Source: a virus
Direction: 5' to 3' (one strand)
Length of the DNA stretch: 42,506 nt
Virus record (IMG/VR): IMGVR_UViG_3300022602_002425
Location: 1 to 42,506 of that record
Numbering within the stretch: the stretch's first letter is position 1; every line of letters starts with the position of its first letter. A model generated the notes under the pieces. That model did no database searches, had not been told where the DNA came from, and saw only the letters and a program-made list of their open reading frames with translations. The position numbers and the translations under genes are program-made. This document shows positions 1 through 42,506 of the stretch, piece by piece.

Positions 1-580
1 TAGCATTAACTAAACGCTTGTATTTTTCAACTTTTGCAAGTGCTGTTGGATGAGGTTGGATACCAGGAAGGTGTACAACACCTGTTCCGCCACATTCGCC
101 ACATGGTTGTTCGCCACCGCGTAATGGGCCTTCCATAACTTTCTTCTTCTCAGCATCTAATTTCTTAAGAGCTTTAACTTTAGATTTAGCTTCCATTAAC
201 CAGTTCTTTAGAACACGTTTTTTACCTTCGCTTAATTCTGGAGAATTAAGTTGTTCACCGTACTCGCCGATCTTCTTTTCATAAGCTAGATAATGATATA
301 CACTAGCGATGTTAGTAGCGGCAATGGTAATCTTTTGTTGTACCCATGCTTCTAATTCTTCGTCGTCTTGGATGTGTTCTTGCAAATTAGTTGCATAGTT
401 GGCTAATTTGATTAATTCTGCTTTGGCCATTGCGCCTTCTTGGTCGCCGGCTCCTGTAGGGCCTTCGTCGCCCATAGCTGCTGGGTCACTGCCCATATCT
501 GCGCCTGCATCCATTTCTGGTGAGTCTGGTGTTGCTGTTGGGTCCATTTCTGGTGCTTGGTTATCTAATTCTGGTGGCAT
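1..580 (-). CDS. Conserved phage protein with acidic N-terminus and one CxxCxGxG zinc-knuckle motif, partial at the window edge
   Basis: Open frame from an ATG at 580 that runs off the left edge, so the C-terminus is missing. The first ~50 residues are Pro/Asp/Glu/Gly/Ala-rich and look disordered. A helical segment (about residues 50-110) with an EAWVQQKIT core follows, then a Lys-rich stretch. Near residue 165 there is a single CGECGGTG motif, the knuckle found in DnaJ zinc fingers; no second one is visible before the edge. A GATAAATAT late-type motif lies 24 bp upstream and overlaps the previous gene's stop, and AACGGAG upstream is the likely ribosome site. It follows the putative head-cargo genes, so a virion-associated role is possible, but I do not recognise a function. 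The helical core resembles a segment common in T4-like marine phage proteins (from memory, not searched). Confidence 0.75.
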   Translation of the reverse strand, partial: MPPELDNQAPEMDPTATPDSPEMDAGADMGSDPAAMGDEGPTGAGDQEGAMAKAELIKLANYATNLQEHIQDDEELEAWVQQKITIAATNIASVYHYLAYEKKIGEYGEQLNSPELSEGKKRVLKNWLMEAKSKVKALKKLDAEKKKVMEGPLRGGEQPCGECGGTGVVHLPGIQPHPTALAKVEKYKRLVNA

Positions 581-603
581 GAGTATACTCCGTTTATCTT
601 TAT

Positions 604-612
604 ATATTTATC
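604..612 (-). promoter_or_regulatory. Late-promoter-like motif GATAAATAT
   Basis: Minus-strand GATAAATAT, differing from T4's late -10 element TATAAATA only in the first base. It lies 24 bp before the start at 580 and overlaps the stop codon (608-610) of the preceding gene. It belongs to a recurrent family in this window. Confidence 0.5.
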
Positions 613-1591
613 GTTTGATGGCTGGACCGCCGAAGATGTTGCCTTTCATATCGGCACCATTTTTAGCTGTTCCATCACTATTTTTAGGCTGTACTACTTT
701 AGGCTGTGGGGGTGCTTTAGTACCCGATCCTGTTGCCATACTACCTGTATAGCTCTTTTTGCCACGTGCTTTGCCTGGGCTAAGTTGTGGGCTAACTACG
801 GTTCCGATGTTAGCAGCACTAGTTGCGCCTGCTGTAGCTGATTCTTTAATACCAGCACCATTGGCTTTTTGAACAGCTTGATAAAATGCCTTGGCTTGTT
901 CTTCGGTAGGATTCTTATACATCTGACTTAACAAGTTATGTGCATCATTTAAGGCTGGTACACTAGGATGTCCTTTACCTAACGCCATCATACGCTGATT
1001 AAGTTGGTCTTGTACTCGTGCGATCGATTGTGAATCTTTTCCTATGGTATTTAGAAAACCAGGCAATTTTGCCATAGCCGCACTAGCTATACCTTCCGCC
1101 ACACCTTGTTTTGATTTTAAGTTGGCTATGATTTTTTCAAGATTTTTGATTTTGACATCATGTGCTCCATTGGCATTGAATTTTTTATATTTGGCCAATT
1201 CTCTCTCGTAGTTTTTGATATTGGCAACGGTTCGGTCATCGCCCTCCGCCACACCTTGTGGTTTGCCAAATGGATGTACTTCGACCCATTTACCGCCTTG
1301 ATTTTGAATCCATTTACCTTGGTGATATTTGCTTTTTATAATATTATGCACTCTTAGTGCGGCTTCTATACCATCTCTATAGCCTAAATTACGTGCTTCG
1401 CGTTCTTGATGCCCGGCAATCATGTTTTGTTTAAGTCTACCTTCATGCGGGTCATATCTATACCAAAGATTGGCTTCGTCATTTCCGCCACGCAAATCGT
1501 TGCCATCGCTGTCATAATAGTTTGTAAAACTACCGTGTCTGCCTTCTACTAATTCTTTAGTATTAAATCCTGTTAAGTCTTTAATTTTCAT
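608..1591 (-). CDS. Putative capsid-targeted, protease-processed protein with repeated GVAEG sites
   Basis: The ATG at 1591 is chosen over an upstream in-frame start because AGAGGAATTAAAA precedes it directly. It gives 327 aa and an 11 bp overlap with the previous gene. The N-terminus (MKIKDLTGFN then KELVEG) has the layout of a T4 capsid-targeting sequence ending in a prohead-protease site, L-V-E|G at 14-17. GVAEG recurs at 113-117 and 163-167, exactly 50 residues apart, and I-K-E|S lies at 248-251. In T4, gp21 protease cuts after (L/I)-x-E, so the protein could be cut into several peptides. The tail (from ~260) is low-complexity, Lys/Gly/Pro-rich, with a VVSP motif also found in the product of 2633-3718. 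No enzymatic domain was recognised. Inferred role: internal head or scaffold-like protein. Confidence 0.75.
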   Translation of the reverse strand: MKIKDLTGFNTKELVEGRHGSFTNYYDSDGNDLRGGNDEANLWYRYDPHEGRLKQNMIAGHQEREARNLGYRDGIEAALRVHNIIKSKYHQGKWIQNQGGKWVEVHPFGKPQGVAEGDDRTVANIKNYERELAKYKKFNANGAHDVKIKNLEKIIANLKSKQGVAEGIASAAMAKLPGFLNTIGKDSQSIARVQDQLNQRMMALGKGHPSVPALNDAHNLLSQMYKNPTEEQAKAFYQAVQKANGAGIKESATAGATSAANIGTVVSPQLSPGKARGKKSYTGSMATGSGTKAPPQPKVVQPKNSDGTAKNGADMKGNIFGGPAIKR

Positions 1592-1817
1592 TTTTAATTC
1601 CTCTGTATCCTGTACCAACAGCACGTTCACCGTTCATAAACTTGGGTAAACTAAACCACAACTTGAACCATTCTTCAGTTCCAGGCTGTATATTTTGTTC
1701 ACGCATAATCTTTGCTTTCTCTGTACCAGTTATACTGATATTACTTCCGCCATAAGGTTGCAGGCCTTTAAACTCGTTAATGCCGGCTAACTTCTTAAGA
1801 CGTGCTATTTCATCCAT
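1581..1817 (-). CDS. Small conserved phage protein, 78 aa, possible cargo family member
   Basis: The start at 1817 forms a TAATG overlap with the dps stop, and the 3' end overlaps the next gene by 11 bp, typical of translational coupling. The N-terminus (MDEIARLKKLAGINEF) is a short amphipathic helix followed by I-N-E|F at 13-16, which could serve as a prohead-protease site as in its neighbours. The rest is polar, with no recognised domain, signal peptide or membrane segment. Its position inside the putative head-cargo block is the main clue. The cargo assignment is weaker than for the genes starting MRAKEF, MRIKEL or MLLREF, because the first six residues do not match that pattern. Confidence 0.7.
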   Translation of the reverse strand: MDEIARLKKLAGINEFKGLQPYGGSNISITGTEKAKIMREQNIQPGTEEWFKLWFSLPKFMNGERAVGTGYRGIKNEN

Positions 1818-2254
1818 TATTTAAGACTCGCTCTCAACATCCAACTATGTTTTTTATGTGCATCTTGGCGATCTGCTAAAAAGTTACTTAGTCCGTGATC
1901 CCCATTAGCTTCAGCCATGTCAAATGTAATACGGAATATGTTAGCCATACGTTCACTATCTTCTAATAATTCACTTAACATTCCGTGAAAATCTGGAACT
2001 GCGTTTTCATCTTCTACTTTACTAAGCATACTAAATTTTTGTAAACTTGCTGGGGTATAAATTTGTAAAGCACGTAATTGTTCGGCAAACGTATCTATGC
2101 TGTCATATACTTCTGTATAAATGCGTTCAAATAACAAATGCAAAGGATAAAATAACGGTCCTTCGCAGTTCCAGTGAAAATTTTGTGACTTAATGGCAAA
2201 TGCATATTCACTGGCAAATGCTGTTTTAAGTGCTAAGTGGTATTTCTCGTCCAT
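1817..2254 (-). CDS. dps: Dps-like miniferritin
   Basis: A 145-aa protein of the Dps/ferritin-like four-helix family, which forms dodecamers that oxidise and store iron and, in many bacteria, shield or compact DNA. The ferroxidase ligands are all visible: H27 (in FHWN), H39, E43, D54 and E58. Their spacing (12, 4, 11, 4) equals that of E. coli Dps H51, H63, D67, D78 and E82. It lacks the Lys-rich N-terminal tail E. coli Dps uses to bind DNA, and it starts directly with helix A. It sits between putative capsid-cargo genes, 1 bp after one and overlapping the next by 1 bp, so it should be made late. It has no capsid-targeting N-terminus itself. Possible roles: protecting DNA from Fenton chemistry in the infected cell, or in the virion if packaged. 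Confidence 0.9.
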   Translation of the reverse strand: MDEKYHLALKTAFASEYAFAIKSQNFHWNCEGPLFYPLHLLFERIYTEVYDSIDTFAEQLRALQIYTPASLQKFSMLSKVEDENAVPDFHGMLSELLEDSERMANIFRITFDMAEANGDHGLSNFLADRQDAHKKHSWMLRASLK

Positions 2255-2255
2255 G

Positions 2256-2633
2256 TTAAATTCCGTACTTGTTCTTTTTATGTTTAGCTACTGGGCTTAT
2301 TCTATGAGTATTATTGGGTTCTACACTCTTTTTAAACGGCAATACTTCGTGATCTTCTGTTGGAATAGCTTTACGTGCATCTCTAAACATATTATGTTCT
2401 ATTTCAGTATAAGGGTGTTGAGTCCAATATGGTCCCATCCAGCTTTCGTGGTCGATGTTTGGAGGAATCTTACCCGAACCATCCATCATGCCAACTATCA
2501 TACCTGTGCGATACTGATGGTATGTAGGATAATAACCGCCAGGGTCTCTATCTTTTCTTATACCTTGATGAACACTAGCATGATAATCATGATGTGTTCC
2601 AGTACGTTCAGTAATAAATTCCTTTGCTCGCAT
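2256..2633 (-). CDS. Putative capsid-targeted small protein, paralogue of the C-terminal part of its upstream neighbour
   Basis: A 125-aa protein starting MRAKEFITE|R, very close to the T4 internal-protein targeting sequence MKTYQEFIAE: EFI-x-E is shared and is followed by a predicted I-T-E cleavage site. The body shares landmarks, in the same order, with residues 230-361 of the product of 2633-3718: YxQYRxGM, a YTxxE...DAxKA stretch, and a SPV...KNKYGI C-terminus. The two genes are adjacent and overlap by 1 bp (TAATG), so a tandem duplication is likely. His- and Tyr-rich, function unknown. Inferred to be an internal head protein carried into the host. Confidence 0.75.
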   Translation of the reverse strand: MRAKEFITERTGTHHDYHASVHQGIRKDRDPGGYYPTYHQYRTGMIVGMMDGSGKIPPNIDHESWMGPYWTQHPYTEIEHNMFRDARKAIPTEDHEVLPFKKSVEPNNTHRISPVAKHKKNKYGI

Positions 2634-3718
2634 TATATACCGTATTTGTTTCTTTTTTGTTGTCTAACAGGACTTACAACATTGCCACCTTCGGCTTCAT
2701 TACTAACGCCATCGCTTATATGTGTAATAGCACCTGCTCCGACAGCTTTTGCGGCATCTTTTACCTTTTGCATTTCTGCATCTGTATAAGCAGTAATTAA
2801 CGGATCACCGCTCATAGCACCAGCACGAGGCATATCCGGATTAGCCATAGCCATACCAAATCTATATTGCATGTACGGACTACCATTGGCTTTATTCATG
2901 CTAATGTTAGGAATACTCATGGCATTTTTTAATGCCTGAATATGTACATGGTGTAATTCTTCTGCACCTTTACCAGCGTAAGGAACATCTCCCTCCGCTA
3001 GTTGTTTGCGCATAAATTCTTGTGCTCTCATCTCTCTTATTACCTTATTAGCATATTTAACCGATTCTTTCTTAACCTTCTTACCAAATGCAGGATCTGC
3101 CATACGTTCTCCAGCTTTAGTCATTAAGTCTCGCACTTCGTCGTCACTTAACTCTGGACTCATTGCATCGCGCCACGCTTGAAACTTTTGTTCATCGCTT
3201 GCATTTGGATCTTTAAGAACATCACGCATTGGAGTAGCACGGGGTCCTTCTTCTTCTCTGCTAGGATCATTTGTTTCTTGACGGGCAATAACTTCTAAAT
3301 GATCGAAATGAAAAGGAATGTTACCTTGTTTATCTGCTACACCGTTATATTGTTTAACATAACTCAGTGCTTTAACTTGATCTGCACCTACTACAACTGT
3401 GCAACTAGTGTATCCCATTTCGTTTAACTTGCGTAATACACGAGTTAAATCGGGCATTTCTTCAGTAGCTACATGGAATATTTGCCCATGATGTGGAAAT
3501 ACTTTTTTATAAATTCCTATTTTTTCTTCAGGATACAGTGGATCGTCTTTACCTACACTGCGACTTAAAACAAAATACGGATCTGCATTGTGTTCACGTG
3601 CTTGTGTAATAACGCTACTGGCCAACATCATATGGCCTTTGTGACCCATACCACGACCCCAACCGACTACGGCTGATTTGCCTTTACCTGTACGATTTAA
3701 AAATTCACGTAATAACAT
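2633..3718 (-). CDS. HxGH-type nucleotidyltransferase-like protein fused to a capsid-targeted module
   Basis: 361 aa. The N-terminal half resembles the HIGH/cytidylyltransferase-like (NMNAT-type) fold: a glycine-rich strand, H26-K-G-H29 (the HxGH nucleotide-binding signature), and an LSRSVGKDDPL stretch in the position of the family's Ser/Arg-rich motif. It starts MLLREFLNR, like other putative cargo genes here, but lacks a clear L-x-E just after. From residue 230 a second targeting-like start appears in frame (MRAQEF, then L-A-E|G at 240-243), followed by a domain paralogous to the next gene. This looks like a fusion that kept an internal protease site. An internal start at 3031 is possible (AAGG 11 bp upstream), which would give a 132-aa product. 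The substrate cannot be told from sequence. Confidence 0.7.
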   Translation of the reverse strand: MLLREFLNRTGKGKSAVVGWGRGMGHKGHMMLASSVITQAREHNADPYFVLSRSVGKDDPLYPEEKIGIYKKVFPHHGQIFHVATEEMPDLTRVLRKLNEMGYTSCTVVVGADQVKALSYVKQYNGVADKQGNIPFHFDHLEVIARQETNDPSREEEGPRATPMRDVLKDPNASDEQKFQAWRDAMSPELSDDEVRDLMTKAGERMADPAFGKKVKKESVKYANKVIREMRAQEFMRKQLAEGDVPYAGKGAEELHHVHIQALKNAMSIPNISMNKANGSPYMQYRFGMAMANPDMPRAGAMSGDPLITAYTDAEMQKVKDAAKAVGAGAITHISDGVSNEAEGGNVVSPVRQQKRNKYGI

Positions 3719-5574
3719 TAGTCTTTCCTTGGAGCCCAGTTAGCCTGGTCAATAGTTTTAACAAACTGCCCGGGTAAGTCGTGTTTAAACTTACCGCCAG
3801 GGTGAGCTTGCACGTACCCTTCTGGTTTTGTTTGTCTAATGCCACCGTGTGTGCCACTGCTTAATGCGCCGATTACTTTCATCTTTTCATGTGTTAGTAA
3901 TTCAACAGCAGTAAGGATTGCATCTAATCCAGGATGGCTTAACACTTTTTGTGCTTGGCTAGCACTTAATTTTTCATTAGCCCATTGTACAAACTTTTGT
4001 TTAACACCGGCTACACGTAAATTCTGATTGAAGAAACTGTACAATACATCGCCAGGTTTACTTAGACCAGGTTGTCCTGCAACAAAGCTATCAATAGCAG
4101 CTTTGTTTTGCTTGATATAATCTTCAGCATGTTTCAAACCTGTGTCGTCTACTTGCGGAGCATTTTCAACATACGTTGTACCTTGCACAATTACATCTGG
4201 TTTTGAAAGTTTCTCAGCATCTGGATAACGTGTTTCATCTGCACCAATGTGTGTATAGTAGCCAGTTGCGGCAACCATAACTTTAGCCTTGGCAATTTTC
4301 TTACCTAGTTCACTTGATTGCGGAATATGAAATTCTGTTATGTTTGGTTTAAAATCGTACTCGTGTGTACTGTCATTTAACTGTGGAGGATTCAACGGAC
4401 TGAATAGTATTCCACCTTCGATATATCCTGATTTAGGACTAATCTTTTCAAAGTAAGGCCATAACTGAGCCATTCCCATGGCAAACTGTTGTCGTTGTTG
4501 TTCTTGTCCAGGCTGTGCGTTGCCAGTACCTAAAACAAATTGTGCTACATCGTCTGGATCGTTCATCATGGTACGCACACCGGTTTTAGTTTCGTGTGCT
4601 CCACGTTTTAAATATTCCCAAGCATTTTTAGGAAACATGTGGAACTTACCATGTTCATCACGACCCCAGTATACAACAGGACTACCATCCCATTTTAATT
4701 CGATACTTCCACCTTTGGTAGTCATATGACGTAGACGTTCAATGGCGTGTAATCCGCCTGTACTACCATTTGTAAAAACTAAATCTTCAATGTGCTGATA
4801 TTTACGACCTACAGCAGGTTTAGCCGCCGCTTCGTTAATTGGACTTGGGCTAACAGCTTGCCAACTTGCACCGCTACTTGCTTTGTCAAATATTTCTTTT
4901 TTACGTACTGGATCAGGAATGGCATCCATGATACTTTCAACACTACCTAAACTTTTAGCACTAGCATGTGGTCCGAGAAGTTTCTTGGCAATAATGTCCA
5001 AGTCGTCACTAATAAAATCAGATTTTTTACCAGCGGCATCTCTAGCATACAAGCCTTCATCAGGACTCCACAACATTCCTTGACTTGATGCTAGAGCATT
5101 CATCATCATCTGTTTGTGTACGCCTTTATAAGGGCTACCTTGTGGAATAGCGTGTGTGTGAAATGCAGAAACTTTTTCAGCGTTTTTAACAGCTTTAATG
5201 TCTACTTGGTAGTGTTTGCCTTTGTATGGTAACAGTATATGAACCGTTACACCAGTGCGGCGAGTTTGTAAACCTTTTTGTTGTAAGTATTGTTCTAATG
5301 CTTGTCTAGCTATTTTAGAATCTTTGGCTTTAAATTGTGCCATGATAGGATCTAAGTCCACCATAACATCTAAATCGCCACTGATTTTTCCAGGAGTTGG
5401 TGTTGCTGCACTACCAATTAAATGTGCTTTGACATTAACACCATGCAAATATTTGTTAGTCTCTTGAGCCAAATGCGCGGCGATAGCTTGGTCAAATCCT
5501 TCTGATTCTGGCCAAATATTACCGCCTTCTAATAAAGGTCGCTTTAGGCCTGCAAACATTTCACGTAGTAACAT
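3718..5574 (-). CDS. Two-domain protein: Pol-beta-type nucleotidyltransferase plus nucleic-acid-ligase-like domain, putatively packaged
   Basis: 618 aa. The N-terminus (MLLREMFAGLKRP then L14-L-E16|G) fits a capsid-targeting peptide with a prohead-protease site. Residues ~50-135 carry a Pol-beta/minimal nucleotidyltransferase signature: G54-S55, then G66-D67-L-D69 and a later D in YQVDIKAV, matching the GS...DxD...D metal ligands. Around residue 293 there is LKWDGSP, matching ligase/capping-enzyme motif I (K-x-D-G, the adenylated lysine). Around 385 EGGILF resembles motif IIIa/IV. The combination suggests nucleotide addition and end joining or repair of DNA or RNA, possibly on phage DNA just after injection; this is inference. 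It is coupled to its neighbours (TAATG with the next gene; AAGGA ribosome site inside the previous gene's end). Phage proteins of this layout exist among T4-like viruses, but I know of no assigned function. Confidence 0.7.
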   Translation of the reverse strand: MLLREMFAGLKRPLLEGGNIWPESEGFDQAIAAHLAQETNKYLHGVNVKAHLIGSAATPTPGKISGDLDVMVDLDPIMAQFKAKDSKIARQALEQYLQQKGLQTRRTGVTVHILLPYKGKHYQVDIKAVKNAEKVSAFHTHAIPQGSPYKGVHKQMMMNALASSQGMLWSPDEGLYARDAAGKKSDFISDDLDIIAKKLLGPHASAKSLGSVESIMDAIPDPVRKKEIFDKASSGASWQAVSPSPINEAAAKPAVGRKYQHIEDLVFTNGSTGGLHAIERLRHMTTKGGSIELKWDGSPVVYWGRDEHGKFHMFPKNAWEYLKRGAHETKTGVRTMMNDPDDVAQFVLGTGNAQPGQEQQRQQFAMGMAQLWPYFEKISPKSGYIEGGILFSPLNPPQLNDSTHEYDFKPNITEFHIPQSSELGKKIAKAKVMVAATGYYTHIGADETRYPDAEKLSKPDVIVQGTTYVENAPQVDDTGLKHAEDYIKQNKAAIDSFVAGQPGLSKPGDVLYSFFNQNLRVAGVKQKFVQWANEKLSASQAQKVLSHPGLDAILTAVELLTHEKMKVIGALSSGTHGGIRQTKPEGYVQAHPGGKFKHDLPGQFVKTIDQANWAPRKD

Positions 5575-5576
5575 CT

Positions 5577-5948
5577 TTAGTCCTTATACTTGCCGTCACT
5601 GACGTGTTCTTTAAATTCTTCGTGTAATTTATCGCAAATCTTTTCGCATAGTTTTTCATCTATAGTGTCGTTTAATTCACGGATAGGAAACTTTTTAATA
5701 TAGGCTTTATAGCTACTTTCTACTGCCGGCTTGAATACATTTTTACTTGTAGGTTTTTTATCTTTAATATTATCTAATAAATGGGCAAGTTTAGGATACA
5801 AATGGCGGCGATATATGTCGTCATCGTTATGCATGAAATACATTAAATCTTCAGCTAAATCAAAGTTGATTTCGCGCTTCTCGCCTTTTTTATCGATGAA
5901 ATCTTCAGCATCGAAATTTGCGCCTTCTAGTAGTTCTTTTATTCGCAT
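5577..5948 (-). CDS. Putative capsid-targeted small protein, first gene of the late cargo operon
   Basis: 123 aa, starting MRIKELLE|G: a short basic-hydrophobic peptide ending in L-L-E|G at 6-9, a consensus-like T4 prohead-protease site. The remainder is charged and mostly helical (many Lys, Asp and Glu), with no known motif, signal peptide or membrane segment. It is the first gene after the GATAAATAC motif at 5995-6003, with a ~46 bp leader containing a small hairpin. The ribosome site is weak (GGG about 8 bp upstream). Inferred to be an internal head protein. The alternative is a cytosolic protein of unknown function whose N-terminus matches by chance, but five similar starts in one block make chance less likely. 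Confidence 0.75.
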   Translation of the reverse strand: MRIKELLEGANFDAEDFIDKKGEKREINFDLAEDLMYFMHNDDDIYRRHLYPKLAHLLDNIKDKKPTSKNVFKPAVESSYKAYIKKFPIRELNDTIDEKLCEKICDKLHEEFKEHVSDGKYKD

Positions 5949-5973
5949 TTTTTAAACCCGTAATATAATATCA

Positions 5974-5987
5974 GCAGAAAACTCTGC
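5974..5987 (-). other. Small stem-loop in the leader of the cargo operon
   Basis: GCAGA/TCTGC stem with a 4-nt loop, between the late-type promoter motif and the first cargo gene. There is no T-run behind it, so it is not a terminator. Possible mRNA 5'-end stabiliser; function unknown. Confidence 0.3.
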
Positions 5988-5994
5988 GGTTAGA

Positions 5995-6003
5995 GTATTT
6001 ATC
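5995..6003 (-). promoter_or_regulatory. Late-promoter-like motif GATAAATAC
   Basis: Minus-strand GATAAATAC in the 73-bp gap between the clpA unit and the cargo genes, 46 bp before the start at 5948. It shares ATAAATA with the T4 late promoter, and its context GCGATAAATAC is identical to the copy at 18339-18347. Likely drives 5948 to 608. Confidence 0.6.
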
Positions 6004-6021
6004 GCTTTTAGGAACAACAGG

Positions 6022-6648
6022 CTATGCTTTGACGATGCGTTCAACTTTGCTTATTGAGCCGCCTAAGTGCATTTTAGCTAGTAAAAGATTGTTATCGCCC
6101 GTGATATAGAAGTGTGTGCCGCCCCAAGTGCGGGATTTATTCAAGTCGCGTATACAACTTTTAGTCAACTTGCACTTTTTGTTGCCCTGGGCCCACGCTA
6201 TAAATGCGCTGTGTTCTTGTGTAGTTTTACCCAATGTAACACGGTATTCATAATCCATTTTAGGCATGATGATAGTATTAACATCTAACGAATTATGTGT
6301 TGGAGGAATACAGACATACTTTACATGGTCTGCATCTATAGATGCTAATGCGTCAATATCTGCCTTGTTGTTAGAATATATAGATATCCAAGGACTTTCT
6401 ACCCGTATTTCTATATCTGTAATTTTACTTAATGCTGATTGTAGTTGGAATGTATAGTCTAAATCGCTTTGAGTTTTAATAAAATTACTCTTCCAGGTTA
6501 ATTTTTTTGAATTTAAATCAATGGATGACAGTTCTTCAAGAACTGTCTCTATATCATTATTTCTAAATAAATTAGATCCGGCACATACCAACACTATTTT
6601 GTATTGGTATACACCCCGGAACAACTTTTTTGTAGTTTTATACAACAT
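6022..6648 (-). CDS. Conserved phage protein of unknown function, last gene of the dnaJ-def-clpA unit
   Basis: 208 aa from the ATG at 6648. A TTG 15 bases upstream (6663) is an alternative start but less likely. The gene overlaps the clpA 3' end by 11 bp. The N-terminus (MLYKTTKKLFRGVYQYKIVL) is basic. A WAQGNKKCKLT segment and a GGTHFYITGDNNLLLAKMHL stretch near the C-terminus look like a compact alpha/beta protein. No catalytic motif, signal peptide or membrane segment was recognised. It resembles a hypothetical protein I recall from T4-like marine phages, without known role. Co-transcription with the chaperone/protease genes suggests early expression, perhaps as an adaptor or host-takeover factor (inference only). 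Confidence 0.7.
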   Translation of the reverse strand: MLYKTTKKLFRGVYQYKIVLVCAGSNLFRNNDIETVLEELSSIDLNSKKLTWKSNFIKTQSDLDYTFQLQSALSKITDIEIRVESPWISIYSNNKADIDALASIDADHVKYVCIPPTHNSLDVNTIIMPKMDYEYRVTLGKTTQEHSAFIAWAQGNKKCKLTKSCIRDLNKSRTWGGTHFYITGDNNLLLAKMHLGGSISKVERIVKA

Positions 6649-8926
6649 TTTCTTGCATGTCAACTTTGGCCTCTGTACTGTCTACAGTTAACAACGGTAC
6701 TTTAATTTCTTTTGGTGTTGAAACTAACAGTACTTTATCTTCGTGAATAGTGATAGAAGCGACTCCGCCGTTTTTCAAATCTCCAAACAACATTTTCTTG
6801 GCAAGATCTCTCTTAATTTCCTTATCAATAACACGTTGTAGCGGACGAGCACCCATCTTATTATCAAAGCCTTTGTTGAGTAACCACTCAATGCCTTCTT
6901 TGTTAATCTTGATTTTGATACCTTTTTCTTTAACTTGTTCACGTAGTTCGTCTATAAACTTATGAACAATCTTGATCATAGTTTCCTTAGCCAACTTATT
7001 GAATGTAACAACGCCGTCTAAACGATTGCGGAATTCTGGAGTTAAGAACTTCTTCAAGTCTGCATCGCTGTAGTCTTTTTCCTGTGCGCCAAATCCGATA
7101 GCGTTCTTTTCAGCAGATTGAGCGCCAGCATTAGTAGTAAGGATAAGGATCAAGTTGCGGCAATCTGCTTGCTTCCCGTTTGAACCAGTGATAAAGCCAT
7201 TGTCCATAACTTGTAACAACACAGTCATAACGTCTGGATGTGCTTTTTCGATTTCATCTAACAACAATACAGCGTTAGGTGATTCTTGAATACCAGTAAT
7301 CAGTTGTCCAGCATTTTCTTCAAAGCCAACATAACCAGGAGGGCTACCGATTAATTTACTGATGCTATGCTTTTCTTGATACTCACTCATATCAAAACGT
7401 AGCAGTTTGACGCCTAAGTTCTTAGCCAAGGCTTTAGCAGTTTCAGTCTTACCAGTACCAGTTGGGCCCATGAACACAAAACTACCAACAGGTTTGTTTT
7501 CACTCTTAAGCCCGGCTTGTGCAACAATAATCTTATCTACAACTTCTGTCAAAGCCATATTCTGACCATAGACTTCTTTTTCAAGATTAGTTTGTAGTGT
7601 AGATAAGTTACTGCTTTCAGTTTCCATAATCTTTTCTTCAGGCATTTGAACCATCTTGGCAAGCTCAAACTGAATTTCACGCTCACCGATAATACGCTCA
7701 TCTGCCATCTTCAAATTAAATCGACTACATGCTACGTCGATCAAGTCAATAGCCTTATCTGGAAGTTTCTTATCTGTTTGATATTTGACTGACAATTTAA
7801 TAGCCGCTTGAATAGCATCTTCGCGGATTTTAACATTATGGAATCCTTCGTAGTATTTCTTAATACCTTTAAGGATTTGTAGTGACATTTCTTGCGTAGG
7901 CTCGTCAACAGTAATGCGTTGGAAGCGGCGCATTAACGCACGATCCTTTTCGAAGTGTTTACGATATTCTTCCCATGTAGTACTTGCCACTACTTTAATG
8001 TTACCCTTGCTTAGTGCAGGTTTCATCATGTTGGCTAAGTCGTTGGCACTGTTACTAGCACTTCCAGCGCCAGAGATCATGTGAGCTTCGTCGATGAACA
8101 ATACAGTCTTACCCTTCTTGCTCAGACCTTTTAGAACCATTTTAAAACGTTCTTCAAAGTCTCCACGGTACTTACTACCTGCAAGCATAGCTGAAATATC
8201 TAAACTATAGACTTTGTATTCTTTTAAGAAGTCTGGCACAGCACCGTTAACAATATTGTGTGCAAGTCCTTCGGCAATAGCTGTTTTACCGACACCGGGA
8301 TCACCTACAAGGATAACGTTGTTTTTACTACGACGACCCAACGCTAGTGCAATATTTTCTAATTCGTCAATACGTCCGATAACTGGATCGATTTTCTTCT
8401 TAGTAACTTCGTCATTCAAGTTGATAGTAAATGCTTTAAGAGCACGTTCACCTTGTCCATCTTGTTGTGGATTTTCAGATTCTTCAGTAGGTTCGATAGT
8501 GTTATTGAGGTAGTCTGAAAACTTATCTTTTTCAATATTTGCCTTGGCAATGTAATAATTTGCCCAACTGCGCTTTTCACCGATCATACTTAGGAAAATA
8601 TCAGTAGGTTCAATTTGTTGACGCCCGTTGAACAACACTTGTGTGAACGCACGATTTAGTACACGTTCAACCGCTTGTGTCTTTTTGGGTTTAACTACCA
8701 CATCTGGAACTGTAATCTCAGCACATTTATGCTGTAGATAATCGGATAGGTCAGTTTTTAGTTGGTCTGCATTAGCACCAAACCCTTGAATAATTCCGTA
8801 AAACCCATCATCCGCAAGCATGGCAAACAACAAGTGTTCAATTGTAAGATATTCGTGATGTAATTTTTTAGCGGTATCAATTGCTCTTTCAAATACCGCT
8901 TGTGTGTTATCACTTGGTTCAACCAT
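6638..8926 (-). CDS. clpA: ClpA-type AAA+ unfoldase with intact ClpP-docking loop
   Basis: 762 aa, the usual ClpA length. Order: Clp N-domain (1-145), D1 AAA+ module with Walker A GDPGVGKT near 208 and Walker B LFIDEAH near 280, then D2 with GPTGTGKT near 488, LLLDEIEKAH near 555 and arginine-finger region FRNRLD near 635. There is no ClpB-type middle coiled coil between D1 and D2, so it is ClpA-like rather than a disaggregase. An I-G-F tripeptide near 610 matches the [LIV]-G-[FL] loop by which ClpA/ClpX dock on ClpP. No clpP is in the window, so it may recruit the host peptidase. The start at 8926 is supported by AGAGGAAA 6 bp upstream and overlaps the def stop by 8 bp. The C-terminal ~25 residues extend past the D2 small domain. 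Confidence 0.95.
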   Translation of the reverse strand: MVEPSDNTQAVFERAIDTAKKLHHEYLTIEHLLFAMLADDGFYGIIQGFGANADQLKTDLSDYLQHKCAEITVPDVVVKPKKTQAVERVLNRAFTQVLFNGRQQIEPTDIFLSMIGEKRSWANYYIAKANIEKDKFSDYLNNTIEPTEESENPQQDGQGERALKAFTINLNDEVTKKKIDPVIGRIDELENIALALGRRSKNNVILVGDPGVGKTAIAEGLAHNIVNGAVPDFLKEYKVYSLDISAMLAGSKYRGDFEERFKMVLKGLSKKGKTVLFIDEAHMISGAGSASNSANDLANMMKPALSKGNIKVVASTTWEEYRKHFEKDRALMRRFQRITVDEPTQEMSLQILKGIKKYYEGFHNVKIREDAIQAAIKLSVKYQTDKKLPDKAIDLIDVACSRFNLKMADERIIGEREIQFELAKMVQMPEEKIMETESSNLSTLQTNLEKEVYGQNMALTEVVDKIIVAQAGLKSENKPVGSFVFMGPTGTGKTETAKALAKNLGVKLLRFDMSEYQEKHSISKLIGSPPGYVGFEENAGQLITGIQESPNAVLLLDEIEKAHPDVMTVLLQVMDNGFITGSNGKQADCRNLILILTTNAGAQSAEKNAIGFGAQEKDYSDADLKKFLTPEFRNRLDGVVTFNKLAKETMIKIVHKFIDELREQVKEKGIKIKINKEGIEWLLNKGFDNKMGARPLQRVIDKEIKRDLAKKMLFGDLKNGGVASITIHEDKVLLVSTPKEIKVPLLTVDSTEAKVDMQENVV

Positions 8927-9425
8927 TATATTTCCTCTTCTTTAGTAGTTTCTTTTTTGCCAATGCTAATTTTAACGTACTTACTTTTTCAACAAAACAA
9001 GTACCGTTCAGGTGATCTAGCTCATGTAAAAAAACTCTAGCATCTAGTCCTGTAAGTTTTATTATACGCGAATTTCCTGTTTTGTCAAAGTATTCGGCTA
9101 CAACTTCGGAAGGTCGCGATACATCTAACCATAAGTCTGGAAAACTTAAACAGCCTTCTTGACCTCGTTGTTGTTCTTCACTTACTGATACTATTTTTGG
9201 ATTGAACAGTCCAAATGGTTCTGCGGTGCTGGGCTTCATAACAAACACACGTTGGTTAAGCCCGACTTGATTTGCCGCAAGCCCGATACCATTATAAGCT
9301 ATCATTGTCTCGATCATTGCCGCTTCTAAGAATTCAGCATCGGCAAGAGAGTCCGGGTGATCAAACACCCATTCTTTTGTATTTTCTTTTAATACAGGAT
9401 CAGTGTTGTTTACTAATTTGAGCAT
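8919..9425 (-). CDS. def: Peptide deformylase
   Basis: 168 aa, normal length for type 1 PDF, which removes the N-formyl group from nascent proteins in the cytoplasm. All three family motifs are present: GIGLAANQVG (46-55), EGCLSFP (90-96, metal ligand C92) and HELDH (134-138, ligands H134 and H138, catalytic E135). The C-terminus is Lys-rich (ALAKKKLLKKRK) and longer than in marine phage PDFs that end just after the third motif. The 5' end overlaps dnaJ by 26 bp and the 3' end overlaps clpA by 8 bp, so the three are translationally linked. It is probably active. A phage copy may keep deformylation in step with fast phage protein synthesis. Confidence 0.97.
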   Translation of the reverse strand: MLKLVNNTDPVLKENTKEWVFDHPDSLADAEFLEAAMIETMIAYNGIGLAANQVGLNQRVFVMKPSTAEPFGLFNPKIVSVSEEQQRGQEGCLSFPDLWLDVSRPSEVVAEYFDKTGNSRIIKLTGLDARVFLHELDHLNGTCFVEKVSTLKLALAKKKLLKKRKYNG

Positions 9426-10272
9426 TTAATTGTTGTAGTTGTGCTACTAATGTTGGGTCTGTTACCTTAGGGGTTTTAATATTTACTACTCCGACAAACC
9501 TGCCTTTTAAACCGTTGTTAACGTTTGGAAATCCATGTCCGTTACTGGCAAATTCAACACCATTTTCAACACCTGCTCTAATGTCTAAATCTAAACTTGC
9601 ACCTGATAAAGATGTAATTTTTTTCTTAGTACCAATCATAGCCTCGATAGGTGTGATATCTATTTTAGTGTACAAGTCGTCGCCCTTGCGATCATACTTT
9701 GGATCGGATTGTACTAAAATTGTAACATTAAGATTACCACGCGGTGCATTTGGTACGCTGTCATCTCCAAGTCCAGAATATCTAATAGTGTCACCGTGTG
9801 TTACACCTGCCGGTACATTGATAACAACATTTTGATTGCGACCGCTAGGAAGTCTATAATTTGCTTCCAACTGCTTTCCATGGAAACTGTCTAGAAACGA
9901 AACAGTACATTGTATATTCAAATCTCTGTTACGTCGAACTTGCCCGCCACGCATGTGGCCAAAAATGTCTCCGAATGGATGACCGGCACCGCCAAATATA
10001 TCCCCAAATGGATTACCGGTATTAAAATGGAATTGTGTACCACCGAATGGATTTCCACCACCAGGCATACCGCCATACATACGTTGTTGATCGTACTCGG
10101 CTTTCTTTTGCGGATCGCTTAAATTTTCATATGCTACGCTAATATCTTTAAATTTGGCTTGATCACCGCCTTTGTCTGGGTGATGCTTATTAGCCAAACT
10201 TCTATATGCTTTCTTTATTTCTTCTGGGCTAGCGTTTTCATTAACACCCAGAGTTTGGTAATAATCAGTCAT
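9400..10272 (-). CDS. dnaJ: DnaJ/CbpA-type Hsp40 co-chaperone without zinc finger
   Basis: 290 aa. An N-terminal J domain (about 1-70) has the essential HPD at 31-33 (KHHPDKGG), which stimulates the ATPase of DnaK. A Gly/Phe/Met-rich linker (about 70-115) is followed by two beta-barrel substrate-binding domains. The CxxCxGxG zinc-finger region of class A DnaJ is absent, so this is a class B, CbpA-like protein. No dnaK is in the window, so it must act with host Hsp70. It is the first gene behind a consensus sigma70 promoter and therefore probably expressed early. It overlaps def by 26 bp. T4 itself lacks a DnaJ, so acquisition from a bacterium is likely (inference). Confidence 0.95.
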   Translation of the reverse strand: MTDYYQTLGVNENASPEEIKKAYRSLANKHHPDKGGDQAKFKDISVAYENLSDPQKKAEYDQQRMYGGMPGGGNPFGGTQFHFNTGNPFGDIFGGAGHPFGDIFGHMRGGQVRRNRDLNIQCTVSFLDSFHGKQLEANYRLPSGRNQNVVINVPAGVTHGDTIRYSGLGDDSVPNAPRGNLNVTILVQSDPKYDRKGDDLYTKIDITPIEAMIGTKKKITSLSGASLDLDIRAGVENGVEFASNGHGFPNVNNGLKGRFVGVVNIKTPKVTDPTLVAQLQQLNAQISKQH

Positions 10273-10278
10273 AGTCGT

Positions 10279-10325
10279 AAAAAAGCTCCAAATAATAATA
10301 GTAATTATACTATCTTACTTGGAGC
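10279..10325 (-). terminator. Rho-independent-like hairpin ending the lysis transcript
   Basis: Minus-strand outer stem GCTCCAA/TTTGGAGC (arms at 10319-10325 and 10285-10291), an inner ATAGTA/TACTAT stem (10308-10313 with 10298-10303), then TTTTTT. The stem is interrupted, so efficiency is uncertain. It lies between the 57-aa secreted-protein gene and dnaJ, and is interleaved with the dnaJ promoter. Confidence 0.5.
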
Positions 10326-10332
10326 ATGTCAA
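10304..10332 (-). promoter_or_regulatory. Perfect-consensus sigma70 promoter of the dnaJ-def-clpA unit
   Basis: Minus-strand TTGACA (10327-10332), 17-bp spacer, TATAAT (10304-10309): both hexamers and the spacing are consensus. The start point would be near 10296, giving a ~25-nt leader with GGAG 13 bp before the dnaJ ATG. It implies transcription by unmodified host polymerase, i.e. early. The terminator arm GCTCCAA lies within the spacer. Confidence 0.85.
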
Positions 10333-10341
10333 GTTTTTGGC

Positions 10342-10515
10342 TTACTTTTTCTTAGTTACTGTATCTGGCTTAGTGCCTGCAATTTCAGTGCCTTCTGCTT
10401 TTTTGTGATGTTTAACTTCTTTTTTAACTGGAGCCTTAGCTGGTTTTTTATCAGCAGCCATTACTGGGCTAGCTAATACACAACTTGCTACTAATAGTGC
10501 TAGTAATTTTTTCAT
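10342..10515 (-). CDS. Small secreted Lys-rich protein, 57 aa
   Basis: An ATG at 10515 with AAGGAA 9 bp upstream opens a 57-codon frame. The N-terminus is a clear type I signal peptide: MKK, a hydrophobic core LLALLVASCVLAS, then VMA before a predicted cut at residue 20-21. The mature part (ADKKPAKAPVKKEVKHHKKA...) is ~37 residues, strongly basic and probably disordered. It is last in the lysis operon, 11 bp after the holin gene and before a terminator. Function unknown. A periplasmic basic peptide made with the lysis proteins could act on the envelope or outer surface; this is inference. Confidence 0.75.
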   Translation of the reverse strand: MKKLLALLVASCVLASPVMAADKKPAKAPVKKEVKHHKKAEGTEIAGTKPDTVTKKK

Positions 10516-10526
10516 AATATTTTCCT

Positions 10527-11117
10527 TTATAGTGCGGGTTGACCAAATGATGGAACAACTTTTTTACCGCTTGCGTTTACTGTCGGTGCTGTTGATCCTG
10601 CGCCGAAAGCTGGTGTTGCAGGTGCGCTTCCAAAGCTGCCTCCGCCAAAACTACTTGGTGCGGCAGATGGTGCTGTTGAACCAAAACCGCTGGAAGAACC
10701 GAAGCTTCCTGATGCAGGTGCGCCAAATGCTGGAGCCCCGCCAAATGATGAGTTGTTTCCGTAGCCACTTGATGCTCCTCCAAAACCGCCTGCAACATTG
10801 CCAGTCGTGTTTATAGTTTGTGTTGTTGATGTAGCAGTTGGGTTTGCAGCAGTTCCTGCTAATTTTTCCTGTGTACGACCAAATGCGGCAATACCTAAAA
10901 CGGCACCCATTGCAATATGGAATAACCCAGCACCTTGTAGTGTTAGTGGATTCCATTGTGTAATAGGTACATGGTTATATCCTTGCCATAATGCCCATAA
11001 TATTGGAAATACTGCCATATCTAACAAACAGATTAGCATGTACATCCAACCCATCATTGGACGCCATAGAGTTTGCATCCATGCGTTGCTATCTTTCTCT
11101 TCTCTGTGATGTGACAT
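10527..11117 (-). CDS. Holin of the GTA-type (3TM holin-like) family with an FG-rich C-terminal tail
   Basis: 196 aa. Two clear hydrophobic segments lie at residues ~20-45 (MMGWMYMLICLLDMAVFPIL region) and ~60-80 (GAGLFHIAMGAVLGIAAFG). The WNPLTLQGAGLFH motif is typical of GTA_holin_3TM-type proteins. It follows endolysin, i-spanin and o-spanin in the same operon. Holins make inner-membrane lesions that trigger lysis. Oddity: after residue ~105 the protein is a Gly/Ser/Ala/Phe low-complexity tail with nine FG dipeptides, reminiscent of FG-nucleoporin sequence, presumably cytoplasmic. The region is open in other frames too because of composition; this frame has AAGGAGCG before its ATG and the membrane domain. 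A late-type motif lies 27 bp upstream. Confidence 0.85.
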   Translation of the reverse strand: MSHHREEKDSNAWMQTLWRPMMGWMYMLICLLDMAVFPILWALWQGYNHVPITQWNPLTLQGAGLFHIAMGAVLGIAAFGRTQEKLAGTAANPTATSTTQTINTTGNVAGGFGGASSGYGNNSSFGGAPAFGAPASGSFGSSSGFGSTAPSAAPSSFGGGSFGSAPATPAFGAGSTAPTVNASGKKVVPSFGQPAL

Positions 11118-11143
11118 TGTTTCGCTCCTTTGTCTTTATATAC

Positions 11144-11152
11144 GTATTTATT
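11144..11152 (-). promoter_or_regulatory. Late-promoter-like motif AATAAATAC before the holin gene
   Basis: Minus-strand AATAAATAC overlapping the o-spanin stop codon, 27 bp upstream of the holin ATG. It shares ATAAATA with T4 late promoters. A separate promoter for the holin would let lysis timing differ from endolysin synthesis. Confidence 0.45.
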
Positions 11153-11423
11153 TAATACTGTTATATATTTTCTGCTGAGTATTGTACCATTCTATCCAGT
11201 TATCTACTTTATCTTTACACAAATAATACTGACTGTAATTCGCTGTTATTACATTCAATGCATCGCTTAATTTAGTTGTGCTGGTGTCAACCTGTCCAAG
11301 ATCCGGACATGCTGTTTGTAGATCTGGCGGAGTTGTTGGCCACGACATAGATTGTTTAGGAGCCATGAATGAGCTGCATCCTGCTAGTACTGCAATTAAT
11401 GATAAGGTTAATAATCTTTTCAT
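11148..11423 (-). CDS. o-spanin (Rz1-like outer-membrane lipoprotein)
   Basis: 91 aa with a lipoprotein signal: MKRLLTLSLIAVLAGC, lipobox LAGC with C16 as the lipidated residue, followed by SS, which favours outer-membrane sorting. The mature part is ~75 residues with a short Pro-containing stretch and two further Cys. In the spanin system the lipoprotein binds the periplasmic end of the i-spanin and fuses inner and outer membranes at the last step of lysis. It overlaps the i-spanin gene by 4 bp (ATGA), the usual arrangement of separate, coupled Rz/Rz1 genes. The assignment rests on lipobox, size and context rather than strong sequence recognition. Confidence 0.8.
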   Translation of the reverse strand: MKRLLTLSLIAVLAGCSSFMAPKQSMSWPTTPPDLQTACPDLGQVDTSTTKLSDALNVITANYSQYYLCKDKVDNWIEWYNTQQKIYNSIK

Positions 11424-11878
11424 TTGCTTACTCCTAGCGGGTTTTTAGCTGCACCGTTTATTATACCGATTGCTTCTGGATCCAATTTGCAATCTGCATC
11501 TATTTTCTTTTCTACTTCTTTGATTTTTTCTTGATATACAATCTGTGTATCGTGTATGACTTTAGTTTTAGTAACTATCTTAGTTTGTATGTTTGCGTTA
11601 GCATCTGAACTAGCTTGTTGTGCTACTGCAATTTTAGCCTGTTGTTCTTTAATTTGCGCTTGATAAATTGCGTTAACACCAGAGCCGCCAAACATAAAAA
11701 TACCACCGATACATACTAATAAACCTAAAGGTTTAATAAAAAGCATGTATGGTTTGAATGTTGGAAAATGACCAATGACTCCGCCGAAGAAATATACAGC
11801 GAATCCGCCTCCTGCTACTGCTGGCCATATCCACTCTGGTAATCCGCCGAGTATTGTTTCAATTATCCAACTAAACAT
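11420..11878 (-). CDS. i-spanin (Rz-like) with two predicted membrane segments
   Basis: 152 aa. Hydrophobic segments at about 14-36 and 44-67 are followed by an Ala/Gln/Lys-rich coiled coil (about 72-125) and a C-terminal segment with DADCKLDPEAIGIINGAAKNP, a tail common in Rz-type proteins. The Cys could form a disulphide within the spanin complex. It sits between endolysin (1-bp gap) and o-spanin (4-bp overlap). Classical Rz has one membrane anchor; here there seem to be two, which would place the N-terminus in the periplasm if the coiled coil is periplasmic. That topology is a prediction. Another possibility is a pinholin/spanin-like hybrid. Confidence 0.75.
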   Translation of the reverse strand: MFSWIIETILGGLPEWIWPAVAGGGFAVYFFGGVIGHFPTFKPYMLFIKPLGLLVCIGGIFMFGGSGVNAIYQAQIKEQQAKIAVAQQASSDANANIQTKIVTKTKVIHDTQIVYQEKIKEVEKKIDADCKLDPEAIGIINGAAKNPLGVSK

Positions 11879-11879
11879 A

Positions 11880-12512
11880 TTAACCCATTAAAATTTGATG
11901 TGCGTTGCCAGTATGTTGTTGACGCTCTGCCAACCCTAATGTGCCGCCATTAATTTTCTTAGTTAACCCTAACACATCACCATTATCTGCTAATGCGTTT
12001 AAATTGTTAGCTTCCCAGAACCAACAAGCACTTTGTACACAACCTTCGAATGTTGTTAAAAATTCTGGAACATCTTCTAATGGTGTGTCGATACTTTCGG
12101 CAAAACGTGTGTAATTATCTTTGCCAGTAATTTGAATTAAACCGCGACCGCAGAATTTCCAACCATCTCCTGACTCTTCTGGACCATTGCCCATACGATT
12201 AGCGTAAGCACGATTGGCAATTTGTTCTGGATGGTGTCCATACTGCTGTGCTATTTCCGCTGTTGGAAAATAGTGTGGCCACACTTTCATTAATGTTTCA
12301 GGTTTGTAGTTTAAATTTTCTATAATAGCTTTGTAGCCAGCACTTTCTACCATAGTCTGGCCCATGAAACAGGCTACACGTTCTGGGGTGTTAATATCGT
12401 AGTCTGGCAAAATTTTGCACAGTGCTTCGTGCCAATGTTCGCTGTATGGGTTGTTTTGTAGTATTGCTTGACATTTAGCCAAACTAAAATCAAATGTAAA
12501 TCCGTCTGCCAT
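11880..12512 (-). CDS. Endolysin, glycoside hydrolase family 19 (chitinase-like lysozyme)
   Basis: 210 aa from the ATG at 12512, chosen over a longer in-frame start because GAAAGGA lies 7 bp upstream and the start follows the previous stop by one base. GH19 landmarks: GQTMVES with catalytic E56, ENLNY (65-69), ANRMGNGPEESGDGW and GRGLIQITGKDNY, the classic GH19 segment. Phage GH19 enzymes cleave the glycan strands of peptidoglycan. No signal peptide is seen, so release needs the holin encoded downstream. No separate cell-wall-binding domain. First gene of the endolysin - i-spanin - o-spanin - holin cassette. Confidence 0.93.
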   Translation of the reverse strand: MADGFTFDFSLAKCQAILQNNPYSEHWHEALCKILPDYDINTPERVACFMGQTMVESAGYKAIIENLNYKPETLMKVWPHYFPTAEIAQQYGHHPEQIANRAYANRMGNGPEESGDGWKFCGRGLIQITGKDNYTRFAESIDTPLEDVPEFLTTFEGCVQSACWFWEANNLNALADNGDVLGLTKKINGGTLGLAERQQHTGNAHQILMG

Positions 12513-12513
12513 T

Positions 12514-13242
12514 TTATATCCTTTCAAGTGCAACGGCCCAGCCGTTGTTTTCAAATATGAATGTGTTACTAATTTTAGTAATATTGTAATTGCCTATTAC
12601 TTTAGTTAAAAACATAACTTCTGCCATGTCTTTACTTTCTAACACAATCGGTCCTTTTATACTGTCGTATACGTTTTGTTTACTACCACTATTTACTATA
12701 TTAAATGTTACAGTTCCGCTAAATGGACGAGTAAAACTAATTCTATCTTCCATAACATTTATGCTATCAGCATAGCTCTTACTAAAAAAATTGCTAAAAT
12801 TATTTAAAGGTGCTTCTTCTGTAGCAGTCTTGTAAGCATTTTTATCTTTAGGAACAGCTGCTTCTAAATTTTCTAATGTAGCAGGTTCGCTTTTAAAATT
12901 TTTAAAATAGCGAAAACGCATGTCTTCAAGGCCTGTTACCTTTTTAACGCCTTCTATTAATTCAAAAATTTGTTCAGCTAGGTGTCTACTGCGTTCTATT
13001 TCTACAAACACAATATATTTTCCATTGTCAGTTTCTCCTGCGGTACAATCTGCATCAAGGATAAAACTGTATCCCATCTCAAAGAAATTTTCAAGATCTT
13101 TAGCAGGATCTTCTTGATCAACTGTAAAACTTAATACGCAAACATCTTGATCTTCGCCTACTTTACTTTTATAACTATCAATTTCAAAAACTTTTTTAAC
13201 TAGGTCTTTGAGATCTTTAGCGTGAAGACTTTCACTTATCAT
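12514..13242 (-). CDS. Conserved T4-like phage protein of unknown function, 242 aa
   Basis: Soluble, acidic protein with alternating beta-strands and helices. Landmarks: LSFTVDQEDPAKDLENFFEMG (about 38-58), YIVFVEIERSRHLAEQIFEL (about 74-93) and MRFRYFKNF (about 106-114). No catalytic motif, signal peptide or membrane segment was recognised. It overlaps its upstream partner by 4 bp (ATGA) and is followed directly by the endolysin. The pair 13817/13242 looks like a conserved couple in T4-like aquatic phages (from memory). The two halves of the protein may be separate domains joined by a Lys/Thr/Glu-rich linker near 130-145. A virion-assembly role would fit the late motif before the pair, but nothing in the sequence proves it. 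Confidence 0.75.
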   Translation of the reverse strand: MISESLHAKDLKDLVKKVFEIDSYKSKVGEDQDVCVLSFTVDQEDPAKDLENFFEMGYSFILDADCTAGETDNGKYIVFVEIERSRHLAEQIFELIEGVKKVTGLEDMRFRYFKNFKSEPATLENLEAAVPKDKNAYKTATEEAPLNNFSNFFSKSYADSINVMEDRISFTRPFSGTVTFNIVNSGSKQNVYDSIKGPIVLESKDMAEVMFLTKVIGNYNITKISNTFIFENNGWAVALERI

Positions 13243-13817
13243 GCTGGTGCTCCTGGTGCGCCACCTGGTGCTCCTGCTGGTGCTCCTGCTGCCGGTGCGC
13301 CTCCCGGAGCGGCTGGAGCTGTCGGTGCTGCTGGCCCGCCTTGAGCTGCTCCTGCATCTGTTGGCTTGCCTTGTTCTTTATGTTCGTTCTTCATTTTGTC
13401 CATGTAGCCTTTGTATACATCAAATGCTACTTTCTTTGGCATAGTAATTTCTACAATCCAAATAGGCTTACGATCCAGTTTGCCTTTTTTACTATTAGGA
13501 CGCATGTCTTCTTGTGTGCGAATTTTGCGTGGCTCAACTAAATGACTCTTTTGATATGTAACTTTACAACCTAATTCTGTTAATCTTTTTGCGGCAACTG
13601 GATTAGGCATCTTATTATGCTCCCACATAAAGCCAGCAGTAATCCAGTGACGGTCTACCTTAGGGCCATAAGCTAACTCACCATCTTCCCAGTTTTCATA
13701 TACATACATATCCATCTGATCTAGGACTCGTTCAAAATCCTTTAAAACAGCTAGGCTGCTGTTGTTTTCGTATAGATCCTGGATATTTTGTATAACGTCT
13801 AATATGTCGTGGTGCAT
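13239..13817 (-). CDS. Conserved phage protein with Gly/Ala/Pro-rich C-terminal tail
   Basis: 192 aa. The first ~145 residues form a soluble domain with helices (LDVIQNIQDLYENNSSLAVLKDFERVLDQMD region) and a strand-rich part ending PIWIVEITMPKKVAFDVYKGY. The last ~43 residues are almost only Gly, Ala and Pro, with repeated GAPAGAPG-like units encoded by near-identical codons at 13243-13345, a likely site of slippage or length variation. Function unknown; the structured part resembles a protein conserved in T4-like phages with no assigned role (from memory). It is the first gene behind an AAATAAGTA late-type motif 15 bp upstream and is coupled to the next gene by ATGA. Confidence 0.75.
   Translation of the reverse strand: MHHDILDVIQNIQDLYENNSSLAVLKDFERVLDQMDMYVYENWEDGELAYGPKVDRHWITAGFMWEHNKMPNPVAAKRLTELGCKVTYQKSHLVEPRKIRTQEDMRPNSKKGKLDRKPIWIVEITMPKKVAFDVYKGYMDKMKNEHKEQGKPTDAGAAQGGPAAPTAPAAPGGAPAAGAPAGAPGGAPGAPA
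13243..13345 (-). repeat. Low-complexity Gly/Ala/Pro coding repeat
   Basis: Imperfect tandem units of the type ggtgctcctg (plus strand) encode the GAP-rich tail of the 13239-13817 product. Such tracts are prone to copy-number change. Confidence 0.6.
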
Positions 13818-13831
13818 GATAGGTTCCTCTA

Positions 13832-13840
13832 TACTTATTT
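13832..13840 (-). promoter_or_regulatory. Late-promoter-like motif AAATAAGTA before the 13817 gene
   Basis: Minus-strand AAATAAGTA, 15 bp before the ATG at 13817. It is the ATAAGTA variant also found at 16905-16913. A weaker match to T4's ATAAATA than the other copies. Confidence 0.4.
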
Positions 13841-13867
13841 AGCTGGTTTAAAATCATAACGTATCAG

Positions 13868-13896
13868 TTTACTTTTCTAGGAATACGTTAAATAAT
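13868..13896 (+). promoter_or_regulatory. Candidate sigma70 promoter of phoH
   Basis: TTTACT (13868-13873), 17-bp spacer, AATAAT (13891-13896): 4/6 and 5/6 matches to consensus at optimal spacing, 75 bp before the phoH ATG. This is the only sizeable intergenic region (154 bp) in the window, and its position between divergent genes supports a promoter here. Confidence 0.5.
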
Positions 13897-13899
13897 AGT

Positions 13900-13943
13900 G
13901 TAGGACCTCTGTAGTTATCAAAGGCGGTCACTACAAGTCCTAC
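13900..13943 (+). promoter_or_regulatory. Stem-loop in the phoH leader
   Basis: Two nested perfect stems: GTAGGAC (13900-13906) with GTCCTAC (13937-13943), and TGTAGT (13910-13915) with ACTACA (13930-13935). Only TTTAA follows, so it is not a strong terminator. It lies just upstream of the ribosome site (AGTAGGAG, 13956-13963) and may control translation or stability. Confidence 0.45.
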
Positions 13944-13971
13944 TTTAACAGTAGAGTAGGAGCACAACTAG

Positions 13972-14691
13972 ATGAGTAAACAACGAGTGAAAAAGCGTTT
14001 TACATCAGAAGTTAACATAATAGACTTTCAGCCATATCTTCCGGCGAAAAAGCAGCGTGTCAGTATCAGCGCACGTAACGCTAATCAGAAACTGTATCTC
14101 ACCAAACTATATGAAGAATCCACTAGCATAGTACTTGCTATCGGACCTGCTGGTACGGGTAAAACCATGCTGGCTGTACAGTTTGGAGTTAAATTGTTTC
14201 AGGAAGGGAAAGTTGACAAGATTGTTGTGACAAGACCCGCCGTGTCCGTAGACGAAGATTTAGGATTTTTACCAGGTGACTTAAATGAAAAGATGGCTCC
14301 GTGGACAAGACCTATATTCGATGTCTTGGGCGAATATTACCAAAAGAAAGAAATAGCAGGAATGCTAGAGGAAGGTGTTATTGAGATAAGCCCACTTGCG
14401 TATATGCGTGGACGCACATTTAAAAACGCATACATCGTTGCAGATGAAATGCAAAATGCTACAGTAAATCAAATGAAAATGCTACTGACTCGTTTAGGAG
14501 AAGGGTCTAAGATGGTAGTGACAGGCGATTTGGCACAAGCAGACCGATTGAGCGATAATGGTCTGATTGACTTTTGCAATCTACTAAAACAAAAAGAATA
14601 TTTAGAGCACATTGATATCATTGAATTTGATGCTCGAGACATCGAACGCCATAATGCCGTGAAGGAGGTGTTAGCGGTTTATGGAGAATAA
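13972..14691 (+). CDS. phoH: PhoH-like ATPase
   Basis: 239 aa. PhoH-family P-loop protein: Walker A GPAGTGKT at 58-65, Walker B IVADEMQNAT with D158-E159, and GDLAQADR near 185. The family is related to the ATPase domain of RNA/DNA helicases and is very common in aquatic phages; its biochemical role there is unresolved (RNA handling or phosphate response have been proposed). The start is supported by AGGAG 9 bp upstream. The N-terminal ~35 residues are basic and precede the ATPase core. It is the only long plus-strand gene amid minus-strand genes, with its own candidate promoter and structured leader and a strong bidirectional terminator, so it is probably regulated as a single-gene unit. Confidence 0.95.
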   Translation: MSKQRVKKRFTSEVNIIDFQPYLPAKKQRVSISARNANQKLYLTKLYEESTSIVLAIGPAGTGKTMLAVQFGVKLFQEGKVDKIVVTRPAVSVDEDLGFLPGDLNEKMAPWTRPIFDVLGEYYQKKEIAGMLEEGVIEISPLAYMRGRTFKNAYIVADEMQNATVNQMKMLLTRLGEGSKMVVTGDLAQADRLSDNGLIDFCNLLKQKEYLEHIDIIEFDARDIERHNAVKEVLAVYGE

Positions 14692-14698
14692 GTGATGT

Positions 14699-14726
14699 AA
14701 AAAAAGGGCCCTTAGGGCCCTTTTTT
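14699..14726. terminator. Bidirectional rho-independent terminator between phoH and the clamp-loader gene
   Basis: A-run (14699-14705), GGGCCC, TTA loop, GGGCCC, TTTTTT (14721-14726). The GC-rich stem is flanked by A-tracts and T-tracts, so it works on both strands. It ends phoH (stop at 14691) and the minus-strand transcript, overlapping the clamp-loader stop codon (14725-14727). Confidence 0.92.
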
Positions 14727-15645
14727 ATTGTGTTAAATGACTTAACCTGATCAGCGTAGCCGCTAGATTAATTTCTGGATCGATACAGAATGTATGATCC
14801 GTTGCACCTTGTTTGATAATAAGTATAGCTTTATCTTGAACTGACTCATCACCGAAAATAGTAACGTTGTCATAGAGCCATCTGTAAATGTCTTCCATTT
14901 CTTCTGGACGGGCTCTGCCACACACTAGTTTACGTGCTTCGCTAATTTTTCCCTTTTTAAACAACTCAACCATTTCAAGTTTGTAATCGCTAACACCGCT
15001 ATCTTCTTGTTTAGGATCAACTAATTTGCCATCAAAACTGTTTTGTTGCAACAGATTAATACACTTACGCAAATCAGGATACACACTTCGTACATAAGTG
15101 TCTAAAGTATCCAAGTCAAATTCAATACCTTCTTCCACTAAAATTGTAGCCGCACGAGCTGTGAATTCAGTTTGATCAATCGAACCAAAATGCATCTGTT
15201 GACAGCGACTATGTAATGCTGGCACAATCCTGCTTGGAGTATTACAAGTTAGAATAAATCTACTGTGTGCCGCATACTGTTCCATAACACCTTTTAAAGC
15301 ATCTTGTGCCTCTGGACTCAGTCGATCTGCTTCGTCTAGTAGTACAACTTTAAACGGACCAAATGGAATCATCTGCACAAAGTTTGTAATACGGTCACGT
15401 ACTTCTTTAATACTGTTATCTCTACTAGCATTAATTTCTAACACATCATACTCTGGAATACCAATTTCATTAACTAGTACTTTAGCCAACGTAGTTTTGC
15501 CGATACCCGGGCTTCCACTTAACAACAAATGTGGAATACTACCGTCTTTGATCCATGAGTTAATTTGCTTCTTCTGGGCGTCATCGCGAAACACATAGCC
15601 ATCAACAGACTTTGGCCGATACTTTTCTACCCATAGTTCTTTCAT
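14725..15645 (-). CDS. 44: Sliding-clamp loader ATPase subunit (T4 gp44-like, RFC small-subunit type)
   Basis: 306 aa AAA+ protein of the RFC/gp44 class. Order: KYRPK near the N-terminus (RFC box), Walker A GSPGIGKT (44-51), Walker B VVLLDEAD with D104-E105, sensor-1 region ILTCNT (131-136), and the SRC arginine-finger motif (146-148), which is diagnostic for clamp loaders. A C-terminal helical collar domain follows. In T4, four gp44 and one gp62 subunit load the gp45 clamp on primer-template DNA. No gp62-like gene is apparent in this window. It overlaps the preceding small membrane gene by 4 bp (ATGA). Probably early/middle, transcribed from the promoter at 16059-16087. Confidence 0.93.
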   Translation of the reverse strand: MKELWVEKYRPKSVDGYVFRDDAQKKQINSWIKDGSIPHLLLSGSPGIGKTTLAKVLVNEIGIPEYDVLEINASRDNSIKEVRDRITNFVQMIPFGPFKVVLLDEADRLSPEAQDALKGVMEQYAAHSRFILTCNTPSRIVPALHSRCQQMHFGSIDQTEFTARAATILVEEGIEFDLDTLDTYVRSVYPDLRKCINLLQQNSFDGKLVDPKQEDSGVSDYKLEMVELFKKGKISEARKLVCGRARPEEMEDIYRWLYDNVTIFGDESVQDKAILIIKQGATDHTFCIDPEINLAATLIRLSHLTQ

Positions 15646-15887
15646 ACTAGTTCCTCGGCAATGCCTAAAATTTCTGCCAGGACTAATAACAGTCCACCGG
15701 CTTGCATATATGGATTCATTTCAAGCCAACCTGCTCCTGCAATCGCAAGTCCAGCTGCAATTCTGAATCCACTTTTAACCATACTTACATTGGTGTGTGT
15801 TAAAAACTTTTTGCTTTCTGCTACTTGTGCGTCTAAAACACTTTTTGCCTTCTTAATATCTTCTACTGCTTCTTCATGTGTACTCAT
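15642..15887 (-). CDS. Small membrane protein, 81 aa
   Basis: A helical, charged N-terminal part (1-35: EEAVEDIKKAKSVLDAQVAE region) is followed by two short hydrophobic segments around 42-55 and 60-78 (IAAGLAIAGAGWL and AGGLLLVLAEILGIA). AAGGAA lies 7 bp before the ATG. It ends with ATGA overlapping the clamp-loader start and begins 9 bp after another small membrane gene. No family recognised. Small membrane proteins in early phage operons often modify the host envelope or block superinfection; that is speculation here. Confidence 0.7.
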   Translation of the reverse strand: MSTHEEAVEDIKKAKSVLDAQVAESKKFLTHTNVSMVKSGFRIAAGLAIAGAGWLEMNPYMQAGGLLLVLAEILGIAEELV

Positions 15888-15896
15888 TATAGTTCC

Positions 15897-16040
15897 TTAT
15901 AATATTGTTAATAACGAATGTATATTCCAACCAACTAGACTTGCCCAAAACATTGCTGAACCGATTCTTTGGTCATCGTATGATTCTTTTGCAAAATATA
16001 TCGATGCTACTAATACTATTAGTCCTGTGACAAAGTCCAT
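15897..16040 (-). CDS. Very small membrane protein, 47 aa
   Basis: The true start is the ATG at 16040: AAAGGAG lies 7 bp upstream, and a longer in-frame extension would run through the terminator hairpin at 16071-16095. The protein has one strong hydrophobic segment (DFVTGLIVLVASIYFA, about 2-17), a short charged loop (KESYDDQR), and a second, amphipathic hydrophobic part (FWASLVGWNIHSLLTIL). No known family. It is the first gene after the sigma70-type promoter at 16059-16087, so it is probably expressed early. Confidence 0.7.
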   Translation of the reverse strand: MDFVTGLIVLVASIYFAKESYDDQRIGSAMFWASLVGWNIHSLLTIL

Positions 16041-16058
16041 GTGATTCTCCTTTAGCTT

Positions 16059-16087
16059 ATTGTACAGGTGAAAACAGGCCTTGTCTA
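16059..16087 (-). promoter_or_regulatory. Sigma70-type promoter of the clamp-loader unit
   Basis: Minus-strand TAGACA (16082-16087), 17-bp spacer, TACAAT (16059-16064): one mismatch in each hexamer, ideal spacing, 19 bp before the ATG at 16040. It is interleaved with the terminator at 16071-16095, the same arrangement as at dnaJ. Confidence 0.6.
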
Positions 16088-16095
16088 GAGGCCTG
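16071..16095 (-). terminator. Rho-independent terminator after the co-chaperonin gene
   Basis: Minus-strand CAGGCCT, 7-nt loop, AGGCCTG, then TTTT. It lies 14 bp beyond the stop of the GroES-like gene (16109). The loop contains most of the -35 element of the next promoter. Confidence 0.7.
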
Positions 16096-16108
16096 ATGCT
16101 CAAATGGA

Positions 16109-16540
16109 TTAACGTGCAAACATATCTGGTGTGAACACCTGCCCTTGTGCTTTGGTGTGTTGACCCACAGTTTCCCATTCTTCCCCGGGCTTTTCATCTG
16201 CAACCATTAAGATAGCTTTGATGTCTGCTCTTCGGATAGTAATTTCTTCACCGGTATCCGGGTCATCGACAGTGATTCCACGAGTCCAACGACCATGTTC
16301 CAATAGTATCCATTCTCCTACTTTGACATCTTTTTGGTCTGGACCGATAGCCCAAACACGACCCCAACGATGACGTACACCTTCGGTCTTACCATCATCG
16401 CTGAGTATAACAATGCCGCCTTTTGATACACGGCCATCAAAGTTCATATCAGTGATAAGAACATTATCTTTGAGAGGAATTAATCTTCCTTGTACTTTGG
16501 CTTTATAGCCCTCATGTCCTATGCCCTTTGACTCTGCCAT
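16109..16540 (-). CDS. 31: GroES/T4 gp31-like co-chaperonin
   Basis: 143 aa, larger than GroES (~97) and nearer T4 gp31 (111). The Hsp10 landmarks are in order: IPLKDNVLI strand (about 21-29), a GRVSKGGIVIL stretch at the mobile-loop position (about 36-46), WGRVWAIGP (compare RGEVLAVG of GroES), DVKVGEWIL, and RRADIKAIL near the end of the fold. The extra ~30 C-terminal residues (EWETVGQHTKAQG...) are unlike bacterial GroES. In T4, gp31 replaces GroES on host GroEL to fold the large capsid protein gp23, so this protein probably serves head assembly. It overlaps its upstream neighbour by 1 bp (TAATG) and ends at a hairpin terminator. Confidence 0.8.
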   Translation of the reverse strand: MAESKGIGHEGYKAKVQGRLIPLKDNVLITDMNFDGRVSKGGIVILSDDGKTEGVRHRWGRVWAIGPDQKDVKVGEWILLEHGRWTRGITVDDPDTGEEITIRRADIKAILMVADEKPGEEWETVGQHTKAQGQVFTPDMFAR

Positions 16541-16881
16541 TATTCGTTTCCTTCCGGATCCATATCTTTAATGTTTTTAGCTTTCTGGGCTGGTGGCACT
16601 GGTTTTAGTTGTTCTTCAACAACTGGTGCGGGAGCGACTGCTACTGGCGCTGGTGCAACTGGAGCAGGTGCGGGTGGTGCCTGTCGAACATTAATTTGAT
16701 CTGGAATTTGGTTAGCCGCAGTTTGTAGTTCTTCTCTGCGTTGAATGATTTTCCCGCCAGCGCCAAGTTTATCGCCACGAGCGTTTACCCTAGCATTGCC
16801 TACTGCTGGTACTAGTTCATTTTTTTGAACTAACTTACCCATATCAATTTCTTTGCCTAATGCTGTTTTATATATTGCCAT
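16540..16881 (-). CDS. Conserved T4-like phage protein with Pro/Ala/Val-rich tail
   Basis: 113 aa. The first ~50 residues (MAIYKTALGKEIDMGKLVQK, then NARVNARGDKLGAGGKI) are the conserved part, resembling a small protein I recall from T4-like marine phages with no known function. Residues ~65-100 are an APAPV-type low-complexity stretch. The start at 16881 has AAGGAGATTAAA just upstream. It is coupled to the co-chaperonin gene by TAATG and preceded by a GATAAGTA late-type motif. The shared operon with a gp31-like protein suggests a role in head morphogenesis, but this is only context. Confidence 0.75.
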   Translation of the reverse strand: MAIYKTALGKEIDMGKLVQKNELVPAVGNARVNARGDKLGAGGKIIQRREELQTAANQIPDQINVRQAPPAPAPVAPAPVAVAPAPVVEEQLKPVPPAQKAKNIKDMDPEGNE

Positions 16882-16904
16882 TTTAATCTCCTTGGATTAT
16901 GTAT

Positions 16905-16913
16905 ATACTTATC
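16905..16913 (-). promoter_or_regulatory. Late-promoter-like motif GATAAGTAT
   Basis: Minus-strand GATAAGTAT, 24 bp before the ATG at 16881, overlapping the stop codon of the preceding gene. Same placement as the other motif copies but with G for A at the sixth base. Confidence 0.4.
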
Positions 16914-17418
16914 TCAAGAATTCCTGCCAGTCTAAATTATATTTGACTGAATCTACCTGGTGTACGCCCAACAAAAACAATACAAAACTGGCTACGCTAG
17001 ACCCACGTCCTACTCCCCAGACTATATTGTTTTGGTGGCAAGTATCTACAAAATGTTTGGTCCATTGCAGTAATGGAATCATACCTCGTTCATTATAAGC
17101 TACCATTTCATCCCGAACACGAGTTTCTTGTTCAGTAGTAGTACATCGAGATAAGCACCATTCTTCTACATCAAAGTCGCGATATTCTGGCGGCATAAAC
17201 CAATCACTTTGTAGTGCAGAGTCAAAATCTTCTACACTAATTTGATCTAGTTGCTCATTGAATCGTTGAAATGAAAATCCAGCGGTTTGTTCCAACTGCT
17301 CGATGTCTTCACTGTAGTCTACAGTAATGTCTTTGAGGTTGGTTAATTTTCCTTGGTATAGGAATTTGAATATATCAGCTGAATTAAAAATAGGATTACC
17401 GAATTGATCTAGGCGCAT
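16909..17418 (-). CDS. DnaE-like fragment protein carrying the DNA polymerase III alpha palm motif
   Basis: 169 aa. The last ~50 residues (HFVDTCHQNNIVWGVGRGSS and on to the end) match the DnaE/PolC palm start, where bacterial Pol III alpha has GPGRGSGAGSLVAYALGI followed by an ID/LxY-LxFERFL stretch; here it is GVGRGSS-VASFVLFLLGV followed by KYNLDWQEFLR. The PHP domain, catalytic Asp triad and rest of the polymerase are absent. The N-terminal ~115 residues are unrelated and acidic. As a stand-alone protein it cannot be a polymerase. It could bind nucleotide, primer end or clamp, or be a relic kept for another role. It seems intact (clean start and stop, coupled context), and similar short proteins occur in T4-like marine phages as far as I recall. 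Confidence 0.7.
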   Translation of the reverse strand: MRLDQFGNPIFNSADIFKFLYQGKLTNLKDITVDYSEDIEQLEQTAGFSFQRFNEQLDQISVEDFDSALQSDWFMPPEYRDFDVEEWCLSRCTTTEQETRVRDEMVAYNERGMIPLLQWTKHFVDTCHQNNIVWGVGRGSSVASFVLFLLGVHQVDSVKYNLDWQEFLR

Positions 17419-17425
17419 AGCCTAT

Positions 17426-17454
17426 AGTTTAGTTGACTTTAACTAAATTGTCAA
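17426..17454 (-). promoter_or_regulatory. Possible promoter with an internal palindrome, upstream of the DnaE-like gene
   Basis: Perfect -35 TTGACA (17449-17454), 17-bp spacer, weak -10 TAAACT (17426-17431). The spacer holds a perfect inverted repeat TTTAGTT-N6-AACTAAA (17428-17447), operator-like. The 3' end of the preceding gene overlaps it. The -10 is poor, hence low confidence. Confidence 0.35.
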
Positions 17455-17659
17455 GGTTTTTATCAGCCGATTTCATTAATTTGGACAAAGCATGTTGTCT
17501 ACGTTTTGATAATTCTTCTTTATAGTCGTTCAACATATTACTGATCTGTTGTTGAAGTTCCGAATTATAAGTCATGAAATATTTTTTAGTAAGATCCTGC
17601 ACTTTAGATTCGATCTCACTATCTTTTAAACTAGATAAATCGCCAGTTAATGGATGCAT
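17429..17659 (-). CDS. Small helical conserved phage protein, 76 aa
   Basis: Nearly all helical: an N-terminal MHPLTGDLSSLKDSEIESKV, then a predicted coiled coil with many Gln, Glu, Lys and Arg (NSELQQQISNMLNDYKEELSKRR). It resembles a short conserved protein of T4-like phages that has no assigned function, as I recall. It starts in a TAATG overlap with the end of the tail-protein gene at 17659 and is followed by the possible promoter and palindrome region. No catalytic motif. Could be a small structural or DNA-handling helper; not assigned. Confidence 0.65.
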   Translation of the reverse strand: MHPLTGDLSSLKDSEIESKVQDLTKKYFMTYNSELQQQISNMLNDYKEELSKRRQHALSKLMKSADKNLDNLVKVN

Positions 17660-18309
17660 TAGTATGTGCTCGAAGTTTTCATGAATACAGTTGCGCCACT
17701 GTTAACGGTCCACGCATCTACAACATAAGTTAAACCAGTTGTTCCAAGAGTGATAGTAGCATTTGATCCAGATTGTGTTAATATGCTATCGCTTGTTGCT
17801 ACTTTAATAACACCGCCAAGACTAGAACCAAATGTAACGATAGCAGATACTGACGGGCTGCTAACATTGGTAAGTATGATTCTTAACAGGCTATAATAAT
17901 TATTACCAGTTGGTGTGTTATTCACAGGCCAGTTAGTAAAATTGATTGCAGTGCCTGTATATTTGATGTTGAATTCTTGAACTGCGGCCGCTGTAAAATC
18001 AGCTGACATTGTAAGGTAATTAGGAACAGTGCTAGCAGATTGTGTGATAGGAAGGAATTTTCCGCTAAACTGATTGTACAACGCATTACTAATTGTACTG
18101 CCTTGTAAATTATTAACTACCGGAGTAGTTTGTGTAGCCAAGTCAGCGGACAACACAGCTACAGTTTGAAGAGCAGTAAGTTCAGTAGCAGCTTCGGCTA
18201 GTCCAGCTTTGATAGCTGTGAAATTATCACGGAACCCTTGGCTGTCGTTATCTTGTCCTGCTACTGGGTAGTTAGTAGTAATTGTGTTATAAATTATTGC
18301 GCTTGTCAT
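17659..18309 (-). CDS. Tail-fibre-associated structural protein with NDSQGFRDNF adaptor motif
   Basis: 216 aa. The N-terminus has NYPVAGQDNDSQGFRDNFTA followed by IKAGL, a short motif found at the start of several baseplate/tail proteins of T4-like marine phages and related in pattern (ND...G...R..F...) to the starts of the three tail proteins further right. The remainder is Ser/Thr/Asn-rich with alternating short strands, as in fibre or spike domains; no enzymatic motif. It is the last tail gene of the block, overlapping the Ig-like protein gene by 4 bp (ATGA) and preceded by GATAAATAC. Likely a baseplate-attached fibre or its connector. Confidence 0.7.
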   Translation of the reverse strand: MTSAIIYNTITTNYPVAGQDNDSQGFRDNFTAIKAGLAEAATELTALQTVAVLSADLATQTTPVVNNLQGSTISNALYNQFSGKFLPITQSASTVPNYLTMSADFTAAAVQEFNIKYTGTAINFTNWPVNNTPTGNNYYSLLRIILTNVSSPSVSAIVTFGSSLGGVIKVATSDSILTQSGSNATITLGTTGLTYVVDAWTVNSGATVFMKTSSTY

Positions 18310-20663
18310 ACTGTTATCCTATCGTTTCTAAATACAAGGTATTTATCGCTTTGTACCACCTCATTTGAGGAATTAAGTACCGCTGTTATTGTAAATCTAT
18401 CTATGGTAAAATCTATACTTCTAAAATCAAATGTACTAAGTTCTCGTATATTTTCAAGTATAGTAGCACTTGTGCCTACTTTGCAAAAGCATATAGGAAC
18501 GCATAATACATACCCTCGTTGCTCTTTAGACCCGGAAGGAATACTACGCATCCAAAGAGGCAAATAGTTACGTTCACTTAACCCTACAGCACTTAACCTT
18601 TCTTGCCAATTAGTAATGCTGTTTGGGAAGTACGTATCTACGTGTGGGTTACTTGCTGTGTAGCCTGTGCTGTCCACGGTAATGTTAGACAACGGGCGAC
18701 TAGCAGCTGGCGCATCAAGTGATAAGTCTGAAAGATTTATGCTCCAAATCGAATTACTAGTATCTGTTGTAATAACAGTAGATGACGGGTTAATTGTTTC
18801 TATGCTTAATGGCAAGTGTTTGCCGTTAGGCTCCATTGGATCAAGCATTTGTACATAAACTACTTCGTACACTGGTTGGTCGGTTGTTGGATCAACTGCT
18901 ATTGCATTTTTTACACTGCCGAATTGAAAGCGTTTCTTCTTAACGCCCAACCCCATAGCTCCGACATAAGCTCCAGCTGCTTCTGTTTCTATACCTGCGT
19001 ATACTAACATGGTTAAATCTGTTCTTAAACCAAAATTTGGATCATTTGGTCTGTAGACATCTGTCGGTGGAAATAGTGTAGTGTTACTGATAAAATACTT
19101 CCACAATGCTCTCTGCGCTGGAATTAGTAAAGGACTTGCAGTTATATTACTGTAAGTAGTTGTGTTTGGAGCATCTAGCGTGAGTGTGAATGTCTGAGTC
19201 ACTGCACTATAGCCATATTGGTCCTGTGCAGTTATACTAAATGTATAAACTCTATCTAATGTGGTAGTGTTTGAATCAAACGTAGTACTGCCCATGTCTA
19301 TGGTAGTTAACCCTAAAGTGTTAGTTGCTGCGTTATAGTATTGATTAGGAGTTCCAATAATCTCACCGTCTGGGTTTAATGTTAATCCTTTAGGTAAAGA
19401 TCCACTGGTTAATACATAAGATACTACTGAACTTGGGATATTAGATGTGGCTTGAACGTTTAATGTAGAAATATAGTTAGCTGGTATTGTGCCTAAGTTA
19501 CTTGGTGTTGTCCATGTAATTTGACTAGTTAATAATCCTAATATTCCTATAGTAAATGTTTTTGTAGATGTTACTGATTCTGTACCTTCGTATCTTGTAG
19601 CAGTTAATGTGAATGTATAAGTTTTACTGACACTTGGTTGATATGGAACTGTGCCATATAAGTCACCAGTGTTAGCGTCAAAACTTAATCCTGGCGGCAG
19701 TTGAGTTGAATCAACAATTCCAAATTCAACATTAGAGCTATCGTACAATGCCATGGGAATTGTAATATAGTTATTGGCACGGAATACACCCAAGTCGTTA
19801 CCGGTAATCCAAACTGGCGTTCTTATATAACTTGCACTGGCATTAAATTCCCCGGCAAATCCATCTAATATCGTGCTGTCTGCACGGAACGCATCTGTAC
19901 CTGCTACAAATATTCTAAAAATTCTTTGTGCTAAATTTTTACCATCTGTAATAGTGACACGGAATTGATAGTTAGCACTTAGGCTAGCTGGTTGAACATT
20001 GGATGTAAAATAGTCATAGAATACATTATCATACGTATAGCTATCGTAACCATTGGTAGGTGTTTGTCCAAAATCGAAACCAACCCGATCGAACAAACTT
20101 TCATCAAAATTTCCATCACCATCACCGACACTAATTTCTAGTGTTGGTTGAATAAATCCGCTAATAAGACCTGTAGAACTTAATGTAACTCCCGGTGGCA
20201 AATCTCCGTCATTATCTGCAATATAATACGTTAGAGGTTGCCCTGTAGTTGTATCGTAATCGTATGCATCTATTTGATAACTGATGTAAGTGCTATCTAA
20301 TGCATATAATTGTCCACCAACTCCTACAGGTAGATCGCCTTCGGGTGTAATAAATTCCGGAACGGCTGTAGTATAAACAACCATGATAAATGATCTGTCA
20401 CTTATGCTAACACCATTACTGGCTCTTACACAGAATGTAAAATTAGTGTTGTTTGATGTTAAAAATGGAGTGCCAATTATCTTCCAAGCGGAAGAAGTTG
20501 TGTCATATCTTACAGTTAATCCGTCTGGGATAGTACCAGAGATAACAGTATATGTAACACCTTGTTGAACATTTACCGGCAATGCGATACTAACAGAAAC
20601 TGCTTGTTCGAAGTTTCCTAAATTGTACCCTGATGCTACGGTCCATGGATTAAAAACTGCCAT
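18306..20663 (-). CDS. Large tail protein with Ig-like (He_PIG-type) repeats
   Basis: 785 aa from the ATG at 20663 (a TTG five codons upstream is less likely). At least four repeats have the putative-Ig signature LPxGLxxxxxTGxIxGTP: GTIPDGLTV...IIGTP near 50-75, DLPPGVTLSSTGLISG near 160, QLPPGLSFDANTGDLYGTVP near 330, and GSLPKGLTLNPDGEIIGTP near 430. The C-terminal third is different, with a YVQMLDPMEPNGKHLPL stretch. Ig-like domains on tails and capsids typically bind surface carbohydrate weakly. It starts 1 bp after the preceding tail gene's stop and ends overlapping the next. Probably an adhesin or baseplate appendage. Confidence 0.75.
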   Translation of the reverse strand: MAVFNPWTVASGYNLGNFEQAVSVSIALPVNVQQGVTYTVISGTIPDGLTVRYDTTSSAWKIIGTPFLTSNNTNFTFCVRASNGVSISDRSFIMVVYTTAVPEFITPEGDLPVGVGGQLYALDSTYISYQIDAYDYDTTTGQPLTYYIADNDGDLPPGVTLSSTGLISGFIQPTLEISVGDGDGNFDESLFDRVGFDFGQTPTNGYDSYTYDNVFYDYFTSNVQPASLSANYQFRVTITDGKNLAQRIFRIFVAGTDAFRADSTILDGFAGEFNASASYIRTPVWITGNDLGVFRANNYITIPMALYDSSNVEFGIVDSTQLPPGLSFDANTGDLYGTVPYQPSVSKTYTFTLTATRYEGTESVTSTKTFTIGILGLLTSQITWTTPSNLGTIPANYISTLNVQATSNIPSSVVSYVLTSGSLPKGLTLNPDGEIIGTPNQYYNAATNTLGLTTIDMGSTTFDSNTTTLDRVYTFSITAQDQYGYSAVTQTFTLTLDAPNTTTYSNITASPLLIPAQRALWKYFISNTTLFPPTDVYRPNDPNFGLRTDLTMLVYAGIETEAAGAYVGAMGLGVKKKRFQFGSVKNAIAVDPTTDQPVYEVVYVQMLDPMEPNGKHLPLSIETINPSSTVITTDTSNSIWSINLSDLSLDAPAASRPLSNITVDSTGYTASNPHVDTYFPNSITNWQERLSAVGLSERNYLPLWMRSIPSGSKEQRGYVLCVPICFCKVGTSATILENIRELSTFDFRSIDFTIDRFTITAVLNSSNEVVQSDKYLVFRNDRITV
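18339..18347 (-). promoter_or_regulatory. Late-promoter-like motif GATAAATAC
   Basis: Minus-strand GCGATAAATAC, 29 bp before the ATG at 18309, inside the 3' end of the Ig-like gene. Identical over 11 bases to the motif at 5995-6003. Confidence 0.5.
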
Positions 20664-20664
20664 A

Positions 20665-21222
20665 TTAGAATGTACCAAAATCTAGTTGATTAGCGTTTGT
20701 CACAGGTGTTATAGTGCCCATGTCTATAGAAGGAGTTGCAGGACTTGTTATGCTACCAAAATCTATGTTTAATCCTGCATTGTTACTGGCTGTAAATGCC
20801 GCTAGCATTAGTGCTACTTGGTTTGCTAGTATGTTAATATCGTACCCGTCTACAGTTGCTTGAATGTTGCCGTTGGTAACATTATGTCCGTTTAAATTTA
20901 AATTTGCACCTAGACTAGGATTTGTATCATTCGCTACAGTTGTAATAGCTTCTATGTTTACCGTAGTACTTGTGCTAGTAATTGCAACAGTATCGCCGAC
21001 ACTAGTTAAACTTTTAAATTCTAAATTAAGATTATTTTTATCCGAAAAAATGCCCGCTACATTACCAGTTGTAGGGCCTAAGTTTACAGCACCGTCAATA
21101 GGCGCAGCACCTAACAACGCGGCAAAACTGTTGTTTACTCGCGTAAATGCGGTGCGTAAATCATCGCCCGTGCCGTCATTTGCGTATGTTCCTAGCTGTA
21201 CTGGTAATAATAATGTAGTCAT
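20665..21222 (-). CDS. Small tail protein with NDGTGDDLR adaptor motif
   Basis: 185 aa. Residues ~8-36 (LGTYANDGTGDDLRTAFTRV followed by NNSFAAL) share the pattern G..(A/G)ND.(T/S)GD.(L/I)R.(A/S)F.(K/R).N..F with the starts of the 229-aa protein (21250-21939) and the giant fibre. The middle has LGANLNLNGHNVTNGNI, a tail-fibre-type beta segment. The rest is Ser/Thr/Asn/Ala-rich with a hydrophobic helix (NILANQVALMLAAF). Likely a fibre or connector attached by its N-terminus to the baseplate. A GGTAAATAC motif lies 18 bp upstream, and the 3' end is one base before the start of the Ig-like gene. Confidence 0.7.
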   Translation of the reverse strand: MTTLLLPVQLGTYANDGTGDDLRTAFTRVNNSFAALLGAAPIDGAVNLGPTTGNVAGIFSDKNNLNLEFKSLTSVGDTVAITSTSTTVNIEAITTVANDTNPSLGANLNLNGHNVTNGNIQATVDGYDINILANQVALMLAAFTASNNAGLNIDFGSITSPATPSIDMGTITPVTNANQLDFGTF

Positions 21223-21239
21223 AGTTCGCTCTCTTTAGT

Positions 21240-21248
21240 GTATTTACC
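21240..21248 (-). promoter_or_regulatory. Late-promoter-like motif GGTAAATAC
   Basis: Minus-strand GGTAAATAC, 18 bp upstream of the ATG at 21222 in a 27-bp gap. One mismatch (G for A at position 2) from the GATAAATAC form. Confidence 0.45.
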
Positions 21249-21249
21249 G

Positions 21250-21939
21250 TCAAATGATTTGTTCAATTAGTATGCTACCATATGCGTGACCACCACTACT
21301 GCCTCCCTGGGTATTCACACCAGTTATTCTGTAGATTTTATGATTCGTCATATCTTGAAGATACATAATTTGAATATCTCCGAGATTAACAAGAGCACCC
21401 GCGAAGAAGGGAGGATCGCTAGGATGTTGGGTCCATACATCTGACTCAGATGTTGTAACTCCTGCAATAATATTTGTTACAGTATATTGCATTGTAATGT
21501 TTGACGAGTTTGATATAGTGTAAACAAGTCGAGGCCCATCACTAACTTGAGCAGACCACGAAACAGTAATTATACCCATAGTCACGGTTGCATCAGAAAC
21601 ATTATAAGCAGTTTTTACATACGGTAATGGCGCTGTAGTTTGTGTACTATTATCTGGGAATGTTAAAGAACCGTTACTACCAAGAGTCAAACTATAACTA
21701 CCATTAACTAAAGAATTTGTTGTAGTACTAATAGTACCCCAGCTAAGTGCTGAACCATTTGTAGTTAGATATTTTCCGTTATTTCCTGTTTGACTAGGAA
21801 TAACGGCATCAAATTCTAATCCACTGATTTGAGTATACAAATCAGTAAAATTTGCATTTGCTTTGCTAAATGCAACACGTAAAGTGTCCCCGCTTTGATC
21901 GTTGGCTACCGCGCCTATATTAATTGTTTGTTGTGTCAT
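21250..21939 (-). CDS. Short tail-fibre protein with the ND-x-SGDTLR adaptor motif
   Basis: 229 aa. The N-terminal ~40 residues (MTQQTINIGAVANDQSGDTL, then RVAFSKANANFTDLY) closely match those of the giant fibre (MTQQLIDIGVQGNDGTGDSI). A middle GKYLTTNGSALSWGTI segment is a common fibre unit. The C-terminal ~110 residues are a beta-rich domain with a Gly/Ser loop, unlike the others, which could be the distal or receptor-contacting part. The 5' end overlaps the S74-fibre gene by 20 bp, strongly suggesting translational coupling. No catalytic motif was recognised. Confidence 0.75.
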   Translation of the reverse strand: MTQQTINIGAVANDQSGDTLRVAFSKANANFTDLYTQISGLEFDAVIPSQTGNNGKYLTTNGSALSWGTISTTTNSLVNGSYSLTLGSNGSLTFPDNSTQTTAPLPYVKTAYNVSDATVTMGIITVSWSAQVSDGPRLVYTISNSSNITMQYTVTNIIAGVTTSESDVWTQHPSDPPFFAGALVNLGDIQIMYLQDMTNHKIYRITGVNTQGGSSGGHAYGSILIEQII

Positions 21940-23002
21940 TGTTTTTCTCGTCTAATTGTTTTTGTAAATTATCGACCTTATCATTTAATTCTTTAATGGC
22001 TTCGATCAATAACCCAACAAGATTTCCATAAGCTACACTTTTTATTCCATCCGAATCTGACATTACAGCTTCTGGTAATATTTTTTCTATTTCCTGAGCT
22101 ATAACGCCAGTGTAGCGTCTTTGTTTATCTTCTAAATCTTTACGTGTATAAATTACACCATTAACTTGAATTACTTTATTTAAAGCATCCTTAATGTTTA
22201 TTATGTTATCTTTTAACGTGATATCACTATAAGCTGTAATATTTCCTTGTGTTGTAATATTTCCACTACTGTCCATGTTGTATATGGTTGTAGTAACGTT
22301 TCCAGGCCCGAACAGGTTAGATGAATAAGTTGTAACTATGTTGTTGTCAGCAGCTCGTTGATACGTTCTAAATACTGTGTTAGCAGAAAGGCCGGCGATA
22401 TACCAATAAATGGATCCAGAATCTCCGCTTGGATTAGATGAATTTTCTAAATATAATCCTGAAAGTGATGGCGTGGTATTTGATTGAACGTAATTACTTA
22501 AATTTTGATCACCTGTGTTAGATCCAGACAACGTAGTGATGCCTAATTTATATTTAATTGTACTAGCGGTCTCGTCGCCTGTGTTAGTTCCTGAACTTGA
22601 CCCTGAAAAATTATTAGCACTTATATTACCACTAAGTGATAATGAGTTAGCGGTTATTGTACCGTTGTTTGGATTATAGTACAGTGATCCGTTAACGTAG
22701 GTTGTTTGGTTGGTAGATGAGTTGCTGCCAACAAATGGAATATAATAATTTCCACTAGAGGTTGTAGTAGTAGTGTTAAGCGGTACAGTAATATCTTGAC
22801 TGCCATTAAAACCGACGCCGTTTAAATTTCGGGAAGTTTGTAAGGTACTAGCTGTATCTGCATTGCCATGCAAACTGCCCGTTAACGCTTGGTCCAGCTT
22901 CCAGAAACCACTCAAAGTGGACTGCGGACTGCTTAAACTGCCACTCACTGCATTGATGTAACTTTGTGCATCCAGCATTGAACTTTTAACTTTTGATGTC
23001 AT
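21920..23002 (-). CDS. Tail fibre with C-terminal S74 intramolecular chaperone domain
   Basis: 360 aa. The N-terminus (MTSKVKSSMLDAQSYI) is shared with the next fibre (MVSKVKSSMLDSQTQI), and both then have NADTA...L.T.RN(L/I)NGVGF(N/D)GSQ. Fibre repeats (GSSSGTNTGD, LSGSNTGDQNL) occupy the middle. The last ~100 residues form a peptidase S74 domain: SDITLKDNI with the Ser/Lys pair for self-cleavage, GVIAQEIEKILPEAV, then VAYGNLVGLLIEAIKEL and a terminal coiled coil. S74 domains trimerise fibres and cut themselves off; here the Ser-Lys dyad appears present. Likely a trimeric fibre. Confidence 0.88.
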   Translation of the reverse strand: MTSKVKSSMLDAQSYINAVSGSLSSPQSTLSGFWKLDQALTGSLHGNADTASTLQTSRNLNGVGFNGSQDITVPLNTTTTTSSGNYYIPFVGSNSSTNQTTYVNGSLYYNPNNGTITANSLSLSGNISANNFSGSSSGTNTGDETASTIKYKLGITTLSGSNTGDQNLSNYVQSNTTPSLSGLYLENSSNPSGDSGSIYWYIAGLSANTVFRTYQRAADNNIVTTYSSNLFGPGNVTTTIYNMDSSGNITTQGNITAYSDITLKDNIINIKDALNKVIQVNGVIYTRKDLEDKQRRYTGVIAQEIEKILPEAVMSDSDGIKSVAYGNLVGLLIEAIKELNDKVDNLQKQLDEKNNDTTNN

Positions 23003-23011
23003 GTTATTCCT

Positions 23012-24508
23012 TTAATATCCTATTGCCATCCACGTGATGCCGTATGTTCTTGTTCCAGTAACAGTTGAGCCACTCCATAAATTAAATGATGTAGTACTAA
23101 ATGTGTGAACCACTGCAAAATTATCCGCCAATCCCGCACTAGAATCCCCACTCCATATTGTGGCAGTAACACTCACACAGGCATTTGGAAAGTTTATTGG
23201 AAATGACAGTGTGCCAAAGTCATATTCAGTTGCTCTATTGGCTTGGCTAATTTGCCCCCACTGTATTATCAGTCCTCCAGGAAACTGTTGATATCCATTC
23301 ACATAATTACCACCAGTGTCAACACCACGTAGAAAACCTAGCCCTAGTAATGTGACATCTCCAGTTTGACCGTTCACACTGGTAACTGGAGAAGTAATCC
23401 CAGTTAAATTACTGCCATTGCCGTAGTAATTGGTAGCATAAACATTGCCATTTACACCAAGACCTGAAGAAACTGTAACAGGCGCACTAGTGGTACTAGT
23501 GGCTGTACTTACACTGTTGGTGATATTCAGTTGTGGTGTGGATAAATTGCTGCCTATCACAAACTTTATAACACTTCCAGTATTTTCCCACAGGAACATG
23601 CCATTAGTTGAATTGCCATACAACCCTGCAGATCCACCACCTGCTGCCGAAGAATTTCCGCTGGCCTGTGACAAAACCTGTATTTGACTTGTGTCTGACT
23701 TTACCCATAGTTGAGCATTGGACCCGTCGGCAGTAGCAGTATTGCCAATTTCAATATAGGTGGCTCCTGTTGGCGTGCCACCAGGCGATGCATGACCGAA
23801 TACCAGGCCCACTGAGGTCTGCGCTCCAACTCCTTGATATGTACCGAGTGTTTGTTGGGGAGTCAGAACTCCGCCATTATTAAAACTTATACTTGGAGAT
23901 CCTGCTGCTGCAGACATGTTCAAAGTATTAGGAATTGTCACATAGCCGGTAAATGTTGGACTGGCCAATGGAGCATAAGTTGCACTAGCGGTGGATGTTG
24001 TGAGATATCCACTTAGGTTTTGATCACCTGTATTGGTCCCTGAACTTGATCCACTCAAACTGGCATTGGCTGATATACTAACACTGGCACCGATAGTGGA
24101 ACTGGATGGCAAATTGGTGGCATTGATAGCACCACCAAGCGACAACGTTCCACTATTTGGATTAATACTAAAATTACCATTAGTATATGCTTGCTGATTT
24201 CCAGTCGAATTACTGGATACAAAAGGCACGTAATAAGTGCCTGTAGTGGCTGTGCTTGTGGTATTGAGCCCAACTGTGATAGCCTGACTACCATCAAATC
24301 CCACACCATTGATATTTCTAGCTGTTTTCAATTGAGTTGCAGTATCAGCATTGCCAGTTAATGGCCCGTTCAATGTGCCAGGAGTGCTGCCGCCGCTGCC
24401 TAATCCACTAGTACCTATATACCATGTTCCGGCCATTGTAAGGCCACCGCCAGACGCAGTTATCTGCGTCTGTGAGTCTAACATCGAACTTTTAACTTTT
24501 GATACCAT
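23012..24508 (-). CDS. Tail fibre with gp53-like C-terminal receptor-binding domain
   Basis: 498 aa, paralogous to the S74 fibre at its N-terminus (KVKSSMLD, then RNINGVGFDGSQ) but with a different tip. The middle carries fibre repeats (SSSGTNTGDQNL, LNMSAAAGSPSISFNNGG) and a segment of likely beta structure. The C-terminal ~95 residues (GLIIQWGQIS...FP..FPNACVSV...TFSTTSFNLW...W.AIGY) match the gp53-like/tail-fibre C-terminal domain of many phages, which sits at the tip and contacts the receptor. No S74 domain. AGGAATGTAAA precedes the ATG. The pair suggests alternative or co-assembled receptor-binding fibres from duplication with tip exchange. Confidence 0.85.
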   Translation of the reverse strand: MVSKVKSSMLDSQTQITASGGGLTMAGTWYIGTSGLGSGGSTPGTLNGPLTGNADTATQLKTARNINGVGFDGSQAITVGLNTTSTATTGTYYVPFVSSNSTGNQQAYTNGNFSINPNSGTLSLGGAINATNLPSSSTIGASVSISANASLSGSSSGTNTGDQNLSGYLTTSTASATYAPLASPTFTGYVTIPNTLNMSAAAGSPSISFNNGGVLTPQQTLGTYQGVGAQTSVGLVFGHASPGGTPTGATYIEIGNTATADGSNAQLWVKSDTSQIQVLSQASGNSSAAGGGSAGLYGNSTNGMFLWENTGSVIKFVIGSNLSTPQLNITNSVSTATSTTSAPVTVSSGLGVNGNVYATNYYGNGSNLTGITSPVTSVNGQTGDVTLLGLGFLRGVDTGGNYVNGYQQFPGGLIIQWGQISQANRATEYDFGTLSFPINFPNACVSVTATIWSGDSSAGLADNFAVVHTFSTTSFNLWSGSTVTGTRTYGITWMAIGY

Positions 24509-24509
24509 T

Positions 24510-27500
24510 TTACATTCCTAATTTTTTCATTAGTGTGTCAATTTGTGATTGTTGACGTTCGATAGTTGCCTGCTGTTCTTTAATAGCTTCTACCAGTAAT
24601 GGAACAACTTTCTCGTAACGTACTGCCAAATAACCATTGTCACGTTCAGTTACAGCCTCTGGCAATACTGCTTGAACTTCCTGAGCTATCAATCCAACTT
24701 CACGCACATCAGCTTCTTTGCCTTGAGCGATTGCAATGTCATTCCATTCAAAAGTTATACCAGATAGTTTATTAACCTTTAGTACTGCATTGGCGATTGG
24801 TTCAAGATTGGTTTTTAATCTTGCATCAGATGTATAGTATGCTGTGATATCTCCGCCAGCTGTAATACTGCCTGAAACACCAAACGAAGCACAACTATAA
24901 CTGCTAGTTGAATTCAACGTTTGAGTCGATCCACTCAAACTGGCAAATCCTACATAAACGTGTGACGCCTCTTTGTATCCTGGACTACTGCTATAATCTC
25001 CGTTATCGTATACATATCTAGCGTTTGAAGCATTGGTTGCGTTTGTTGCGTTTGTTGCACTTGATGCGCTTGTTGCGCTTGTTGCACTACCAGCTGATGA
25101 CGCATAGCTTACACTTTGACTGCTAATGTTACTGGTAGTAATAGCATCAGTAATGCCGTAGCCAGCGATAGTGGTTGGCTTGCCAGTGATACCAGTAAAC
25201 GGAACAGAACTTGCAGTACCAGTACTAACAGCATTGTTCACATAATCAGTGCTGGCAAATGTTCTTCTTGTGTTGCCAGTGTCAGTGTAATACATATTAC
25301 CACCACTGAACTCAATGGATCCGGCTGTTGCACTTGACTTCAACGTGCCTGATGTAAACACCAGCGGAGCAGTTGATGCTGAACCTGGTGCAAGATTCAA
25401 ACTGACTGAACCACTCATGCTCACATTGCCAGTTAATGTGCCACCACTTAATCTCAATTTGTCACCATCGACAAATGCTAGAGCATTTTGTACGTCAACG
25501 GCTACAATGTTACCAGCTGGACTGAATGAAGTATTAATAGCCGATAATGACAAGTTTGTGTAACCATCTACTTCAACTAATACTGTATCGCCTGACGAAG
25601 TTGCGGTAGTAAATGTAAAGAATAACCCACTCGAATCTTCACTATAGTCGCTATCGCCGTCTTGACGTACACCATCGATGTAAATCTTTAATTGGTTATA
25701 ACCTGGTTTATACAACGGCGTACTAAATTTACTTGGACCATTATAACTGTAAGAGCTAGTAGTTCCTACTACAAATGTATAACGACTAGATGAAATAGTA
25801 GTACCGCTCGGAGGTATAGTAGTACCAGTTGGGTACCCCCATGTATATCCGCCACCTGTGTATGTAATAACCATTCCAGTTGATGGAGTTCCACTAATAC
25901 CAGCTGCAAACAACGAACTTAACGCACCGCTAGCAGTACTAGAACCAGTACCACCATGTGATATTGCCAAATTACCAGTTGATGCTTTACTCATGTCTAA
26001 GTTAGCATCAATAATGTTATTAGTTGCATCAACTAATAGTGTACTACCGTCAGTTGAATATACATTACCATGCAAGTTTCCAATTACAGCACCATTACCG
26101 CTGTTAACTGTTATGTTGCCCCCGGTTGCCAATGTGCCTGCAATAGTTGTATTACCGTTTGCACTATCTACTAAAAATTTAGTTACTGCTGGACTACCGC
26201 CATTAGTAATAGTAAATGGTTTAGCCAAAGACGTTGTAGAACCATTTAATGTTAAACTACTGCTTAGTGTAGTAGTTCCAGTAATAGTCCAGTTACCTGT
26301 TATAGTACCGTTGCTACCACTAGCGTTAGATGCATTCAATGTTCCGCTATATAATGTTCCATTGGTTGCATCAAAGTAACTAGTACCATCTGATGGTAAA
26401 CTCCAACGTCCTTTTAATGTACCTGTATAGCCACCAGATCCAGTTCCGCCATTAGCATAAATGTTAGCAGTTGTAAATGTAGCAGAGCTAACTACTACGG
26501 TGTTACCTGTGTTAGCATCAACGCTAAACAAGTTTGTAGGACTTCCGCCACCACTGTTGATTAAGAATGTTTTACCACTACCACCAATTAATGTAACATT
26601 GTTACTTAATACAGTTGAACCAGTTACATTCAATGCACCTGTTCCTGCAGATGTACCAGTCGCTGTATTAGTAAACGACACAATACCACTAACACCTAGT
26701 GTACCGCCCATTGTACTTGCACCAGTTCCAACACTAAATGTGCTTGAGCCTGTAATGCTAGTGTTACCACCAATAGTTGCAGTACTACCTACTGATAATG
26801 TAGTTCCAATCCAGAAACTCTTGGCAACCATTGCGCCACCAGCTACTTGGAAAGCACCATTAACACTTGGAGATGTTGCAGGTGTTGCGCTAGTTGCATC
26901 AGCTGTACTAGTTACGCTTTGTGTTGTTACAGTTTCTGCAAGTGTTGTAGTTGTTACACCTGTTACTGTTAAGTTACCGCGTACAACAACGTTACCGCTA
27001 TTGTCGATAGTAAAATACACAGCGTTAGCAGTAGTACCAACTTGTAATGTTCCACCAATAAATGTATTACCGTTTGAACTATCAACACTAAATGCAGTTG
27101 CAACAGAACCGTTATATGCTGCAAAACTTCCTGAATTAGTAATTACAGTAGAACTTGTTCCATTAGTAACAGTAAACAATTCTGTATTAGAATTTGTAGA
27201 ACCATTTACAGTTAAATTACTATTAACTACGGTATTTCCTGCTACGGTTAGTGTTCCATATAAGTTAGTTGCAGCACCGCCACCACCAGATGTACCAACA
27301 TTAAATGGTGTACTAGAAGTTAAAGTTACTCCACTACTTGCAGATACAGTCCATGTGTTTAATCCTGAACTAATTGTTGGAGGACTTGTTGTAGTCGATC
27401 CTGCGTATGCTCCAGCGAATGTCTGTGCTGCAAGTACTGGAGCGTAGGCTTCGCCAAAGAACTGTGTAAGTATTGCATTTGATGCGTTTACGCCGACAGT

Positions 27501-30500
27501 CATAAATCCAGGTGTACCACTCGGACTTACTGTTGCTGTTAATGTAGTTGATGAAACTGTTTGACTTGGATATACAGTCCATGCTGTACCGCTACCGCCT
27601 GTAATAACAGTACTAGCAGTTACGCCAGATCCTGTCACTAACATACCAATCATAATACTACCGCCAGTAACTGAACTGCTAATAGTCAATGCAGTGCCGC
27701 TAATAGAACCTGTGAAGGTTGCTGTATTAGTTGCACTAGTAGCACCAGGGAATCCAAATGTAATTTGATAATTTGTATTACCACTGTTTGTGGTGATAAT
27801 TGGATATCCTTGAACTTTTAATAAACCAACGTCGACTGTGCCAGTACTATCACTTTGAATAATACTACTAGTTCCGTGCGGATTATTTACAGGGTTGCTG
27901 ATTGGTAATACTACATAAGTATTTCCTAATCCAGTAACAGTTGCACCAGTGCCGTTAGTAGCATTTGAACTTGCGGCAACAGTCATAACACCTAAGTTAT
28001 TCAATGTTGTTGTGGTGCCTGTAAATTTATCATTAGTTACAGCATTACCATCTGTTATTATAGTAGTTACACTTACAGCAGTTGGACTTGCTTGCCCGCT
28101 AGTTCTGTTGTAAGGAATAGTACCAGTTGGGATATATGTAATCTTATTCAACTGTACACCAGTTGTGGTGCTTGTAGCAGTTTCTAAATCAACCCAACCA
28201 TTAGTTTGTGTAAACACAGCAGAGTTAAAACTGGCTAAACCGTTAGCAGCTTGTATTTGTTGACGTGTACCAGTTGGATATGCAGCTAATGTTGTACCGT
28301 TTGTAACAGTAGATATTACAGTACCGTTAGCACCATATACGTTAGTTGAATAACTTGCGCCAGGAACATTTAACAATAGTTTACTTTGTTCAATATCTGC
28401 TGTGCCACTAATCATGCTATCAACAATAACACCACTATTGATGCTAGTTGATAAACTGTAGCTACCAGTAGTTGCAATCATTTCAATTGGATTTACACTA
28501 GAGCCTACATTAGTTTGGCTAGTTACTGGCCATACTAAACCGCTACCGTTACCGATAATAGTTCCAACGGCCACACTAGATGTAGTACCACTAGAACCAA
28601 TTAGTGTCATGCCTTTGCTAATTGTTCCAACAATACTGCCACTAATAATGTACAAGTTGTTAGATTGTATGTAACCTTCGAAAGTAGCAGTAATTGGGCT
28701 TGTATAAGTTTCGCCAATAGTGTTACCAATAATTGTGCCACCTGATACATACGCTGAACTAATACCACTAGAGAAACTTACACTAGTTGTAGTAGGTGTT
28801 GGGCTGGCTAATACTGTATAGATACCGTTGTATGTTGCAGGTAATACCCCGCTAACTACAATAGTCTGTCCAGCATTATATGGTACACTAGATTGTGTAC
28901 TAAAGCTCAATGTTACAACACCAGCACTTGCAGTGATATTTGTAATGCTGATTGGACTACTATTGTTTGGCAATGCCAATTGAGCAGCTTGCCATGTTTG
29001 TGTAGGCGCATCAAATACTAATTGTGCTCCAGTTGGAATACTTGTAAAGTATACAACACCGCCAGGAACAAAATTTGGAACTTTGTTTAAAGTAATTGTA
29101 GCTACAGTTGTAGACCCAGCACTGGTTGTAGTTGTACTGGTACTTACATATTCAACAATTTGTGAACCATCAAAGGCCGGAGTAGTAACACCATTGCTTG
29201 TAACAGTTCCGCCACCGTACATAGCCATACCTGCTGTAATACCAGCACCTAAGTTACTTAAATTTGTACCAGTTACAGTACAAGTTATAGTATAACCAAC
29301 ACCACTCCAGCTTACGTTATTGGCAGTAGCGTATGGCAAGTATTCACCGTCTGCTAGTTTGAATAAACTATTTTGATTAAACAATGCAGTAGTAGTATAT
29401 CCTAAGTTAACAGCGTTAGTTGGTGCTGTTTGTACAGGCATGTTCATGTTGATGATGCCATTACCACCCATGTTCATTTGTCCACTCATAGCCAATTGGC
29501 CACTTAGCGCCATATAGCCTGGACCAATTAATTCATAGTTAGGAACAACGCTACCACCGTAGTCTAAACCTAATCGATAATCAATAAATGAACGGATAGC
29601 ACTTTGTACAGGAACAATATCAGCTGCGTTCTCAGTCATCTTAGCATCGCTAGAGAAGTCTGTTACTAACACACCACGTTGGAATTGTAAACCACTAACG
29701 TTTGTCAACGCAATGTTTTGACTGATACTAACTGTACCAGTACCTTGGTCAACGGTAAAGAATGAACCTACGCGGAAAATACCATTTTCATCTGTACTTA
29801 CATAGAATACACGACCTACGCCTTCTTCTAAAACTTGTTTAGTTGCGTCAGCTGGCAACGATGGGTTACCATAAATCTGTGTTGGAACGTTACTAGTATT
29901 GTAACCACCAGTACCAATTTGGTTAAAGTCGTGACCTGTAACACGAGTTAAACTAATACGTTGTGTAATTTGACCATTTGTATTAGCTGTATAACCTGCA
30001 TACAAGTTAGTGCTATTAGTTAAACTAAATGGTTTACTAATACCAATTGCACTGCCAGTTCCGCTAGACATTACTTGGAAAATATTTGTTGTCGATGTAA
30101 TGTATCCAGATGTCAATGCAGATGGAGATCCTACTAGTGCAAAAGTTACATAAGCAGTAGTACAAGAAGTTACAGTCCATATACCGTTATATGTACTTAC
30201 ATTTGCGCTAGTAATAGTAACTTTTTGTCCAGCTTGGTAAGGAGCACTAGATTGTGCTGTAGTAAAGTTTACCGTAGCTACGTTACTGGTTACACTACCA
30301 CTTGCAAGAGATAATGCGCCCGAGTCCCAGATACCCGGATCAAAAGAATATGCTAATACAATAGTAGATGTGCCTGAATTTGTATTGCTAGTAGTTTGCC
30401 ATATACCATTATACAGACCATTACTGTTATTTGTTATACTGTAGTATGCACCGTTAGTAATGCTAATGTTACCACTTAATGAAAGAGTAACAAGATATGC

Positions 30501-33500
30501 TCCTGATACACTGACACTCTTAGTTGAGTAACTACTTACAGTAGTGCCGGCATACTGATTAACGAAGTTCGGGCAATAGAATGCCATGGAACCTGCGCTG
30601 GTTACAGTTAATGACGGAACAAAAACTGTTGAAGTTACATAATTGTAATAGCTGCTGGCCACGGTAATTGTAGTCGAACTCGGTATTGTTAAAATATAAT
30701 ATGTAGCACCAGGGGTAATTGTACCAATTGCTGTACCAGTGAATATAATTTGTTGTCCAATAGTTAACCCGTTAGTTCCAGCATTACTGCTGATTGTTAT
30801 TAAGTTACCTGTAGTACTTGTTTGGCTAATAGATCCGTTTACACCAGCACTGTTAGGATACAATACACTTAATTGTGTACTACTTACACCACCGGTAGTT
30901 GTTACACTAGTATTGGCAAACTGACTTATCTCAGCTGTTAATTGTGCTGCACCAGGTAAACTAAATGTTAGTGTGCCAGTAGTAATGTTACTTGCAGTAC
31001 CTAGAATAGGACTTGTAGTTGAGCCATAAATGTATACAGAAATTAAACTTGTTCCTGTTACTTGGTTAACAACATAAGTTTGGCTAGCTGATAAACCACC
31101 GATAGAACCGATAATAGTTAACGGTGCTGATCTTGTTCCAGCTGTTTGATTGTTGTTAACTGTGTAAGTTGTACCAGTTATGCTAGTTCCAGTAGAAATA
31201 GTTTGTGCTGTACTTACAGTCCAAGTAGTGCCGCTTCCGCTAACAATGTAAGTTGCAGGGCTTATATTTGAACCACTTAAAATCATACCAACTGTAATAG
31301 TTCCACTAGTTACTGCACTAACTGTCATAGTAGTAGAACTAATTGTTGCAGTAAACACAGCAGAAGTTGATCCAGTGATTACTGTAGAAGCACTTATGCT
31401 ACTGCCAGAAACAATAGTCATTCCTTGATATATTGTAGCACTACCTGCACTAGTAATATACAAAGTGTTACCGCTGATATATCCGTAGAATGTTGGAGCA
31501 TAAACTGTTGACGAGAATGCAGTTCCAATAAAGTTAATAATAGAACCAGAAGATAACCCACTAGTGCTGTTAACACTGATTAAGTTTGTTCCGCTTACAG
31601 TTCCTGTTACAGTTCCTGTAACAGCACTAATTGATATAACAGGAGCACTTGTATAACCTTGCCCACCGTCAACAACAGTAACACTTTGAATTTGTCCACT
31701 GCCATCAGTTTTTAATGTTACAGCTGCAATCGCTTGAGTTGCGCCACTGCCACCGCCTGAGAATGTCAATGTAGGAGCAGTAGTATATCCACCACCTGCA
31801 TTAACAATATCAACTTTAGTTACATACGCATACTGAATACAACTAATTGTAGCACCGTTTGGAATCCAACATGCTGGACTTACAACAAATGTATTTGTTA
31901 ATGTGTTGATAGATTGAACAATAGTACCAGCTGGAACATTTCCTCCTGCTGTTGTAAATGATAATACTGCAGCATATACAGTAGCAGTAATAGTAGCGAT
32001 ACTTTGTGTTGTGCTTAGTTGATAAACTGCTCCGCCACCTGCACCGGATGTGCCACTAGTTTGACTTACAACATAAGTTCCAGCAGTTATGCCTGTGGCA
32101 AATATTTGCATACCAACTAGTATTGACCCACCAGTTACACTACTTGACACTGTCATTACACCACTGCTAGTGATACTAGCAGTAAATGATACAGCACCAT
32201 TACTTGCACCGGCAAATGATGCGGCAGTACCCGCAGCATATTCAGTACCAACGTTTGCAATAGTAGGTGTTACACTAATTTGATTAGATCCAACACTTGG
32301 ATTTACAACATAATATGTTGAAGTTGATGAAGGAACAATTCCGCCGAATCCCGATGAGTTGTCGTATGTACTACTTGAGAAAGTAATAATCTGACCTCTG
32401 TAGAATGTGCTAGGACCACTTACGATGGTTAATGTTAGTGTACTTCCGCTAATGCTTGATACGTAACCAGTAGTTTGTAAAATGCTTACAACCATACCAA
32501 CTGTTAAATTTGATACAGTATTAGTTGAAATAGTTGTTGTATTAACTAAGTTAGTAACTTGATATGTACCATCGTAGCTTGTATCAGTTAAAGTTAATGC
32601 TTCACCCAAACCACTGTTATATCCAGCAGCCTGGCTAATGCTTACAGTCCATGTACTGCCAACACCAAGTGTACCTTGTGTAAGGTTACTAACAATAGTT
32701 GTGTTTGTAGAAATTCCAGAACCAGTGATAACCATACCTGGTGCAATTACTGATTCTGTTCCTGTACCTTGTATACTTACAACTGTCAATACTGTACCAG
32801 CAGTACTACTACCAGTAGCATTACTAATGTAACCAGTAATAGCAGTAGTTGAACTATAACCTGAAATCTTCAATGAACTGTCAACAGGAGGTAATGAACC
32901 ACTTGGACTATATGGAGCAGTATATGTTACAATTTCTGCTGTAGTACTTCCAGCTTCTAATGCAGAACTTTGATAAGATAGTCCAGCTACTCCAGTTCCA
33001 ACACTTGAGTTATTATAAATTGGAGTAGCACTAAGTTGTAGATACCCGTTAACGTTAAAACCAAATTGTAATGGTGTGCCTACTGGGCTACTACCGATAG
33101 TCATAGTTTGATTTAGATATACAGTATATTCTAATGTGCTTTGACCAACACCGACACCATTGCTGATAACTGATGTAATGTAAGTTCCAGATGTAACACC
33201 TGTACCAGTAATTAGTTGTCCTGCATAAATGCTTCCACTAACGTTGTTAACTGTAAGTTGGGTACTTGAACCTGATCCAGATATTGTGTAAACATTACCA
33301 TATCCAGCATACAATGGTTGTGTATAACTTAACACTTGGTGTGTACGTCCATTCCATGCTAGTGCGTAGATACCAGTGTTAATTTGATTAATTGTTGGAA
33401 CGTCTGTGATTGTTGCAATCGCAACTTTATTATCACCTGTAGTTGCACCTTGTGTTAATGTTGAAAACACTAATGTACCTGTTGGAGATATTGTACTGCT

Positions 33501-36500
33501 TATATTTCCACTTAAAGTAATAGTAGTACCACTAATGTTAATAACAGTTAATCCGTTTGGAGTAATATAACCAATTGCTTGTCCAGCTTGTACTCCAGTT
33601 GTGCCTACTGCACCGCCAACAACTTGACCTACGGCAATAGTACCAACTACATTTGAAACTACAATAGTGTTACCACCCAATGTAGCTGATGCTACAGTAG
33701 CAGTTACTAAACTACTTTGACCTGCTGGAATTGTAACAGGATCTACGTTAATGATATTTGCAGTATCTGTTGTAAATGTATAGTATGCAAAACCATTAGC
33801 AGTTTGTAAAATAGCGTTAGTGGCAGTTGCCATTGGCTCGCCAGTTGCCTGACTCAAGTTATAACTTAATACACGATAAATGCTTGACAAGTTAGCATCG
33901 TATTGTAAAGCAGTACTTGGACGAACTGGTTTAACGTTGGTAATATTTGTAAACTCAACATAAGTGTTGGTACGAATAGTAACCATTTGTCCATCGCGTA
34001 GTGGATATTGTAAACCAGTACTTGTACTAATAGTTAACTGTAGTACGTTTTGTCCAATAGTAACACTAGTATGACTGATACCGTTGATTTGGTAAGATGT
34101 AATACTGCCGCCTTCAACTGTGTGGTCGATGTCTAAGTAACAATTACTATATGGAATGTATTCATACCCGATAATATATACGTTCAATGCTACTTGACTT
34201 GCGCTCGGTGTCATTGCAGTAGCGTATGCACCTTGTTTATAGACACGAGCAGTTTGTACTAAATCGTGTACTAGGTTAACAGCGTTAGGTAATTCAGTAC
34301 TATCAGCACCTGTTGAACGTAGGCCGTAGTCACCGTATGCGTTAGCACCTGCAACTGAACGTACTTGAGCACCGTTTAATGCCCAATAGCCAACGTGGTT
34401 ATAGTAAGTAAATGTCGAAACTTGTTCAGTAAACGAAGCGTTAGTTGCAACAATACCATAGCTCAAATCGTTAACTTGTGTAAAGTCATTAGCCAACATG
34501 GACTTATTACCGCCCATTTCAATATTAATTGGCACATTACCATTTTCCAAATACGTTGGAATTGTAGTGTTTAACCAAGTTGTATAATCTCCGGATATAG
34601 TTGAATACGATCCAGACACATAGTTTGCACCATGAGATAATGTTGGGCCTGTAATAGCTGTTAGGTTAGTACTTGCATAGGTAGTCCAGCTATTTCTATT
34701 AGAATTGCTTACACTCCAATAAGCACTCATCAATGCTATTATATTGTTAGTTTGAGTAACAAGTGCTGATGGAGCATAACCACCTGAACCAGATCCAGCT
34801 GACAATAGTGTTGTAACTTGTCCGACACCGTTACCAGCACTTGGATAAGTTGTAGTAACATTAGAACCATTAACTGATGTAGTAACAGTTCCGCTAGTAG
34901 TGCCTTTTACTACATTGGCTATTACACTTTGCAAATAGGCAAACGCTGTGATGTATACATTTAAAATAGCATTAGTAGAACTTGTTGGTGTTTTAACTGT
35001 TGGACCAGTTAACAAGTTGTAGTAGTTTGTACCATCTGTCCACCAGAAGTACTGTGTGCTTACATTGTTAGTCTGACTATTACCACCATATAATATGTCG
35101 TAAGTAATAGCATCTACGATGTAGCCGATATTTTCTTGGGCAATTAGTGGGCTCCAGCCTGGAGTTGTTTGTAAACTAAATGCTGTTAGAGATGTTAACC
35201 ATGCTGTAACTTCTTGTTGAATAAACGCACGGTTTAATTGTAACAAGTTAGCAGCATTTTTAACGTCTTGTAGAGTGTAAGTTACGCCACTATAGATTGT
35301 AGTTGGTGCAGTATATGTAACTGAGTTAGGTAACGCAGTAATACCGTTGTTTATAATACTGTACACTAACGCTACATTAGATGCTACATATCCTGATGTT
35401 GTAGTATCATTTGGGATAGCATTTTTTATTAAACTTGAAATATAATTAATACCTAAGTCCAACAACACAGTTGTTAATCCACTAGTAACATTCTGTGATT
35501 GTATATAAATTAAACCAGTTCTTGCACTTTGGAAGTTTGTTCCAAGAACTGCATCGTTAACAACCGCTTGTAGAATATTTTGGAAATAGTTTCCACCGCT
35601 TAAACTATTTTGTAATGACAAATAATCGCTTAATGCAGTGAATGGTGTACTTGGATCAAGAATCAATCTAGCCTGCGGAGCACCAATAGTATAAGTTGCA
35701 TTTGAACTTGGTACTGCTGTTAAACCAGTCCATACAACACCGTTAATAAAGTTTGTGTTACTTAAAGTAATTGTATTTGTAGATTTATTGATTGCTGAAA
35801 TATAAATTGAAGGAGTAGCATCGCTAGGAATACCTGTTCCTGAAATATATTGTCCTACTTGAATATTGGCAACGCTGTTTACAGTTAATGTATAACCACC
35901 AACACTGGCACCGCTAGCGTATGTTACTGTACCAACAGTGACATTGGCATACCAGTCGTACACTTGGTCAATTTGATAACGGAACCCTTCCAAGTAGAAT
36001 GAACATGGTGCTTGTGGTGGACGAACATCTAAACCACTGTTTACTACACCTTGTACAGTAATTAAACAGTTTGCAGTACCATCGATACCTGTAATGGTTA
36101 CTGGAGTTGGTGCGTTGGTTGTAGTTTGAACTGAGCTAAGTTGATAAGCTCCTGCTCCGCCAGTAGTTCCAGAAATTTGACTTACAATGGTAGGACTATT
36201 ACCGATTCCTAAACCACTAACAGTCATACCAATACTGAATGTACCGCCAGACAAACCAGTAATGGTTAATGTTGTGCCACCGTTTACATAACCTAAGCCA
36301 ACAGCGTTTGGTGGATAACTATCTACATAAACTACTGTACCAGCTAAACGACCTGCCATACCGTCAATTAATTGTCCACCTGCAAAACGTTTAGCATTAA
36401 TACTGCCTGCAAAGCTAGCAGCTTCTTGTGCGTACGGTGATTTAGATTTAATTTGTCCTTCTGGATCAAGAACCATCATAAAGCCGCCGTGGCCTTGTGC

Positions 36501-39500
36501 GGTGATGTTACTAATACGTGTAGCATCATTGACTAAGAATACGTCAACATCTTTATTGTTTTTAGGAGTACTATTGATATCTAATGGGTTGGTCAAATAA
36601 TGACGTCCATAGTTAATAGTAGTGTATAAATGCCAATTTGAGAATGTAAATGTACCTGCTGTGCTGAATGGATAGATAACAGTTAGGTTCATTACATTAC
36701 CACTAACCGCAGTAATCACAGCTTTACCTGTACTTATATTACCATAGTTAGTAGCAGAGTTTGCACTACCTGAGCTTGTTAAAGTAGAAACAGCATCATT
36801 TTCAAACACAACTGTTGCAACATTTGAAGTTACATTGCATGTGGATACTGTAAATGTGCCATTGTAAGTAGTTGGAGTCATTCCACTAACAATAATATTA
36901 GAACCAGTTGTATATGGTGTTAATGGCATTGTTGAGCCAGGTTGTGCTACAAATGTTAAGGTAACTAATTGTTTACCTTGTACTGTAGCCACGGTTCCAC
37001 TAGTAACAATATATGTTGCTTCAGTTAACACTAATCCATTCCAGCTAGAAGGAATTTGTCCTGTAGTCAATGTAGCAGTAATATTACCAGTGGTGCCGCT
37101 CAATGAAATACTTGAATTAGCAGTAGTTGAATAATCACTACTATAATCGATTAGACCAATTTGCATGCCATCGAAAATACCATCGCGATGGAAGAACAAG
37201 CTAATCCACGGACTCTTACTTACACGGTCAATAGGACGAATTAATGTACGACGGAAATCGTCACCTTTAATAGTAACGTTAGGAGCCATACGGATTGGAT
37301 AATCTTCGTAGTAGATACCGCTTTCAACACGAATTGTAATATGTTGGATACTTACACTTTCAGCATAACTTAGTGTTTCACCGGGAATGAAGAATCCAGG
37401 TTGTAGCATGTTTACGTTGATTGTATCGTATGTTAAACTTCCGCCAGGGCTGTAACTTAAAATGACACCATTAGCACCACTGGTATTACCTACTAGGATC
37501 TTACCTGGAATAATGTGGTCATCTGAACTTTGTCCTTGGTCAACACTACCTTGTCCACCGTTAGACACTTGAATACTATAGTAACCTGAACCAAATGTTT
37601 CTGCTGATGCAGCACTTAGTCCGTAGTTAATAATATTTAAAATAGTATTGTACGAAGAATTTACTTGATTTACTGCATTACCAAAATTGCCAGTACTGTC
37701 GCTGGCAACGGTTAATTTAGTTGAATCAACGTAGAATATTGATCCTAATGTATATGACAATCCAGTAGGAGTCCCAGCAGTTGTTACTAGTGATAACCCG
37801 CTAGTTGTTGTTAATGTGAATGTAGTTGTACCATTTGTAGCACTAACTAGGTAAGTAGTACCAGTAGTGTATCCAGATATACTTCCAGTTCCACTGATTG
37901 AACCACTAATAATAACAGTTTGTCCAACAGCTAATGTTGTTGCATTACATGAGAACTGACCACTTGTTCCAGTAATTTGAACGCCACTGGCTGTTAAATT
38001 ATTGGTATAAGAGTTCTGTACTACAGTTGTTTGATAACGTAGTTGTGTAGTTTGGTTCAATACTTGTGCTGCTAGATTTTTTGCAAATCCAATTCCATCT
38101 ACACTAGGACTTAAAATAGGAGCACTTATTGTAGCGATAGCTGATGTATTTCTGTAGAACGCATTACCTGCATTAATTGTCTGATAAGTTGATGGAAGCT
38201 CTGGAGTACCTGTTACTAGGTCAATAGTAATTGCATCAATGATTAAACCAAGGTCTCTATAGCATAACGATTCATTGTATGTTAACCCACCGGTGTAAGT
38301 AGTAGTTAGGTAGTTTATAACATAGTTTGTAATGCTCGATTCTGCATTGGTAATAATGTTCCATGCGCCTAATGGTTGTACAGTGTTAAACAATATACCT
38401 GTGTAATTAGTCAATGAAGGATATTGAATAACGTAGCTGTTTGTTACAGTTGTAATTTCAGTACTTGAAACACTTTGGTAGTTTGCAATTACATCTAATA
38501 GTAATCCAAACAATGTTCGAATCGATGTCGCAGCTCCGCTAGCAGGCGCCCATGCACTTTGCCATGTAGCAGGATTTAAATTGTTGCCTGAATAAACTGT
38601 TACTGATGAATTGTTAATTAATGCAATAACTTCGTTTTCTAACTCTAAAATTGCCTTGTAACAAATACCAGAAGCTAGTGTTGCACTATTTTGATTGGTT
38701 GCAAGTTGTAGTGTGCCGTTGTGCCAGTATTGGCTTGCGGCATACACAGTTGCAGAATTGCCACCGTAGTTGATGTCATAACAAATGGCTTCTAAAATAG
38801 TTTCAATATCTCGTAGACTAGAAGCATGGTTAAACGTAATGTCAAGGCTATTTGTGGCAATGTAATCTATAATATAATTGTTAATATTAGATGCAAGGAA
38901 GCCATTGCTCATGTTGGCTACTAAAACTTTTCTTGCGGCATTACTTGCGCTAACTGCTGTATCAGTGTACAACGGAATTTGTGGACGTGCGGTTAGCCCG
39001 TAAGTCAACATTTTTAGAATTACATTAAACTTAGCGTAAATTGTATTTTGTGTTGCAGGATTATCGCTCGGAGCTCCTAATAGCGTCTTGTCAATAAATC
39101 CATTAACACTTGAAAGGTAACCATTTGAGCCGACTGCTGTTGTGGTTAACGTTGCAACATTGCCGCCAGACACATTAGTAATCAATTGGAATGCAGTTAA
39201 TAAGTTACCACTAGCTGGTAATGTAGGAGCAGTTCCATAAACACCAATATTTGTGTTGTTTGTAGTATTAAATGTATATCCACTAGTACCATTATTAATG
39301 ATGTTTACAATGGTATTGATGTTAGCAGTAATACTTGAAGCCGCTGCACTACCGCCTTGGTAAGTTTCATTAGTGTACTGGAAAATAGTATTTTGATAAA
39401 GTATTGCAGGAACTTGATTGTTAATAATATCCAATGCAAGTGTGGCCACATAGTTTAATGCCGCAATACACGCAGTACTTTCTTGACCTTGAGTTAGGTA

Positions 39501-41696
39501 TGGAGTACTTCCATTTGGACCCCAGTATCTAACCCCAGCGTATGTGCTTTGACTATTACCGCCGTAGGTTAAATCATAAACAAGAGCGTAAACAGTAAAT
39601 TCAATATCGCGTTTACTTAATGTTTTATTATAGTCTAATGAAGAGAATTTACTTGTTAAGAATCCTGTAATTTCAGCTTGGATGAATGAAATGTTGTTTA
39701 ACAATAATTGGCCAGCACTAACTAAACCAGTTGTTGTATAAGCTGAAGCCGGATAAGTTGGCATTGGTGGTTTTAAATTTGCACCACTAGTTAGGACTAG
39801 CTCGCTGATTAAAGCTGCATTAGTTTGTAAACTTGTAGTAATACTTGGATTATTAATGTCATTAATAATATTATTGATTAGGTTGTTTCTAACAATAGTA
39901 CCACCACTGCCTGTTCCTGCTGTAGTACACGCAAAAGTTACATAAGTTGTTCCAGTGTTAATAACGGTCCAGTACCCATTACCGCCTGTATTACCACTTG
40001 TACTGTTGTAGCCAACTGTGCTAACTCCGGCGACAATAACTTGTTCACCTACTGCAAATGGAGCAGTAGATTGTTCGGCAAATTGAATTGTTGCAATAGT
40101 ACCAGTACCTGTTGCACTAGTAATTGCAATGCTTGTTGTGTCTAATAAATTAACAATTTCTTCTGCACTAAAATCTGGAATAGTATTTGTTGTACTGCTG
40201 TTAGCATACGGGAAATACAATCCGGCAAATGTACTTTGATAATTTGAACCTAATGCAAAGTCATAACATAATGCGTAGATAATACGAGTTATGTAATTTT
40301 GTAAAGATGAACTGCTATTGTAATTGTAAGAATAATTTAATATTTGATTACGTATTTGTGTAACAGCATCTTGAATCTGTGTTAGATTGTTATTGATAAC
40401 ATCTATATTGTAAGAATAAAAGAAGTTAGTAGCTTGAGTAGTTACATTATGTGTAGAATTTAAAGCCAAGTCATATGCTACACCTTGAATGATTTCTTCA
40501 ACAAATGTAGACCATCTTGTTTGATCGAACACAAATTTGTTAACATACTTTTTATTCAAATAAGCGATAGTTTCTGCTTGAATAAATGATCTGTTGTATT
40601 GTAGTAAATCTGCGGCATCTGTGTAGCCTTGTACTTGGCTACTACCTTGTACTAGACCAACACGATAACCAGGAAGTGGACTTACGCCAGCATTAGTAAC
40701 AATACTGTTGAATTGATTAGGTCCAATGGTGTAGGCAATAGTCTGACGATATGGTCCAGGTTCTAATGCTGACAAATTAATTAAGTTATAGGCTTGTAAT
40801 GCGGCTGCTCCAACAGTAGCATAAGCATACTGCCAAGCACGGCCTTCACGTCCTGGAGGAGTGTTAGTTTGTAAATCGTCACCTTTGGTTGTAACATACA
40901 AGTTAACACCGCTGTAGTAGGTATTATTATCTACGTAATATTTTGTAGCGGCTTGCAAGTCAGCTGGGCTTTGTACAATACCATCCCCGCTTAATGGAGT
41001 TGGGTGGTCACTAAGGGTCAGCACACCAGTCATAGTGTCGCCTTGACGCAATACTAAGTCTTTACGTTGTACAGCTTCTGTGGCCAAGTAGTTGCCAGAT
41101 AATGATGAATCATAACCTGCAACTCCTAGCTGCGGTGTTAAAGGCTCTGAACGAACATTTAGCGCACCAATAATTTGTCCATTTGAAACTTGCAAATAAT
41201 GGTCGTCTGCATAACCAACTGTAACTGCAAGACTAGACAATGTTGTTGTAATATTGTTTGCCACATTGTAAGCGTTTGCATTGAACGCAGCTACTAGTGT
41301 TTCGCTTGGATCTACTAAGTTTACAATACTAAATGCATTAACCGCATTTAAACTTCCACCCAATGTTGGATTTTGGTCGGCTTGTAAATTACTAGTTGGA
41401 GGACTAAAAATAATTTCGTTTGGATTACTAGTATCGATAGTAAACGCACCAGTACTTGCACCAACTTTAATAGTTCTAGCACTTAATCCGCCACCAGTAG
41501 TGTTTGCCATGATAAGCTGATTAGCGGCATAAGTAGCCGGAGCATCTGCTAAATTAGTAAATTTTAGTGTGCCACCGCCACCAAATATAGCATACAATTC
41601 TGTAAAGTTAGCATTAACTTTATTAAAACTTGCACGGATACTGTCACCAGTTCCGTCATTACCTTGTACGCCGATATCAATTAATTGTTGTGTCAT
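24510..41696 (-). CDS. Giant tail-fibre/adhesin protein, 5,728 aa, with adaptor N-terminus, repeated modules and S74 C-terminus
   Basis: One uninterrupted frame of 17.2 kb. Residues 1-40 carry the NDGTGDSIRASFNKVNANF adaptor seen in two neighbours. About 360-1165 and 2149-2218 hold five helical modules (FIQxE...RD(I/L)...A..YD(L/I).YGGN.(Q/A)). About 1365-1490 leads into a parallel beta-helix-like part (ESGIYYEDYPIRMAPNVTIK). Near 1720 is DVFLVNDATRISNITAQGHG, followed by an FAGG.L.DG.AG stretch. From ~1800 to ~4900 there are many Ser/Thr/Gly beta repeats of two types (VG..(I/V)SG.G(I/V)...T.I and Y..GQ.(I/V).(V/I)SG...YNG). Near 3965 FYVSTDENGIFRVGSFFTVD begins a segment I recall from T4-like marine fibres. 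Residues ~5612-5728 are an S74 domain (SDARLK, Ser/Lys present; GLIAQEVQAVLPEAV) and a coiled coil. Likely a trimeric fibre made late, starting 4 bp after erpA. Confidence 0.9.
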   Translation of the reverse strand: MTQQLIDIGVQGNDGTGDSIRASFNKVNANFTELYAIFGGGGTLKFTNLADAPATYAANQLIMANTTGGGLSARTIKVGASTGAFTIDTSNPNEIIFSPPTSNLQADQNPTLGGSLNAVNAFSIVNLVDPSETLVAAFNANAYNVANNITTTLSSLAVTVGYADDHYLQVSNGQIIGALNVRSEPLTPQLGVAGYDSSLSGNYLATEAVQRKDLVLRQGDTMTGVLTLSDHPTPLSGDGIVQSPADLQAATKYYVDNNTYYSGVNLYVTTKGDDLQTNTPPGREGRAWQYAYATVGAAALQAYNLINLSALEPGPYRQTIAYTIGPNQFNSIVTNAGVSPLPGYRVGLVQGSSQVQGYTDAADLLQYNRSFIQAETIAYLNKKYVNKFVFDQTRWSTFVEEIIQGVAYDLALNSTHNVTTQATNFFYSYNIDVINNNLTQIQDAVTQIRNQILNYSYNYNSSSSLQNYITRIIYALCYDFALGSNYQSTFAGLYFPYANSSTTNTIPDFSAEEIVNLLDTTSIAITSATGTGTIATIQFAEQSTAPFAVGEQVIVAGVSTVGYNSTSGNTGGNGYWTVINTGTTYVTFACTTAGTGSGGTIVRNNLINNIINDINNPSITTSLQTNAALISELVLTSGANLKPPMPTYPASAYTTTGLVSAGQLLLNNISFIQAEITGFLTSKFSSLDYNKTLSKRDIEFTVYALVYDLTYGGNSQSTYAGVRYWGPNGSTPYLTQGQESTACIAALNYVATLALDIINNQVPAILYQNTIFQYTNETYQGGSAAASSITANINTIVNIINNGTSGYTFNTTNNTNIGVYGTAPTLPASGNLLTAFQLITNVSGGNVATLTTTAVGSNGYLSSVNGFIDKTLLGAPSDNPATQNTIYAKFNVILKMLTYGLTARPQIPLYTDTAVSASNAARKVLVANMSNGFLASNINNYIIDYIATNSLDITFNHASSLRDIETILEAICYDINYGGNSATVYAASQYWHNGTLQLATNQNSATLASGICYKAILELENEVIALINNSSVTVYSGNNLNPATWQSAWAPASGAATSIRTLFGLLLDVIANYQSVSSTEITTVTNSYVIQYPSLTNYTGILFNTVQPLGAWNIITNAESSITNYVINYLTTTYTGGLTYNESLCYRDLGLIIDAITIDLVTGTPELPSTYQTINAGNAFYRNTSAIATISAPILSPSVDGIGFAKNLAAQVLNQTTQLRYQTTVVQNSYTNNLTASGVQITGTSGQFSCNATTLAVGQTVIISGSISGTGSISGYTTGTTYLVSATNGTTTFTLTTTSGLSLVTTAGTPTGLSYTLGSIFYVDSTKLTVASDSTGNFGNAVNQVNSSYNTILNIINYGLSAASAETFGSGYYSIQVSNGGQGSVDQGQSSDDHIIPGKILVGNTSGANGVILSYSPGGSLTYDTINVNMLQPGFFIPGETLSYAESVSIQHITIRVESGIYYEDYPIRMAPNVTIKGDDFRRTLIRPIDRVSKSPWISLFFHRDGIFDGMQIGLIDYSSDYSTTANSSISLSGTTGNITATLTTGQIPSSWNGLVLTEATYIVTSGTVATVQGKQLVTLTFVAQPGSTMPLTPYTTGSNIIVSGMTPTTYNGTFTVSTCNVTSNVATVVFENDAVSTLTSSGSANSATNYGNISTGKAVITAVSGNVMNLTVIYPFSTAGTFTFSNWHLYTTINYGRHYLTNPLDINSTPKNNKDVDVFLVNDATRISNITAQGHGGFMMVLDPEGQIKSKSPYAQEAASFAGSINAKRFAGGQLIDGMAGRLAGTVVYVDSYPPNAVGLGYVNGGTTLTITGLSGGTFSIGMTVSGLGIGNSPTIVSQISGTTGGAGAYQLSSVQTTTNAPTPVTITGIDGTANCLITVQGVVNSGLDVRPPQAPCSFYLEGFRYQIDQVYDWYANVTVGTVTYASGASVGGYTLTVNSVANIQVGQYISGTGIPSDATPSIYISAINKSTNTITLSNTNFINGVVWTGLTAVPSSNATYTIGAPQARLILDPSTPFTALSDYLSLQNSLSGGNYFQNILQAVVNDAVLGTNFQSARTGLIYIQSQNVTSGLTTVLLDLGINYISSLIKNAIPNDTTTSGYVASNVALVYSIINNGITALPNSVTYTAPTTIYSGVTYTLQDVKNAANLLQLNRAFIQQEVTAWLTSLTAFSLQTTPGWSPLIAQENIGYIVDAITYDILYGGNSQTNNVSTQYFWWTDGTNYYNLLTGPTVKTPTSSTNAILNVYITAFAYLQSVIANVVKGTTSGTVTTSVNGSNVTTTYPSAGNGVGQVTTLLSAGSGSGGYAPSALVTQTNNIIALMSAYWSVSNSNRNSWTTYASTNLTAITGPTLSHGANYVSGSYSTISGDYTTWLNTTIPTYLENGNVPINIEMGGNKSMLANDFTQVNDLSYGIVATNASFTEQVSTFTYYNHVGYWALNGAQVRSVAGANAYGDYGLRSTGADSTELPNAVNLVHDLVQTARVYKQGAYATAMTPSASQVALNVYIIGYEYIPYSNCYLDIDHTVEGGSITSYQINGISHTSVTIGQNVLQLTISTSTGLQYPLRDGQMVTIRTNTYVEFTNITNVKPVRPSTALQYDANLSSIYRVLSYNLSQATGEPMATATNAILQTANGFAYYTFTTDTANIINVDPVTIPAGQSSLVTATVASATLGGNTIVVSNVVGTIAVGQVVGGAVGTTGVQAGQAIGYITPNGLTVINISGTTITLSGNISSTISPTGTLVFSTLTQGATTGDNKVAIATITDVPTINQINTGIYALAWNGRTHQVLSYTQPLYAGYGNVYTISGSGSSTQLTVNNVSGSIYAGQLITGTGVTSGTYITSVISNGVGVGQSTLEYTVYLNQTMTIGSSPVGTPLQFGFNVNGYLQLSATPIYNNSSVGTGVAGLSYQSSALEAGSTTAEIVTYTAPYSPSGSLPPVDSSLKISGYSSTTAITGYISNATGSSTAGTVLTVVSIQGTGTESVIAPGMVITGSGISTNTTIVSNLTQGTLGVGSTWTVSISQAAGYNSGLGEALTLTDTSYDGTYQVTNLVNTTTISTNTVSNLTVGMVVSILQTTGYVSSISGSTLTLTIVSGPSTFYRGQIITFSSSTYDNSSGFGGIVPSSTSTYYVVNPSVGSNQISVTPTIANVGTEYAAGTAASFAGASNGAVSFTASITSSGVMTVSSSVTGGSILVGMQIFATGITAGTYVVSQTSGTSGAGGGAVYQLSTTQSIATITATVYAAVLSFTTAGGNVPAGTIVQSINTLTNTFVVSPACWIPNGATISCIQYAYVTKVDIVNAGGGYTTAPTLTFSGGGSGATQAIAAVTLKTDGSGQIQSVTVVDGGQGYTSAPVISISAVTGTVTGTVSGTNLISVNSTSGLSSGSIINFIGTAFSSTVYAPTFYGYISGNTLYITSAGSATIYQGMTIVSGSSISASTVITGSTSAVFTATISSTTMTVSAVTSGTITVGMILSGSNISPATYIVSGSGTTWTVSTAQTISTGTSITGTTYTVNNNQTAGTRSAPLTIIGSIGGLSASQTYVVNQVTGTSLISVYIYGSTTSPILGTASNITTGTLTFSLPGAAQLTAEISQFANTSVTTTGGVSSTQLSVLYPNSAGVNGSISQTSTTGNLITISSNAGTNGLTIGQQIIFTGTAIGTITPGATYYILTIPSSTTITVASSYYNYVTSTVFVPSLTVTSAGSMAFYCPNFVNQYAGTTVSSYSTKSVSVSGAYLVTLSLSGNISITNGAYYSITNNSNGLYNGIWQTTSNTNSGTSTIVLAYSFDPGIWDSGALSLASGSVTSNVATVNFTTAQSSAPYQAGQKVTITSANVSTYNGIWTVTSCTTAYVTFALVGSPSALTSGYITSTTNIFQVMSSGTGSAIGISKPFSLTNSTNLYAGYTANTNGQITQRISLTRVTGHDFNQIGTGGYNTSNVPTQIYGNPSLPADATKQVLEEGVGRVFYVSTDENGIFRVGSFFTVDQGTGTVSISQNIALTNVSGLQFQRGVLVTDFSSDAKMTENAADIVPVQSAIRSFIDYRLGLDYGGSVVPNYELIGPGYMALSGQLAMSGQMNMGGNGIINMNMPVQTAPTNAVNLGYTTTALFNQNSLFKLADGEYLPYATANNVSWSGVGYTITCTVTGTNLSNLGAGITAGMAMYGGGTVTSNGVTTPAFDGSQIVEYVSTSTTTTSAGSTTVATITLNKVPNFVPGGVVYFTSIPTGAQLVFDAPTQTWQAAQLALPNNSSPISITNITASAGVVTLSFSTQSSVPYNAGQTIVVSGVLPATYNGIYTVLASPTPTTTSVSFSSGISSAYVSGGTIIGNTIGETYTSPITATFEGYIQSNNLYIISGSIVGTISKGMTLIGSSGTTSSVAVGTIIGNGSGLVWPVTSQTNVGSSVNPIEMIATTGSYSLSTSINSGVIVDSMISGTADIEQSKLLLNVPGASYSTNVYGANGTVISTVTNGTTLAAYPTGTRQQIQAANGLASFNSAVFTQTNGWVDLETATSTTTGVQLNKITYIPTGTIPYNRTSGQASPTAVSVTTIITDGNAVTNDKFTGTTTTLNNLGVMTVAASSNATNGTGATVTGLGNTYVVLPISNPVNNPHGTSSIIQSDSTGTVDVGLLKVQGYPIITTNSGNTNYQITFGFPGATSATNTATFTGSISGTALTISSSVTGGSIMIGMLVTGSGVTASTVITGGSGTAWTVYPSQTVSSTTLTATVSPSGTPGFMTVGVNASNAILTQFFGEAYAPVLAAQTFAGAYAGSTTTSPPTISSGLNTWTVSASSGVTLTSSTPFNVGTSGGGGAATNLYGTLTVAGNTVVNSNLTVNGSTNSNTELFTVTNGTSSTVITNSGSFAAYNGSVATAFSVDSSNGNTFIGGTLQVGTTANAVYFTIDNSGNVVVRGNLTVTGVTTTTLAETVTTQSVTSTADATSATPATSPSVNGAFQVAGGAMVAKSFWIGTTLSVGSTATIGGNTSITGSSTFSVGTGASTMGGTLGVSGIVSFTNTATGTSAGTGALNVTGSTVLSNNVTLIGGSGKTFLINSGGGSPTNLFSVDANTGNTVVVSSATFTTANIYANGGTGSGGYTGTLKGRWSLPSDGTSYFDATNGTLYSGTLNASNASGSNGTITGNWTITGTTTLSSSLTLNGSTTSLAKPFTITNGGSPAVTKFLVDSANGNTTIAGTLATGGNITVNSGNGAVIGNLHGNVYSTDGSTLLVDATNNIIDANLDMSKASTGNLAISHGGTGSSTASGALSSLFAAGISGTPSTGMVITYTGGGYTWGYPTGTTIPPSGTTISSSRYTFVVGTTSSYSYNGPSKFSTPLYKPGYNQLKIYIDGVRQDGDSDYSEDSSGLFFTFTTATSSGDTVLVEVDGYTNLSLSAINTSFSPAGNIVAVDVQNALAFVDGDKLRLSGGTLTGNVSMSGSVSLNLAPGSASTAPLVFTSGTLKSSATAGSIEFSGGNMYYTDTGNTRRTFASTDYVNNAVSTGTASSVPFTGITGKPTTIAGYGITDAITTSNISSQSVSYASSAGSATSATSASSATNATNATNASNARYVYDNGDYSSSPGYKEASHVYVGFASLSGSTQTLNSTSSYSCASFGVSGSITAGGDITAYYTSDARLKTNLEPIANAVLKVNKLSGITFEWNDIAIAQGKEADVREVGLIAQEVQAVLPEAVTERDNGYLAVRYEKVVPLLVEAIKEQQATIERQQSQIDTLMKKLGM
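25021..25090 (-). repeat. 9-bp-period coding tandem repeat in the giant fibre
   Basis: Units of the type gttgcgttt / gttgcgctt (plus strand) encode an ATS/ATN-type tripeptide repeat just before the S74 region. Near-identical codons suggest recent slippage-type expansion. Confidence 0.6.
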
Positions 41697-41699
41697 TTA

Positions 41700-42023
41700 T
41701 TAAACTCCGAAGCTACTACCGCAGCCGCATGTTGTTGTTGCATTGGGATTCTTTATATTAAAACTGCTACCCATTAGGTCTTCTTTATAATCTATTTCAG
41801 CGCCAGTAAGATACTGCATACTCATAGCATCTACTAGTACTTTGAATTCATCCACTGGTATTTCAAAATCGTCTTCATTCGTTACTTCGTCGAATGTAAA
41901 ACCATACTGAAATCCGCTACATCCGCCGCCTTGGACAAATGTGCGTAGTGCTAAATGGGGATTATTTTCTTCAAGGAGAAGATCCTTGATCTTTGATTTC
42001 GCTGATTCTGTAATTGTAATCAC
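41700..42023 (-). CDS. erpA: ErpA/IscA-type iron-sulphur cluster carrier
   Basis: The start is taken as GTG at 42023 (107 aa): the protein then begins [16 protein letters not shown] like bacterial A-type carriers, GAGGG lies 6 bp upstream, and a longer frame would start upstream of the late-type motif at 42043-42051. The three cluster-binding cysteines are present: C35 in [11 protein letters not shown] and C99/C101 in [20 protein letters not shown] and NPNA also match ErpA of proteobacteria closely, so it looks bacterial in origin. ErpA passes Fe-S clusters to target apoproteins. Here it lies just upstream of the giant fibre gene, 3 bp apart, and is presumably made late. Confidence 0.93.
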
Positions 42024-42042
42024 ACCTTGGGCCCTCGATATG

Positions 42043-42051
42043 ATATTTATC
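42043..42051 (-). promoter_or_regulatory. Late-promoter-like motif GATAAATAT before erpA
   Basis: Minus-strand GATAAATAT, 19 bp upstream of the GTG start at 42023. Its location supports the GTG as the true start. It would drive erpA and the giant fibre gene. Confidence 0.55.
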
Positions 42052-42085
42052 AAATGCATTTTATAATCTTAATGTAAATAACATT

Positions 42086-42373
42086 ATGTTTATAAAAACA
42101 GAATACGTGAAAACCCAGCATACACGTAAAAGTAAGCTAGGTCAAGAACATACATACTATCGACAAAAGTCTATGGTAGTACTTCGTTGCGATAGTTGTC
42201 AAACAGTTTTTACAAGAGAACGAGGCAGGATGGACCCTAATCGTTTAAACAATAATTACTACCATGTTTGTGGTAGTTGTGATGTTAAAAGTTTTGCCCA
42301 AAAGAAAGGGCTCGAAAGTAAGAGCCCTTGGGATATGCCAGTAAGTAGCCTTAAGACGCTAGACCAACTCTAG
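42086..42373 (+). CDS. Small zinc-ribbon protein, 95 aa
   Basis: Two Cys pairs, CDSC (about 35-38) and CGSC (about 62-65), 23 residues apart, form a probable zinc ribbon. The spacer RERGRMDPNRLNNNYYHV is very basic/polar. The N-terminus is basic (KTQHTRKSKLG). I recall similar small proteins in T4-like marine phages with no assigned role; DNA or RNA binding is plausible, and an HNH-like nuclease is less so because no His-Asn-His triplet is clear. It is on the plus strand between minus-strand genes. A TATAAT lies at 42062-42067 but no good -35 was found. The stop overlaps that of the convergent gene (shared CTAG). Confidence 0.75.
   Translation: MFIKTEYVKTQHTRKSKLGQEHTYYRQKSMVVLRCDSCQTVFTRERGRMDPNRLNNNYYHVCGSCDVKSFAQKKGLESKSPWDMPVSSLKTLDQL
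42305..42328 (-). terminator. Intragenic hairpin that may terminate the rightmost minus-strand gene
   Basis: Perfect 8-bp stem AAGGGCTC/GAGCCCTT with an 8-nt loop. On the minus strand it is followed by TTTCTTTT. It lies inside the plus-strand zinc-ribbon gene, about 40 bp beyond the minus-strand gene's stop. Confidence 0.45.
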
Positions 42374-42506
42374 CTTTTGTAATCCGGATCGCCCGGATGT
42401 ATTTGACTATATCCACGCTTCCATTCTTTTCTATATTGATCAGCTGGAATAAGTCCAGAAAAATCCAATTTCTTAGCAACTCTATCTTTGAGTTGCGGGT
42501 AAAGTT
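42370..42506 (-). CDS. Partial conserved protein, C-terminal 44 residues only
   Basis: Frame open from the right window edge to a TAG at 42370-42372. The visible C-terminus is basic/polar (LIPADQYRKEWKRGYSQIHP, ending DPDYKS) and contains no recognisable motif. Its stop codon shares the CTAG tetranucleotide with the convergent plus-strand gene. The identity cannot be judged without the sequence to the right. Confidence 0.6.
   Translation of the reverse strand, partial: LYPQLKDRVAKKLDFSGLIPADQYRKEWKRGYSQIHPGDPDYKS

Follow-up and report, generated by a model that had tools for sequence, protein, structure and literature searches.

A predicted head-targeted protein joining a family-X polymerase-like domain to a DUF6267 ligase-like domain in an apparent freshwater relative of phage T4

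Why should a phage join a nucleotidyltransferase-like domain and a ligase-like domain in a single protein, behind what looks like a head-targeting peptide? The question is raised by an open reading frame (ORF) in a 42,506-nucleotide stretch of viral DNA (IMG/VR record IMGVR_UViG_3300022602_002425; this whole stretch is referred to as the window), whose source appears to be a freshwater relative of phage T4. The ORF lies at 3718–5574 on the minus strand and encodes 618 amino acids, with 38 stops on the plus strand of the same stretch. It starts with MLLREMFAGLKRPLLEGGNIWP in a plausible ribosome-binding context (aaggactaaagATG). An earlier note on this DNA had given the coordinates correctly but left the strand unstated. 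The features of the protein are listed below, where an arrow marks a predicted cut.

3718..5574, minus strand: the complete 618-aa ORF, comprising a predicted capsid-targeting propeptide, a PolX-like domain and a DUF6267 ligase-like domain (ORF listing, Pfam, homologue alignment)
5527..5574, minus strand: predicted capsid-targeting propeptide, residues 1–16 (MLLREMFAGLKRPLLE), with a predicted gp21-type cut after E16, LLE↓GG (58/58 homologues and the T4 motif)
4831..5526, minus strand: family-X DNA polymerase-like domain, residues 17–248 (Foldseek against the PDB, Pol lambda/beta, E 1.7e-6, prob 1.00)
4831..4839, minus strand: predicted second prohead-protease site, INE248↓A, between the domains (52/58 linkers and whole-protein motif scan)
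3721..4830, minus strand: DUF6267 (PF19782) ligase-like domain, residues 249–618 (Pfam, structure model, ligase-dominated fold matches)
4684..4695, minus strand: KWDG 294–297, ligase motif I-like, with the putative adenylated Lys294 (K, D and G invariant, 95/95)
3811..3822, minus strand: EGYV 585–588, ligase motif IV-like (E and G invariant, 95/95)
3757..3759, minus strand: K606, ligase motif V-like lysine (invariant, 95/95)

Full-length homologues of the fusion protein, 62–100% identical, occur in dozens of IMG/VR contigs; a scan of viral contigs gave 53 relatives and a second scan added full-length ones down to ~62% identity. No relative was found among 84,980 bacterial and archaeal species (one genome each), so the fusion gene is not obviously host-derived. 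Motif conservation in the fusion protein is far beyond chance. The GS...GDLD signature to which the earlier note had drawn attention corresponds to GS 54–55 and GDLD 66–69, invariant or nearly so across 23 aligned homologues, and the KWDG that it had placed near residue 293 lies at 294–297, where 95/95 DUF6267 domains, distant standalone ones included, have the same K294, D296 and G297. It had overlooked the third catalytic aspartate D125, the inter-domain site INE248↓A and the motif IV/V-like residues E585-G586 and K606.

The polymerase-like and ligase-like domains

In the first third of the fusion protein, G54 S55, D67, D69, D125 and GSPYKGVHKQ (146–155) are conserved. These comprise the PolX-like residues GS 54–55, D67, D69 and D125 and a thumb-like GS at 146–147, and the Asp triad D67, D69, D125 is invariant in the alignment of 23 homologues. 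In the AlphaFold2 model of the complete protein, confidence is high at residues ~20–235 (block pLDDT 76–95), and a Foldseek search of the PDB with the N-terminal ~230 aa gave 107 matches at E<=0.001, the best 50 of the 107 being all Pol lambda/beta. The best match, 5cp2 (E 1.7e-6, prob 1.00), covers ~200 aligned columns, and both the Pol-beta palm fold and the C-terminal subdomain are present in the predicted fold. When the domain was aligned to PolX with hhalign, the catalytic residues fell in register and the score was no better than that of shuffles (54/150 column shuffles scored as high). PolX Pfam models (PF14791 included) gave no match on the window protein, NTP_transf_2 matched weakly in 6/18 members (best E 0.0015), and phmmer and profile searches of PDB sequences with either domain returned nothing relevant. 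Since no sequence profile matches PolX, the domain is named “PolX-like”, by fold. By predicted fold and catalytic residues only, the analysis supports a minimal family-X polymerase-like domain at the N-terminus; the earlier claim of a Pol-beta-like domain is upheld in this form, sharpened by structure prediction and fold search to the family-X DNA polymerases. An RlaP identity was also considered for this domain and received no support, as PF10127 gave no match and the fold search favours PolX.

With family-X polymerases (Pol lambda, Pol beta, viral PolX) the window domain has in common the palm and C-terminal subdomain fold and the Asp triad. It differs from them in that sequence comparison gives no match, the palm is not preceded by an N-terminal lyase domain, and the domain is fused to a ligase-like one and predicted to be capsid-targeted.

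The C-terminal domain is a member of DUF6267 (PF19782; phrog_455; S-SM1 member T4-GC71), which is the sole Pfam match of the whole window protein (E 1.4e-15, 58 bits vs a cut-off of 27) and whose model matches 95/95 aligned relatives. To our knowledge, DUF6267 is a family of unknown function, and no mention of it was found in the literature searched, which was covered in part. With the standalone DUF6267 of Synechococcus phage DSL-LC02 as query, 468 phage records matched; DUF6267 records come mostly from cyanophages and also from Methylophilales, Pelagibacter, Vibrio and Stenotrophomonas phages. A DUF6267 relative in metaG-MbCM1 (NC_019443.1, 145353–146258) stands under an NrdB annotation, probably a misannotation or a fusion. 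The window domain and standalone DUF6267 are 20–26% identical (95-member diverse set). The members examined are standalone or, in S-PM2, fused to a cytidyltransferase, whereas in the window protein a PolX-like domain precedes it and a protease-type site separates the two.

Within DUF6267, KxDG, EG(Y/F)V and the final K606 come in the order of ligase motifs I, IV and V, and K, D, G, E, G and K are invariant in 95/95 sequences, the assignment to these motifs being our own. At the motif III-like acidic residue, QGD is found in 73/73 standalone members and EGG in 22/22 fusions. The structure of this domain was modelled from 95 sequences (pLDDT 88.7, pTM 0.84), since a model from 23 close relatives had been of low quality there. 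None of the Foldseek matches of the 95-sequence model in the PDB is significant (best E 0.10, prob ~0.2, TM ~0.2); nucleic-acid ligases take all of the first 12 places and 40 of the first 50, a tally counted by hand in which many entries are the same few proteins. About six kinds of ligase make up this list, namely fungal Trl1, archaeal RNA ligase, African swine fever virus (ASFV) ligase, Lig1, LigIV and a Thermococcus ligase. In BFVD, the first match after DUF6267 relatives is the RNA ligase of phage Atu_ph07 (E 4e-3, prob 0.90). The hhalign comparison of DUF6267 with T4 Rnl1 was unconvincing, as 4/150 column shuffles scored as high, and RNA_lig_T4_1 matched weakly (E 0.039) in 2/95 DUF6267 members. 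A search for PF09511 (T4-Rnl1) in the genomes of relatives gave no match and is uninformative, since its controls were also blank. Ligase Pfam models had no match on the window protein, and for this reason we call the domain “ligase-like”.

The ligase claim of the earlier note gains from the invariant KxDG, from the motif IV/V-like residues and from the ligase-dominated fold list, but not from any significant PDB match. DUF6267 is likely, on its model and invariant residues, a ligase-type covalent nucleotidyltransferase. It shares with the established ones (fungal tRNA ligase, T4 Rnl1, ATP-dependent DNA ligases) KxDG, EGxV and the terminal-core lysine in the same order, together with a weak fold similarity. 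Unlike these, the window protein gives no significant sequence or PDB fold score and has a helical insertion before motif IV, and motif III is altered in the fusions.

By itself, the list of ligase matches does not tell DNA repair from RNA repair. In the main rival to a DNA-directed function, the protein would be a packaged RNA (tRNA) repair pair, in which, from the start of infection, the Pol-beta nucleotidyltransferase (NTase) puts back nucleotides and DUF6267, as an RNA ligase, rejoins tRNAs that host anticodon nucleases have cleaved. The top-ranked structural matches of DUF6267, fungal tRNA ligase and archaeal RNA ligase, point in this direction, as do the Atu_ph07 RNA ligase in BFVD and the two weak RNA_lig_T4_1 matches. 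Moreover, RlaP NTases acting with phage RNA ligases have been described (PMC7824862), a pairing of Pol-beta NTase and ATP-grasp ligase like that proposed here. However, the N-terminal fold matches family-X DNA polymerases and not other NTases, the RlaP model finds no match, the neighbouring genes searched included no recognisable kinase or phosphatase partner, and DNA ligases are also among the DUF6267 matches. DNA repair is preferred because of the PolX-like fold of the first domain and because in phage IME392 a PolX gene adjoins a DNA ligase gene; a function in RNA repair we regard as unlikely.

Head targeting and prohead processing

The head-targeting peptide proposed in the earlier note proves to be a credible propeptide, MLLREMFAGLKRPLLE↓GG, judging by its conservation: [LI]-x-E↓(G/S) at residues ~14–17 is retained in 58/58 distinct homologues, with a varying P2 residue and spacer length. 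In T4, gp21 cleaves after L/I-X-E, and propeptides of 10–19 residues target the internal proteins to the head (PMC9026906). As a control, 25.5% of 760 ORFs have [LI]xE in residues 6–22; this control is loose and includes other head proteins, and the 58 homologues are mutually related. Between the domains, [LIVMF]xE[AGSN] occurs in 52/58 linkers; the background rate, taken from 32-aa stretches in other parts of these proteins, is 3.7%. Several of the 6 linkers without the motif look like slight variants. In the whole 618 aa, [LIV]xE[GASND] has two matches only, at E16 and E248.

A propeptide of the same type was found on standalone DUF6267 proteins in two clades outside the DSL-LC02/S-RIM32 groups (56/57 and 50/50 distinct N-termini), whereas those of the DSL-LC02/S-RIM32 cyanophage groups are without the tag. 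Since the inter-domain site stands at the position of the predicted propeptide cleavage of standalone proteins, the fusion appears to have retained this site between its domains. The protease and the capsid sites are known from relatives, as the 42.5-kb window does not span the gp21/gp23 region: the Peptidase_S77 (gp21) protease is present in 4/5 relatives’ genomes, and the N-terminal region of gp23 has LLE↓G in 4/4 and a second site that reads LME↓S in three of four and LRE↓S in the fourth. Elsewhere in the window, an ORF at 608–1630 (minus strand) with LVE↓G and two GVAE↓G (residues 29, 129 and 179) looks like another prohead-processed protein of several parts.

A short N-terminal propeptide ending in L/I-X-E is common to the fusion protein and the T4 internal head proteins (IPI-III, Alt), and a T4-type protease and capsid protein are found in relatives. 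In contrast to these internal proteins, the fusion protein is larger and has two enzyme-like domains and a predicted second, internal cleavage site. Head targeting of the fusion protein, as a prediction, is well supported by its sequence and by the packaged gene family of its partner. If the protein reaches the head, it could also be a structural or scaffold-associated component, its enzyme-like domains being relics or serving head assembly or DNA packaging. The conserved prohead-type cleavage sites would agree with this, and so would the detection of the partner by virion structural proteomics (PMC3037559), but in both domains the residues of catalytic type stay invariant amid variable surroundings, and such a role is very improbable.

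The cytidyltransferase partner and the gene neighbourhood

Three neighbours of the fusion gene belong to the same conserved cluster.

2633..3718, minus strand: cytidyltransferase-like protein of the HIGH family; its ORF overlaps the fusion gene at the stop of the latter and has an internal LAE242↓G site (phrog_3041, E 1.1e-19)
2256..2633, minus strand: small protein with a start like a capsid-targeting sequence (CTS), MRAKEFITE↓R (sequence; conserved neighbour)
5577..5948, minus strand: small upstream protein with a CTS-like start, MRIKELLE↓G (sequence; conserved neighbour in 81/85 loci)

In the 85 loci, to the extent that each covers the region, the genes follow one another as ClpB, g6022, small CTS-like protein, fusion, cytidyltransferase, small CTS-like protein and Dps, and the cytidyltransferase comes directly after the fusion gene in 77/77 loci with sequence there. 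The DUF6267 gene of cyanophages likewise adjoins a cytidyltransferase; in S-PM2 a single 597-aa ORF (L384, LN828717 93494–94684 and beyond) encodes both as a fusion. In S-SM1, the T4-GC190 cytidyltransferase adjoins DUF6267 (T4-GC71), and the main text of Sullivan et al. 2010 (PMC3037559) reports cluster T4-GC190 as detected in purified S-SM1 virions and does not name the short S-SM1 DUF6267 (T4-GC71) as a virion protein.

Other observations concern the surroundings of these genes. The small CTS-bearing protein at 5577–5948 (minus strand) has a weak PADLOC match to PDC-M46A (E 1.5e-4). At 1817–2254 (minus strand), a Dps/ferritin-like protein (Pfam Ferritin, E 6e-20) lies in the conserved cluster that also holds the predicted packaged enzymes, and 6638–10272 (minus strand) holds a ClpB-like AAA+ protein, a peptide deformylase and DnaJ in tandem. 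An uninterrupted single ORF of 5728 aa occupies 24510–41696 (minus strand) beside tail-fibre genes. In cyanophage and Melnitz-3 loci (L055:7119-7928, L059:3098-3931, L056:3881-4966), the genes immediately upstream of DUF6267 encode proteins without a Pfam match that look by eye PD-(D/E)XK nuclease-like (D...SxKxG).

The constant and sometimes fused partner, a HIGH-family nucleotidyltransferase that in a cyanophage relative weakly resembles NadR/NMN-adenylyltransferase, raises another explanation. Perhaps the Pol-beta NTase, a lysine-adenylating nucleotidyltransferase and the cytidyltransferase-like protein together form a packaged early effector, modifying host proteins, nucleotides or NAD-type cofactors and joining no nucleic acids; Alt of T4 provides an earlier example of a packaged enzyme whose target is the host (PMC9026906). 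Yet the PolX fold is a polymerase fold, not that of a minimal protein-modifying NTase, and the matches of DUF6267 are ligases, which makes an early effector rather improbable. As to a role in replication, a separate gp30-like ligase is present in two relatives, which argues that the DUF6267 fusion is not the replicative ligase.

A possible repair of the incoming genome

The reading we prefer is that of a prohead-processed, co-packaged pair of PolX-like and ligase-like enzymes acting on the incoming genome, a proposal that we place just on the probable side of even. Residues 1–16 would carry the precursor into the prohead core, in the manner of the capsid-targeting sequences of T4 internal proteins, as their motif suggests. 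The prohead protease would cut after E16 and E248, as expected from the motif and from gp21 in relatives’ genomes, releasing in the head a family-X polymerase-like enzyme of ~25 kDa and a DUF6267 ligase-like enzyme of ~41 kDa, beside which the cytidyltransferase-like protein would be co-packaged. The enzymes may then be ejected with the genome, where the PolX-like one could fill short gaps or extend ends and the DUF6267 enzyme, adenylated on K294, could seal the nick. Damage from virion storage or entry would in this way be mended before phage gene expression, and an action on the injected genome at this stage would fit the proposal. Going further, DUF6267 might be a new branch of the ligase superfamily packaged in heads, forming with a minimal PolX a prohead-cut polyprotein, a kit for gap filling and sealing, carried in the virion, by which the genome would be mended as it enters the cell; we offer this fuller version tentatively.

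A parallel is known from African swine fever virus. PolX and a DNA ligase are among the repair enzymes that it packages, and these enzymes are proposed to work ahead of replication (PMC12172490). The two cases are alike in principle, with a small PolX and a DNA ligase in the particle as part of a base-excision-repair set; this is a functional analogy and common descent is not claimed. In the virus, PolX and ligase are separate proteins, whereas in the fusion-carrying phages they would come from one precursor and an AP endonuclease is not clearly found, the search in four incomplete relatives having given one sub-threshold AP_endonuc_2 match only.

Where T4-like phages are known to package enzymes, the targets are mostly the host or its restriction. 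No related work on packaged polymerase-ligase proteins in phages was found in the partly covered literature that was searched; the parts are of known kinds, and their combination and a function for DUF6267 appear to be new. If our proposal is true, the constant link between DUF6267 and a cytidyltransferase, reported from S-SM1 virions, would be explained, and a widespread cyanophage family without a function would receive a testable one. The phage would bring genome repair with it into the cell, ahead of the expression of any of its genes, much as has been suggested for African swine fever virus; on the fuller version, the kit would be to phages what the packaged repair set is to large eukaryotic DNA viruses.
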